Assembly: GCA_963691705.1 (NCBI GenBank) | Contig: OY829539.1 | Coordinates: 36,837,656-36,901,655 of the forward strand | DNA: 64,000 nt | Reading direction: 5' to 3' | From: Viola odorata | Lineage: Eukaryota > Streptophyta > Magnoliopsida > Malpighiales > Violaceae | Part shown: piece by piece, positions 1-64,000 of the stretch | How positions within the stretch are numbered: the first letter of the stretch is position 1 | How the letters are laid out: each line of letters starts with the position of its first letter | Position numbers and translations under genes: made by a program | The notes under the pieces: model-generated | Database searches by the model: none | What the model saw: the letters and a program-made list of their open reading frames with translations, nothing else | What the model was told of the DNA's origin: nothing

Positions 1-137
1 CAAAGTGGTGTTCACATTCGCTGTAAATACTCCTAGCCAAGACTTACACGTAGTCTCATTTAGCTACGGATACACGGTGGAAATGAGAGCCATTTCCTCC
101 TCTTCCTCTTCTCGCGGGAGAAATCTACAAACATCTC

Positions 138-449
138 TTGGCAGCCGGACAGATCGTACCAGTTCCAGCTCAGCCCCAATTGCCTCCTTACCCGAAATGG
201 TATGATCTCAATGTAAGATGCGAATACCACGGTGGAGCCCCGGGTCACACTTTGGAAAACTGCTTCGCCTTCAAAGCAAAAGTTCATCACTTGATCAAAA
301 GTGGATGGGTCTCTTTCGAAGGGTTAGCTAAAGGATCCAACACATCCACCAACCCTCTCCCTAATCATTCTCAAGGAAATGGAGGAGTAAACACCATCTC
401 AGTAGGAGAAAGCGACGACCCTCTTTCTTTGGTATCGAGTTGGCCATAA
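138..449 (+). pseudogene. E1 gag fragment (Tat-type, zinc-knuckle-like motif)
   Basis: An open stretch of 103 codons beginning MAAGQIVPVPAQ, nearly the same as the E5 gag segment at 60507-60809. It contains PKWYDLNVRCEYHGGAPGH followed by ENC, a C-x2-H-x4/5-H type pattern usual in Tat gag proteins, which probably acts in nucleic-acid binding in the particle. The start is arbitrary: in an intact element this is the middle of gag, so the Met is internal. Bases 1-90 upstream match a gag segment that in E5 lies after this one, so the order here is permuted or duplicated. Confidence 0.8.
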
Positions 450-1035
450 GAATAACTTTTCCTGGCCTTAGCTCGAGAAGGGTATATACCATATTCAAAA
501 AGCAATCCAAGTCATTGTGTGTACTGCAAGGGAAATAATGGTCATGAGATCTAAGGCTGCGAGTTATTTGCAGGAAAGGTGAGACAACTCTCGGGTTTCA
601 GAGTAATACAAACCTAGAAAGTGACCCACGGGGAAGGATCCATTAATGCCATCGGAGATGAATTTCCTCTCCCACATTTGCATAACTCCAAAGGAACCCC
701 ACCCCCACTCCAAATCACCCAAAAGGAGACCACTTTGGTTTAGGGTACCAACCCAGCGAGACCAATTTTGCTAAAATTTCCCAAGAAAAGAAAGAAAAAT
801 AGCTGGCTAAGCTATTTGGACGTTTTGCGCCAATGGGTAAAATGCAGATCCCCCACATCAGAACCACGTTCCCCTTCACAGCTGAAACCATCAATGAAAG
901 CCCGATCAGGGTTTCAGACCTCCGTATTTGCACTCGGGAAGAAGAAGAATAGTAGCCTAGTTCAGTCATTTTGGTAAAGAAGTCAGGGGAGTCTGTGTGC
1001 AACTGGAGCACCACCATGCTTCCAGATGTCTCTCC
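450..1035 (+). pseudogene. E1 degenerate gag end, protease deleted
   Basis: Interrupted frames still match E5: a C-x2-C cysteine patch near 520-575, then about 740-1035 matching the C-terminal part of the E5 gag-protease ORF (GYQP, LAKLFG, PHIRTTFPF, LPDVS). The roughly 300 residues in between in E5, including the protease motif IDNGSALN and the flap-like LLGRPW, have no counterpart here, so the protease was lost by an internal deletion around 690-740. Several stops (TAG, TAA) and frame changes are present. The end coincides with a splice donor. Confidence 0.7.
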
Positions 1036-1191
1036 GTAATTACTCCTTTTTGAAAAAAATATAATAATATGATGTGTGCATGTTTTCTTATGAAAACATT
1101 TTTGTAGGAACTCACGTTCCCCTTTGTTAAAAATCAATATATATGCAATTTTTATTTTACGAATCTCTTCTTTTTGCATTTTTACTTTCAG
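1036..1191 (+). other. Ogre-type intron between protease and RT (E1)
   Basis: Donor TCTCC^GTAATT and acceptor TTTACTTTCAG^GATGAA. Removing 156 bases joins LPDVS to MNISSDCLDKAYVF in frame, and the same junction is found in E5. Ogre elements are known for a spliced intron at this place. The intron holds one copy of the block GTAGGAACTCACGTTCCCC that is present three times in E5. Confidence 0.8.
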
Positions 1192-3055
1192 GATGAATAT
1201 TAGTTCGGATTGTCTTGATAAAGCCTATGTCTTTACTGGCGAAGAAATTGTCGTCACAACAGAAGACAAGGTGAAAATCCCCTGCGAATTGACCCGTTTA
1301 CTGGAAAGTTCAGAAAAGCAAATAACCCCTCATCGGGAGGAATTGGAAGAAGTAAATTTGGGGGCAAGCAATGAGAATCAGAAGTTGGTTAAGATCGGAA
1401 CTACCCTGGACACGACTCAGAGAGAGGTTGATTTCCCTCCTCAAAGACTACTCGGATGTGTTCGCATGGTCATACGCCGATATGCCATGTCTTGATCCTG
1501 AGATAGTTGAGCATCGCATCCCGTTGAAGCCTGAGTTTAAACCTATCAAACAAAAACTCTGAAGGATGCATCCAAACATCCTTTTGAAAATCAAAGAAGA
1601 AGTTACCAAGCAACTAGATGCGGGTTTCTTAAGAGTTGCCGAGTACCCAGAATGGATCGTCAATATAGTGCCAGTGCCTAAGAAAGATGGGAAGGTTCGC
1701 ATGTGCGTGGACTTTCGGGATCTTAATCGAGCCAGCCCTAAGGATGACTTCCCGCTTCCCCATATCGACATCTCGGTGGATAGTGCCGCCAGTAACGACA
1801 TGTTCTCCTTTATGGATGGATTTTCGGGATACAATCAGATTAAGATGGCACCCGAAGACAGTGAAAAGACGACCTTCATCACACCCTAGGGAACCTTCTG
1901 CTACAAAGTAATGCCCTTCGGGTTAAAGAACGCAGGAGCCACTTACCAACGTGCTGCCGTCACCCTTTTCCATGACATGATGCATAAAGAATTGGAAATA
2001 TATGTCGACGACATGATAGACAAATCTCGCGGGACGCAAGATCATGTAGACATCCTAAAGAAGGTATTTGAAAGGTTGAGACAATTTCAGCTACGACTAA
2101 ACCCAACTAAGTATACCTTTGGAGTGACCTCCGGAAAGTTGTTAGGATTCATCATCAACAACAAAGGCATAGAAGTGGATCCTGATAAGATAAAGGCAAT
2201 TCAAGAGCTACCCGCTCCCAGCACCGAAAAAGAAATACGAAGCTTCTTAGGACGCATCAACTACATCGCTCGCTTTATCTGCCAGTTAACACTTACCTGC
2301 GAACCGATGTTCAAAATGTTAAGGATGCACGGAGATGCAGAATGGGATGAAGATTGCCAGAAAGCCTTTGAGAAAATCAAGACATATCTGCAAAGCCCAC
2401 CTGTACTAGTTCCCCCGACGATAGGACGTCCCTTGCTCATGTATATGACAGTCACGGCTAGCGTCATGGGCTGCATTTTGGGATAGCGCGATGAGTTAGG
2501 AAGGCGTGAACAAGCCATCTACTATCTTAGCAAAAAATTCAACGAATGTGAAATGCGCTACTCCATGTTGGAACGAACTTGTTGCGCCCTAGCATGGTGC
2601 GCCCGAAGGCTCCGGCAGTACATGTTGTATTACACGACATGGTTAATCTCCCGCATGGATCCCCTGAAGTACATCTTCGAGAAGCCGTATCTGTCAAGTC
2701 ACATTTATAGATGGCAAGTCTTATTAGCCGAGCACGAGATCATATATGTAATGCGGAAGGCGGTTAAGGCAAGCGCTCTCACCGATCACTTGGCTGATCA
2801 CGCCTTGGACGAATATGAGTTGTTGAGTTTTGACTTCCTGGATGAGGACATTGTATTGATTAATGACAAGATCGCAGAAGATCTTAGAGAAGATGATTAG
2901 TGGACCATGTTCTTCGACGGTGCGGTGAACCTCTCAAGCAAGGGAGTAGGAGTCGTGGTTATAGCCCCAGATGGCCGTCAATTCCCCATAGCGTGCAAGT
3001 TGAACTTCCCATGCACCAACAACATCACCGAGTACGAGGCATGCATCAGTGGTGT
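1192..3055 (+). pseudogene. E1 reverse transcriptase / RNase H pseudogene
   Basis: Starts at the intron acceptor and reads into RT: VPKKDGKVRMCVDFRDLN (1670-1725), MPFGLKNAGATYQR (about 1911-1950), YVDDM catalytic motif near 2000, then the first RNase H-like region (YYLSKKFNE, near 2520) and the start of the active-type RNase H (MFFDGAVN, 2907). Breaks: a frameshift near 1420, TAG at 1887-1889 replacing the Trp of TPWGTF, TAG at 2484-2486, and TAG at 2898-2900 where E5 has Trp. It is interrupted at 3055 by E2. The RT would act on the element's own RNA in particles; this copy cannot. Confidence 0.9.
3051..3055. repeat. Target-site duplication GGTGT, left copy (E2)
   Basis: GGTGT lies directly before the LTR start TGATAAG and is repeated at 19130-19134 directly after the other LTR end TTATCA. 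Five bases is the usual length for Ty3/gypsy integrase. Removing E2 and one copy restores the host E1 frame. Confidence 0.95.
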
Positions 3056-3590
3056 TGATAAGATCCGAGATCTCTTCTGGTCGGAAACGGCTGCTGCAGC
3101 TAGTCGGATGGGAAGCGATCGGTGTCGGAGGTACCTGCAAAGCGCCGGAGGGGGACTCCGGCATAGACACTCCGATGCTTAAGTCAGTTCGAGTTTTCAG
3201 AATGGTAGAGATTCTCCAAGATGATCTCGATCTTACCTTCTGTTTGGAAAGATGGGGGTATTTATAGGCCGAAGTTGGCGATACCTGACAGCGATAGGGG
3301 TGCAGCGATAAGCATCGTCCGAAGTTTTCGCTTCCAGCGATAATAGGTAAGCCATCGCGGCGATAATCACGTAAGGCCTATCAGGAGCGACATCCTCTCC
3401 GTTCCCCTAGGATGGGATGACGCCGTGCGCGTAAAGATGCATGAGATCCCCCCCCGCTGAAGTCGACCATCCTAGGAAACTTCCGCCGGCCCGGGCGATA
3501 GGTTGGTTTTTCAGGGAAGCGTATAGAAACTCATCAAGGATAGATGCCGTAGCTACAATATTGTCGTCAGGAGCATTCCAATTGTTATCA
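3056..3590 (-). repeat. E2 3' LTR
   Basis: Begins TGATAAGATCC and ends CAATTGTTATCA on the + strand, i.e. TGATAAC...TTATCA in element sense. TATA-like sequence CCTATAAATA (element sense) at 3260-3267. Several GCGATA motifs occur between about 3275 and 3370. The block around 3135-3180 (GCATCGGAGTGTCTA and CTTTGCAGGTACC in element sense) is shared with the E3 and E4 LTRs and probably lies in the transcribed part. Confidence 0.95.
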
Positions 3591-4500
3591 TAAGCCCAAC
3601 TGAAAACTAGCCCGAGTGTTCACCAAGGGCTATCCATGTCTGATATCTTTAGATAGGGGTTTGCTCTGTCATGAGGTGATATTTCCACAGAGGGCTTAAG
3701 CTTTCTTTATCGTTCAAAGGCTGATCAATCCCAATGCGGAACGAGGGCTTAGATCCACAACTTTCCACTAACCCGGTCAAGTTCGTCCTTGTTTCTTGTC
3801 AAAAAGTCCTGTCTCCTCGAGACAGTAAGAATTCTACTAGGAGGCCGCTGGGGCGCTAGTGATTCTGAAGGCATTACTTTTATTCAGCGATACTGGCCCA
3901 TTTGGCCTTTCAATAGGACTTATAAAGTCTCAGCTTTGTTCGAGTCATAGAAGGACCGTCGATAGGTCGCTTGCGACATCGTCGCGTATATTCAACCAGG
4001 CCGCACCATGGGCTGGCATATATTTCGGGTCTATCGTCCCTCCAAGTGTTCTGCAAAGACACAGAGGAGATAGAAACTTATATAGAAGTTAGCAAACTTT
4101 ATACTTACAGAGGTTCGAGGTCACACGAGCCCAATTTCTCTTTTACGCTCGAGAAAACAGCGGTATCAGCGTGGCTTTATACCATCAGCTACCTTATGAT
4201 TAGCGCGGCTTTATACCACCAGACGCCTGTGATGTCATCGCGGTTTTACGCATCCAGGGCCACCTGCGACATCAACGCGGCCTTACACTGTGGATACCGG
4301 TAACCTTATGGTTTTAGCGTTAGGGCTACCAGTGACACCGTGCCTCTCAACATTTTTCAGACTCTGCCTCGTACTCCTTCCAGTATCTGTATCGTGAACG
4401 TCACCCGTCCCTTTCGTTCTACGCTTATCAATCCTCGAGGTTATCGGGGTGGCTCGTCTTTTGAGGACCTCAATTTCTTTTCCCAAGTCCTCCCTTCACT
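3591..4500. other. E2 3' flank with degenerate ~36-bp tandem repeats
   Basis: No convincing gene. From about 4150 to 4320 there are four to five loose repeats of roughly 36 bases, each with a core like GCGGCTTTATACCA followed by CAG and a GCGATATCA-like tail. E4 holds the same array at about 37370-37520 in the same place before gene 1. It may be a regulatory region for gene 1 or the 3' untranslated end of the gag-pol transcript; the sequence alone does not decide. Confidence 0.5.
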
Positions 4501-4506
4501 GGAGCC

Positions 4507-4513
4507 TATAAAT
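4507..4513 (+). promoter_or_regulatory. TATA-like box of antisense gene 1 (E2)
   Basis: GAGCCTATAAATCGGAGAG lies 56 bases before the gene 1 ATG. E4 has GAGCCTATAAATCTGAGAG at the same distance (37730-37736), so the box is kept in both copies. Confidence 0.6.
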
Positions 4514-4562
4514 CGGAGAGCTTTCTCCACCCACGTTCTCCTCATCTTTACCAGCTAGCATC

Positions 4563-4940
4563 ATGGATCATTTGACTAAGAATTTTCTTCTCTCCAAGGG
4601 TCATTCACTCAGGAACCTCAATGACGGCGACGTCGGTTTCCTTGAGAACATGCTGGTCAAGACTTCTGAGGATATTCTGGAGCTGCAAGGAATGCTGACT
4701 CCGCTTTATTCCCGGCTGGGGGCCATTTCCCTGGAGGACTTCAGTCCTTTGGAGAGCGTATCAAAGCTGTCCGCCTCCATCGCTCGGATTCAGGTAGTAA
4801 TCGCCATGCTGCAGCAGCGTAAGGACATGTTGGGGTGCTGCCTGAAGGGGATGAGGGCCACTTCCCATGATCTTGTCCTGGTCATGGATTCCTTGAGGGA
4901 CCTTCTTGAGGTGCCCGAGGATACTGGTTCTGACACCTGA
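4563..4940 (+). CDS. Antisense gene 1 of E2: 125-aa helical protein of unknown function
   Basis: ORF MDHLTKNFLLSKGH... of 125 aa, open, with no signal peptide or membrane span. It looks mostly helical (LENMLVK, SIARIQVVIAMLQQRKDML) with a paired Cys in MLGCCLKG and an acidic tail. The E4 copy (37793-38170) is the same length and differs at 18 of 125 residues by my alignment, about 86% identical, so it has evolved as a protein. It has its own TATA-like box 56 bases upstream and AATAAATAAA about 70 bases downstream. It is antisense to gag-pol, first of four genes after the 3' LTR. I do not recognise the family; a small coiled-coil adaptor is only one possibility. Confidence 0.75.
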   Translation: MDHLTKNFLLSKGHSLRNLNDGDVGFLENMLVKTSEDILELQGMLTPLYSRLGAISLEDFSPLESVSKLSASIARIQVVIAMLQQRKDMLGCCLKGMRATSHDLVLVMDSLRDLLEVPEDTGSDT

Positions 4941-5012
4941 TAACGGTGGCTCCCTTTGGGCCTTTTTCTTTTCCTCTTGCCTTGTAAATGTACCTTTCGG
5001 CCGGTAGGCCAT

Positions 5013-5022
5013 AATAAATAAA
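5013..5022 (+). terminator. Polyadenylation-like signal after gene 1 (E2)
   Basis: AATAAATAAA sits about 70 bases after the gene 1 stop, in GGCCATAATAAATAAA. E4 keeps the same GGCCATAATAAATAAA after its gene 1 (about 38250-38265). Confidence 0.5.
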
Positions 5023-5330
5023 TCGTTTCAATCATTCCGCCTTGTGACTGTTCTTCTTCTTTACTGCGCTCTTTGTCATGTTCCAAGGAATATTCTTAGC
5101 CCAACTGAAAACAGTCTTGCCATTGGGCGGTTTTTCTGTTGATCGTTCTGCCTTAACTCCGCGCCGTCCTCATTATAACAACTGATCAGCAGATATTAGC
5201 ATTATTCTTGATTTGCGCGAGATTTCAACAGGCATGACTGCAAATCTACATTTGCACTTCAGACTGTACACGTGCCAATCTTCAAGAGTCGGGTTGGAGG
5301 ATCGAAGAGTCTCTTTTCTTCTTTTCCCGG

Positions 5331-5338
5331 CTATTTAA
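5331..5338 (+). promoter_or_regulatory. TATA-like box of antisense gene 2 (E2)
   Basis: GGCTATTTAATGAGG lies about 80 bases before the ATG at 5415. E4 has GGCTATTTAAAGGG about 75 bases before its gene 2 (38583-38590). Confidence 0.45.
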
Positions 5339-5414
5339 TGAGGCTTTTCCTTCTTCATTCTTATCCATTTCTTTCTCCTTCATTTTTCTTCGTTATAGAT
5401 CCTCTGCGAGTCTC

Positions 5415-5873
5415 ATGGTTGATTCTTATTTGCTAGGTACGGCTTCGAGGAATTCACCGCCAACTCCTCCGACTACCCCTGACACAGATAATCCTCCCCC
5501 ATCGCCTCCTTGGAGGCCGGTTGTCCGCCGGCGAGGTCGCAAGAGGCGGAGGAAGGAAGTTGAACAACGAAGGAAGGAGGCTGCCAAGGCCTCTAAGTCA
5601 TTTTTCGACTCTCTGGCTTCTCTGGCTAGGGAGGAGAAAAAATCGTTTCCTCCTTTGAATGATTCGCCTCCGTAGGTTCCTTCTGCTGGTTCAGCCGTTG
5701 ATGCAGTATCGCCAAGCGTTAAGGAGAAAACAACCGGGTCGACTACTGCCGCTAGAAAGAGGGTCGGTGAGTCTTCTCCCCCTGCTGTTGTGGATTCACC
5801 CTTCTGGGGTGGCGATGACGAAGAGGATGTAGTCTATTGCTACGGCATTACTTGGTCCGACGGTGAAGAGTAG
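5415..5873 (+). pseudogene. Antisense gene 2 of E2: Pro/Arg-rich protein with one premature stop
   Basis: The reading frame from ATG 5415 to TAG 5871-5873 is 152 codons plus stop, with one internal TAG at 5673-5675. The N-terminus has a proline run (SPPTPPTTPDTDNPPPSPPW) followed by a strongly basic stretch RRRGRKRRRKE, which could be a nuclear localisation signal, and the C-terminus is acidic (DDEEDVVYCYG). E4 carries an uninterrupted 140-aa version (38661-39083) with the same start MxDSY and the same tail DDDVVYCYGI, so this TAG is a nonsense mutation, not the natural end. The function is unknown; the composition suggests a nuclear or nucleic-acid-associated protein. Confidence 0.65.
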
Positions 5874-6340
5874 GGCCTAATCCTTCTTTTTGTAGATGCC
5901 GTATGGCCTTCCTCATAATAATGAATGATGGTTTTACTTCCTTTTCGCTTCTCATCGCTTACTTATTGTTTCTTTCTGAGCGTTCCGGGTTATCGCGGAA
6001 GCGTCCCTTTCGCTACGGGTAACTGCCTTCAACTTCTAATCAGTAACTGTCTTCTTTCAGAAGGCACAAATGACTATCCACGTGTCTTTTTCTGTTCTGT
6101 ACGTGTTTCATTTTTACAGGCTGTCTCTTCTTTAGGCTTTTCCTTTATAAGGAAATCATCTCTCTCTTTTACTGCTTTTGCTACTATTTTGAGTTTTTGC
6201 ACATTTCCTCTCTCTTCTGCACTTCTTTTCTTCGAGAGGTTTTACCGCGACCGCTCACTGGTGCCGACGACCGGCTCACTGGCTTTTTGCTCCAGGTATT
6301 TACTCCTTCTACCGCCGTAGATTTACTTTCCCTGTCCCTT

Positions 6341-8583
6341 ATGTCTTCAACTGTTGAAAACCCCATAGATCCCGAAGCTAGGAGAACTCGCAGCATATTC
6401 AATTGTAATGAGGTTTTGAGGGTTGAATTAGAGGAGAGTGGTATTACTTTTCCCACGGGCTATCGCCCTTTTGTCTCTTTGAAGGACACTCGGCTGCCTG
6501 ACGCCATGTGGGGAACATTCCGGTTAGTTTATTTCAAGATGTTTACTTACGGATTCCGTTTCCCACTCCATGCTTCTCTGTTGAAACTGCTAGATCATTA
6601 TGACCTTAATCCCGTCCAGATCACTCCACCCTCTTGGTGTGGTATTTACGCTTTCCTTCGTTCGTGCGAGATGAAGCGTATATTTGCTCCATCGCTTGAT
6701 CTATTCCGCACGTTCTTTGTCTTGAGTTGTCGCGACTGCCTGGTAGATATTACCCCCATATGGGATGATGTCATTGTGCAACTGTTCTGGCGGAACTTTC
6801 AAGGTTTTGAGGAACGCGTAGATGACTGGAAGTCTGGCTTTTTCACCCTTCGTTTGCCGTCACGACTCTGGCGCGGGGGTTTCAATCGAAAAATCAATAG
6901 TGGCATTTGGAAAAGACCGGAAGCGCTGTCAAGCCAGGATGTTTCCAACGTTAGCGCCTTGTTAGAAATAGAAGGGTCTTTCCGTATCCGGGAGTTTGCT
7001 CGGTTCAGGCCCTTGTCAGAGTGCGTTGTGGGTGAGTTTCCTTTTTCTTCTTTATCGCTTCAATCTTCTTAATTTGCTAATATGTTTTGTTGGCAGGTAA
7101 CGCTGAGAGTAGTTCTTCTGGGGAAAGTGACGCCCCTTTGAACGTAACACCTCTCCAGTCGCTGCCTCCTTCTCCTCCGCCTGAAAATTCCCGCCGCCCA
7201 CCCATTCCGCCTGGAAGGGAAAGGACTAAAATCGTCACAACTCGCAGAGCCTCCACTCGACCTTCTTGTTTCCTTGAAAATTGGCTTCCGTCCCGTGGCA
7301 AGAGGGTAGCTCAAGGCGATCCTATCTTTGAGAAAATCGACAGCGATAGCGAGAGCATGGACACTGGTCCTGAATTACGTCATGCTACTATTACCCAAAG
7401 GATGAAACTTAGGTCGAGGAGGAATGATGACACGGCAGAATCGGCTGAGGACGATAGCGAAGAAATTGCAGAAGAGACGGAGCGTCTCGTAAAGAAGGTT
7501 CGCACAGAGAAAACTAACCCCCCAGTTCCCCCTTTGAAGGGAGTTAACGCGGTCCCCCCTGAGAATATTAACGCTTCTCATGCCGCGAGTACTTCGCAAG
7601 TGGTGAAAAATATCAAAGCTATCAGGGTGCCTTCCGCCGTTTCTATCGAAAACAATGAGACCTCGGCAGCCGCGACCTCTCCTTTGTCGTCGGGCCATCC
7701 TGCTTCCCCGATAGGTTCTTTTATCCCAGAGGCAACCCTACCGGTTTCGAATTTAAGCGTTCCTCCTGAATTTCTCCCACGGAAGCCTCCTCTTTTATTT
7801 CTGTCTTCAATTTCGGGCGTTGGTGATTGCGCAAAAAGTTGTTCCCCTCCTTATATCGCCAACCTTTCTCCTCAGAGGTCCCAGGGCCCCACTGGATATC
7901 AGCTGGATTTGTCCTCTTTCAGCACTGACGGGCTTCGTGCCTTAGGAATATCGGATCCGTTATCGCGAGAAGAGCCCGTGGGTCCCATAGTGGGACAGAT
8001 GTTTACTTCTTCCAAGGACAGGGAAGAGTTTTTACAGCATGCTCCCGAGACACGACAGTCACACCTCATGAACGACATGCTGGCTAGCTTTCGGAAATTT
8101 CATTATTTTCTTGAAGACCAGCGTAACAAAACTCGACCCTCTTCGAATTTGCAGGAACAATTAGACGCGGCCTTGGCGAAGGCGAAGGAGCTATCGCAGT
8201 TGCAAGAACGAACTCGGGCGGAGTTGGAGGATTGTCCCGCTGAACTTTCTCGGGAGAAGTCGAAGGGGAAAGCGAGAGCAGAGCTAATGGAGGCGGAACT
8301 GGTGGTGGCTGATAAAAAGAACGTCTTCCTCCGTGAAGAGTTGTCATCTCGCGATGCCGATTTGGCCAAAGTTCCTTCGAGGATAGCCTGGTGGAAGAAT
8401 AAGACCATCGAGGTTTGTATCGCAGGATTTATGGATCTCCATATCCGAGGCGTCGTCGATTCATCCATGCTGGCCGATTACGCTTCCCAAAAAATTAAAG
8501 ATCTTAGTGAAGGCGAAAGGGGTTTTCCCCCTTCTGGGGAAAAGCAAGGGAATGATGACGGCGAGGCATGCGATGACTCTTAA
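6341..8583 (+). CDS. Antisense gene 3 of E2: spliced 725-aa protein, PF04195-like domain plus coiled coil
   Basis: Two exons, 6341-7031 and 7097-8583; the 65-bp intron has GTGAGT and TTGGCAG ends and splits a Gly codon (phase 1), giving an open 725-aa protein. ATG 6341 (MSSTVENPIDPEA) is chosen because E4 has an ATG at the matching site (39557); an upstream in-frame ATG at 6197 is not supported. Residues about 55-215 resemble the 'putative gypsy type transposon' domain (YGFRFPLHASLLKLLDHYDLN, then a Trp-rich WRGGFNR region). The middle is Ser/Pro-rich with basic patches. Residues about 578-655 form a Glu/Lys/Ala coiled coil, preceded by an FHYFLE motif. A TATA-like TTTATAAGG lies near 6144. 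It is paralogous to gene 4. The molecular function is unknown. Confidence 0.75.
7032..7096 (+). other. Intron of antisense gene 3 (E2)
   Basis: 65 bases, donor G^GTGAGTTTCC and acceptor TTTTGTTGGCAG^GTAACG, T-rich before the acceptor. It joins VV-G to NAESSSSGESD in frame. E4 keeps the site (donor near 40261, acceptor near 40328), and gene 4 has its first intron at the equivalent codon and phase. Confidence 0.8.
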
Positions 8584-9202
8584 TTGATCCATTGAAGAAC
8601 ATTGCTATTTGTTTTCCATGTCTTGTAATAACGTCCTATCGCGCGGCGATATCGGTACCTTGCTCTTCGGGCGATATCTTATTTTATTTCGCTCTCTTGT
8701 ACTGTCTTGAGAACTGTTCTTTTATTCAACGCCGATTTGCATTATTTCCTTTCTTGTGATATCGCTTTTTCTTTTTATCAAAAAGTCACATCTACTTTTT
8801 AGAGCATTTAATGCTCGCGACCCTTCCGTCGGTGCGCGGGAAAAGTCATGATGGTGCAGACACACGTGTTCGTTTCTTCTGCCGCTTCACCTTAGCGTGT
8901 TTAGAAATTTTAACAAGATCGAAGCGTTTGTCGCGCTTCTTCTAGAGTCATACTCATTGCTTGAGTCTTATCCCTCATGCCGCTTTGACACAACGACTGC
9001 AGCATCCGTCGTTTCCTTTTAATTACTAGGGTTATAAACCCTCTTTATTTCTTCCCTTTTCTTTTTCACTCCACTTTTTCATATTATCTCTCGGCCGTCT
9101 TGTCCTTCTCACCTCCATTCAAGGCTTTCGAAGTTCTTTCCTTTCAAAGGTATTTCCCTTCCTTTCCCTCGTCTTCTTCATTTCTATTTCCTTAGCCCTG
9201 TC
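8584..9202. other. Spacer between antisense genes 3 and 4, with gene 4 promoter region
   Basis: No ORF of interest. It contains GCGATATCGG and GGGCGATATC motifs near 8640-8675 like those in the LTRs, a TATA-like GTTATAAACC at 9031-9040 about 165 bases before the gene 4 ATG, and a pyrimidine-rich 5' leader. E4 has CTATAAAA at 42263-42270 at nearly the same distance from its gene 4, which supports a promoter here. Confidence 0.5.
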
Positions 9203-11534
9203 ATGGCAAAAACTCGCCGTTATGAGTCAAAATCCATCGATGAGAAGAAAATGGATACCACGGTCAGTGTTATTACCACGGAGGCCATTCTCCAGGAGCA
9301 TTTGGCTACTCACGGTGTCGTTATTCCTGACGGTTACCAAGCTGTTGTTGCCCCTGGGTCAGTTCGTTTAAACAGCGTTCTGACCGGCAATCAAAGGGTG
9401 TTATATGCCCAGATGTTTCGCTACGGTTTCCGGCTCCCTATCGATTCTTTCGTCAAGGGTTTGCTTATTGCTGGCAATTTCAATCCTGCCCAGTTAGCCC
9501 CAAATGCATATTGCTGTGTTTATGCTTTTTTGGAACTCTGTAGATATAAGGGGATCACTTCCCCTTCTCTTTTGCTGCTTAGATCCCTTTTTAAATTGAT
9601 GAAGTGTCGGGGTGTGATAACCATATCGCCTCGCTTTGACGATGATTCTCTCAAGTCTTTTACTTGGAAGTTGCTCCATATTGAGTCTTCTGTTGAGGCT
9701 TGGAAAAAGGAGTTCTTTCTGATAAATTTTCCTGACACTCCTGGTCCCGAGTGGCGTTCTGGGTTCAACCAGGACGTCCAAGATGGCGTTTGGAGTCGAC
9801 CAGGGACACTTCCCGCTCGTGAACAAGGATGGTTAAACACCTTACTCCAACTGGAGATCAGCGTTCATATTCGACTCACGACCTGCAGAATGGCCATTCA
9901 GGAGTGCGTTAGACGTGAGTATCGCGCTACCTTTCCCTTTCATCACTGATACTAACGCTGACGTTATTTTGTGATTTTGCAGCGACGGATCCTGATTATA
10001 AACCCGAAAGCATAAGAAGACGCTTAAGGAGAGCTCATAATAGAGAAGAAAGGGAAAAGCTCGATTCAGAGGCCACTGATAATCCTTCTGAGCTTCCGGC
10101 TACTTCCGCGAATCTCGCTCAAGTATCCTCCTCCTCAGTTGGCGAAGGGGATACTGACATCCCTGAAGGTGTTCCCATCATGACCGTTGCTGCTCCCTCG
10201 TCTTCTCAGGCCCCTAAGGCCATTGCCAGAGGAAAAAAGAAGAAAAGAACACGGAGTATCGCCACTCTTACTCCTTCTCCCGACGCTGCGGGTTCTTCTG
10301 AGGCACTACCTTCCCTCAACACCGCTACCGTAAGCGTGTTGTGCCTCAATATCTTTCGTCATTTGATCTATTTTTCTTTTTTCTCAATTTGTACTCCTTG
10401 CAGGAGGCCGTTGTAGTTACTGCTTCCGCTCCTTCAGGCGATATGAATCTCACTTATGTGCTGAGGGGTTCCGCGAAGAGGGCCCGGATAGAAGGCGAGG
10501 ATGAGAACATACCCTCCTCTAACATCGCGGGGGAAGGTGGTTCCGTTAACGTTCCTAATTCCGCAGTGGTTCCTCCAGGTGGACATTCCGCGAAAGTTTT
10601 GGGGAACCTAGGCGGTGCGGACCCCTTTGGTGCTTCGCCCAGTTCCTTTGGTGGGCCTGTGCATCATTATTCCTCTTCTTTAGGCTATCAAGACGTCTTG
10701 CAGGACCTTTCGGGCTATCAGCCTCATGGTACCTTCCTGCCCCCGGGCAGTTCTTCTTCACAGGTTCGCGCCCCTGGTCCTCTGGCTTTTGTTCCCTCTA
10801 GCGTTCCTTGGCGGCAACGCTATAATGAAGACGGAACCTCTTTCAATTTTGTGGCGGATCTTTGTCCATTAAATGGGCTCGGCGAAGCAACCCATCAGGT
10901 TGAGTTGTTCGACTTCCGTACCCGTGGTTTGGCAGCCATCGGGGGCGATGGTTCAGATGAGGTTTCTGCCCTGCTGGCTTCTCAAATTCTGGCCTCATCT
11001 GTAGAACGGGAAACTTTCCTTTCCCAGTCGGAAGATGACCAAGTGAACTCCTTCCGTGCTAGCCTTTTCTCCAATATGATGAAATTTCACTACTGGGCGG
11101 AGGAGATGAAGCATCGGACTGTTTCCCTCCGTTCTGTTTCGGCGGAGCTGTCCAAGGAGCAAGATGAAAGGAAAAAGGTGTTGGCAGATCGTGCCAAGAT
11201 ACTGCTGGCTCACCACGAGTTACAGAAACAGCATTCCGCTCTGGAAACGACTTTGTCTGAGGAACAGGCCAAAGTGACTGTTTTGGAGAATGAGAAGTCC
11301 TCTTTAGAAAAGGAGAAGGCAGCTTTGGCGGAAGAGTCAGTCGATATGGGCTGGTGGCATGCTGAACAGACCGCCCGTGTTCTAGTTAAGTGTTTCGAAG
11401 AAATTCATGGGGTGGATGCGTACAAGGGCGAAGATGTCGCGAAAGCCTTTCTACAGAGTTCTGCCCATATCAACGAGGCAGGCTATCGCCAAGCCAAGGC
11501 AGCGGGCTGGAAACGAAAAGACCCCGAGAGCTGA
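9203..11534 (+). CDS. Antisense gene 4 of E2: spliced 729-aa protein, PF04195-like domain plus coiled coil
   Basis: Three exons, 9203-9914, 9983-10329 and 10404-11534. Both introns (68 and 74 bp) have GT and AG ends, and joining them gives a single open frame of 729 aa. Residues about 45-215 form a PF04195-like domain (YGFRLPIDSFVKGLL, FNPAQLAPNAYC, WRSGFNQD). Exon 2 is Ser/Thr-rich with a basic stretch RGKKKKRTRS, a likely nuclear localisation signal. Exon 3 ends in a coiled coil (about 585-665) after FHYWAEEM and a WWHAEQTARVLV motif. Gene 3 has the same plan, nearly the same length and the same first-intron position, so the two arose by duplication. The E4 homologue is at 42438-44784. The function is unknown. 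Confidence 0.78.
9915..9982 (+). other. Intron 1 of antisense gene 4 (E2)
   Basis: 68 bases, donor AC^GTGAGTATC, acceptor GATTTTGCAG^CGACGG, phase 1. It joins ECVR to PTDPDYKPES. The E4 counterpart 43150-43219 has ACACGTGAGTG and ATCATGCAG^CGACGG. Confidence 0.8.
10330..10403 (+). other. Intron 2 of antisense gene 4 (E2)
   Basis: 74 bases, donor ACC^GTAAGCGTG, acceptor TACTCCTTGCAG^GAGGCC, phase 0. It joins LNTAT to EAVVVTAS. The E4 counterpart is 43578-43673 with GTGAGT and TTTGCAG. Confidence 0.75.
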
Positions 11535-12637
11535 TGTGTCGCGATATTTTGCCGTTCCCTCCAGCGATCAAATATCGCTTGGCTTTTGTCTTTTGTCTTT
11601 GCAGCATAAATATTTTGAACATTGAATCTTTGTAAATCCTTGAGATGCCTTTAATATTTCTAGACAATCCCTTTATCGATATTCCTCTTTTATTTTTCTC
11701 ATCGCGAGACTTCTCTCGTCACTGAGGTTGCCTTATCCTCACGGTGCGTTTACTTTCTTGAGCAGATCCTTGGTATTTATACCGAGATGACCAAGATCTA
11801 TGTCGGGTTGGCCTTTCGATAAGCCTATCGGTATCATGACCACCGCTCCTTCCGCTGCTCAGAAGTATTCTGCACATTTCTAATTGTAGATCATCAGTAA
11901 CAAAACGAGATTTGAGAGATAGTGATTACCCGTAGGAGCCTGTTCGCTGCCATCATTAGGCTTTATCACGGAACCCGTTTCGAATCGCGTTTTCCCTCGG
12001 CTCTATACTTCGCCAGGGATTACTCATCCGGTTACTAGCTAGAATTACGCGATCCTTCACGTTTCCCTTATCTCTCGTTCGGCCTTTCTAAGTGCCTCAT
12101 CTCGTGAGCTGTCGGATCGGGACGGCTATCACAAGGCTAGGGAATTTTCACTTTTATAGGCGTTGTCCTCTCATTTAGAACCGTGTCCTTACTTAATGGT
12201 TTAGCTGCACCAGCCCAACCGTTAAGATAGGATTCTTGTTTCTAAATAGAGTTTCTAACTCTTTGGGGCGTGTCTTGTCTTGATGTACCGTCTCCACGAG
12301 ATCGGTTATCATTAAAGAACTTTTCACTCCCAAAGATACCGGGCAGTGCCCTCACTTAGTGAGCCATCTGATCAAGATCGGTCATCACAAGGATAGGACT
12401 TTTCACCCCCGGGGGCGTCAAGGATCTTTCAATCCGACGCTAATCAAGGATACACTGGGGTCGTGCCCTCACTTAGTGGGCCATCTGATCAAGACCGACC
12501 ATCACAAGGATAGGACTTTTCACTCCCAGGGTACCCCCCTTTTTATCTGCACAAAAGCAACCACAAACCCACGAAAACTCTCCTATTGAGCGTTAGCCAC
12601 GGTTAGGGTCGTTATAATCCAAATAGTGCAGATAAAA
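11535..12637. repeat. E2 convergent intergenic block with five-unit degenerate tandem repeat
   Basis: It lies between the 3' end of gene 4 (+) and the integrase end (-), so two transcription units converge on it. From about 12090 to 12540 there are five degenerate repeats of roughly 75-120 bases, each starting like GTGCCCTCACTTAGTG and ending like ATAGGACTTTTCACTCCC. E4 has the same five in the same order at about 45366-45810. The small ORF inside (12359-12589) is a by-product of the repeats. A terminator or insulator role is possible but unproven. Confidence 0.6.
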
Positions 12638-13609
12638 TTAAACTCTAGGATAATATAACTTCAAACGAGCGATATTCCAGGAGTTGGATAAGGGCGTACC
12701 GTCAAGTGTCTCCAGGCGATAGGCCCCTCTTCTGACAACGTGGGTTACACGATACGGTCCTTCCCAGTTAGGACTAAGCTTTCCCATACGTTGTCCGGTT
12801 GCTCGCCTGTCTCGGAGCACCAGGTCACCGTTTTTCAACAATCGCTCTTTGACCTGCCTGTTATGATAACGGGCCATTTTTCTTTTGTAGTGTTGCGTTT
12901 TCAGTAGGACTTCTTCTCGAACCTCTGGTAACGCGTCCAGGTTAGCACGTAACCGTTCCTCGTTCAGTTCGTCACGAAAGTGAGCCACCCGTAGGCTCAT
13001 GGCCCCAATTTCCACTGGCGTAACGGCTTCAGTTCCAAAAGCCAAAGCGAAAGGCGTTTCTCCAGTGCTAACTTTTACGGTCATGCGGTATGCCCACATC
13101 ACATATGGAAATTCATCAGCCCACTTCTTCTTAGACCCCTCTAGGTTTTTCTTAATACCGCTGAGGATGCTCCTATTAGTTACCTCTGCCTGTCCGTTGG
13201 TTTGTGGGTGAGCCACGGAAGAGAATCTCTGCTCAATCCCGAATTCTGAGCATTGGTCTTTGAAGAATTGGCTGGTGAACTGGGTCCCGTTATCGCTGAC
13301 AAGGATACGAGGCACCCCGAATCTCATGATAACTTGATGTTTGAAAAAACGCCATGTTTTTTCTGCCGTGATTGTGGCAACCGCTTCAGCTTCCGCCCAC
13401 TTCGTAAAATAGTCCACAGCCACTATCACAAATTTTAGTTGGGACCTTGCCTTTGGAAATGGACCCAGGATGTCAATCCCCCATTTGGCAAAAGGACAAG
13501 GGGCGATGATTTCCGATATTTCCGTGGCTGGACGTCGAGGAATTCTAGCAAATTCCTGACATTTGGGGCAAGCTTGTACATAATCGTGGCAATCCCTTCG
13601 TATGGTGGG
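12638..13609 (-). pseudogene. E2 integrase (continues gag-pol frame after one stop)
   Basis: Same frame as the upstream 1322-codon ORF, separated from it only by the TGA at 13610-13612. It holds the second half of the HHCC zinc finger (CPKCQEF) and the catalytic core: first Asp in WGIDILGPF, second in VSDNGTQF and Glu in NGQAEVTN with 35 residues between the last two (D,D-35-E), then a C-terminal GPY-like region (NWEGPYRV). No chromodomain follows, as expected for Tat. Integrase inserts the cDNA into the genome. It would be intact if the stop were read through, since E4 has TGG (Trp) at that codon. Confidence 0.9.
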
Positions 13610-16600
13610 TCAGTAGAATCCTGATCTGAAAACTTGTGCCGCCATGGTGCCGCCTGAAGCGTGCATTCCGCATATCCCTTCGTGGATTTCGCGTAAGGTG
13701 TGAAGGCCCTCTTGTTCGGTTATACATTTGGCGGCGGGGTGAGAAAAACATCTTCGAATTAGATCCCCGTTATAGTACGTGCAACGAGCAGCCTGTCTTA
13801 GCACTTTCATCTTTTCAGCGTTACCGTCAGGCAGCTCTTCGTGCATCAGGTATTTTATTACCGGAATCCGCCAATCATCTTCGAGCTCATTCACACACAA
13901 AGAGGCTTGTTCCTCCATGAAGGACGGCACCGATAGCTCACAATAATACACATCTTTAGGTATAGATGCTTCAGGATTCGCGGCCAGCTTGGCAAGGTAA
14001 TCGGCTTCAGCATTTTCCTCTCGGGGAACGTGCTCGAAGCTGACTCGCATGCCCTCTTTCTTTATTTCCACTAGTTCTCGCGTTACCTTAGAGAGGTACT
14101 GCACCATAATAGGTTCTCGAGCCTGAGAGTGTCCTGAGACCTGGTCAATTATCAGTTTGGAGTCTCCACAAATTTTTAGACGCAGATCTCCTGTTTGGCC
14201 GGTATCGCGCCTTCCCTTTGAAGAAAACTCTCTTCCTATTCTGAGTCCAGCTAGCAACGCCTCATATTCGGCTGCGTTATTGGACAAAGGCTGCAAGATT
14301 CGAATAGCATACCGTATATGCATATTGTGTGGCCCGTTTATGAAGACTCCGGCCCCCACCAGTTCTTGGTTTTTGGCTCCGTCCACATGAACGATCCAAA
14401 GATCCGTATATGTTTCTGGGAAAGGGAGATCCATATCGTTCCATTCCGCTTCAGGTACGCCGCTCAAAGGGTCCTCTGTGAAAGTACACTCCGCTATAAA
14501 ATCAGCAAGGACCTGAGCCTTTACGGACGGCCGGGACTGGTACCTCAAACCATATTGTTCGAGTTCTAGGGCCCAGATCAGCATTCTTCCTGAAGATTCA
14601 GGCTTTCGAAATATCCTCTTCAAGGGTTGGTCTGTAAGTACAACGATAGGATAAGACTGGAAGTATCGGTCCATCTTGCGGGCGACTTGTATAAGGGCGA
14701 ACGCTATTTTCTCAATACGAGCATATCGCAGTTCCGCGTCCTTTAAGACATGACTCACGAAGTAAACTGGGCGATGAGTGTGGTTATCGTCACGAATAAG
14801 GACGGCGCTGACCACTTCGTCTGCCGCGCCCAAGTACAAGTACAGGGTGTCGCCGGACTCGGGCCTTGTCAGTAATAAATCGGATGATAAATAGTCCTTT
14901 AAGTCCACAAATGCTTGCTCACATTCTGGGGTCCACCCGAACGTGGCTTTTTGTCGTATGACTTTGAAAAAAGGGAGGCACTTTTCTCCCTGCTTGGAGA
15001 CGAATCGTCCCAGAGCGATAACGCGCCCCGTTAGCCTTTGCACTTCCTTAACGGTTCTCGGCGATATCATATCATGTATAGCTTTAACCTTGGAAGGATT
15101 AGGCTGGATACCTTTCTGGCTAACTACGTAGCCCAAGAACTTACCCGTCTGGAATGCAAACATGCACTTCCGGGGGTTTAGCTTCATGCGATACCTTTTC
15201 ATCACATCAAAAACTTCCTTTAGATCCTGCAGGTGATCATGAAAATTCGCACTCTTCACCAGTATGTCGTCAACATATGCTTCCACATTTCTCCCTATTT
15301 GTTCCTCAAAAATCTTATTTGCCATTCGCTGAAACGTGGCCCCCGCGTTCTTTAGTCCAAATGGCATCGCTGTGTAACAATACGTGGCTTTAGGAGTAAG
15401 GAAGGCGGTCTTCTTCTCATCCTCTAGGGCCATAGGGATTTGATGATATCCGGAATTGGCGTCCAATGAGCTTAGATATGCGTACCCAGCGGTTTGATCA
15501 ACCAACTGATCTATGCGAGGAAGCGGGTAGCAATCCTTAGGACAAGCATCGTTCAAATCGGTGAAGTCAATGCACATACGCCAGTCTCCATTGGGTTTAG
15601 GAATAAGAACCGGGTTGGCTAACCAAGTGGGATACTGTACTTCGCGAATGAAACCCGCGTCAAGGAGCTTCACAACCTCCTTTTCCACAGCCAACGCTCT
15701 TTCGGTGGAGAACGCCCGTCGTTTTTGCTGAACTGACTTGGCGTCAGGGTCAACGTTAAGCCTGTGCTCGGCTATTTCTCGTGATATACCTGTCATATCG
15801 GCGGGCTTCCATGCGAAATTTCCTTGGCATTTGTTCAGCAGCCGTGCCAGTTGAAGATTTTCCGCTGGGCTGAGCTTATCGCTGACCAGGAAGCTGGCTC
15901 CCTCTTTGCCTATCACTGATACGGGTACCATCTTGTCAAGGGGTTGAGCGCGCTTTTCATCACCCTGCTCGTAGGGGTCTGCCGCTATACACACGTATCT
16001 ATCGCAGCTTGTCTGAGTCATGAGCGAATAGCATTCTGCCGCCAATTTCTGATCACCTTTTATCGATACCACCCCGTCCCAGGAGGGGTATTTCATCTTT
16101 AGATGTTTTTGTGATATCGCCGCTCCAAAGCGATTGAGGAAAGGCCGTCCGAGTATGACGTTATAGGGCAGATTCAGATCCACAACAAGGAACAACAAAT
16201 TCTCTGACCGTTTGTAAGTGTCTTCTCGGAAGTATACGGGTAAGGTGATTACTCCCATAACAGGGATAGGGGTCCCATCCACTCCGACTATGGGTCTCTT
16301 ACTAGGCGTTAACTCATCGTGGGGGCGTTTCATGAGGTTATAAGCTTCCAGCGAAAAAAGGTTCACGGCACTCCCGTTGTCCACAAGAGTCCTTCTTATA
16401 CCATTACTGGCGATGACAGGTGTGACTACCAAGGCGTCATTATGGGGATAGATAACGCCTTTTTCATCCTCTTCTGAAAAGGATAAGATCATGCGATCAA
16501 GTATGTCTATTGCTCCACCTTTCTTTGTCATGCCGTCTCGCGTACGCTTTTCCCCTTTCGCCACCATCGACTGTTCTGATTCATCTGCGTAGGGGATCCC

Positions 16601-17587
16601 TCCCGCTATGATATTGATTATGGGGATGTCATCGCCATCTATCGCGAAGGTTTCCACACCCTTTCCTTTGGGAGCGTTATCCGGCTGTGGGACTGGAGGG
16701 GGCCTTGGTCGTTCGTCTGCCGCTCTTCTTATCGGATTGTTTCGGGCATCTTCCCTTACTTGAGTCGCAAATTCTCCCAGATATCCTTCCTCCACCAAGC
16801 GTTCTATCGCCCACTTTAATTCTCTGCAAGCCTCTGTGGAATGTCCTCTGGCTTTATGGAATTTACAGTAAGCGTTTTCTCTTCTGCCTAAAAGCACTCC
16901 AGGTTTCGTGGGTGCAGGATAACGGATAGGAAGATCTCGCTGTTCCGCTATTGCCAAGATCTCCGCTCTTGGTACATTCAAGGAGGGAAAATCCGGATCA
17001 TACGCCCGATTTTTGTTAGCGTTCCCTTGACGCTGATGAGGGGAACTACCTTGTCTTCCTTTCGAGGCATTTCCTTTTTGCTTATCGTAGGTCTTTGGGA
17101 TGTAATCTTTCCGTCGAGCGTAATCATCAGTGTAATGATCGTCAACCAGAGGATTTGCGGGAGCGGCAGGGATGTGAGGTGCCCCAGGCGGCATATTAAA
17201 TGTTCTATTTCTATTTTCTTCTTCTTCCATTTTCGCATAATTATGGGCTTTAAGTCTTAGTGCGTCCAAGGATATTGGAGGATCCACCATCAATGCATCT
17301 TTCAGTTTTCCATAATGGCAGTTTCTTTTCAAAGCTTCTATGGCGAAATCAACGGTAACGCCCGGCGTTAATGACATTTCCAGATCGAATCGGCTGAGAA
17401 ATTCTTTCAATGTCTCTTGGGGCTTCCGCTGTATGTCAAATAACGCTGCGGCATATTTCCGAATTGGAATTGCTGTACTAAATCTGCTCCGAAATTTGGA
17501 TTCCAACTGTGCGAAGTTACTAATGGATCCGCCAGGAAGACCTTCAAACCAAAGACGAGCAACTCCCGATAAGGTCATAACAAATAT
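13610..17587 (-). pseudogene. E2 gag C-terminus, protease, RT and dual RNase H
   Basis: A 1322-codon open frame from Met 17578, in the same frame as the gag start and cut from it by a single TAG. Counting from that Met: retrotransposon gag domain 1-100, zinc-knuckle-like C-x2-H-x4-H-x4-C at 238-251, aspartic protease LVDNGSA at about 398 and LGRPF at 476, RT 634-830 with YVDD 768-771, first RNase H-like region about 905-1025, and a second, active-type RNase H with D1065, E1104, D1139 and D1193. The start of the integrase zinc finger (H1293 onwards) closes the ORF at TGA 13610-13612, where E4 encodes Trp. All catalytic residues are kept, so only point mutations disable this copy. Confidence 0.92.
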
Positions 17588-18508
17588 CTAACATAAAGCC
17601 GCATCACTGTGGGTTTGAAACTGGACAAAATCCTTCACTTTGTTGATGTGCGAAATAGGATCTTTAGTACCATCATAAGTATCAGCGGGAAGCTTCACTC
17701 GCCTGCTGACCCTGTGACGTCTTACACGACGACTGAAAGGGTGACCTGAGGTATCATCAAGAATCTCACGCGCATGACGTGGGGGAGATATGTCTCCTTG
17801 TCGCCCTCCTTCCCTTGGTTCAGGTATATGATGTCGCCTGGGAGACCGACTGCGACTCCTGGGAGAACGACTTCGATATCTTCTGCTACTGGATCTTTCA
17901 CTGTATACGGGAGATAAACTCCTGTTTGTTCCTTCCCTCCGTCCGGCCCAACGGTTCCTTAACACCTCAAGCTGCCTGTCTTCCTGCAGAGGAAGTCTTT
18001 GCGGCATTTGTGGTACATAAGCCTCTACTACTCCTTGAGTGAGCTGTACATGACCCACCGGGGGATTTCCTGCGGATAAAGGCACTTGGGGGTTCTCTGG
18101 AAACAACGGGGGCAAAGGTCGATCAGCAACAATAGATGGTGTAAATATGACGCGAGGAGGAACGCTAGATCCAGAAGCACCAGGCGTGACTCTAGTGGCC
18201 ATTTCAGTCAAATATTCCAAGCGGGAACGAAGGGCCGCTATTTCCATAGCAAAGGGATTTTCATTGTTAAGCACAGATCCTTCCAAAAGAGTAGTATAAA
18301 GATCAGATCCCATCGTCTGCGATGAAGAAATGACTGTCTGTGAGGAGATAGATCCTCCGGCGATCCCAACCGAGAGGTCCAGAGGTCCCGAGATAGTCGA
18401 TTGCGTCGTCATAGAGAGGTCAGCAGTAGCAAAAGGAAATAACCGCCTGCGAGTTGAGAAAGGAATATTGGAAAATGTAGACCGGTCTGGCTCCGATCTG
18501 GCTGTCAT
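17588..18508 (-). pseudogene. E2 gag N-terminal part
   Basis: 306 codons from ATG 18508 to TAG 17588-17590. I choose ATG 18508 because the frame upstream starts only with GTG and because E3 has an ATG at the aligned place (35954, MASDSDPA). The protein has an Arg/Ser-rich stretch (about 17830-17950, SRSPRSRSRSPRR) typical of nucleic-acid-binding gag regions, and its end runs into the conserved gag core (KDPISHINKVKDF). The TAG is probably a mutated sense codon, because the frame continues on its other side for 1326 codons. If both stops were sense codons the polyprotein would be 1956 residues. Confidence 0.85.
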
Positions 18509-18573
18509 AACCGTTCCGATCTCCCAACTAAACGGAGCTTGGCTATTAAGGACGCTCACTTAATACACCAAAA

Positions 18574-18591
18574 CTCTCAATGAAAGCACCA
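18574..18591 (-). other. E2 primer-binding site
   Basis: Two bases inside the 5' LTR end, element sense reads TGGTGCTTTCATTGAGAG. It starts with TGG as a tRNA 3'-CCA complement should, and E3 has TGGTGCTTTCGTTAAGAG at the same spacing. The matching tRNA cannot be named from the window. Confidence 0.7.
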
Positions 18592-18593
18592 TT

Positions 18594-19129
18594 TGATAAG
18601 ATCCGAGATCTCTTCTGGTCGGAAACGGCTGCTGCAGCTAGTCGGATGGGAAGCGATCGGTGTCGGAGGTACCTGCAAAGCGCCGGAGGGGGACTCCGGC
18701 GTAGACACTCCGATGCTTAAGTCAGTTCGAGTTTTCAGAATGGTAGAGATTCTCCAAGATGATCTCGATCTTACCTTCTGTTTGGAAAGATGGGGGTATT
18801 TATAGGCCGAAGTTGGCGATACCTGACAGCGATAGGGGTGCAGCGATAAGCATCGTCCGAAGTTATCGCTTCCAGCGATAATAGGTAAGCCATCGCGGGC
18901 GATAATCACGTAAGGCCTATCAGGAGCGACATCCTCTCCGTTCCCCTAGGATGGGATGACGCCGTGCGCGTAAAGATGCATGAGATCCCCCCCTGCTGAA
19001 GTCGACCATCCTAGGAAACTTCCGTCGGCCCGGGCGATAGGTTGGTTTTTCAGGGAAGCGTATAGAAACTCATCAAGGATAGATGCCGTAGCTACAATAT
19101 TGCCGTCAGGAGCATTCCAATTGTTATCA
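18594..19129 (-). repeat. E2 5' LTR
   Basis: A 536-bp copy of the LTR at 3056-3590 with 5 substitutions and one 1-bp indel by eye. TATA-like CCTATAAATA in element sense around 18797-18806 would start the gag-pol RNA. Flanked on the right by the GGTGT duplication. Confidence 0.95.
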
Positions 19130-20693
19130 GGTGTGATGGCAACAATCGACTTAAAAGTAAAAAAGCTCAAAATCTTCGGCGATTCGGCCCTTGTCATCTA
19201 CCAAGCCCAGGATTTATGGCAGACACTAGATTCCAAGCTCATCCCTTATCAGAGGTTGCCCACCCAACTCAGGCGGGAATTCAAAGAAACCAAATTCGAC
19301 CGAGTCGACAGAGAAAAGAACCGCTTCGCAGACGCATTAGCCACGTTGGCCTCGATGTTCAAGTTAGAATGCGGAGTAATGCTTCAACCATTGAGAGTGG
19401 AAGTAAAGGAAACTCCGGCATGTTGTGTCACCTTGGAAGAAGAACCTGATGGGAAGTCATGGTTCTAGGACTTAGTACGATTTATCAGAAACCGGGAGTA
19501 TCCACCAGGGGTAAGCCGGGTTAGCAAAAAGACCCTCCAACGCTTGGCTTTAGACTTCTACCTCGACGGTGAGTTGTTGTATAAAAGGAGAGCTGATGGA
19601 GCTTTACTTCATTGCGTCACCATAGCTCATAATGGAGATCCACGAAGGGGTTTGTTCCACACACGCAAATATGCATATGATGGCAAGAGAAATAATGAGA
19701 CAAGGTTATTTTTGGCTTACCGTCGAACGAGATTGCATCGACTACTTCCGAAAATGCCACAAATGTCAGATTTACGCAGACCATCTCCATGTCCCGCCAG
19801 CCCCTCTCTTCAGCCTGACATCGCCTTGGCCTTTTGCGATGTGGGGAATCGACATCATCGACCAAATTCATCTGAAAGCCTCTAATGGCCATCGCTTCAT
19901 CCTCGTGGCAATCGATTAGTTCACCAAGTGGGTGGAAGCCGCCTCTTACTCTAATATCACTCAGAAAATAACCATGCGATTCATTGAGAAGAACATCATT
20001 TGCCGCCATGGGGTCCCGGAAGCGATCATCACAGACAATGGCACTAACCTAAATGAAAAAATGATCGACGGTCTTTGCCAACGTTGAAAGGTGAAGCACC
20101 AAAACTCATCACCATATCGTCTAAAAATGAATGGCGCAGTCGAAGCGGCAAACAAAAACTTGAAGAAAATCATCCAAAAAATGGTGGTCACTCACAGAGA
20201 TTGGCATGACATGCTTCCTTTTGCACTGCATGCTTACCGGATAGCAACTAGTACGTTCAAAGGGGCAACTCCCTACTCTTTAGTCTACGGCATGGAAGTC
20301 GTAATTCCTCTTGAGGTAGAAATCCCTTCTCTCAGAATCCTGGCAGAATTATAAGTAGAAGAATCGGATTGGGCAAGGGTGAGGTACGAGCAGTTAAACC
20401 TCATTCTTGAGAAACACTTGGCCGCTATCTGCCATGCGCAATTGTATCAGCAAAGGATAGCCAACGCTTATAACAAGAAAGTGCGACCTCTCAAGTTCAA
20501 GACCAGGGATTTAGTGTTGAAAAAGATTCTCCCTCATCAGGAGGCTAGTCAAGGAAAGTGGGCCCCAAAGTACGAGGGTCCGTATTTAGTTAAAAGTGCA
20601 TTCTCGGGGGGTGTCCTAATGCTAACCAATATGGATGGAGATGACCTACCAAGACCGGTAAATGCCGATGCCGTCAAGATATATTTTACCTAA
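19130..20693 (+). pseudogene. E1 RNase H end and integrase pseudogene
   Basis: Translated pieces match E5 54971-56701 throughout: IFGDSALVIYQAQDLWQT, DRVDREKNRFADALATLAS, the HHCC finger (HEGVCSTHAN ... CHKCQIY), WGIDII, ITDNGTNLN and NGAVEAANKNLKKI, ending in VKIYFT. It is broken by TAG at 19466-19468, a frameshift near 19625, TAG at 19917-19919 (Tyr of AIDYF), a TGA near 20086 and TAA at 20352-20354. It does not encode a working integrase. Confidence 0.9.
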
Positions 20694-23600
20694 GGTTTCG
20701 CAGACCGTGCATCTTGTCGAATCAAAGACGTAGGGTTTTATCATGACAATACCGCTCAAATGTTTATCCTGAAATTAATAAAATGAGTTTTTCAGGAGAT
20801 TCTTGTTATTTCAAAACTCTTTCTTAAATTTGTGAGATGACAAAAGGAGGCATGACGTTGGTAGCTCCCAAGGAGTAGTGCGACACACAAGACACGACGC
20901 TTAGACTAACGCCACTAATCAATCTTAAGTTTTGCAGGAACATAATGTCTCACACCTCACCTCATCATCGCGATAGGACCAGGGAATCCCCCTCGTAGCA
21001 GCTCCTGAATTACTGTAGCAGGCCTCCTTAAAAAGCAAATCAGGAAAGATTTTTTTTTTTAAAAAAAAAAAACCATTCACTATCTAAATTGAAAAATTCT
21101 TTTTCCTCGCAGTACTACTAGCACATCCTACATCGCAAACAACCAGTCTCAAAGGACTAATGGAGATCACCCGGCAAAGCTATCATCTAACCATTTAGAG
21201 GGTTGTCCGAGCCTGCAACACTATTCAAAAACTTAAAGACTATTCACCGTCAGAATTTCGCAGCAATACTATCATCCAGTTTGAGCAAGGACTGAATGCT
21301 GGACCAAAGTCACAAAGTCCATCCTATGTCGACCGAGCTATCGGAATACTAGTGGCATGAGTTCCCATCTCTATTCGCCTATTCGGAGGAGTTCACCATC
21401 AAGACGTCGTGGTCGCCAAGCGCCCTTTGCAGGCAGAACTCCTGGAGAAGAAGCACGACAAAAAGCTCTCCTCCCAGGATCACAATCAACATACTTAATG
21501 CGGTCTCATTCAAGAAGTTTCTCAATGTCCGTACCATGATCAACACGATAAAGATCAATCCTTTAATTTGTGGACCACTAACTGCTGACTGACGGTGATC
21601 GCAGTCACTTGTTTTATCCACAATCTCTTGCTGCAAAAAGTGTCAGAACTCCTCTCTGAAGAGGGACAACCGGACTGCAAGTATCACCCGCGCCAAGACG
21701 GGAATCGCGGGAAAGCATCTAAAGCAAAGCTATCATCAACCAACATCTGATGCAAGTCAAGCCGCGGTGACCCGCGGATGGCCTGTCCAAAAGGGAGAGC
21801 TTAAAACTTATCAATCGCATTACTCTTTCTAAAAATCGCCTTTCATTTACTCCTCATTCTTCTCTCCTCATTTTTCAGGAACTGGATCACCCCATTGTTG
21901 CCTGCATGAGACTGGTAGATGACGTCCTCACAGCCCTGCTACACATTTCGGGGACAAAAGATTTTCCCCTTATCCTAGAGCAATCACGGAGCAAATCAGT
22001 GAAAGTCCAGCAATGGCCAGTAAGTAAATGAACAAAAAATGCGGATCTCATCCTCACTCCGACCTAGATCTGCGGTTCCTGCAAAGCATCTGAAAAATAA
22101 ACCAATCAATCAGCATCTAAGCAAAGCATTCCTGAGTTGGGATCATGCCATAGGCACCCTCGAAAGGTCGGGCTAAGGAAATGGAGAATCCAAAACTCAT
22201 TTTTGTTTTCAAATCAGCTTTCCTTTTCTACTCTGTTGTCCCCTCTTCATTTCGCAGGGACTTGAATCATCCCACTGTTATTCGCATAAAGCTCGTGGAA
22301 GACGCCCTCGCAGCCCCGCTGCACATTTCAAGGGAGTCCATCTTTCTTCCCCCCTTATTAAAATTCATTTTCGTTCCTGCTCACTTTGTTAGCTTTAATT
22401 TGCATACAGTCATCTGGCCCACTGGGCAACCCTTTAGATTTTTGTTGGACTCTTGCAAATAGGTCGTCCCCCGCGTCCTAGCTTTAAACTATCAATCAAT
22501 CAAAAAATCATTTTAACCCGGCTAAGGCAAAAATTCATGCTACTCTCATAGCATATTCATGCATTTCATAGGTCAAGGATGTTCAATCCCTCTGTTAAGT
22601 AAGGCATCCATCAAAATTAAGTATCATACATGATCTTGTTTGCTCTTATATCCACGATTTGCTCAGACGTAAGCAGTCACAGATAAACCCCGGTAAGCAT
22701 TTTCGAGCCATCGTGCCTTATCTTTTCATGAGTGTAAGTGCCTGACTAAGTACTAGTTGAATTCGCATAATATCCAGGGTACATATGCTATTAGACATGG
22801 GATAGCAGTAAAATGATGTGGGACTTTTACAATTTTCTCCATTTTTTTTCATTTTTTCCCTCTTCCCACCACTTGTCTCATCACTCCTAAAAAACCTTCA
22901 CTATCACTCATACCCCGAGAGCCAAGGAGCAGTGTCAGCTAAGATTGCTAGCCGGAGGTAAAAAGCACGCAAAGTTCAAGTTCACGACAAAAAAGTTGGA
23001 GAAAGTCACCAAAGGATCGCTAAGAACCCTCGCTGGAGAGAGGCCAAAAACCCAAAGATGAAGGCCGAGACCTTAAGTCAGAACTGGAAGAGATCGAGAC
23101 AAAGGTTGTACTTGCTCTGCTCTGATGCATTTCAAATAAATTAAAAAAGAAGAAAAAAAAGAAAAAAAGAGGAAAAAAGAAAAGAAAGAAAAGAGAAAAA
23201 AAAGGGAAAAGGAAAAAAGTAAAAAAAAGAAAAAGAAAAGGAGAGAAATGCTCAGAGACGTTCGAAGAACACAACAATCGAAAAACAGAAGCAAGCACAA
23301 CCCAGGGACAACTAAACTCAAGAAATCTCGAGGAAAACATTCCCCAGTGAAGACTCGAGAAAAAGGGCCCAAGGCAAACTCAAGTAGTAAATCTCGAAAA
23401 GAGCAACGACAACGTTCCCCAGAAAAGCCTCGAGAAAAGGGCCCATGGCCAACGGGAAAACAACATTCTCAGCAAGGATCCAAGAACTCATGCACTTTGT
23501 CGAGAAAGCACCCCCAGCAAAAAATGAAAGAACTTGCGCACCTTGCCCTCATTAGGGCCAATCGACAAGCGTTACTCTTCAAAAACCTTCAAACCCTTTA

Positions 23601-23920
23601 GAAAAACACATCTTTACTAAAACAAGCTTCTTTCCAAACATTTCATATCCCTTTTTTTCCGTGAAAGTCCCATCGGTTATTAGAATGCCCATGCATGTGC
23701 ATCTTCATTTGAAGTCTATTCACTCGGATTGCGAATTGGAAATTATGTACCATGTTAGTTGCAAACACTAATATTATGTGAGGATTGCTTACGACTGCAA
23801 ATTGTGGGAAAGTCTTATCCTTGGGGTCGTTACCTCCTGAAGAGGATGCAGATGCACTCTAGGTTCGTATCAAGGCTGCTGGTAACAAAAGTGAACGAGT
23901 TCCTTCCCTAGAGTGATTGA
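20694..23920. other. E1 non-coding 3' region
   Basis: No convincing gene. About 21868-21978 and 22246-22358 are diverged copies of one block (TTTTTCAGGAACTGGATC / TTTCGCAGGGACTTGAATC, then GCACATTTC), so about 370 bases were duplicated. A T10/A12 run lies at 21052-21072 and a purine-rich tract at about 23130-23250; the apparent Phe-rich ORFs there are shadows of that tract. Confidence 0.5.
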
Positions 23921-24990
23921 ACATCCTCATCTTTATAGTTCCTCCTCCCAGAGTGATCATTTGTATTTTTCTCCTCCTAGAGTGACATCATACATTCCCT
24001 CCTCCTAGAGTGATAGCATCTACGTTTCGTCCTCCTAAAGTGACGATTAGTTTATTTCCGCACCTCGCGTCTTACCCTACGGGTAAGGATATTATTTATT
24101 TCCTCCTCCCAGAGTGACAGCATCAACATTTTTCTCCTCCTAGAGTGACATCATTCGCATTTCCTCCTCTTAGAGTGACCTTAGTTTAATTTTCACATTT
24201 CACGTCTTCTCCTACGGGATTGATGTCGTTTAGGTTTCCGTACTGTATTTCCTCCTCCTAGAGTGACAGCATCAGCATTTTCCTCCTCCTAGAGTGACAG
24301 CATTTGCATTTCCTCCTCCTAGAGTGACCTTAGTTTAATTTCCACATTTTCATGTCTTCTCCTACGAGATTGACTTCATTTACGTTTCCATACTGCATTT
24401 CCTCCTCCCAGAGTGACAACATCTGTATTTTCCTCCTCCCAGAGTGACATCATTTGCATTTACCTCCTCCTAGAGTAACAACATTATATTTCCCCCTCCT
24501 AGGGTGACATCAGTTACATTTTCCTCCCAGAGTGATATCATTACATTTCAAAACATTGTTACATCTTCCTCCTAGAATAACACCTTTTTGCATTTACACC
24601 CCCAGTGGAGTCGTCATTTACCTTTCCGTAATTCACTTTTTGTTCCTGTCAAGGAAGTCGTCATTAACAATTCTACAATTTATGTTCCCCTTAATATCCG
24701 TATAGATCTAAATTTACATCTTTGCAGGACGTCCGGTCAAAACTCGATTCACGCAAGGGCTTCCAAACCTATCTCCTCCCCGAGTGACATCAACAGCATA
24801 CCTCATCCCAAAGTAACATCAACGATTATCTCCTCCTAGAGCGACAACATCAAAATTATCCCATCATATTGACATCCCCGAATATATCTCCTCATAGAGT
24901 GACATCAACGAATGACATCATCAAATTATATCTCCTCCCAGAGTGACATCTACGACTTATCTCCTTCCAGAGTGAAATCAAAGAACTTTT
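23920..24990 (+). repeat. E1 3' tandem array with core TCCTCCTAGAGTGACATCA
   Basis: More than twenty imperfect units of roughly 25-35 bases share CTCCTCCTAGAGTGACA(T/G)CAT with variable A/T-rich linkers. E5 has a related array in the same place on the other strand (ACTCCTCCTTGAGCGACTA in element sense, 52120-52530). It is not CRISPR-like: both units and linkers drift, and the context is a retroelement 3' region. Confidence 0.8.
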
Positions 24991-25019
24991 TCCTCCTCTA
25001 CGGAAATAAATGAGCTTGC

Positions 25020-26440
25020 TGAGTTCATATCTGATGATCACAACATTTAATTAGCTCACTTTAGCAACAAACTTAATGAATAACACATTGACTGAATCAA
25101 AAGATTAATTATATGACATTGTGTTTAGTCTTTGGACTAGAAACACAACTCACAATTAATTAACCTGTCATAGTGTGAATTTTATAGCTTGATTTTGCTA
25201 AATGTTTAATCTTCCTTTGGGCCGATCAAACACTTGCAATAAATCTCTTAAATAGCTATAAAGCTTGAATTCATCACTATCGTGTTTATAATTTCTGCCA
25301 AACAGTCATCTTCCTTTGGGCCGACAACTATCCGCATGAAATTATGAACACCACTCTTGAAATGTCTAACTCGGTAATATCCGTAGCAGAGGTCACTTTG
25401 GTGACTTTACTACTTTTATTAATTGAGTTGGACAAACAAGCTAAGCTTAAAAGCTTCCTTAGTGTTATTCCAGGACCGATTGTCCACCAAACAATGGTTG
25501 GCGGCTGGGCCGCCAAACACTTTTGTACCACCACATACAAAAGTTTTTCCCCAACAGCTTTCTTGATAGATCTTCAAAATATGATCCAAAACTGTATCAA
25601 ACGTTGTCCAAAAATTACGAAATCACTTCTAAAAGACTCGTAATTCACAGATATACAACTTTGAAGAAGAGGGAAAAAACTGAATCCACACGGAAGACAC
25701 ACAAAAACGGTGTCGAACACATAAACAATTCCCCCAATAGTTTTCCTGATAGATCTTCAAAATATGATCCGAAACTGTATCACACATTGTCTGAAAATTA
25801 CGAAATCACTTCCAAAAGACTCGTAATTAACAGATCTACAACTTTGAAGAAGAGAGGAAAAACTGAATCCAAACGGAAGACACATAAAAATGGTGTCGAA
25901 CACAAACAATTTCCCCCAATAGTTTTTCTTAATAGATCTTTGAAATATGATCCGAAAATGTATCAAACTTTGTCTGAAAATTATGAAATCACTTCCAAAA
26001 GACTCGTAATTAACAGGTCTATAACTTTATTCTGAATTATTTATGGACCAATTCAGAATTAATAAAAACATTAAGGACGGAATTGAACCCTGGTGGAATT
26101 GCTAAAAGGAATTAAATATTTCTCTGTATGTTTTAATTAAAGGATAAGTTGCCTTTTCAGTTTTAAGAGAAGTTTGGAAAACTGACGTTAAACCAACTAT
26201 AAAACTAAGAGGAAACTTACATTAAAAATAACAGAAGAATAAAATACAGATGTCTCTTGGTTCTCCATCCAACCCCACATAGCAATCATCCACCAGAAGA
26301 TCAAGATTCCGTGATTTCTTCAATTTCATGGCATCATCAGGTACGCTTCCGCATTCAGTTATTTAATTCATACAATAATCTGAATTGCTTACGGTCTTGG
26401 ATTGTTGTTCATAAGGTTTAGAACAACAGTAATCTCCTCT
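25020..26440. repeat. Unassigned segment with a ~182-bp triplicated repeat
   Basis: Three tandem copies start at 25549, 25732 and 25914 (spacing 183 and 182), the last ending near 26030. Each reads CCCCAATAGTTTTCCTGATAG, then AAATTACGAAATCACTTCC and AAAAGACTCGTAATTAACAG. Another short direct repeat, CTTCCTTTGGGCCGA, occurs near 25213 and 25311. No protein family is recognised; the ORFs at 25344-25643 and 25523-26035 follow the repeat and look non-genic. The segment separates the truncated E1 from the truncated copia element. Confidence 0.6.
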
Positions 26441-28067
26441 GGTTCTAACATTACCTTATTAGATTGTTGAACTTCTCTAATAAAATGAAACTTCATTTTT
26501 ATGTGCTTAGTGCGACCATGAAATACCGAATTCTTTGAGATTGAAATTGTTGAACTGTTATCATATAGGATCTTGGTAGCTTCTGTTTGTTCACACCCCA
26601 AGTCCTTCAACATCTTTCTTAGCCAGATGGATTGATTTACAGTAGAGGCAGCAACAATGTACTCAGCTTCTGCTGTTGATTGGGTAGTAGTTTCTTGCTT
26701 CCTCGAACTCCAGCTGAAAAAATAGTTCCCAAGGAAAACAAATATCTATAGGTGCTTCTAGAATCATCAATGCAACCTTCCCAATCACTATCAGAGTAAC
26801 CAACCAGCTCCATGGTCTTCTCTACATATGTAGGAAAGAAAATTTCAAAAGTGCGAGATCCTTTAACATACCTTAACACCCTCTTGGCAGCTATGAGGTG
26901 TGTTTCTCTAAGTGAATGCTTGAACCTAGAAAGCAAACTTACAGCAAAGAGAATGTCAGGTCTGCTTACTATGAGGTACAAAAGACTGCCAATTAGACTT
27001 CTATATATGTTGTCATCAACTTTTTTAGAATTCTCATCTTTGCCAAGCTTCACACCAGTAGAAATTGGAGTACTAATAGGTTTGCAATCTTGCATTTTGA
27101 ACTTGTTTAAGATGTCAAAAATATACTTTTGTTGGCAAATAAAAATTCCATCACTTGACTGCGTCACTTCCATGCCAAGGAAGTATTTCATCACTCCAAG
27201 ATCAGTCATCTTAAAAACCTTCTCCATTTCAACTTTGAACTTTTGAGTTAGCTCAGCTTTGCTTCCTGTCATAAGCATATCATCAACATAAATGGAGACA
27301 ACTAAAGACTCACCATCAATAACTTTCACATTGAGAGTAGCTTCACTTTAGCTTCACTTTAGCTTCTACTGAAACCAAGTTGGATGAGATAATTATCCAT
27401 CCTTTCATACCAAGCCCTTGGGGCTTGTTTTAAACCATACAAGGCCTTCTTTAGCAGATAGACTTTATCCTCTTTCCCTGAAATTGAGTAACCATCAAGC
27501 GGCTCTACATAAATCTCTTCAGCAAGTAAGCCATTTAGGAATGCTTACTTCACATCAAGCTGATGAATTTACCAGGAATTGTAAGTAGCAAAAGCAAGAA
27601 GAAACTTGATTGTGTCATACCTTGCTACTGGAACAAAAGTTTCCTGGAAGTCCATGCCATATTATTGAGCATAGCCTTTCACAACTCTGGCTTTATGCTT
27701 GCAAATTGAGCCATCTAGATTGAGTTTTGTTTTGAAAACCCATTATACACTAGTTACCTTGCGATTTGTAGGTCTGTCAATAAGCTCTCATGTTTCATTC
27801 TTGTTGATCATGTCTAGTTCAGCTTGCATAGCTCTCCTCCACTCTTGAGAGTCTTGTGCTTCAGCATAGCCTATAGGTTCAAAGATAGCTAACTACACCT
27901 TTGGTAAATACTTTGCAAGGATCTAGTACCTCTTACGGGAATGTCATCCACAAGTTCATCTTCTACAAGTTGAGCTTGTTCCTTTGGAAAGAAATCAGAT
28001 TGAACATTTTTCTTATTTTTCCAATCCTAGATTGTTTCTTCATCAAACTTCACCTCTCTACTTAGAA
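26390..28067 (-). pseudogene. E7 copia RT and RNase H pseudogene
   Basis: The RT start is readable near 27650 (MDFQETFVPVARYDTIKF), then [13 protein letters not shown] near 27400, the catalytic YVDDML near 27290, FKMTDLGVMKYFLGMEV and KRVLRYVKGS, and the RNase H with YSDSDWEGCIDDSRSTYRY and HIKMKFHFIREV. The pieces are open at 26637-27329 and 26389-26613, with stops and small frame changes between them. It is recognisable but not functional. Confidence 0.85.
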
Positions 28068-29234
28068 TTATTTTTTTAATTTTAAGCAGAAAATCATGTA
28101 ACCTCTGGAAGAAGAACCATTAGCCATGAAAATCCCCTTATGAGCTTTGTTGTCAAGCTTACTTCTCCTGCAATCTAGCACTTGATAAAAACAAATACAT
28201 CTAAAGATTTTGAGATGGTGCACTGATGGTTTGTAATCATACCAGGCCTCATATGGAGTTTTGTTTTGCAACGCCTTTGTAGGGAGTCTGTTCAGCAAAT
28301 AGACAGAGGTATTGACAACTTCTGCCCAAAATTGATTTGGCATCTATTTTTCAATCAATAGACACCTGGACATCTCCATTATAGTCTTGTTAGTTTCTTT
28401 CAGCAACCCCATTTTACTGTGGTGTGTAAGGAATAGTCAGTTGATTTTCAATGCTTGCACTTTACAAAACTCAACAAACTGACCAAAAGTATAGTAAAAC
28501 TTTAATTTTGAGATCACATTGATTCTGAACTAAAGCTTTAATTATTTAAAAACATCAAAAACTTCACTCTTAAGTTTAATGAAATAAACCCAACACATCC
28601 GGGTGCAGTCATCAGTAAAGAGGAGGAAGTATTTGTTACCACTCAGAGATTTTGTCTTCATTGGACCACAAACATCAGTGTGGATGAGCTGAAGTTTTTG
28701 GTTGGCTCTCCATGCTTGATTTTTCTAGAATGGAAACCTTGTTTGCTTATCCTTCTGACAGGTTCCACAAACTTGAGCATCACAAGAGAGTCCCGGCATG
28801 TGTTCTACCATGTCCTTCTTATTCATCTCTTTAAGACTTCAATGATTGAAATGAGCAAGCCTTTTGTGCCATAAGGTTGACATTGAATGTGAAGCACTAA
28901 CATAAGCTTGCTCGGTTACTTTCTCCCAATTTGCTGCAAAGATTCGGTGGTTCATCTTGACACAAAATAGTTTTACACTAGAGGGATCAAAGATGGTGCA
29001 TTTGCGATCCTTAAAGTGCAAGGAGTAATTCTTCTCAAGCATCTGTCCAACATTCAGCAAATTTTGGCTTATATCAGGTATGAACAAAACATCTGAAATG
29101 ATTTTGATACCTGAATTTGTTGAAACAGCCACATAACCTCTTCCTACAACTTCCAAAAAATCTCCATTCCCCACTTTCACTCTTGACTTGTAAGTATCAT
29201 CAAGAATCCTAAACATCCTAGCATCATTGCACAA
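28068..29234 (-). pseudogene. E7 copia gag-pre-integrase and integrase pseudogene
   Basis: 28839-29234 encodes the gag-pre-integrase region (DVLFIPDISQNLLNVGQML ... LWHKRLAHFNH). 28068-28343 encodes the integrase C-terminal part (FWAEVVNTSVYLLNRLPTKAL, KTPYEAWYDYKPS, LKIFRCICF). The core between them (28344-28838) is readable only in broken frames, with stops, so the integrase is dead. Confidence 0.85.
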
Positions 29235-29299
29235 ATGATGCGTACAACCACTATCATCGAGCTAAGAATCAGTACTGTCATTCGTTAAAAAATATGAAA

Positions 29300-30232
29300 C
29301 TACAAAAAGTTACTCCCCTGAGCACCAACAAGCTCCGCAACTTGTGCTTGTGGAGGTTTAAAGGCTTTATTTTTGAATTTGTAGACTTTGGTTATATGGC
29401 CTGTCTGTTTACAAGTACCACAGACAACATCAATCCTCCACCAATAGTACTTCTCCAAGTGCGTTGTCTTCTTCCAATATTTACAAGGAGGGAATGGCTT
29501 CAGCTTTGAACCTTCACTTCCATCATGCTTGCCTTTATTCTTCTAGTTGGATTGCTGCTTTCCTTTATTGGTATTTTTCTTTTGCACATAGAAAGCTCCT
29601 TCGGTACTCCTGTCTTGTCTCATAGTCCTTCGTTGCTCTTGTGCTTGAAGAGCAGTCATCATTTCACCTAAAGAGATGTTGTTGAGATCCTTGGACTCTT
29701 CCAAAGAGGATATTTTGGATTCAAATCTCTTAGGAAGACTCACAAGAACCTTTTCCATAACTCTTTTGTCTGAAAAATCATCACCAAGTAGTCTTATATT
29801 ATTGACAATTACAGCAATTCGATCAGCATACTTACGAATAGTTTCATCCTCCTGCATATTCAAGCCTTCGAATTCTCTTTTCAGGTTTAGAATTGGCATC
29901 TGGCATGTTTTTTCACTGCCTTGATATTCTACTTTCAGACTGTCCCAAGCTTCCTTTTCCATTTTACAGGTCATGATCCTATAAAATAGGTTATCTGCGA
30001 CAACATTTTAAAGTAGAGACTTGGCTTTGAACTTCTTCACCTTGTCTTCATTGTTAGACCTAATATGAGCCATGGTGGGATTTTCCAGCAAAGTAGGAGT
30101 CGGTCTATCTTCCACCACTGTGTCCCAAAGATCATTGGCCTCCAGGTATGATTGCATCTTCACTGACCAAACACAATAGTTTTTGCCAGTGAGTATCATT
30201 GGTGGGTTTAACATTTGGCTATTGGATGCCAT
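29300..30232 (-). pseudogene. E7 copia gag pseudogene
   Basis: It starts MASNSQMLNPPMILTGKNYC (30232), a typical copia gag start with NYCVWSVKMQSYLEANDLW, continues at 29543-29974 (AWDSLKVEYQGSEKT, then an MTALQAQEQRR-type end), and a worn zinc-knuckle region follows near 29400-29480 (CGTCKQTGHI). Stops near 30008 and 29543 break the frame. Confidence 0.85.
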
Positions 30233-30283
30233 TTGGTTTATGTGTGTTTGGTCCTATAAGTTCAACTAGAGCTCCGCTACCAT

Positions 30284-30527
30284 TGTTGAAACAAATAGTA
30301 CTATTGAAACAAATGGGACTTGAAAATAGGTTCAAATTCCAGCATAATTTTTATTGATAACAACTCTGAATTTATACAAGAAAAACTTAATAGGAAATCC
30401 TACTTTGATGCCACTCATGGAGTGGATTAAACTGAACTGAAAATAAACCTACTAAAGGTAGAAAAATAGGAAACAGAAATTGATAGAGTCTTATGTAAAG
30501 TGGTTGGAAAATGCCATTTGTCTAACA
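30284..30527 (-). repeat. E7 copia 5' LTR and primer-binding site
   Basis: 244 bp, TGTTAGACAAATGG...TTTCAACA in element sense. Two bases inside, TGGTAGCGGAGCTC (- strand, about 30268-30281) resembles the initiator-Met tRNA site TGGTATCAGAGC used by most plant copia elements. Only this LTR is found. Confidence 0.7.
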
Positions 30528-30722
30528 GGTAGAGGCAATTAATGTTGTGATGCTAATTATTTATGAGATTTAATTATTTTTTTATAATTCCTATGTTTGC
30601 ATTCATAAGTTTTCTACATAATTTAAATTGCTATTCATATTAAGTTTATGTCTAATCAACCTAGATTTTAATCAACTAATTTAGTAAACCCTTTAACCAG
30701 CAAAATGCTATTTGAATAGGAT

Positions 30723-32350
30723 TGTTGATAGCACGTTTCTTGGGCATGATTTTATCCTCTTTTCTAGCCCTTTCGGGGGCTTGATTCTGCTATTTGACCC
30801 TTATTTACATCTTTATTGCATATCAGCACCAAAAGGAGAAAAAGAGCAAAAAGAAGCATTTTTGGAAGAATTCTAGGGATTTTGAGCTTCAAGGCCCTGA
30901 GAAGATCAGAGTGTCGTCGAGCCCTCGACGCTAACTAGACCAGTGAGCGGTCTCTCGCCCGCGATACCTCTGCATCAATTCTCAATCAAAAGCCAAAGAG
31001 AAGAATCTTTGAAGATCCGCACGGATTCCATGCGTTTTTAGGTGTCAAGCGCGCCAGAGATCCCAGAATATTCCCCTGAAGGACGTGTGCTGTCATGCTC
31101 CTATTGGCTCCCTCTCTCCCCTTAGCTATTTTGTCCCCTAGCAAGTTGTAGGACTATTTAAGCTTAGTTTAGGGTTTTTTGTGAGGAGGAAAACATTAAT
31201 ACATCACTCCATCTTTTATCCTAGTTTTTGGGGATTGTTCTTTTGTTTTTTGGAGCAGCCGCCGGTTTGTAAAGGAGCAATCTTTTCCCCTTTAATTAAT
31301 TGAATCATCCTTTAGTTCCTTCTTAAAACCTTTCCTTTTATCATCTTTCATTGTATGACTTTTGTTATCTACTGTTTATATATATTTATGAGTAGCTAAA
31401 TTTCCTTATCTTAGTAAAGGGTGTTTCAAGGGTTGTAAGGTTCGGTTAAGAGGCCTAAAGCATGCTTAATACATTCTCTTGTCATATTCGGTTGTTTATC
31501 ATTTTATTTCCATGCTCATTTAGAAATGTTAAGGGCTTGATCAACTGTTAATATTTCTGTGTGAGTACTGTCATTCTCTTGGTTATAACTAACGCGAAGC
31601 CTTGGGTTAAAGTAGACACCTAGTGGGGACATCGCGAGAGGTCTTTTGTCTAGGGGTAAATGGTCGTTTAGGGTATGTGATGCGAGCTTGACACACTGAG
31701 ATGTCAAGCCCTAGATCTGTCTTGCCTCCACTTCATGGGTGTTTTGAGTAGTGCCTCCCCGCATTCGTGCCTCGGGGGACGGCGAAACGTCAAGGCTACC
31801 TCATATGTGGAAACGGGGGGTAGCTTCTACCTACGAAGTTAAGTAGAGGGTGTTGAGTGGAAATTAGGCCCCTATAGCAGGTCTATGCATGAGTTTGGAA
31901 TATTTTTTGTGCCAATGATTAACTGACCTAAAATGCAACCTGAGAACACCTTTTGCTAAGATCTCTTCCCATCATATTAATATCTCTTTTACCGCTCTTC
32001 TTGTTTTCGTGCCCTCGAACTGCTTTTGATTATCTTGCCCTTGATTGTTCTTCACTTTCATGCCCTCGAATGATTGTTACTGTTGTGTTGTGATTTGCAG
32101 TTTTAATTATTTGTCTTGTTAGCTCCCACTTCTGCATTGATTGATTCGTTAATCAACATAACCCCCCTAGTGTTATGTTTGTATCTAGTTATAGTTCTTC
32201 CCTGTCATGCATTGAAACTGAAATATTATTCCTTCAATCTCTGTGGTTCGACCTTGTCTTGCCCTTTACGCATTTATTTGTGCATCTAGGCATCAGGAAA
32301 AAATTAGTATATTTGAGTGACGATCAATTGCCTAATAGAGTGCCTTTTTA
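30723..32350 (+). repeat. Non-coding LTR-like element, left arm of an inverted pair
   Basis: Begins TGTTGATAGCACG, contains a TATA-like CTATTTAAGCTTAG near 31153 and ends after a CTCTGTGGTTCGACC region near 32240, all without coding potential. The same landmarks occur in reverse orientation at 32812-34330. Size, start with TG and a central TATA-like box suggest a solo LTR or a short non-autonomous (TRIM/LARD-like) element. The family is not identified. Bases 30528-30722 to its left show nothing recognisable. Confidence 0.6.
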
Positions 32351-32811
32351 GGTAGTTTGTTGTAGGAGGGAAGTAGGAGTTCTAAGAAGTATACCTCGTC
32401 TCTATAGCAATTCTGTAAACTAGGAACGAATATTATTGCATCAATAATCGAATACTTATGAATCATAACTTGCTTTAGCCTTTATTGGGAACCTTTTACA
32501 CAAATTTCAAACATCAATCTGATTTTTGTTATTGGTCTAGAATCTACACTTGTTCTTGACTTCTTGGCTTGGAACTTGCACTTGCTTTAATTGTCTTTTC
32601 AATTCGTAGTTTTTAAACAACCCCCCCCCCCCCCCCCCCCCCCATATTGATTATTTTTATTTCTTATTAATATATATCTGGACTTTATCTTATTTTAAGT
32701 CTATTTATTTTCTATGGATCAAACCTCTAACCATTATTTACAATCTTTTATAGTTAATATTAAGTTGTATTTAATTTTGACGATCTCGACACCCGATTAG
32801 ATATTTTGAAC
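32351..32811. other. Spacer between the inverted arms, with poly-C run
   Basis: No gene. A run of 23 C residues lies at 32621-32643, which may be a true homopolymer or an assembly gap filler; its exact length should not be trusted. The rest is A/T-rich. Confidence 0.5.
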
Positions 32812-33764
32812 CACAGAGATTGAAGGATAAAGGTTTCACTAGAAGTAGTATGACAGTGGGTAAATGCAGCCAAATGAAACAGTAACTTAAATGGAGGGCT
32901 TTGGTCGATTGATCTAAAAGATCAACCTCAGAGTGATAGCTAACAACACGGCCAGTTAAACACAATTCAAAGCATGAAAGTAATAAGCATGAAAGGGCAT
33001 GAAAGGAAAGAACAATCAAGGGCAAGATAACTAAAAGCAGTTCAATGGCAAGATAACAAGAAAAACTGTAAAAGAGATATTAATCCAAATGTTCGGTTAA
33101 TTATTGGCACAGAGATATTCCAAACTCATGCCATAGACCTACTATAGGGACCAAGTTTTCACTAAAAACCCCCTGCTTACCTTCATAAGAAAAGCCACCC
33201 CCCCATTTTCACATATGAGGTGACCTTGACGTTTCGTTGTCCCCCCAGGCACGAATGTAGGGAGGCAATACTCAAAATGCCTATGAAGTGGAGGCAAGAC
33301 AGATCTAAGGCATGGCGTCTCAGTGTGTAAAGCTCGCGACACAACCCTACCCGACTACTTACCCCTAGACGAAAGACCTCTCGCGATGTCCCCACTAGGT
33401 GTCTACTACTCCTAACAACCTCACGTTGACGTTATCACTGTTAGGATGACAGTACCCACACAAAAACACTAACAGTTGATCAGGCTCTTAACATTTCTAA
33501 ATGAGCATGGCAAGAAAATGATAAACAACCGAATATGGCAATAAGAGTGTATTAAGTACGTTTAGGCCTCTTAACCAATCCTTGCAAGCCTTGAAACACC
33601 CTTTACTAAGAAGATGGGAACTTAGCTACTCATAATTAAATACAAACAACAAGTGGAAATGGAAAATAACATAAACAAGCTTAAAGAAAATAAAAGGAAA
33701 AGTGTATTAGAATAAACCGGTGGGGAATTCAATGCTTTCTTCCTTTACAATCTGACGGCGTTGC

Positions 33765-33801
<37 letters not shown>

Positions 33802-34330
33802 CCCTAAAATTTAGGTAAAATGAGAGAGTGTGTCTAGGATCAACCGTCCTTACAAAAATCCTAAAACTAAGCTTAAATAGCCTAAAAACTAGTTAAGGGA
33901 TAAAATACAGCTAAGGAAAGAGAGTGTCAACATATGGAGAGGGTGACAGCGCATGGGAAGGAAACGCCCTTAGAGGGAATATTCTCGAATCTTCTGGAAG
34001 CGCCTGACATCTTCTGGAAATGCAAGGAATCCCGTGCGAATCTTCAGAGATTCCTCTCTTTGGCTTTCGATCTTGATCTGATGTGGATATGTCAGGGGCA
34101 CGAGAGGTCTGGTTAGCGTCGAGGGCACGACCACACTCCGCTCTTTTAGGCCTTGATGCTTCGAAGTCCGAGAAATCCTTCCAAAATCGCATGCTTTCTC
34201 TCTTTTCTTGCTTTAGGCACTGATCTGCAATAAAGATGGGAAAAGGGGCAAATCAGAAGTATTATGCTCTAGAAAAGGCCAAAATAAAGGGGAAAACCTA
34301 CACTAAAAACATGCGATCAAACATCCCTAC
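32812..34330 (-). repeat. Non-coding LTR-like element, right arm of the inverted pair
   Basis: The reverse complement aligns with 30723-32240: shared CCTTCAATCTCTGTGGTTC, the AAGACCTCTCGCGATGTCC region (33370-33390 against about 31630), the GGCAAGACAGATCT block (33290-33310 against about 31715) and GCTATTTAAGCTTAGT (near 33875). The arms are clearly diverged. A (GA)n run lies at 33770-33799. Confidence 0.6.
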
Positions 34331-35288
34331 ACTGCCCAATGTTGGCCCTTGAGCATTAATAAAACTGAAAATCACCTCATGCATAACACACAACCTCTAC
34401 CCCTTAACACACAGATTAGGCATCTCATTCGGCACGCTGCACCTAACCAAAACACATCCTGCCCTAGACAAGCACCTGCATCGGGCTGATAGGATAACGA
34501 CCCTATCAATCGAACTTTCCCAAACCAAGCCTGTTCACCAGTAGTCCTCACTTGGATATGTGTTTGCACTCACACTCGCAACAGAATATGTGTTTAGGCT
34601 AATCGCTCCAAAATGCAAATAACACAACACAAGGCAGAGTTTGCACATCAATCTGAGTATTGTAGTACACATGCGAGGGCAATCTAGCGATCAAAGAAGA
34701 CCTTGCAGAAAAAGAAAATTAAAAATAATAATAAAAATAATAATAAAAGGAACAAGAAAACGTAGGAATGGGTGCGGAGGAGAAAAGAGAAGAGAAAGGG
34801 AGAAAATAAAATAGAGGAAAAAGATGAAGGAAAAGGGAGAAAAGAAAAGAAAAGGGAAGAGAAGACAAATCTGGAGGTGGAGGGTTCCTTGGCCAGAAGG
34901 AAAGCAAATCGGTTAGTAACACCCGCTCATGAGGGCATGAAAGCGAGGGCTAGATGATAGCCTTGGCGTTCTTTTGGGGAGGAGATCTTTACTTGTGTCG
35001 GGGGAACGAGCTGGTTTCCTTTTCGCTTTGCTGTGCCTGCTCTGCTTTTATTTGATTTTTCTTGATTGATATATATATATATATTTAAAAAATAAATATA
35101 ATATAGCAGGCAGGCATGAACCTTTCTTCCTTGGCTCATTCTTTAAATTCCAAGAACTGGAGCTGGCAATCTTTCCATATTTATTCTTTGGTCGTTTGAC
35201 TTTGAGGGCTTGAAATTTTTAACTTTACTTCCCCACACTTATGTTTTGTTGTGATGAGGAAGCAATCTGGTTTTACTGTCTTGCCCTT
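34331..35288. other. Unannotated low-complexity stretch
   Basis: No gene recognised. A G/A-rich tract at about 34755-34875 and a (TA)n run at 35069-35084 account for the spurious Lys/Arg- and Phe-rich ORFs. The segment ends at the LTR start of E3. Confidence 0.5.
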
Positions 35289-35867
35289 TGATAACAATAT
35301 ACTTAACACCAAGGGCATTTTCATCTTATACCCCGCGTTAGGGGTAGAAAGCTCTTGTCCCTACCGGACATACAACCTCGAGGCCATCGCCTCTCTCCAT
35401 GCGATCAACACTGGGATGGTCGAAATCAGCGAGGGGGTCCCACACATCACTTTGTCATGACACGCGGCGTTATCCCATCCCAGGCCAAACATGGCGTCCC
35501 ATGAGGAGCATAGGTGTTACCTTGCCTAGGTAACGCATACCCCCATATATATCTAACGCAACGATAGCACACCATTGACGGGGAATGTCAACCACCTGAC
35601 ATGCCCCTTAGCGCCCTTTATGGCCGAGCCCCCCCAGAAAACACTCTACTTTTCGCCTATAAATACCCCCACAATCAAGGAAGAAGGTAAGCCTAAAATT
35701 GCTGGCCAAATCTCTGCTATTTTAACTACCAGTACTGACTTAGGCATCGGAGTGTTTACACCGGGGACCCCCTCCGGCGCTTTGCAGGTACCTCGGACGG
35801 CAACCGACGGTGAGTCCAGGAAGCCATTTTCCCATCTACCCTTCGGCAAAGAAGTCGAATCTTATCA
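35289..35867 (+). repeat. E3 5' LTR
   Basis: 579 bp. TATA-like CGCCTATAAATACC at 35655-35668, then GCATCGGAGTGTTTACACC and GGCGCTTTGCAGGTACC as in the E2 LTR in element sense. Upstream (U3) sequence differs strongly from E2, while the part after the TATA is conserved. Confidence 0.8.
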
Positions 35868-35870
35868 AAT

Positions 35871-35888
35871 TGGTGCTTTCGTTAAGAG
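35871..35888 (+). other. E3 primer-binding site
   Basis: TGGTGCTTTCGTTAAGAG begins three bases after the LTR end and differs from the E2 site at two positions. Confidence 0.65.
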
Positions 35889-35953
35889 CTTTGGTTTTAT
35901 TAAGTGAGCGTCCTTAATAGCCAAGCTCTATTTTTCTTGAAGACTGAAGGATT

Positions 35954-36227
35954 ATGGCTTCTGATTCAGATCCTGCGTTATCCCAGTCCTCTAGCCTTCC
36001 GTTTGCTACTCGCAGATGACTTTTTCCCTTCGCCACTTCTGACGCTTCTACCACAGTATAGGAAATCCCCCCGGGAATGTCAGATCTTTCCTTTGGGAAA
36101 ACAGCGGAAATGTTTATTTCCCAGACGCATACTCCTTTCTCCCAGATAGCGGGACCCAGTTATTCTACTCCCCATCCGAGGGGACCCGCGGTAGACAGCG
36201 TGGGCAATCCTTTTGTGAATTCAATAT
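35954..36227 (+). pseudogene. E3 gag start, interrupted
   Basis: ATG 35954 gives MASDSDPALSQSSSLPFATR, matching MTARSEPDRSTFSNIPFSTR of E2. It is stopped by TGA after FATRR (E2 has Arg there) and by a TAG shortly after, then readable to VGNPFVNSI where E4 interrupts it (E2: NNENPFAMEIA). Confidence 0.75.
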
Positions 36228-36780
36228 TGATAAGATTCGATCTTCGAGACGATCGGGACGATGTCTACTGTTAGTCGGAGGCACTGTAGATGACGTCGGA
36301 TCCACCTGCAAAGCGTCGGAGGGGGAACTCCGGCGTAGACACTCCGATGCTTAAGTCAGTAAGCGGTTCAAAAATAGCAGAGGGTCTGGTAGGCAGTTTT
36401 TTCGGCTTACTTGATGTTTTAAAATGAGAGAGTATTTATAGGCCGCTGGGGGCGATATCTGGGGAAAAGGCGATATCCAGGGGAGATACCGCTCTAGATG
36501 ATGTTACTGGCGATACCTGGGGATGACGTCATGGGCGATACCTGAGGTGACATCATGGGCGATGCCTCTGAGGAGGGTGCCGGGGGGCGATAACTCCATG
36601 GGTCCCCTAGGATGGGATGATGCTGTGCGTCCAGAGACGCGTGAGTCCTGGTCTACCATCCCAGAAAACACCTCACGGTCTAGTAGCGATAGCTTAAATG
36701 TCTGATAGGCTTATAGGATTCCGCCCTCGGCAGGGGTCATAATTACAGCAATGTCCTTGGGATTGTCTTGATTGTTATCA
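36228..36780 (-). repeat. E4 3' LTR
   Basis: 553 bp, TGATAAGATTC...TTGTTATCA on the + strand. TATA-like CCTATAAATAC in element sense at about 36433-36443. U3 has iterated GGCGATA(T/C)C motifs (36450-36560) and a palindromic TGACGTCA at about 36525-36532. It shares the GCATCGGAGTGTCTACGCC block with E2 and E3. Confidence 0.9.
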
Positions 36781-37792
36781 TAAGCCCAACTGAAAACGAG
36801 CCTGGGTGTTTACCAAGAGCTATCATTCCCTATCCATGTCTGGTATCTTAGGTGAGGGTCCTTTCCTCCTTATGGCGATATATTTGCGGAATCTCCGAGC
36901 TTCTTTGTCGCTTTTGTTATGACAAAGAACAATTGAATGTTAGGCAGCGCCTAGGTCAGATGCTTTCCTCCGAGCAAGTGGGTTCCGGTCTTTGTGCTTG
37001 TCCAAAGACTCGTCCTCATGGGGTGCCAAGGAATCAGCGAGAGACGCCGCTAACTCGTCCAGAACCATTAGGATGTCATTTTCGCCTAGCGGTATTAACA
37101 GGTCTGGGCCATCAGTAGTGCTTAGAAGGTTGCAAACTCGTCCGTGCCGTAGGAGAGTTATTGACGCTGACGGACTATTGTTGACGTTGCCGCGGACTGC
37201 GACCAGGTTCATACTGTTGGGTTAGGTTCGCATACATTCCGGGTCCATCGGCATGTCGGGCGAACTGCAAACACGTAGAGGAGATAGGCATTCTACGGAG
37301 ATATTAGTAAACTTTGTACTTACAGGGATTTTGAGGACATGCGGGTTCTTTCTTTCCTTTCCGCTCATGGAGTCAGCGATATTGACGCGGTTTTATGCCA
37401 TCAGCTGCCTATGATTTGTGAGGCTTTATACCACCAGATACCCGCGATACCAGCGAGGCTTTACACTGCCAGGAGCTACCTGCGATATCGACGCGGCCTT
37501 GCACTATGGATACCTACAATCGTACGGCTTTTACGTCATGGCTACCCATAATATCGCGCTCCTTCGCATTTTCCAGGATTCCAGCTCGTACTCCTCTCGA
37601 GTACCTGTATCATTAGCAGCATACAGACATCGATCCTCGTTCCCGCCTTAGGTACATCGGTCTTTGATGGTAACAGGGCGGCTCGTCTTTTGAGGACCTC
37701 CTCTTTCCAAAGGCCCATTTCTCGGAGCCTATAAATCTGAGAGCTTTCTTCACTCAAGCTCATCTTATCTTTTTTCTTTCGCAATCAACATC
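36781..37792. other. E4 3' flank, ~36-bp repeats and gene 1 promoter
   Basis: Begins TAAGCCCAACTGAAAAC as in E2. Loose repeats with GAGGCTTTATACCACCAG-like cores at about 37370-37520 match those of E2. TATA-like CCTATAAATCTGAGAG at 37728-37743 lies 63 bases before gene 1. No other gene. Confidence 0.55.
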
Positions 37793-38170
37793 ATGGATCA
37801 TTTGACCAAAATTTTCCTCCTTTCCAAGGGCCATACTCTCAGGAACCTCAATGATGGTGACGTCGGGTTCCTGGAGAACATGCTGATCAAGACCTCCGGG
37901 GACATCTTGGAGTTGCAAGGGATGCTGACCCCACTCCATTCCAGGCTGGGAGCTACATCTCTAGAGGATTTCAGTCCTTTAGAGAGCGTGTCGAAGCTGG
38001 CCACCTCCATCGCTCGGATTCAAGTGGTGATCGCCATGCTGCAGCATCGCAAGGACATGCTGGGGTGCTGCTTGAAGGGGATGAGGGTCACCTCTGCTGA
38101 CCTCACTCTAGTCATGGACTCCCTGAGAGACATTCCCGACATACCCGAGGATGCTGGTTCTGACGCCTGA
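37793..38170 (+). CDS. Antisense gene 1 of E4: 125-aa helical protein
   Basis: An open ORF with the same start and length as E2 gene 1 (MDHLTKIFLLSKGHTLRNL). Conserved core DGDVGFLENML, LEDFSPLESVSKL, SIARIQVVIAML and DMLGCCLKGMR; changes are scattered and mostly mild. The first of the four antisense genes, with a TATA-like box 63 bases upstream and AATAAATAAA at about 38255-38265 downstream. Function unknown. That this gene stays open while genes 3 and 4 of the same element have decayed may be chance, because it is short. Confidence 0.72.
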   Translation: MDHLTKIFLLSKGHTLRNLNDGDVGFLENMLIKTSGDILELQGMLTPLHSRLGATSLEDFSPLESVSKLATSIARIQVVIAMLQHRKDMLGCCLKGMRVTSADLTLVMDSLRDIPDIPEDAGSDA

Positions 38171-38660
38171 AGGCGGTGGCTCCCTTTGAGCCTTTTTTTC
38201 TCTTTCCTCTTTTTTTTTATATTTACGCAGCTGTACTTTCCGGCCGTTAGGCCATAATAAATAAACTGTTTTTATTATACCCTTTGTAACTATTCTTCTT
38301 CTTCAATGTGCCCTTTGTCCTTTTCCGATTGGAGGCATCCTCAGCCCAACTGAAAATGAGTCAGTCATTGGACGGCCTTTTCACGACGGTTTCCTCGCTA
38401 ACCGTTCTGCATTAATTTTGCGCCGCTGTTTTAATGTCAACTGATTGGGTAAAGTTTCAGTTTCCTCGATCTGTGGAGATTTCGACAAGAGTGACTGCAA
38501 ATCTAGATTTGCACTCCAGGTTGTACGCGTGTCAGTTCTCAAGAGTCGCGCCGAATGATCAAAAACTTCTCCCCTTTTTTGGCTATTTAAAGGGATCCCA
38601 CTCCATTTTTCCATTCATCTTCTTGCTTATTTTTCCTCTTGACAGGTTGCCTATGAGCTC

Positions 38661-39083
38661 ATGGCTGATTCTTATTTTTTGGATACTGCTGCGCGGGATT
38701 CTCCGCCAACTCCTCCGACTTCGCCAGATTCAGACAATCCTCCTTCGTCGCCTCCATGGAGGCCGTTCGTCCGCCGATGGGGTCGCAAGAGGCTGAGAAA
38801 AAATGCCTTAAAGGTGTCTGAAACGCTTTCCAATTCTTTCGCCCCTTCTGTTCGAAAGGGGGATGAACCATCTCTTCTTCCTCACGATTCGCCAAAAATG
38901 GCTCTCCCTGCCAGCGTGGGCGTGGAAGCGGTGACGTCATCCATCGAGGAGGAGTCCAGCCGATCAACGATACGCATAGGAAAGAGGGTTGATGAGCCTT
39001 TTCCTCCCGTCAGTAGGGAGCTATCGTTCTCAGATGATGATGTAGTTTATTGTTATGGTATCTCTTGGTCTAAGGGTGATTAG
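38661..39083 (+). CDS. Antisense gene 2 of E4: 140-aa Pro-rich protein with acidic tail
   Basis: Open from ATG 38661 (MADSYFLDTAARDS) to TAG 39081-39083. Proline-rich start (PPTPPTSPDSDNPPSSPPW), a basic patch (RRWGRKRLRKN), a Ser-rich middle and the tail SDDDVVYCYGISWSKGD shared with E2. It shows the intact form of the gene that has one premature stop in E2. It has a TATA-like CTATTTAA at 38583-38590. No known domain recognised. Confidence 0.65.
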   Translation: MADSYFLDTAARDSPPTPPTSPDSDNPPSSPPWRPFVRRWGRKRLRKNALKVSETLSNSFAPSVRKGDEPSLLPHDSPKMALPASVGVEAVTSSIEEESSRSTIRIGKRVDEPFPPVSRELSFSDDDVVYCYGISWSKGD

Positions 39084-39556
39084 TTTAGCGGGTCTTGCCT
39101 CTTTGTAGATGTCGTATGGCTTTTCAAAAATGAATAAGATAACGCTTCATTTTCCTTTTGTCCTCCTATCGCCTTCACGCGTCATTTCTTTAAACATCAA
39201 GGGTTGCCGCGGAGGGATATCTGTTGCTGGGTGCAACCGTCCTTCGGTTTTTTGTCAGTAACCGTCTTCTCCCAAAGACATAAATGACTGTCCACGCGTC
39301 GCTTTCTGCTCCGCACGTGTTTCTCTTTTACAGGCTGTTTCTTATTCAAGTTTGACCTTTATAAGGGAACCGCTATTCTCTTTTATTACTTTTGCCAATA
39401 TTTTGAAAATTTTCACACTTTCTGTTTCTCCTATGCTTCTTTCTGCTCAAGAGAAGTTTCTGTAATTGCTCGCCGGCGCTGACGGCCTGTTTACTGGCTT
39501 TTTCGTTCCAGGTATTCTGTTCCTCTCTCGTCGTAGTTTTATTTTTCCGGTCCCTT

Positions 39557-41769
39557 ATGTCTCATATTAAATCCTCTGCGAGTGCCAAAAATCCCATAGA
39601 TCTCGAGGCTATGAGAGCTCGTAGCATTTTTTATTGTACTGAAGTTTTGAGGGCAGAATTAGAGGAGAACGGTATCACCTTCCCCTTGGGTTGCCACCCT
39701 TATATCCCTACGAAGGATATTCGACTTCATGATGCCATGTGGGGAACGTTCCGGCTGGTTTATTTCAAGATGTTCCTCTACGGATTTCATCTCCCAATCC
39801 ATACTTCTCTGATGAAGCTGCTAAATCATTACGATCTCAATCCCGTATAAATAACTCCGCCTTCCTAGTGTGGGATTTATGCCTTTCTTCGGGCATGCTA
39901 GTGAAGCATATTTTCACTCCATCCCTCGATCTGTTCCGCACATTTTTCAGCTTGAGTTGTCGCGACTGCTTGGTAGATATCACCCCGAGATGGAATGACG
40001 CCATCGTGCAATTTTTCTGGCAGAACTTTCAAGGTTTTGAGGACAACGTGGTCAATTGGAAAAATGGCTTCTTCACCCTTCGCCTGTCGTCCCGCTGGTG
40101 GCGCGGGGGTTTTAACCGAGAGATTACTAGCGCCGCTTGGGAAAAACCAGAAGTGATGTCTAGCATTGATGTGTCCCATGTTACCGCCCTATTAGAAATA
40201 GAAGGGTCTTTTCGCATTCGGGAATTTGCTCGGTTTAGACCCTTGAAAGAGTGTGTCGTTGGTGAGTTTTTCTTTTGCCATGTTATCGCTTTGATTTGCT
40301 TGCTGCATTAACATGCTTCGCTGGCAGGTAGCACTGGGGGTCGTTCCTCCGGGGGGAATAACACTCCTCTAAATGTGATGCCGCTTCAGACGTTACCTCC
40401 TTCTCCACCGCCTGAAAGTTCCAGTCGTCCGACTATTCCGCCGAGGGGAAGGAGAGCTAAGACCGTCGCAACACGCAGTGCTTCCGCTCGATCTTCTCGC
40501 TTTCTTGAGAATTGGTTGCCGCCTCGGGGTAAGGGAGTGACTCCGAGTCATTCTGCGACTGGAATAGTTGACAGCGATAGCGAGAGTATGGATGTCGGTT
40601 CCGAACTACGTCACGCTACCCTTGCCTAACGAGTGAAGCTTAGGGCGAGAAAAAATGATCCCGCGGCGGAGTCAACCGAGGACGATAGTGAAGAGATGGC
40701 TGTCGAGAAGGAGCGTCTTCGAAAGAAAATCTAGAAAAAGAAGACTGGACCACCGATTCCTCCCTTGAGGGAAGTTAACGCAGTTCCTACTACGGAGGTT
40801 GACACTTCTCATGTCGCGAGTACCTCGCAAGTAGCGGAGGTTGTCAAGGTGTCTCCTGCCATTCCTTCCAAAGCTAATGAGTTTTCAGCGACGGTGGACT
40901 CACCCTTGCCGCCTGGCGGCCCTGGTTCTCTGATCTCTTCCTGTATTTCGGATGTGACCGTGCCAGTTTCGAATCCAAGTGTTCCTCCTGACCCTTCCCC
41001 GAGGAAACCTCAGCCCTTATTCCTTTCTTCAATTTCGGGCATTGGTAATTCCGCAAAAAGTTATTCTCCTCCCTATATCGCCAATCTTTCCCCTCAAAGT
41101 CCTCAAGGAAATGTCGCATACTAGCTGGATCTATCATCTTTTGGGACTAATGGGCTTCGCGCTTTAGGGATATCGGATCCGCTATCGCGAGACGAGCCAG
41201 TAGGTTCTATAGTGGGCCAAATGTTCAGTTCTTCGAAGGACAAGGAAGAGTTCTTGTGACATCCCCCTGAAGTTCAGCACTCACGCCTTCTGAACGACAT
41301 GTTGGCCAGTTTCCGCGAGCTGCACTATTTTCTCGAGGATCAGAGCGACAAAGTTCGGCGCTCTCCCGGTTCGAAAGAATAACTAGACACCGCTTTGGCG
41401 AAGGTAACAGAGCTGTCAAAGCTTCAAGATTGAACCCGGGCAGAGTTGACTGAGTGTCGCGCCGAGCTCGCACGAGAAAAGTCAAAAGGAAAGGCTAAGA
41501 TAGAACTGCTGGAGGTGGAATTGGTGGCGGCCGACAAAAGAAACTCTTTCCTCCGCGAAGAGATATTGTCCTGCGACGCGGATTTGGCCAAGGTACCCTC
41601 GAAGATAGCCGGGTGGAAAAACAAGATCCTGGAAGTCTGTATCGTCGGATTTACAGATTTCCATCGCCAGGGAACTGTTGATCCATCTAAGTTGGCTGAT
41701 TACGCCTCCAAGAAGTTGAAGGATTTAAGCGAAAGCGAGGGAGATCTTCTTTCTTTCAGAGAGGAGTAG
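39557..41769 (+). pseudogene. Antisense gene 3 of E4, decayed PF04195-like gene
   Basis: Collinear with E2 gene 3 from ATG 39557 to the TAG at 41767-41769. Damage: TAA at 39848-39850, a TAG a few codons later where E2 has Trp, a 1-bp deletion near 39900, then stops at 40627, near 40732, 41122 and near 41258, and others before the coiled-coil region. The splice sites are kept (donor TTG^GTGAGTTTTT near 40261; acceptor CGCTGGCAG^GTAGCACT near 40328). The coiled coil is readable in 41446-41600. Confidence 0.85.
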
Positions 41770-42437
41770 GGGAAAGGTGGCCGCGATATCCGTGCCGACC
41801 AATGAATGGTCAAGGCTGACCCTTTAGAGGATTTTCCTCTTTATTTGCTTTTTCTGTCTTGTAATAACGCCTTATCGCGCAACGATATCTGTACTTTATT
41901 TGATATAATAACTGATCTTTATTTTGCTTTCCTGCGTTATCTCGAAAGCCGCCGACTTGATTAACGTCATTCTGCATTATCTCCATTGTTGCAATATCGC
42001 TCTTGTCTTATTCCAAAAAATTATTTCTGCTTTTCAGTGCATTTAATGCTCACGATCCCCTTATTAATGTGAGAGAAAAGTCGTGAGGACGTAGACACAC
42101 GTGTCCATTTTTTATGATGCCACGGGCTACCGTGCTCTAGAATTTTAGCAAAATCGAAGCGCTGTCGCGCTTCTCTAGGATTGTACTCATTGCTTGAGTC
42201 TGTTCCTTGTGACGCTCTCACGCAATGACTGCAGCGTCCGTCGTTTCCTTTGACCACTAGGGCTATAAAAACCAATACTTATTTCTTTTTCTTACTTTTA
42301 TCATCCTGCTTTCTTCATACTCTCTCTAGCCGTCTTGTTTTCTTTCCACCATTCAAGGCTCTCGAAGTGCTTTTTCTCTAAAGGTATTTCCTATTTTCTT
42401 CCATCGTCTTCTTCGTCTTTACTTTTTATTTTCTGCC

Positions 42438-44784
42438 ATGACCAAGACTGGCCGCCCTGAGTCGAAGTCTGCCGATGAGAAAAAGATGGATATTACAGTT
42501 AGCAGTATCACCTCTGAAATCACTCTCAATGAGCATTTAGCCGCACATAATGTTGTTATCCCTGACGGTTATAAGGCCACCGTTGCCCCTGAGTCGATAC
42601 GCTTGAACAACATTTTGACGGGCAAGCGTAGGGTTCTGTACGCACAAATGTTCTATTATGGTTTCTGGCTTCCCATCGACCCTTTCATAAAACAATTGCT
42701 TGTTGCCTGCGATTTGAATCCCGTCCAATTAGCCCCAAATGCATATTGTTGTGTTTGTGCCTTTCTAGAACTTTGTAAATATAAGGGGATTACTTCCCCT
42801 TCTCTTTTGTTGCTTAAGTCGGTTTTTAAGCTGATGAAGTGTCGGGGTGTGATAACGATATCGCCCCGATACGACGATGATTCCCTCAAGTCTTTTACTT
42901 GGAAACTCCTCCGCATCGAGTCTTCCGTCGAGGCTTGGAAAAATGAGTTCTTTGTGATAAATCTTCCTGAAGCTCCTGGTTCCTGGTGGCGATCTGGGTT
43001 TAACCAAGATGTCAAGGATAACGTCTCGGGCCGGCCGGAGAGCCTTCCTCAGCGGGAACAAGGCTGGCTAGACAAATTGCTTCAACTGGAAATCAGCGTT
43101 CACATCCGTTATCTAGCATGCGGGGCTGATATCAAGGACTGCGTTACACGTGAGTGTCATATCGCTTCCTTCCTTATTACCGCTGATACTAATGCTAACG
43201 TTATTTTGTGATCATGCAGCGACGGATCCCAATTACAAGCCTGAAAGTGTTAGGAGATGACTGAAAAGGGCCCAGGAGAGAGAAGAAAAAGAGAGGGCCG
43301 CCTCCACGAGAGCTACTGATAACCCAACTGTACTACCTGCTGCTTTCGTGAGCCTTGCTCAAGTATCCTCTTCCTCAGCTGGTGAGGGAAATAATGACAT
43401 CCCTTCAGGTATCCCCATCGTGACCGTCGCTGCCCCTCCTTTCAACCATCTTCTTCCAAAGTCCCTAAGGCCCTTGCCAAAGGAAAAAAGAAGAAAAGAA
43501 CGAGAAGTGTTGCCGCTCTCACTCCTTCTCCGGACGCGGCAGCTTCTTCGGAAGCGCCTCCTCTTAACACTGCTGTTGTGAGTGTGCTTTTTGGCCGCGA
43601 TATGTTGTATATTGATGTTTGTCGTTATTTCATCTATTTCTCTTATCTGCGTCTTATACTGGGTTCTTTGCAGGATACTGTTGTTGTTTCTACTTCCGTA
43701 TCTCCCATAGGCGATATGGACATGGGTTATGTGCTGGGTGGTTCCAAGAAGAGACCTCGGCCGGAGGGTGAGGGTGGAAGCTTATCCTCTACTATCGCTG
43801 CGACGGAAGTGCGACCTAACAGTGCCTTCATTTCTACGGATGTTCACCAGAATCACCCTTCTGAGTTTATGGTAAACATGGGTACGACTGAGTCTTTCGG
43901 GGCTTCGCCCAATTCTTTCGGTGGGCTTGTTCACTCATATGGTCCTAACTTGGACTATCAAGAGGATTTACAGGACTTTTCGAGCTACCATCCCCACGGT
44001 TCCTATATCGTCCAAGGGGGCCCTTCTACACAGGTTCACCCCCCCATTCCCCTGGCGTTTGTCCCTTCGAGCATTCTCTTGTCGCAGCGTTCTGGCGAAG
44101 GGGCCACCGCCTTTAATTTTGCTGCGGATCTAAGTCCAATGGGCGAGTCCGGCACTGTGACTCACCAAGTTGGCTTGTATGATTTTTGTAATACAGGCTT
44201 AGCGGCTATTGGGGGTGATGGCTCGGACAAGGTTTACGCTTTATTGGCGGCCTAGATATTATCGTCCGCGACCGATTGGGAAGCTTTCCTCTCTAAAGTT
44301 GATGATGACAAGGCGAATTCGCTGCGCTCTAGCCTCTTCACCAATTTTGTGAAGTTCCATTACTGGACAGAGCACGCACAGCGTCAGGCTGCCTCTCTTA
44401 CCGCCTCCCTGTCTGAACTTTCGTGAGAGCGAAATGAGAAGAAGAAGTTGCTGGAGGAACGCACTCAATTATTGCTGACCCAGCAAGAGCGGAAAGAGCT
44501 AAGAGTACGGTCCTGGAGAAAGAGAAGTCATCCTTGGCAAGGGAGAAAGCTGCCCTGGAGGAAAGGAAAACCGCTCTGGAAGAGGAGTCAGCCGATAAGT
44601 GTCTGTGGCATGTCGGGCGGACTGCCACTATCTTGGTTAATTGCTTCGAGGAGGTCCATGGAGTGGATGCGTATAAAGGTGAGGAGGTCACGAGGGCTTC
44701 AAACAGAAGTCTGCCGACCTCAATGAAGCGGGTTTTCGCCAAGCTAAGGTAGAAGGCTGGAAATGGAGGAACCCCGAGGGCTGA
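42438..44784 (+). pseudogene. Antisense gene 4 of E4, decayed PF04195-like gene
   Basis: Exon 1 (42438-43149) is open and close to E2 gene 4 (YGFWLPIDPFIKQLL, NAYCCVCAFLELCKYKG, WRSGFNQD). Introns 43150-43219 and 43578-43673 keep GT and AG ends. Exon 2 has TGA at about 43257-43259 where E2 has CGC (Arg), and a frame change near 43445. Exon 3 has TAG near 44254 and TGA near 44424 before the coiled coil, plus a frameshift after it. The final GW...PEG tail ends at TGA 44782-44784. Confidence 0.85.
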
Positions 44785-45913
44785 CGCATCCTAACACTTC
44801 ACCGCCTCTTTCGTAGCTATCGGGAATTGTCAGGCTTTTTGTTTTTTGCCTCCGCGGTGTTATTGTTTTGGCCTTAAAACTTGTGACCTTTCAAAGGCAT
44901 TTTCAGATGTTCAAACAGTTTATATCCTTATCACTGTCTTTCCTTTCCTTTAGTTTTCACCTTTTGAAACTCCCTTGGCGTCATTGTCGCCTTGATAATG
45001 TAATGTGTTTACTTCTTCGAGCAGGCTCCTAGTGTTTCATCAACAGAAATCACTGAGGTCAGTATCGGGTTGGTTTTCCCGGCGAGCCTCATAATATCGC
45101 CACTTATGCAATCGTCAATCTTTCCGCCGCTTGAAAAGTATTCTGCACATTTCTAATTGTAAACCATTAGTAGCATAACGGGTTACAAGAGACAGTAATT
45201 ACCCGTAGGAGCCTTTCCGCTGCCGTCATAGGGCGTTAGTACGGAAACCGCGCAAATCGCTTTTTTCTATCAGCTCTGTACTTCGCTAGGGATTACGCAT
45301 CTAGCTACTAGCTGGGATTCCGTGATTCTTTGCGTTTCCATCTTTCCACGATCGGCCTAGAAAGTGCCTCATCTTAGTGAGTCGTCAGATCAGGACAGGT
45401 CGTCACAAGGATAGGACTTTTCACCTTCAGGCGTTGTCCTCGCGTCTAGAATCATGCCCTCACTTGATGAACCGACTACACTACTCCGGTCGCTAAGGTA
45501 GGACTTTTCATTTCTAGCACGGAGTTACTATTTCCTTGGGGCGTGCCTTGTCTTAATGGGCCGTCTCCACGAGAACAGTCAGTACAAGAAAAGGACTTTT
45601 CACTCCCAAGGATTCCGGGTAGTGCCCTCACTTAGTGAGCCATCTGATCAGGACCGGCCATCACAAGGATAGGACTTTTCACTCCCGGGGGCGCTAGGGA
45701 TCTTTCAATCCCAACTCTAGTTCAAGGCATGCTGGGTCGTGCCCTCACTTAGTGAGCCGTCTGATCAGGACCGCCCATCACAAGGATAGGACTTTTCACT
45801 CCCAGGATCCCCCCTTTTTATCTGCACAAAAGCAACCACAAACACCCAAGAAAGCTCTCTCAGTGAGCGTTAGCTAAGGTTAGGCTTGGCATCAGTCAAA
45901 GGTGCAGATAAAA
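44785..45913. repeat. E4 convergent intergenic block with five-unit repeat
   Basis: Same position as the E2 block at 11535-12637. Five degenerate units at about 45366-45810 (GTGCCCTCACTTAGTGAGCC ... GGATAGGACTTTTCACTCC) keep the same order as in E2. No gene. Confidence 0.6.
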
Positions 45914-48762
45914 TCAAGTTCTAGGATAATATAATTTCAAACGAGCGATGTTCCAAGAGTTAGATAAGGGAGTACCATCGAGTGTCTCCAGCTGATAGGC
46001 TCCTTTTCCGATAACGCGGGTAATGCGATACGGCTCATCCCAGTTTGGACTGAGCTTCCCTACACGTTGACCAGTCGCTCGCTTGTCTCTAAGCACCAGG
46101 TCGCCTGCCTTTAGCAACCGTTCTTTGACGCGCCTGTTATGATAACGGGCCATCTTTCGCTTGTAATGTTGCATTTTCAAGATGGTTTCTTCTCGGATCT
46201 CCGGTAACGCGTCAAGGTTAGCTCGTAACCTTTCCTTATTCAGCTCCTCCCGAAAGTGAGCCACTCGTAGGCTCATGGTACCGATTTCTACCGGCGTAAC
46301 AGCCTCGGTCCCGAAGGCCAATGCGAAAGGTGTTTCTCCAATACTGGTTTTAACGGTCATGCGGTACGCCCACATCACGTATGGCAGCTCGTCAGCCCAC
46401 TTCTTTTTAGACCCCTCCAGGTTTTTCTTAATGCCGCTGAGGATGCTCCGATTGGTCACTTCCGCCTGTCCATTGGTTTACGGGTGAGCCACGGAAGAGA
46501 ATTGTTGTTCAATCCTGAATTCCGAGCACTACTCTTTGAAGAATTGGCTGGTGAACTGTGTTCCGTTATCGCTTACTAGGATACGGGGTACGCCAAACCT
46601 CATGATGACTTGGTGTTTGAAGAAACGCCAAGTTTTTTCCGCCGTGATATTGGTGACCGCTTCAGCTTCCGCCCACTTCGTAAAGTAGTCCACTGCCACT
46701 ATTACAAATTTCAGTTGAGACCTTGCCTTTGGAAACGGGCCCAGGATATCGATCCCCCATTTAGCAAAAGGGCAAGGAGCGATAATCTCAGATATTTTGG
46801 TGGCGGGACGTCGAGGAATTTTAGAGAACTCCTGACATTTCGGGCAAGTCTGCACATAGTTGTGGCAATCTCTCCGGATGGTGGGCCAGTAGAATCCAGA
46901 TCTGAAAACTTGTGCAGCCAGGGTGCCACCCGACACGTGCATACCGCACACCCCTTCGTGAATTTTGCGTAGGGTGTGAAGACCTTCTTGCTCCGTTATA
47001 CATTTGGCGGCTGGGTGAGAAAAACATCTCCGAACCAAGTCCCCATCATAGTACGTACAGCGAGCTGCCTGTTTCAGCACCCTTTTCTTTTCAGCGATAT
47101 CCACAGGTAGTTCTTCGTATTTCAAGTATTTGATTACGGGAACCCGCCAGTCATCCTCGAGTTCTTCCACACACAGAGACGCTTGCTATTCCATGAAAGA
47201 AGGTACAAATAACTCACGGCAATACACCCCTTCGGGTATGGACGCTTCCGAGTTTGCTGCCTGCTTGGCGAGACTGTCAGCTTCAACGTTGTCCTCTCGG
47301 GGAATGTGTTCAAAGCTGACTTGCATGCCTTCTTTCTTTATCTCCAACAACTCTCACATTACCTTGGTGAGGTACTGGACCATGATGGGCTCCCGAGCCT
47401 GAGAGCGCCCCAAGACCTGGTAGATTACTAGTTTGGAGTCACCACAAATTTTTAGACGCAGGTCTCCTGTTCTTCCGGTATCGTGCCTACCTTTGGATGA
47501 AAGGCTTCTCCCTATCCTGAGTCCGGCTAGTAACACCTCGTATTCCGCCACATTATTGGATAATGGCTGCAGGATTCGGATGGCGTATTGTATTCGCATA
47601 TCGTGCGGCCAATTTATGAAGATTCCTGCTCTAGCCAATTCTTGGTTTTTATCTCCATCTACATGAACGATCCAGAGGTCCGTATAAGTTTCCGGGAATG
47701 GGAGATCCACGTCACCCCATTCCTCTTCGAGTACATCTGTTAACGGATCTTCTATAAAGGTGCATTCCGCTATAAAATCCGCCAGGATTTGAGCCTTCAC
47801 AGATGGCTGGGACTGATACCTCAGCCCGTATTGCTCGAGTTCGAGGGCCCAGATTAACATTCTTCCTAAAGACTCAGGCTTTCAAAATATTCTCTTCAGA
47901 GGTTGGTCTGTAAGCACAATAACGGGGTAGGACTGGAAGTATCTGCCCATTTTTCGAGTGGCTTGTATCAGTGCAAACGCTATTTTCTCAATTCGGGCGT
48001 ATCGCAGCTCCGCATCTTTCAGAATGTGACTTACAAAATATACAGGGCGGTGCGCGTGGCTATCATCGCGAACGAGGATGGCACTAACCACTTCATCGGC
48101 AACGCCAAGGTATAGATATAAATTATCACCCGGTTTCGGCCTGGTCAGCAATAGGTCAGACGATAGGTAATTTTTTAAGCTAATGAATGCCTCTTCACAT
48201 TCTGGGGTCCACCCGAACGGTTCTTTCTTGCGTATGACTTTGAAGAAAGGGAGGCACTTCTCGCATTGTTTGGAAATAAATCGCCCTAAGGCGATAACGC
48301 GCCCTGTTAGCCTTTGTACCTCCTTAACGGTTCTGGGAGATATCATGTCTTGTATGGCTTTAATCTTTGAGGGTTTAGGCTGGATTCCTTTTCGGCTGAC
48401 TACGTAGCCCAGGAATTTCCCCGTTTGAAACGCAAGCATGCATTTTTGGGGGTTCAGTTTCATGCGGTGCCTTTTCATCACATCAAAGACATCCTTCAGA
48501 TCTTGCAAGTGATCCTGAAAGTTCGCGCTCTTTACCAATATATCGTCAACGTATGCTTCCACATTCCTTCCTATCTGCTCTTCGAATATTCTGTTTGCCA
48601 TACGTTGGAACGTCGCCCCTGCATTTTTTAACCCGAATGGCATCGCCGTATAACAGTAAGTGACCTTAGGAGTGATGAAGGCAGTCTTTTCTTCATCTTC
48701 AACGGCCATGGGAATTTGGTGGTATCCGGAGTTAGCATCAAGTGAGCTTAAATATGCGTACC
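45914..48762 (-). pseudogene. E4 RT, dual RNase H and integrase, broken and cut
   Basis: In element sense: RT from the cut at 48762 (MAVEDEEKTAF, YVDDILVKS), first RNase H to 47882, second RNase H 47354-47860 (WIVHVDGDKNQ), the HHCC finger with an intact CYYWPTIRR-type Trp at 46529-47170, and integrase core and end 45914-46459. Stops: TGA at 47882 and TGA at 47354 (both Arg codons in E2), TAG near 47190 (Glu in E2) and TAA near 46478 (Gln in E2). It served as the reference for the Trp codon lost in E2. Confidence 0.9.
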
Positions 48763-51700
48763 TGTCGCACCCTCTTTTTCGTTGAAAATGAGTTTAAGGT
48801 TCGGGACGGATGCTAAGCATAAATGGATGCTTCGCATAATACAATGAAGTCGCCACCTTATTTTCTAAGGTTTAGGGAACCTAAGCGTCATGGCATAAAA
48901 ATAAAAAACTAAGGCACAATTGGTCTAAACCATTGAACAAAGGTTCAAGGTCGTATTGTGGACTTGGGAAGGTGTTAGGCACCCAAGTCACACCCTAAAA
49001 AGGTTACCAGTTATAAGGTGCTTGAATACAGTTTTGATATACAAAGATTTGTTTAAACGACCGAAGCATGTCAACCTCCTCTTCCCACGAACTCAAGTCA
49101 CTTTTCGATCATTTACATAGGCCAATGATCGAATCGTGCCAACAGAGTTCGCTTATCGAATTGGGACACTTTCCGATTATTTAAACATTTTTGACGTGAT
49201 TTGGCCCTCAAAGGTGATGTTACATCTTAGCATTTTTGTAGGGACATGTTATTTCTGATCGGGACACGAAGGACGGGGTTACCGTTTGTTCGTTATGCTA
49301 GAGCGGATGTTCCCCCTTTTCATTGAGCCATGCATGATTAATTAATTAATTACTACGTGATCCTAACATGGTAAAAAAACTAGCATAGTACCATTTTCGT
49401 GAATGCACATAACCGAGTGGGATTCGAAGCCACCATGCTCAATTATCAAATATTGCAATTAATTTCATGGCATACGAAAGCAAGTGATTTAAACACATAA
49501 ACATATGGATTGATTTTAATCATGCATACAATTATAGGGGTTTTTAGCATTTTTAAACAACATGTACACAAATAATATTTGCAAAAAAAAGACATCGAAT
49601 AAATGAAAAGGACTAGAAAGCGTACTCGCGTTGCGTGCTCTTGATCTTCCTTGCAAATTGAAAGCATTAGCAATGGTTTGAAAATAAATAAATAATAAAG
49701 AGCGCATGCAAAATATTTATTTAATTTATGACAAATGGGCACTTAATTAAATAAACATGACATAAACAAATTAATTAAAGCATGCAAGCATTTAATTAAA
49801 GCATGCAAGCATTTAATTAAATAAAACATGGCATAGACAAATTAATTACGACATGCATTTAATTAAATAAACATGGCCTAAACAAATTATTTAAATCATG
49901 TAAGCATTTAATTAAATAAAACATGGCATAAACAAATTAATTACGACATGCATTTAATTAAATAAACATGGCCTAAACAAATTATTTAAATCATGTAAGC
50001 ATTTAATTAAATAAAACATGGCATAAATAAATTATTTAAATCATGTAAGCATACTAGGATTTTTACGATAATTTAAACATGGCATGAACAAGTCGTTATT
50101 ATGTGAACATACGAATATTTCATGCGAAAATACAAGTAAACAAATTATCATACGAACAATTGCATATATAAAATAAGCACATAAAATAATTAAACAATTT
50201 ATAAGCATGCAACAACTATACGAAAATTAAATACGAAAGCTTACGAAAGTTAAACAATATGCATACGACATTTTTGTACGAAAATTAAATAGGCCGGGCC
50301 CCACGTTGGAATTTTGGGCATTAAAAAATGCCAAGCCCAAATTTTAATTTTAAAAACAAAGGTGGGCCGAAGCCCACCACATTTTCCTTTTCTATTTTCC
50401 CGCCTAACCCATTTCTTCTTCCTTTCTTCTTCACGTCACCGGCCACCATGGCCGGCGACACCAACTACCCAAACTTGCTTTCTTTCCCCAAGTTCGACTC
50501 AAATAAATCAAGCAACATGCCAAGGACTCAATCATGCAAAAACAGCAAAGGAAACAGTTGAAAACAGTGGCATTTTGACAAAGAAGAAACAAACTAATTA
50601 AACATGCATATATGGCTATTAATTAGCCTAGATGTTATACAATCAAATTGAAGTAAGGGAGGTGTAATTAGCAAGTAAACTAAGCATATGAGGCAAGTTA
50701 TAGCAATTTATTTCCACACTACATGCAAAAACGATAATTAAAGAGAGTTTTAGAGAGAGAGAGCTTAAACATGCATATATGGCTATTAATTAGCCTAGAG
50801 TTTATACAATCAAATTGAGGTAAGGGGAGTGTAATTAGCAAGTAAACTAAGCATATGAGGCAAGTTATAGCAATTTATTATCACACTACATACAAAAATG
50901 AAAATTAAAGAGAGGAGCTAGAGAGAGAAGTTCACTTGTCCATGAGAGATTTGATCCTAGAAGGTAGTGCAAGAAAGGGGGATTAAGATGAATATTTTGG
51001 TGCCATTGATTTGTTGGTTGAAGCTCTCTATTTATAGAGCGAAGTTGAGTCGGTTGGGAGGCAAATGCTTGGCCAAAAATCATCGGAGGAGGTGGAGGGA
51101 TAAGGATGACCGGAATAGTGAGCTAGCTAGTGCTTTGTGTGGCCAAGGATTTCTGATGGGAAGTTTGTGATCATCACAAGGGAGTCGGCAGCCCTAGCTA
51201 GGAAGAAAAGAGAGGCAATTTGGATATTTCATGCATTAATTGCCATTAATGCATACTTTTGGACACGAACGGGATATTTTGGTACGAGCAAAATCGTACG
51301 AAAATGAAAATAAATCCGAGTCGAGGGTACAACTATGTGTAGAAAAATGAGGCGAGAAAACTAATATACAGTGAAGAAATGCAAAAGTTGATTTAACGTA
51401 TTTACTTTCTCTTTCGGAAGTGTCAAAATATTCGTGCGCAAAATAAATGTCCTTACGACAAAAATTGAACGAAACTGAACGCGGTGGCGTGAAAGAGAAA
51501 ATTAGCACGTAATTATCAAATAAAGAAATAGTGCATTCGACCCTCGGTCCCGGGAAACTTACTCGGGATCGAAAGAAGTTCGCGTAAAGACAGTTAAAAA
51601 TACGAGAAACTAAAAAGACACGAAATGACACGGAACTTTAAACAAACTAACCTAGGACCAAAAATTGACGGGAATCTGACCTAGACGAGCTTTTAAATGC

Positions 51701-51926
51701 GGTAATCATAAAAATACGTAAACGTGTTGACGAAAACCGAAAAATACGATTTTAGTCGAAAATACGAAAAAAATACGAAAAATTTAAAAGACATGAAATG
51801 ACGTGAAATATTAAAACAAATAGTCCTTGACCAAAAATCGACTGAAATTTGACGTAAATGGGCTATTAATACGACATGTAATAAACGGAAAAAGTTGTGA
51901 CGTATGTCAAAATTCGGGTAGCAACA
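48763..51926 (-). repeat. E5 3' LTR (3.2 kb)
   Basis: TGTCGCACCC...GGTAGCAACA on the + strand, i.e. TGTTGCTACCC...GGGTGCGACA in element sense, homologous to the E6 LTR in reverse. Two expansions make it about 1.1 kb longer than E6: an A/T-rich array of about 45-bp units (ATTTAATTAAATAAAACATGG) at 49720-50055, and a 167-bp duplication at 50601-50767 / 50768-50925. TATA-like GCTCTATAAATAGAG in element sense near 51030-51045. ORFs inside are not treated as genes. Confidence 0.9.
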
Positions 51927-51941
51927 GTTGCCCCCTCTTTA
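51927..51941 (-). other. E5 polypurine tract
   Basis: Element sense reads TAAAGAGGGGGCAAC immediately before the LTR start TGTTGC, the expected place for the plus-strand primer. Confidence 0.7.
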
Positions 51942-54900
51942 CTATCTGATAAAAAATACAGTGTAACTGAAATTTTTGATTAGCAGTAAAGATGGTTGCC
52001 CCCGGTTTTTTATCATGTTTTGAATTACATCATAACTGGTTGAAGTGTGAGATTATGCATGAATTGATAGATAATCGTTTCAAGTAATAATTATGCAGAA
52101 ATGTAGAATTACGTAAAGACATGGTAGCTCAAGGAGGAGTAATAATTAGACATGAATTTTAAAGATATAGTTGCTCAAGGAGGAGTAGTAATTAGACATG
52201 AATTAAATGACATGAATTGAAAGATATAGTCGCTCAAGGAGGAGTATTTAGATAGACAGGAAAGTAGTCGCTCAAGGAGGAGTATTTAATTATGCAGAAA
52301 TGTAGAATTATGTAAGAAATGTAGTCGCTCAAGGAGGAGTATTAGAATATGCGAAAAAGTAGTCGCTCAAGGAGGAGTATTTAGATAGACAGGAAAGTAG
52401 TCGCTCAAGGAGGAGTATTTAGATAGACATGAATTTTAAAGATATAGTCGCTCAAGGAGGAGTAGTAATTAGACATGAATTAAATGACATGAATTGAAAG
52501 ATATAGTCGCTCAAGGAGGAGTATTTAGATATAATATGCGGAAAAGTAGAATTATATAAAGTGAGGGTAGCACTCGCACTTCATATGTTTTGACAGAAAA
52601 GTAAATGAGAGTTGGAACATACCTTTTGGTTTAAGGCAACTTACCTTTGCTTGAGCCTTCTGACGGCTCAATGTGAATTTCTGAATGATTGTCTTGGACG
52701 GCCATTCCGCTCTTCTTAATTTGATTGGATTCGTTTTACAAAATCCGCGGTGAGGGCATTACAACGACATCTTTATTGAAGACCCAATTTGTGAGGAGTG
52801 GTAACGTTCTCCATTCGGCTATTGATTGGATTTTGATGAAAATTCAAGACGAGGGTATTACAACGATGTTGTGATCGAAGACCCAAAGTGTATCTGTATC
52901 CTACAAATATGAGGGAAGCAAACACAAAGCAGCAACAGATAGAAAAAGGAGAGAGCAATTGATAATGAGGGAAATATCATGTATTCCTACATTTAAACCA
53001 TGGCTTGCCCCCAAGTTTTCTTGTTTGAAAATGATTTCTTTATTTAAGAAAATAACTCAAGCGTTTTCTTTTTGGAAAAATGTTTGTTCAAATTTTATTG
53101 TATAAACATTATTGATTTAAGACTAGATAACGTCTACGTCTTGTTCAGGAAATAACGACCTCAAGAACAAGACTTTCCCATGACACTTAGCTGTAAGCAA
53201 TCCTCACCAGATATTAGTGTTTGCGCTCACGCTCAGAAAATAAGGCTATGTGTTTACACTCCTAAAAATGCAATAAACATAGCACAAAAATTAAATTCGC
53301 AATGTCAATCCGAGTGAATAGACTTCGAATGAAGATGCACATGCATGGGCATTCTAATAATCAAGAGGACTTTGCAAGGGAGGAAGAAAGGAGGAATTTG
53401 TGGAAGAAAGTGTTGTGTTTGTGTTTTCTTTTTGCAAAAGGCTCGTGCTCGACAACTGATTGTGATGAAGTCAAATTGTGGTGAACGATGCTTGATGATT
53501 TGATCGTGGTGAAAGCAAAGTGCACAATTCCTTGAATCGTTTCTGTAGATATTCCCTCTGGTTTGTTTTGAGGGCATCATGCCCAAATTCTTCAACATTC
53601 ACGGGGAACGATCTCGTCTTTTTGAGATCATTTTGCCATTGGCCATTTTTTTATTTTGTACTTGTTTTTGTTGTTGTCTTTGTTGATGGTGTTCTTTGAA
53701 CATATTTTTTTGAATGCTTTTTGATTGATTTTTTTTGTTTTTTTTTGTTTTTATTGATTTTTGATGATTTTTTTTTTATTGATGATTTTTTGATTTTTTT
53801 TTTTTATTGAGCAAGCAAAGCAAGTACAATTTTTATTTGGTTTGTCATCCTCTCTATCTTTGGCAAAAGCTTCCAAGTCTTGATTTATTTGGCCTTCTCT
53901 TGATGTTGATTTGTCAGCGATCCTCTAAGGGCTCCTTTGTGATTCCCTTGCTTGATGTGTACTCCAGTTTAGTGGTCCCAGCCGAGCACTACTCACTTGG
54001 TTAGGAGAACAAGAGGCTTGGTTTTGAGTGTTTAATAGAATCGTACACGGTGTACAAAATATGTGTTTGAGGGTAAAAGGTTGAAAATAGAAAATGTGGA
54101 AGAAGAGCAAAGCAAAGTCCAATGTCATCTTACCGCTATCCCATGTCTGATTGTTCATGTACCTTGGATATTATGCAAATCTAACTGGCACCTAGTTAGC
54201 ATTTACACTCATGAAAGAAATAAGGGGCGAAGGCCCAAAATACTCACAGGAATATATTTGTGATTGCTTACATCTAAACATGTCATAGACATGAGAGTTG
54301 ACAGACAAAAATCTTGTGTATTCATACAATTTCTAATGAACGCGCAAGTTTAAAATGAGGGATGCGCTTGATTATCGTTATATTTTATTTTTTCGAAAAC
54401 GGGGCTCCTTTTCTTTCTCTTCCTTTTTCCTCTTAACCTAAGTAAGATATGTAAAAGTTCTACAAAGACTAGGGATTTTTGGCAAGCATTACCCGCGTGC
54501 ATTTGTAGATCACAGGAATTTCTAAAATTGCGGCAATGCAAGTTGCAAAAGTATAATTTTAAAGGAAATCACGAAAAGGTGAAGGATTACTTCCCTGATA
54601 TCGAGGCGTGTGGAGAGCCAACAATCTAATTGGTTCGCTTGGAGTAAGTCCCGCATTTTGAACTAGTATTCAGTCCTTACTCAACTGAATAATAGTATTG
54701 CCGCGAACATTTCTAACGATTCCATCATAGCGTCCAGAAGGATAATCATTAAGTTCTTGAATAGTGTTCTATAAAACTTGGCATTTGATTAGTGGGATTA
54801 GTTCGAACGAGGTTCCTGTGAGCTATTCTTGGGTGCCGCTGAAAAAAAAATTTGAAAAATTCAAGTTTCATGAAAAAGTTCTCGTCTTATTGATTTAAGA

Positions 54901-54970
54901 TAAATTTTAAAGGGTTTGGTCGAGAAGAGCTCCCTGTCTTTTGACCTACTGGGTGTGGGTTACAGATTTC
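51942..54970 (-). other. E5 non-coding 3' region with tandem array
   Basis: Between the integrase stop and the LTR. An array at about 52120-52530 repeats GTCGCTCAAGGAGGAGTA with linkers such as TTTAGATAGACA and TTAGACATGAATT, roughly ten units. 53130-53350 matches 23660-23850 of E1 in reverse. A T-rich stretch lies at 53640-53810. Other ORFs here are short and unsupported. Confidence 0.7.
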
Positions 54971-56701
54971 CTACGCAAAATACATCTTGATAGCATCTGA
55001 GTTCACTGGTCTTGGTAGATCATCCCCATCCATGTTGGCGAGCCTTAGAGCGCCTCCTGAGAATGCGCTCCTGACCACGTATGGTCCTTCATATCTTGGG
55101 GCCCACTTCCCTTGACTCTCCTCTTGATGCGGGAGGACCTTTTTCAACACTAAGTCCCCAGTTTTGAACTCACGCGGCCTCACTTTTTTGTTGTAGGCAT
55201 TAGCCATCCTTCGTTGGTACAATTGTGCGTGGCATATTGCGGCTAAGCGTTTCTCCGAAATGAGGTTCAATTGTTCATATCTTACTCTTGCCCAATCTAA
55301 TTCTTCCACTCCTGACTTGGCCAAGACTCTGAGGGAAGGAATTTCTACCTCAAGTGGTATTACTGCCTCCATGCCATAGACTAATGAATAAGGGGTTGCT
55401 CCCGTAGAAGTGCGAATTGCAATCCGATAAGCGTGTAGGGTGAAGGGAAGCATGTCATGCCAATCTTTGTGGGTGACTACCATTTTCTGGATGATTTTCT
55501 TCAAGTTTTTGTTTGCGGCTTCAACCGCACCGTTCATCTTTGGGCGGTAAGGCGAGGAGTTACGGTGTTTTATCTTCCATTGTTGGCAAAGATCATTGAT
55601 CATCTTTCCATTTAAATTAGTGTCGTTGTCTGTAATGATCGTCTCGGGGACTCCATAACGGCAAATGATGTTTTTCTCAATGAACCGTGCGGTCGTCTTT
55701 TGAGTGATGTTTGAGTAAGAGGTGGCGTCCACCCACTTGGTAAAATAATCAATTGCCACGAGGTTGAAGCGGTGGCCGTTAGAGGCTTTTGGATGAATTT
55801 GGCCTATGATGTCGATTCCCCATATTGCGAAGGGCCAAGGCGACGTCATGCTAAAAAGAGGGGTCGGAGGGACATGGAGGTGATCCGCGTAGACTTGGCA
55901 TTTGTGGCACTTTCGAAAATAGTCGATGCAATCTCGTTCGACGGTGAGCCAAAAATAACCTTGTCTCATTATTTGCCTTGCCATCATATGTCCACTAGCA
56001 TGTGTGGAGCAAACCCCTTCATGAACTTCGGTCATGATCATTTTGGCTTCGGGGACGGTGACACAATGAAGTAAGGCTCCATCTGTCCTTCTTCTATATA
56101 AAACCTCGTAGTCAAGGTAAAAATCTAAGGCCAAACGCTGAAGGGTCTTCTTAGTACCGTGGCTTACCCCCAGTGGGTACTCCCGATTTTTGATAAATCG
56201 CATTATATCATAGAACCATGGTTGTCCATCGGGTTCACCTTCCAGTGTAGCGCAGCATGCTGGCGTTTCTTTTATTTCTACCCTTAATAGTTGGAGCATC
56301 ACTCCGCACTCTAGTTTGAACATTGAGGCCAATGTGGCCAATGCATCTGCGAAGCGATTCTTGTCCCTATCAATTCGTTCAAACTTGGTTTCTTCGAACT
56401 CTCCCCTGAGTTGGGTGAGCAACTTTTGATAAGGTATAAGCTTGGGATCTCGGGTTTGCCACAAATCTTGAGCTTGATAGATGACGAGGGCTGAGTCCCC
56501 GAAGATTTTTAACTTCTTCACCTTGAGGTTGATTGCCGTCATCAAGCCACTAACACATGCTTCGTATTCGGCGATGTTGTTGGTGCACGGAAAATTCAGC
56601 TTGCACGCTATGGGGTACTGACGACCATCAGGGGCTATGACCACGGCGCCTACCCTTTTCCCGAGAGATTTACCGCACCATCGAAGAACATAGTCCACCA
56701 A
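54971..56701 (-). CDS. E5 RNase H and integrase (open, 576 codons, 5' part of pol missing)
   Basis: Residues from the ORF start at 56701: active-type RNase H (CTNNIAEYEAC at 38-49, IFGDSALVIYQ at 66, RFADALATLAS at 116), then integrase with the HHCC finger H227, H234, C265, C268, catalytic D297 (WGIDII), D358 (ITDND) and E394 (NGAVEAAN) with 35 residues between the last two. The end has the GPY-like KYEGPY-type motif (PRYEGPYVV) and no chromodomain. The first 20 or so residues are out of frame with the family (MFFDGAVNLS is lost to a frameshift near 56660), so the listed start is artificial and in life this is the C-terminal part of a polyprotein. Confidence 0.88.
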   Translation of the reverse strand: MVDYVLRWCGKSLGKRVGAVVIAPDGRQYPIACKLNFPCTNNIAEYEACVSGLMTAINLKVKKLKIFGDSALVIYQAQDLWQTRDPKLIPYQKLLTQLRGEFEETKFERIDRDKNRFADALATLASMFKLECGVMLQLLRVEIKETPACCATLEGEPDGQPWFYDIMRFIKNREYPLGVSHGTKKTLQRLALDFYLDYEVLYRRRTDGALLHCVTVPEAKMIMTEVHEGVCSTHASGHMMARQIMRQGYFWLTVERDCIDYFRKCHKCQVYADHLHVPPTPLFSMTSPWPFAIWGIDIIGQIHPKASNGHRFNLVAIDYFTKWVDATSYSNITQKTTARFIEKNIICRYGVPETIITDNDTNLNGKMINDLCQQWKIKHRNSSPYRPKMNGAVEAANKNLKKIIQKMVVTHKDWHDMLPFTLHAYRIAIRTSTGATPYSLVYGMEAVIPLEVEIPSLRVLAKSGVEELDWARVRYEQLNLISEKRLAAICHAQLYQRRMANAYNKKVRPREFKTGDLVLKKVLPHQEESQGKWAPRYEGPYVVRSAFSGGALRLANMDGDDLPRPVNSDAIKMYFA

Positions 56702-58373
56702 TCATCTTTTTGTAGGTCTTCGACGGTTTCTTCATCAATGGCCATAATGCCTTCGTCGGGGAAGTCAAATTTTATAGACTCGTACTCTTCTATGCTTTGA
56801 CCGTCTTCCGCGTTACATAAATGATCTCATATTTGGCTAATAGCACTTTCCATCTACAAATTCGGCTTGATAGGTATGGCTTTTCGAAAATGTATTTTAA
56901 GGGATCCATACGGGAAATCAACCATGTTGTGTAGTACAACATATATTGTCTGAGCCTTCGGGCGCTCCATGCCAAAGCGCAACAAGTTTGCTCCAATGCT
57001 GAGTAGCGCATCTCACATTCGTTAAACTTTTTGCTCAAGTAGTAGATAGCTTGCTCACGCCTTCCGGATTCGTCGTGTTGACCTAAGATACATCCCATGG
57101 CACTAGGCGTGACGGTCGAGTAAATCAGCAAAGAGCGCCCCGGGGTAGGAGGGACCAATACTGGTGGGTTTTGTAGATACGTCTTGATTCTTTCGAAGGC
57201 CTTTTGGCAATCGTCATCCCATTTGGCATCTCCATTTTTTCTTAACATTTTGAACATCGGCTCACAGGTGAGGGTCAATTGACTGATAAAATGGGCTATG
57301 TAGTTGATGCGCCCAAGGAAGCTCCGCACTTCCTTTTCAGTTCTAGGGGGAGGTAATTCTCTGATGGCTCTCAACTTGTCGGGATCCACCTCTATGCCTT
57401 TGTTGCTCACGATGAACCCTAGCAATTTCCCAGATGTCACTCCAAAGGTGCACTTGGCGGAATTCAAGCGTAGTTGAAATTGCCGTAGTCTTTTGAAGAT
57501 CTTCCTTAGGACGTCTACATGATCCTTTTCTCCCCGAGACTTGGCGATCATGTCATCGACTTAGATCTCAACCTCCTTATGCATCATGTCATGGAAAAGG
57601 GTGACCGCAGCACGTTGGTATGTGGCTCCTGCATTTTTTAACCCAAAGGGCATCACCTTGTACAAAAGGTACCCTAAAGTGTAATGAAAGTAGTCTTCTC
57701 ACTATCTTCTGGAGCCATTTTGATTTGATTGTATCCTGAAAACCCATCCATGAAAGAGAACATGTCGTTGCATGCGGCGCTATCTACTAAGATGTCAATG
57801 TGCGGGAGCGGGAAGTCGTCTTTGGGACTTGCCCGGTTAAGGTCTCGAAAATCCACACACATGCGGACTTTCCCATCTTTCTTTGGTACGGGCACAATGT
57901 TGGCAATCCATTCGGGGTACTCAGTGACTCTTAGGAAGCCCACAGCTAGTTGCTTTGTAACCTCTTCTTTTAGTTTTATAAGGACGTCGGGGTGCATTCT
58001 TCGAAGTTTTTGCTTTACAGGTTTGAATTCGGAGTTTAAGGGGATACGGTGTTCGACTATGTTGGGGTCGATACCGGGCATGTCTTCATAGGACCAAGCA
58101 AACACGTCTGAGTATTCTTTGAGGAGGGCAACTATTCTTTCTCTCCTATCAGGGCCTAAGGTGGTTCCAATTTTGACGATCTTCTGATCCTCGGTGCTTG
58201 CCCCCAAATTTATTTCTTCCAATTCCTCCTGATGAGGGACTATTTCTTTCTCGGAGCTCTCAACTAAACGGGCTAACTCACGTGGGACCCCTTCTTCATT
58301 TTCTGATGTAGCGATAATTTCTTTGTTGATAAAGACATAGGGTTCATCACGACCAAGCAAGTCGACGTTTATC
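56702..58373 (-). pseudogene. E5 reverse transcriptase and first RNase H, with stops
   Basis: Starts at the intron acceptor (NVDLLGRDEPYVF) and runs through VPVPKKDGKVRMCVDFRDLN, FSFMDGFSGYNQIKMAPEDSE to a TAG after FITL (57674-57676), the same Trp codon that is TAG in E1. A frame change and a TAA at 57561-57563 follow; the TAA replaces the Tyr of the catalytic YVDDM. 56790-57551 is open and holds the rest of RT and the first RNase H (GRREQAIYYLSKKFNECEMRY). A short degenerate linker, 56702-56789, leads to the second RNase H. Confidence 0.88.
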
Positions 58374-58741
58374 CTGAAAGCAAAGTAAAATAAACAAGTA
58401 AAAGACGCTTGGAGAGAGGGTGAAATTTTTTTATTTTATTCATATTTAAACCGAAGGGGAACGCGAGTTCCTATAAAAGACAACAAAATAAGCGTACATA
58501 TACATTTTCTCGTGTTGATTTTTTTCGCTCTCTTTTTTTTGCTTTTTTTTTTGCCTTTTTTTTAATTTTTTTTTTTTTTAACCGAAGGGGAACGTGAGTT
58601 CCTGTAAAAGACAACAAAACAAGCATACATATATTTTTTTGTGCTTTTTTTTTTGGGTTTTCTTCTATTTGTTTTTTTCGTTTTTAAACCGAAGGGGAAC
58701 TCGAGTTCCTATGAAAGACAACAAAACAAGCATATATTTAC
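58374..58741 (-). other. Ogre-type intron between protease and RT (E5)
   Basis: In element sense: donor CTCTTT^GTAAAT, acceptor TTTGCTTTCAG^GATAAAC. Splicing joins PDVS-L to INVDLLGRDEPY in frame, exactly as in E1. It is 368 bases against 156 in E1, because the block GGAACTCGAGTTCCCCTTCG is present three times (near 58450, 58580 and 58690 on the + strand). Confidence 0.8.
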
Positions 58742-60504
58742 AAAGAGACATCCGGAAGTGTGGTGGTGGTCCAGTTGCACACAGGCCCCTCGTACTTTTT
58801 CACGAAAGAGGTTAGGCCTTGAGGCGATGCTTCTTCTCCGAGAGTGTAAACATGGAAATCGGAGGCTATTCCGATCGTAGGTGAACCCATATTGACAACT
58901 TCGGCCGCGAAAGGAAAAGTGGTCCTAATGTGTGGGATGTCCATGCCATAGGAGGGCGTAGAGTGCCCGAACAGCTTGGTTAGCTGTCTCTCTTTCTTTT
59001 CCTTGGAGACCCTAACAAAGTCGGCCTTGGTTGGTTGATATCCTAGCCCAAAACGGTCCCTGAAATTTTTGGGAAATGTGAGGCCCTTTTCCCCTTGTAG
59101 CAAGGCTCCTAGCCTCTTCCCCAACTGAAAACCATCTCTTGGCGCTACATGGGTAACTAGCACGGTCTCATCGGGAGCTTGCGCTTTGAGGATGGGTGCA
59201 CCCTCATCTATCCATTTGGCATTCACTATTTCAAAGGCTTGGAAAGAGCTTTCCAAAGTTTCGGCGGCCTCGATGTATGGAACGGACGAGTGCTTGGCTA
59301 GGATCAATGCTTCCTCCGCTTTTATTGTGATGAGGATGCCATCTTTCACATACTTGACGCATTGATGTAAAGATGAAGGCACTACTCCGGCCGTATGGAT
59401 CCAAGGTCGCCCTAGGAGCATGCTGTAGGCGGGTTGGATTTCCATGATTTGGAACACTAGGGTGAAGGTGTGTGGCCCTATTACCATGTCTAGTTCGAAG
59501 CTCCCTATGATTTCTCGGATAGTTCCGTCGAAGGCTCGGGCTATCATTCCGCTTGGCTTTAGAAAAGCCATGTCAATTGGTAGTTGTTCGAGGACATGCT
59601 TGGGCATGACATTCAATGCGGAGCCGTTATCAATTAGGGCCTTTGCTATGACATGGCCCTTACATTTCACCGTTATGTAAAGGGCTTTGTTGTGACTTGT
59701 CCCTACAGGGTCTATTTCTCCCTCAGAGAAGGTGATGGTGCTCAATGCTTGTATCCTTCCAACGAGGTTTTCCACCCCTTCTGTGGTGATGTCTTTGGTC
59801 ACGAAAGACTCGTTTAAAACTTTTAAGAGAGAGAGGCGATGAGGTTCAGACGTGAGGATGAATTCCATGATGGAGATGCGAGTCGGGGTCTTCTTCAATT
59901 GTTCAATGATATTAAACTCGCTCCTCTTCATGATTTTCAGAAATTCGGCTGCGTTGTCTTCGGTCACGGGCTGATTCACCCCCTGCGTTTCTTCCATTAT
60001 TTTTTCGGGAATAAAAGGGCCTTTCCCTTTTGCTAACCTTTGTTTCTCAACTTCCTCCGAAATATAACATCTCCCCGTGCGGGTCATGCCCCCAATATTG
60101 AAGGTCTCGGCCGTTGGTGTAGCGGAAGGGGAAGTCGTGACGACCGTGTATCCGTAGTTAAATGGGACGGCGTGCAAGTCTTGGCTAGGAGGGTTAGGAG
60201 TGAATTTGAAGACTACTTTGAGTGGTGTTGTGGTAGGGGTCTCCGTTTGGGCTACATATTCGAAGGTATGAGGGATGGATAGTCCTTCCTCACTAGCACA
60301 AACCTCATTTTCCTTTTGGACCCTCTTTTCGACTTGAATAATTCCAAGAGTCACGAGTTGGCTCACTTTTTCTGAGAACAATCCACAGTCTTGGATCTTA
60401 TGGTTACTTACTTGTTGACAAAATGAGCAGGTAGCCAATCCCTCTTGTGGGCGTGGTAGGTGACCACTTTCTACCAATGTGGCGAAAAGCCCTTCTTTAG
60501 GCAA
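58742..60504 (-). CDS. E5 gag C-terminus and protease (587 codons open)
   Basis: Open from 60504 to the splice donor at 58741; the apparent stop at 58738 lies inside the intron. The N-terminal part has a cysteine/histidine patch (CSFCQQVSNHKIQDC, about residues 27-41) of gag type. The retropepsin-like protease has the active-site motif ALIDNGSALNVMP (about residue 290) and LLGRPWIH (about 365), as in other Tat elements where Asn-Gly-Ser follows the Asp. The C-terminal region (PHIRTTFPF, TTLPDVSL) leads to the RT after splicing. The start is set by a 1-base frame change from the upstream gag piece (C-run near 60520), so it is not a natural start. Confidence 0.85.
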
Positions 60505-60506
60505 GC

Positions 60507-60895
60507 TTAGAACGAAGGGGGGAGAGGATCCTCGATTACTCCCGTCGAGAGGGCTCTCACCCCCCCGCTTCCTTGGGTGTGATTTGGGAGAGGGTTGGTG
60601 GTGGTGTTGGGTCCTTTAGTCGTCCCTTCAAAGGAGACCCAACCGCTCTTGATCAATTGTTGTACTTTCATTTTGAAGGCGTAACAATTATCCATTGTGT
60701 GTCCCGGGGCTCCAGCGTGGTATTCACATTTGGCATTGGGGTCATACCACTTGGGGTAAGGAGGTAGCATAGGTTGGGGAGGAATTGGCACGATCTGCCC
60801 AGCTGCCAAAAGGTGCTTGTAAATTTCCCCAGCGGGCAGAGGGAGAGTCGGCGGTGGTTCCCTATTCCAACGATTGCTTTGAGTCCCTTGGTTGC
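60507..60895 (-). pseudogene. E5 gag middle part, cut by E6
   Basis: 60507-60809 encodes MAAGQIVPIPPQPMLPPYPK and the C-x2-H-x4-H-x4-C knuckle (CEYHAGAPGHTMDNC), almost the same as E1 138-449. The frame runs on upstream to 60895, where the LTR of E6 starts. The gag N-terminus (DUF7745-like region) and the 5' LTR must lie right of E6, beyond the window. Confidence 0.8.
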
Positions 60896-62968
60896 TGTTG
60901 CTACCCGATTTTTGACTTTTCAGTACAACCTTTACGTTTTTGCCACTTTTAGCTCGTCTAGATCAAATTTCTGTTGATTCTTGGTTCTAGGCTAGTTTGT
61001 TTAATTTTTCTAGTCATTTCGTGCCATTTTAATTTTTTCGTACTTTTAACTGTCTTTTCGCGAACTTCCATCGGTCTCGAGTAAGGCTCCCAGGACCGAG
61101 TGTAGAACGCCCTTTTCCTGTATTTGATAATTATGTGTTAATTTTCTCTTTCACGCCGGCACGTTCGTTTTCGTACAATTTTTGTCGTAATGACATTTAT
61201 TTTGCGCGCGAACGTTTTGTTGTTTCCGAAGGAGAAAATAAATACGTTAAATCAACTTTCGCATATTTTCACTGTATATTACTTTTATCGCCTTATTTTT
61301 CTGCACGCTTTGGTTCCCTCGGTTCGGATTTATTTTCGTGCTCGAGCGTCTTCGCTCGTACCAAAATATCCCGCTCGTATGAGAATTAATGCATTTAATG
61401 CATGTTTTGTTTTTGATTGGTCCTCCGAAGGCCTGGCGGACAAGAATATTTGTTGCTCCCTTGATATTATAGCGAACGGATTGACTACAAACAAGGACTT
61501 GGAGGACCATGCCGGACTGGTTTTTTGTTCTCCACTCACGGTCGGAGACCACAACCGACTCACTGTAAATTCAATCTTGACTCTTGCCTATAAAGAGGAA
61601 GCTCTTCACCATCGCGCGGGCACGGGTTGTCGCACCTACTCATCATCAACTTCAAACCAGAGCAAAGGAAAGCGTTGAAGGTATAAATTTCAAATCTTTC
61701 GACAAAAGTACGTATTTAAATTTCTGTTATTTAATTTAGATGTTTTCTGTAAGGATTTTGCATGCATAATGTCCAATAAGAACTAGAAAACCAAGTATGG
61801 GCCTAACCCGGCCCATTAAAACTAAAAGTATCATTTTCACGCATTCGCATATGATAATTAATCGTCAACTATTTAAATCACATGTTTGGAACAATAATTA
61901 ATTGCTAAACTTGTTGTAACAATTAATTGCTTATTTTCACTTGTTGTAATAAGTAATTACTCATTATCAACTTGTTGTAATTAATTAGATATTTCAATCG
62001 TTGTAATAATTATTTAGATAAGTATTCCGACCTCCAATTTGTAATAATTAGGTAAGTAGTTGGTTTGTAATAATTACTTAAGCAGTTTTATTATGATTTG
62101 TCAATTTGTAATAATTAGATTAAGTAGTTAAAAAATCGTGTATGTTTGTTATATTTACATATTTATGTCAATTGTCATTTAACATCGGTTTTGAAGAGAT
62201 GGATCGATCGGGGATCGTCCAAAAGGTAAGATTACCTTAAAAACGTTTCCTTGTATGTTCACACCAAGGTCCAAAGCCTTAGATCTTATCCTATGCATGA
62301 CCACTTAGGTAACCATAGAACCGCCCTACGCGTATGCATGACATATATAATTGCTCTCAAATAAAATCAATCTCACATGCTTACGTGTTTATATCACTCG
62401 CGTTTATATGACATGAAATAAACTGTTTTTCTTGTTAAGTGATATGCATGATGGCTCCAAAGGCCATGCCAACCTACGTGCATTCATAAAAATGTACCTT
62501 GCTAGTTTTAGCCATGATAGATCACGTAGTAATTAAGTCATGCATGGCCCAATGAAAAAGGTGAGCGTCCGCTCTAGCATCGAGACAAAATGGTAACCCC
62601 ATCCCTCGAACCCCCAAACGGAAATAACATGACCCTATGCTAAGATGTAACGTCACCTTAGAGGGCCAAAATTCATGTTCAAATGTCTTCTAAAAACACC
62701 TCTCATACCGGTAACCTTTTTTAAGGATGTGACTTGGGTGCCTAACACCTTCCCAAGTCCATAAATACAACCTCGAACCATCGTTCTTTGGTTTAGACCA
62801 TTGTGCCTTAGTTTGTTTATTTTTATGCCATCGATTAGGTTCCCTAAACCTTACAAAATTAGGGTGGCGACTTCATTTGCGTAATGTTAAGACAAGTCCA
62901 ACGCTCGTCTATCATTATGGCCCGTCCCGATCCTTAAACTCGTTTTCAACGAAAAAGGGGGTGCGACA
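60896..62968 (+). repeat. E6 5' LTR (2.1 kb)
   Basis: TGTTGCTACCCGAT...GGGTGCGACA. TATA-like TGCCTATAAAGAGG at 61585-61598 with a pyrimidine/purine-balanced leader after it. An A/T-rich segment with repeated TTGTTGTAATAATTA-like units lies at 61850-62130. The 3' part (62700-62968) matches 48763-49020 of the E5 LTR in reverse. ORFs within the LTR are not considered genes. Confidence 0.9.
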
Positions 62969-62971
62969 GTT

Positions 62972-62989
62972 TGGCGACTTCACTGGGGA
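62972..62989 (+). other. E6 primer-binding site
   Basis: TGGCGACTTCACTGGGGA-type sequence (last base C here) three bases after the LTR end. It has the form seen in Ogre and related Tat elements, where it is reported to pair with an Arg tRNA; the tRNA assignment is from memory of the family, not from this window. Confidence 0.65.
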
Positions 62990-63471
62990 CTAGTAGGGTC
63001 GAAGCCGGTTTTATGGTGTTTGCTTTTATTTGCTTTAAATAAATTGTTTTCGTGACTGTTATTGTTGTGGCTTTATTAAATTGCTCATATGCATCATGCA
63101 TAATGCTTATCGCCGGCATTGACACCCTTTAGGATTTAGGAAGGTACTAGTGAAGCCCTGAGGACCTGTGTCCCAGTATGCTTACACGAACCCTAACTCG
63201 GATGTTGGACCCTTAAATGGATTGAGCGACCAGAATCCTTTTATGATTCGGTCAACGCTCTCGTATCCGCTTAGGGGGACCCTTTAGGAGGGCACCATTC
63301 GAGAACCTTTCAGCCATGCTAGTTTAGTGGAGTCACATCAGCAAATGCATCATGTTCGTGCATTTTTTTTTTAATGCCCTTTATTTTTATGCCATGATTT
63401 TATTTTATTGTCCTTACATTTCGTTTTTTACAGATTTTTTTCGAAAAAACTCCGCACTGCTATTCACTCAA
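62990..63471 (+). other. E6 untranslated leader
   Basis: About 480 bases between the primer site and the gag ATG with no ORF worth calling. A T-rich run at 63360-63430 precedes the ATG. It would contain packaging signals in an active element; none can be singled out. Confidence 0.4.
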
Positions 63472-63951
63472 ATGGCACCACTTGCGATGATTTCACTTGA
63501 TGCTTTTGGGAAACTTTGTTTCGAGGATCAGTTGGGTCGGGGTGATATGTTGAAACCGGGCTTTATTCCCGATGTTACGACCAAGATTAGAGCAGAAATG
63601 GTAGAGTGTGATGTTTCAGAACTCAGAAAACTAAGGAATGAACTGAGCACGGAAGAAGAAGCACAGTTCAGACGTGATTATGGGAAACTTGCATTACTTA
63701 TGGATGTGAAGGTCGATCTAAGTTGCATCCGGGCTGCCCTAAGGTTTTGGGACCCTTATTACTGCTGTTTCTCCTTTGATCAAGGGTTGGACCTTACCCC
63801 CACTTTGGAAGAGTATGCCGCCCTACTTGGTTTTGCTCCCCCAATATCGAATATTTATTGTGACGTTCTCATGGAGCCCGCTAACGTTCAAATAAGGATG
63901 AATGCCATAGTGCCAATCCCGTCTCGCTGGAAAGACAAGAGGCCTGTTTGA
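63472..63951 (+). CDS. E6 gag N-terminal region (DUF7745-like), partial
   Basis: ATG 63472 (MAPLAMISLDAFGKLCFEDQ) is chosen over the upstream in-frame ATGs in the T-rich leader because the sequence becomes protein-like there. 159 residues, with the pattern LRFWDPYYCCFSF ... DLTPTLEEYAALLG, which I recognise as the DUF7745 region at the N-terminus of many Ogre/Tat gag proteins in dicots. A TGA at 63949-63951 follows KDKRPV, and readable sequence (LSDIVSN) continues after it, so this is a nonsense mutation or frame change rather than the natural end. Role: structural particle protein. Confidence 0.7.
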   Translation: MAPLAMISLDAFGKLCFEDQLGRGDMLKPGFIPDVTTKIRAEMVECDVSELRKLRNELSTEEEAQFRRDYGKLALLMDVKVDLSCIRAALRFWDPYYCCFSFDQGLDLTPTLEEYAALLGFAPPISNIYCDVLMEPANVQIRMNAIVPIPSRWKDKRPV

Positions 63952-64000
63952 TTTTTGTCCGATATCGTGAGCAACTTCCACTCAACCCGAGGTATGATAC

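Follow-up and report, generated by a model that had tools for sequence, protein, structure and literature searches.

Antisense genes in two Tat elements

Antisense TRP28 genes are kept, by the survey's account, in nearly all surveyed clusters of recently active Retand elements (PMC11963269). Two retrotransposon copies, E2 and E4, show an unusually elaborate form of this arrangement, with four antisense genes, including a duplicated pair predicted to be split by introns, in place of the usual single one. Both copies lie in a window of 64,000 nt of Viola odorata (GCA_963691705.1, contig OY829539.1, 36,837,656-36,901,655, forward strand), and all coordinates given here count within this window. 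The two copies share four genes and their order, all of them antisense to gag-pol and located in the stretch that separates pol from the 3' LTR.

E2 is about 16.07 kb long and lies on the minus strand. Its 3' LTR (3056-3590; ends taken from the sequence) and 5' LTR (18594-19129; from the LTR alignment and the sequence) are 98.9% identical, with 6 differing columns in 537 (BLAST), and are flanked by a 5-bp target duplication, GGTGT, at 3051-3055 and 19130-19134. If each site accumulates 1.3e-8 substitutions a year, the six differences would place the insertion somewhat below 0.5 My ago. A further motif, TGGTGCTTTCATTGAGAG, found 2 nt inside the 5' LTR, was looked at as a candidate primer binding site. 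The gag-pol gene (12638-18559, minus strand) was delimited as one frame from open reading frames, Pfam domains and stop codons, and contains two in-frame stops (17588-17590 and 13610-13612). Its Pfam domains, all on the minus strand, are PF03732, RVT_1, RNase H, RVT_3 and rve. Within the pol frame, RVT_1 occupies positions 662-821, RT_RNaseH 914-1012 and RVT_3 1090-1202, with rve in the next piece; a second RNase H thus sits between RNase H and integrase. The domain order agrees with the earlier note, which had called E2 a Tat element. E2 and E4 are Tat-group Ty3/Gypsy elements, and their lineage is most likely Retand. Tandem Repeats Finder returned a single row for 3000-19200, at 17837-17876 within gag, and Rfam gave no match in the window at the gathering score.

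The cassette of E2 spans 7,028 bp from the first TATA-like motif to the last stop codon, compared with 5,922 bp for gag-pol, and is part of a pol-3'LTR region of 9,047 bp (9.0 kb) in an internal region of about 15.0 kb. The corresponding set of E4 (37793-44784, plus strand; placed by alignment, tblastn and gene ends) belongs to an older, decayed copy. The four E2 proteins have no tblastn matches in the window beyond E2 and E4 (E ≤ 1e-3). The claim of the earlier note that four antisense genes are common to the two copies was correct in order, strand, coordinates and size, and its estimate of about 7 kb, larger than gag-pol, holds as well. The genes are the same in both copies, but they are not all intact. 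In E2, genes 1, 3 and 4 are open and gene 2 is interrupted by a single in-frame TAG at 5673-5675. In E4, genes 1 and 2 are open, whereas genes 3 and 4, read in the columns of E2, show 10 and 3 in-frame stops respectively, besides frame changes.

Gene 1 (4563-4940, plus strand) encodes a protein of 125 aa in E2 and E4 alike, with 107 identical residues (85.6%), close to the 86% at equal length noted earlier by hand. Its predicted fold is a helical hairpin (mean pLDDT of the model 70), for which a fold search gave 499 matches at E ≤ 10 and none at E ≤ 0.001. Gene 2 (5415-5873, plus strand; open in E4 at 38661-39083) encodes a proline-rich, basic product, with a basic stretch present in E2. Neither gene matches a Pfam family at any meaningful E-value. 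The idea that genes 1 and 2 are pieces of gene 3 or 4 was rejected, as sequence comparison does not support it.

Genes 3 and 4 are related to each other. Gene 3 (6341-8583, plus strand; exons 6341-7031 and 7097-8583) would encode 725 aa and gene 4 (9203-11534, plus strand; exons 9203-9914, 9983-10329 and 10404-11534) 729 aa, each with a TRP28 domain near the N terminus. PF04195 (TRP28) scores 46.7 bits in gene 3 and 29.1 bits in gene 4 against a cut-off of 26.2; in E4, gene 4 scores 30.5 bits, and the gene 3 fragment, at 18.1, falls under the cut-off. The two proteins, at 33% identity, match in two stretches (3.5e-34 and 3.8e-13), and a phase-1 GT-AG intron lies at the same place in both genes, after [ED]CV. 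The TRP28 domain, a related C-terminal region and this intron place, all in common, mark the two genes as old paralogues. The splice models combine reading frames with GT-AG ends present in E2 and E4. The earlier claim of two spliced genes stands as a prediction from both copies. E2 and E4 also suggest that surveys which apply an ORF finder to unspliced DNA can split or miss genes of this type, their exons being in different frames.

Selection on the four genes

Between E2 and E4, dN/dS is 0.081 for gene 1, 0.305 for gene 2, 0.165 for gene 3 and 0.149 for gene 4, values that come from one pair of copies with dS of 0.9-1.6. Bootstrap 95% intervals stay below 1 in all four genes. The TRP28 exons have dN/dS of 0.13-0.14, and pol has 0.050 over the 948 codons left in E4, with dS of 1.4. 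The earlier note had proposed that values near 1 for all four genes, together with a lack of antisense transcripts, would speak against the cassette; on this pair, none of the four behaves so. Shifted plus-strand frames of the genes gave 0.68-3.64. On the reverse strand of genes 1, 3 and 4, one of the three frames per gene was also low (0.17-0.26) and carries 2-29 stops in each copy. Since dN/dS is 0.08-0.31 beside 0.05 for pol, all four genes look like proteins kept by purifying selection. We are highly confident of the anatomy of the cassette and of its protein-coding nature.

Among 5.8 billion proteins, no match was found at E ≤ 0.001 for gene 1 (20 candidates) or for exon 1 of gene 3 (180 candidates), in a search that requires shared 5-residue words and so would let distant TRP28 proteins escape. 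The same library does contain plant retroelements, with 4,685 integrase matches, and the E2 integrase is at most 53% identical to the 120 matches listed. Viral contigs gave no relatives of exon 1 of gene 4, gene 1 or the integrase, bacterial and archaeal contigs none of the integrase, and a sequence search of solved structures nothing below E 0.5.

Promoter-like signals and a conserved noncoding block

Four conserved plus-strand TATA-like motifs occur in the 8.8-kb alignment of the two copies, one ahead of each start codon. They lie at 4507-4512 (56 bp upstream of the ATG of gene 1), 5332-5338 (83 bp, gene 2), 6145-6151 (196 bp, gene 3) and 9033-9038 (170 bp, gene 4), all on the plus strand. 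When sets of four positions were placed at random, 1 of 20,000 equalled this one-per-gene arrangement; the set of TATA patterns had been picked after the alignment was inspected. A G-box is found upstream of three of the genes in E2 and two in E4. Downstream of gene 1, a poly(A)-signal-like sequence, AATAAATAAA (5013-5022, plus strand), is present in both copies; gene 1 is the exception in this respect, the poly(A) signals of genes 2-4 being weakly supported. Of the four transcription units described in the earlier note, a conserved TATA-like motif for each gene is observed, from which their separateness may be inferred.

A conserved noncoding block after pol (12281-12630) contains a pair of repeat units and, on the sense strand, AAAAAGGGGGG. 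It is 85% identical between E2 and E4, compared with 65-76% in nine other noncoding stretches measured. Its repeat units fall below the threshold of Tandem Repeats Finder over 3000-19200, and RNA folding gave no consistent structure (z of -2.3 for sense E2, -0.6 for sense E4 and -1.9 for antisense E2). The block is a candidate cis site, and the first candidate DNA site for the TRP28 proteins.

Possible roles of the cassette

The reading that fits best overall, and to which we give slightly better than even chances, is that the cassette supplies accessory proteins of the nucleus, which are expressed from the integrated copy and act on the element's own DNA. E2 and E4 would then carry an enlarged version of the Retand antisense accessory region, in which an old tandem duplication of a TRP28 gene gave rise to genes 3 and 4. 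The four protein genes would be transcribed from the integrated DNA copy in the direction opposite to gag-pol, apparently with one promoter each. The antisense orientation prevents removal of the introns from the genomic RNA by splicing, so that they would persist through RNA copying, and it would let the proteins be made at any state of the LTR promoter. The TRP28 proteins would enter the nucleus and bind the element's own DNA, with the block after pol as the first candidate site, thereby regulating or protecting its transcription, and the products of genes 1 and 2 may be their small partners. This regulatory part, TRP28 proteins in the nucleus on element DNA, is inferred with somewhat less than even confidence. 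A cluster of basic residues is kept in both copies in gene 4 only, among the four genes, and nuclear entry is therefore unsupported for the products of genes 1-3. The structure model of TRP28 (pLDDT 45) is too poor for a fold search, so the idea of DNA binding rests on a published prediction (PMC11963269). A fuller version, in which four independently promoted genes form a coordinated antisense regulon and the TRP28 paralogues act as a DNA-binding complex on the conserved repeat, is doubtful as a whole; the integrated copy would then produce regulators of its own ahead of LTR transcription and without depending on it. E2 and E4 offer a sharper handle on the role of antisense TRP28 genes, with two diverged and constrained TRP28 paralogues, two candidate partners, conserved promoter-like motifs and a conserved noncoding repeat as candidate target.

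Other roles for the proteins can be considered. They might join the particle or the pre-integration complex and aid nuclear entry or target choice, not transcription control. Gene 1, with its modelled helical hairpin, and gene 2, through the basic stretch of its E2 copy, could provide structural partners there, and a nuclear-import function is discussed in the literature (PMC7264820). Yet genes 1 and 2 lack informative Pfam similarity, and proteins that do not come from the genomic RNA would be packaged with it less directly, so we regard this role as unlikely. As a special case of the accessory nuclear reading, and by analogy, TRP28 proteins may act like VANC, binding repeated noncoding motifs and stripping silencing marks. 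The repeat after pol would be the candidate target, as VANC proteins are described as binding tandemly repeated noncoding stretches of TEs; VANC targets are, however, described as fast-diverging (PMC10398659, PMC5735166), whereas the repeat is better conserved than the other noncoding stretches and the TRP28 exons are constrained. Such anti-silencing is rather less probable still.

Antisense transcripts might base-pair with the genomic RNA or elicit siRNA, with the ORFs as passengers; antisense retroelement transcripts are reported to be able to form dsRNA (PMC7264820, PMC12786077), but as the sole role this is very improbable, given that each of the four genes is constrained at the codon level and that shifted frames show nothing similar. 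An RNA role on top of the protein role is conceivable. Recent capture of host genes that ride in the element would account for introns and own promoters, which resemble host genomic DNA. It is just as improbable, because all four genes are common to copies with pol dS of 1.4, the duplication of genes 3 and 4 is older still, and the survey reports no TRP28 similarity outside TEs (PMC11963269); an ancient capture is possible. That the frames are chance or functionless relics might be suggested by the stop in gene 2 of E2 and the broken genes 3 and 4 of E4. This is the least credible explanation and was set aside on dN/dS and the frame controls, to which conserved splice ends and TATA-like motifs, and the open genes 1, 3 and 4 of the young E2, can be added.

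Comparison with known elements

An antisense TRP28 gene is already known in this kind of element, one being usual. The survey of recently active Retand elements reports antisense TRP28 ORFs for 97% of the clusters and counts 104 antisense ORFs over 63 clusters, 57 with TRP28 (Vicient 2025, PMC11963269). Another account gives TRP28 in just 23% of Retand elements and holds most extra ORFs to be heterogeneous and perhaps functionless (PMC6317226). E2 and E4 resemble Retand elements in Tat domain order, a long pol-3'LTR region and an antisense TRP28 ORF, and the coiled-coil (Smc-like) regions of some Retand antisense ORFs are counted as a further likeness (PMC11963269). The E2 LTR, about 535 bp, is within the published range of 315-1,194 bp, but 9.0 kb of pol-3'LTR region and about 15.0 kb of internal region exceed the published 2.9-6.6 kb and 7.4-12.9 kb, ranges that are descriptive and do not define the lineage (PMC11963269). 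The setting is thus less new than the earlier note supposed, and the four-gene form is what goes beyond the published descriptions consulted: a TRP28 paralogue pair in one element, the introns of this pair, two more genes in antisense and as much as 9.0 kb between pol and the 3' LTR, although single richer cases may exist in the survey (PMC11963269) and older reports may include ones with introns or several genes.

Maize Grande provides a known case. Its gene23 is antisense, between pol and the 3' LTR, with its own upstream promoter and a nuclear product (PMC7264820, citing Gomez-Orte 2013). Grande is described there with one antisense gene and no mention of splicing, compared with four genes and predicted introns in E2. 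Ogre elements, also of the Tat clade, likewise place another RNase H after the first one and ahead of the integrase, and have extra ORFs; for 57% of Ogre elements the plant mobile domain PF10536 is reported in the extra ORF (PMC6317226). E2 and E4 have TRP28 in its place, and PF10536 had no match at E ≤ 1 in those antisense ORFs that were scanned. Env-like extra ORFs encode membrane-spanning proteins in sense orientation and differ from the four genes in that all of these are antisense. By description, VANDAL with VANC also combines extra TE proteins with repeated noncoding DNA, but VANDAL is a DNA transposon with fast-diverging targets (PMC10398659, PMC5735166), whereas E2 and E4 are retrotransposons with a candidate repeat that is 85% identical. 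The regulon, if true, would be a counterpart of retroviral antisense regulators, with several genes and with introns.

The four antisense genes and selection on their frames

The same four genes lie in the same order in both copies of the Tat-group retrotransposon, E2 (4563-11534) and the older, decayed E4 (37793-44784), encoded by the plus strand of the region that separates the pol end from the 3' LTR, as an earlier note on this DNA had claimed. Three genes are open in E2: gene 1 with 125 aa (4563-4940), gene 3 with 725 aa in two exons (6341-8583) and gene 4 with 729 aa in three exons (9203-11534). Gene 2 (5415-5873) holds one in-frame TAG in E2, and its E4 counterpart is open. Genes 3 and 4 are broken in E4, by 10 and 3 stops, respectively, when read in E2 columns. 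Identical residues between the copies, leaving out columns with a gap or X, number 107/125, 71/139, 478/711 and 445/715 for genes 1 to 4, and the strong likeness reported earlier for gene 1 is thus borne out.

The dN/dS ratio was estimated by the Nei-Gojobori method from one pair of copies, E2 against E4, with all stop codons left out of the codon sets of the four genes. In this check, which the earlier note had proposed for many copies, all four genes fall well below 1: 0.081 (0.04-0.14) for gene 1 (126 aligned codons, 0 gapped codons dropped), 0.305 (0.17-0.50) for gene 2 (142 and 11), 0.165 (0.13-0.21) for gene 3 (722 and 4) and 0.149 (0.11-0.20) for gene 4 (719 and 11), figures that are rough, coming from a single pair with dS near or above 1, and clear in direction. 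Shifted plus-strand frames of the same genes, used as a control, ranged from 0.68 to 3.64. When genes 1, 3 and 4 are read on the reverse strand, one frame in three is also low (0.17-0.26) but has stops, and a low value is expected there because its codon positions align with the coding ones. The data speak for accessory proteins, not for chance frames or RNA alone. In the part of pol kept by E4 (948 codons), dN/dS is 0.050. Values of dS are 0.9-1.6 in the four genes and 1.4 in pol, which suggests that the cassette and pol have moved together.

The element and its older copy

E2 is a nested insertion of ~16.07 kb that interrupts pol in a different Ty3 element, whose halves lie at 1100-3052 and 19134-20687. 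The LTR pair is 98.9% identical over 537 columns, the 5-bp duplication GGTGT stands on both sides, and the flanks (to 3052 and from 19134) match neighbouring stretches, at 56547 and 56544, of an inverted relative of the interrupted element (54977-58478). The gag-pol of E2 (12638-18559, minus strand) is a single frame with two in-frame stops (TAG at 17588-17590, TGA at 13610-13612), because of which E2, although a young copy, looks incapable of producing its own full polyprotein. E4 is 72.9% identical to E2 across an 11.7-kb alignment that ends at E2 15486, so that gag and upstream pol are unmatched in E4. Its 3' LTR is diverged, yet terminates in the same junction sequence as that of E2; near it, at 35411-35798, lie inverted pieces resembling the E2 LTR. 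Elsewhere in the window, an ORF at 63328-63948 matches DUF7745 (PF24924; 58 bits, cut-off 26), downstream of a sequence at 62952 that resembles a polypurine tract and primer site.

Transcription signals

Four plus-strand TATA-like motifs are conserved in an 8.8-kb E2/E4 alignment, 56, 83, 196 and 170 bp upstream of the start codons of genes 1, 2, 3 and 4; of 20,000 randomly drawn sets of four positions, one matched this, for a pattern set picked after the alignment had been viewed. The minus strand has two conserved TATA-like motifs, one being the gene 3 motif read on the opposite strand. The poly(A)-signal-like AATAAATAAA stands 3' of gene 1 in both copies, and poly(A) evidence is weak for genes 2, 3 and 4. 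Five of the eight G-box (CACGTG) sites in the window (5269, 6079, 8863, 39314 and 42098) lie at most 400 bp upstream of E2 gene 2, 3 or 4 or E4 gene 3 or 4 (binomial 1.5e-5, for a pattern noticed after the fact), and only the one before gene 4 is at an equal place in E2 and E4.

Duplication and predicted introns of genes 3 and 4

Both gene 3 and gene 4 match TRP28 (PF04195) above cut-off, and they match each other near the N terminus (E 3.5e-34, 218 columns, 33%) and near the C terminus (E 3.8e-13, 198 columns, 24%); genes 1 and 2 gave no meaningful match to each other or to genes 3 and 4. Genes 3 and 4 each have a predicted phase-1 intron with a GTGAGT donor immediately after [ED]CV; a further intron is predicted in gene 4. 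GT and AG ends are found at corresponding places in E4, the predicted lengths in E2 and E4 being 65 and 66 nt, 68 and 70 nt, and 74 and 96 nt. Judged from these matches, the common phase-1 intron and the ends kept in E4, the pair arose by an old tandem duplication, before E2 and E4 split. Since the genes run antisense to the genomic RNA, splicing could not remove their introns from it, which would explain how introns persist in an element copied through RNA.

Conserved noncoding DNA

A 350-bp noncoding block adjoining the pol end (E2 12281-12630, E4 45557-45910) is 85% identical between the copies, against 65-76% in the nine other noncoding stretches measured. It contains two units at 117-nt spacing with the core CCCTCACTTAGTGAGCCA, as well as a 12-bp inverted repeat (TTTTATCTGCAC / GTGCAGATAAAA). 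Its sense strand also carries AAAAAGGGGGG, which resembles a polypurine tract; RNA folding of the block gave no consistent structure. Smaller blocks of at least 84% identity lie at 4170-4227, 5219-5269, 8914-9038 and 11846-11965. The 13-mer TTTTCAGTTGGGC (minus strand) is found beside the 3' LTR and again in the interval from gene 1 to gene 2, in E2 (3594-3606, 5099-5111) as well as E4 (36784-36796, 38344-38356) and nowhere else in the window; the repeat may be a scar of gene 1 joining the cassette, or it may be an additional priming site.

Possible functions

We tentatively propose, at somewhat less than even confidence, that the TRP28 proteins of the cassette would be made from the integrated copy and act in the nucleus as DNA-binding regulators, with the conserved pol-end block as a candidate target. 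This reading draws on the nuclear location published for the product of the maize antisense gene Grande gene23 (PMC7264820), the DNA binding predicted for TRP28 (PMC11963269), the TATA-like motifs kept in both copies and the conservation of the candidate target. Against it count a basic cluster that is present in both copies only for gene 4, and our own TRP28 structure model, which was unsuccessful. The cassette may have an anti-silencing role like that of the VANC proteins of VANDAL DNA transposons. However, the VANC abstracts describe targets that evolve fast, and in E2 and E4 both the repeat block and the TRP28 exons are conserved. The cassette proteins may also have a role in the particle or in integration.

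Comparison with known elements

In E2, reverse transcriptase is followed by RNase H, a second RNase H (RVT_3) and integrase, the order that PMC6317226 gives for two Tat clades of angiosperms, Ogre and Retand. Published work treats antisense TRP28 ORFs as characteristic of Retand, the lineage likely to hold E2 and E4: PMC11963269 gives them for 97% of clusters, though another survey, PMC6317226, gives TRP28 for 23% of the elements in this lineage. No description of a gene set like that of E2 was found in the literature searched, a scope outside which key older papers, figures and supplements lie. Because the antisense TRP28 theme is published and no comparable set was described there, the cassette would, from its sequence, be a previously undescribed variant on that theme within the literature searched. 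To the known Retand ORF, the 9.0-kb region between pol and the 3' LTR of E2 adds a second TRP28 paralogue, three predicted introns and two further genes.
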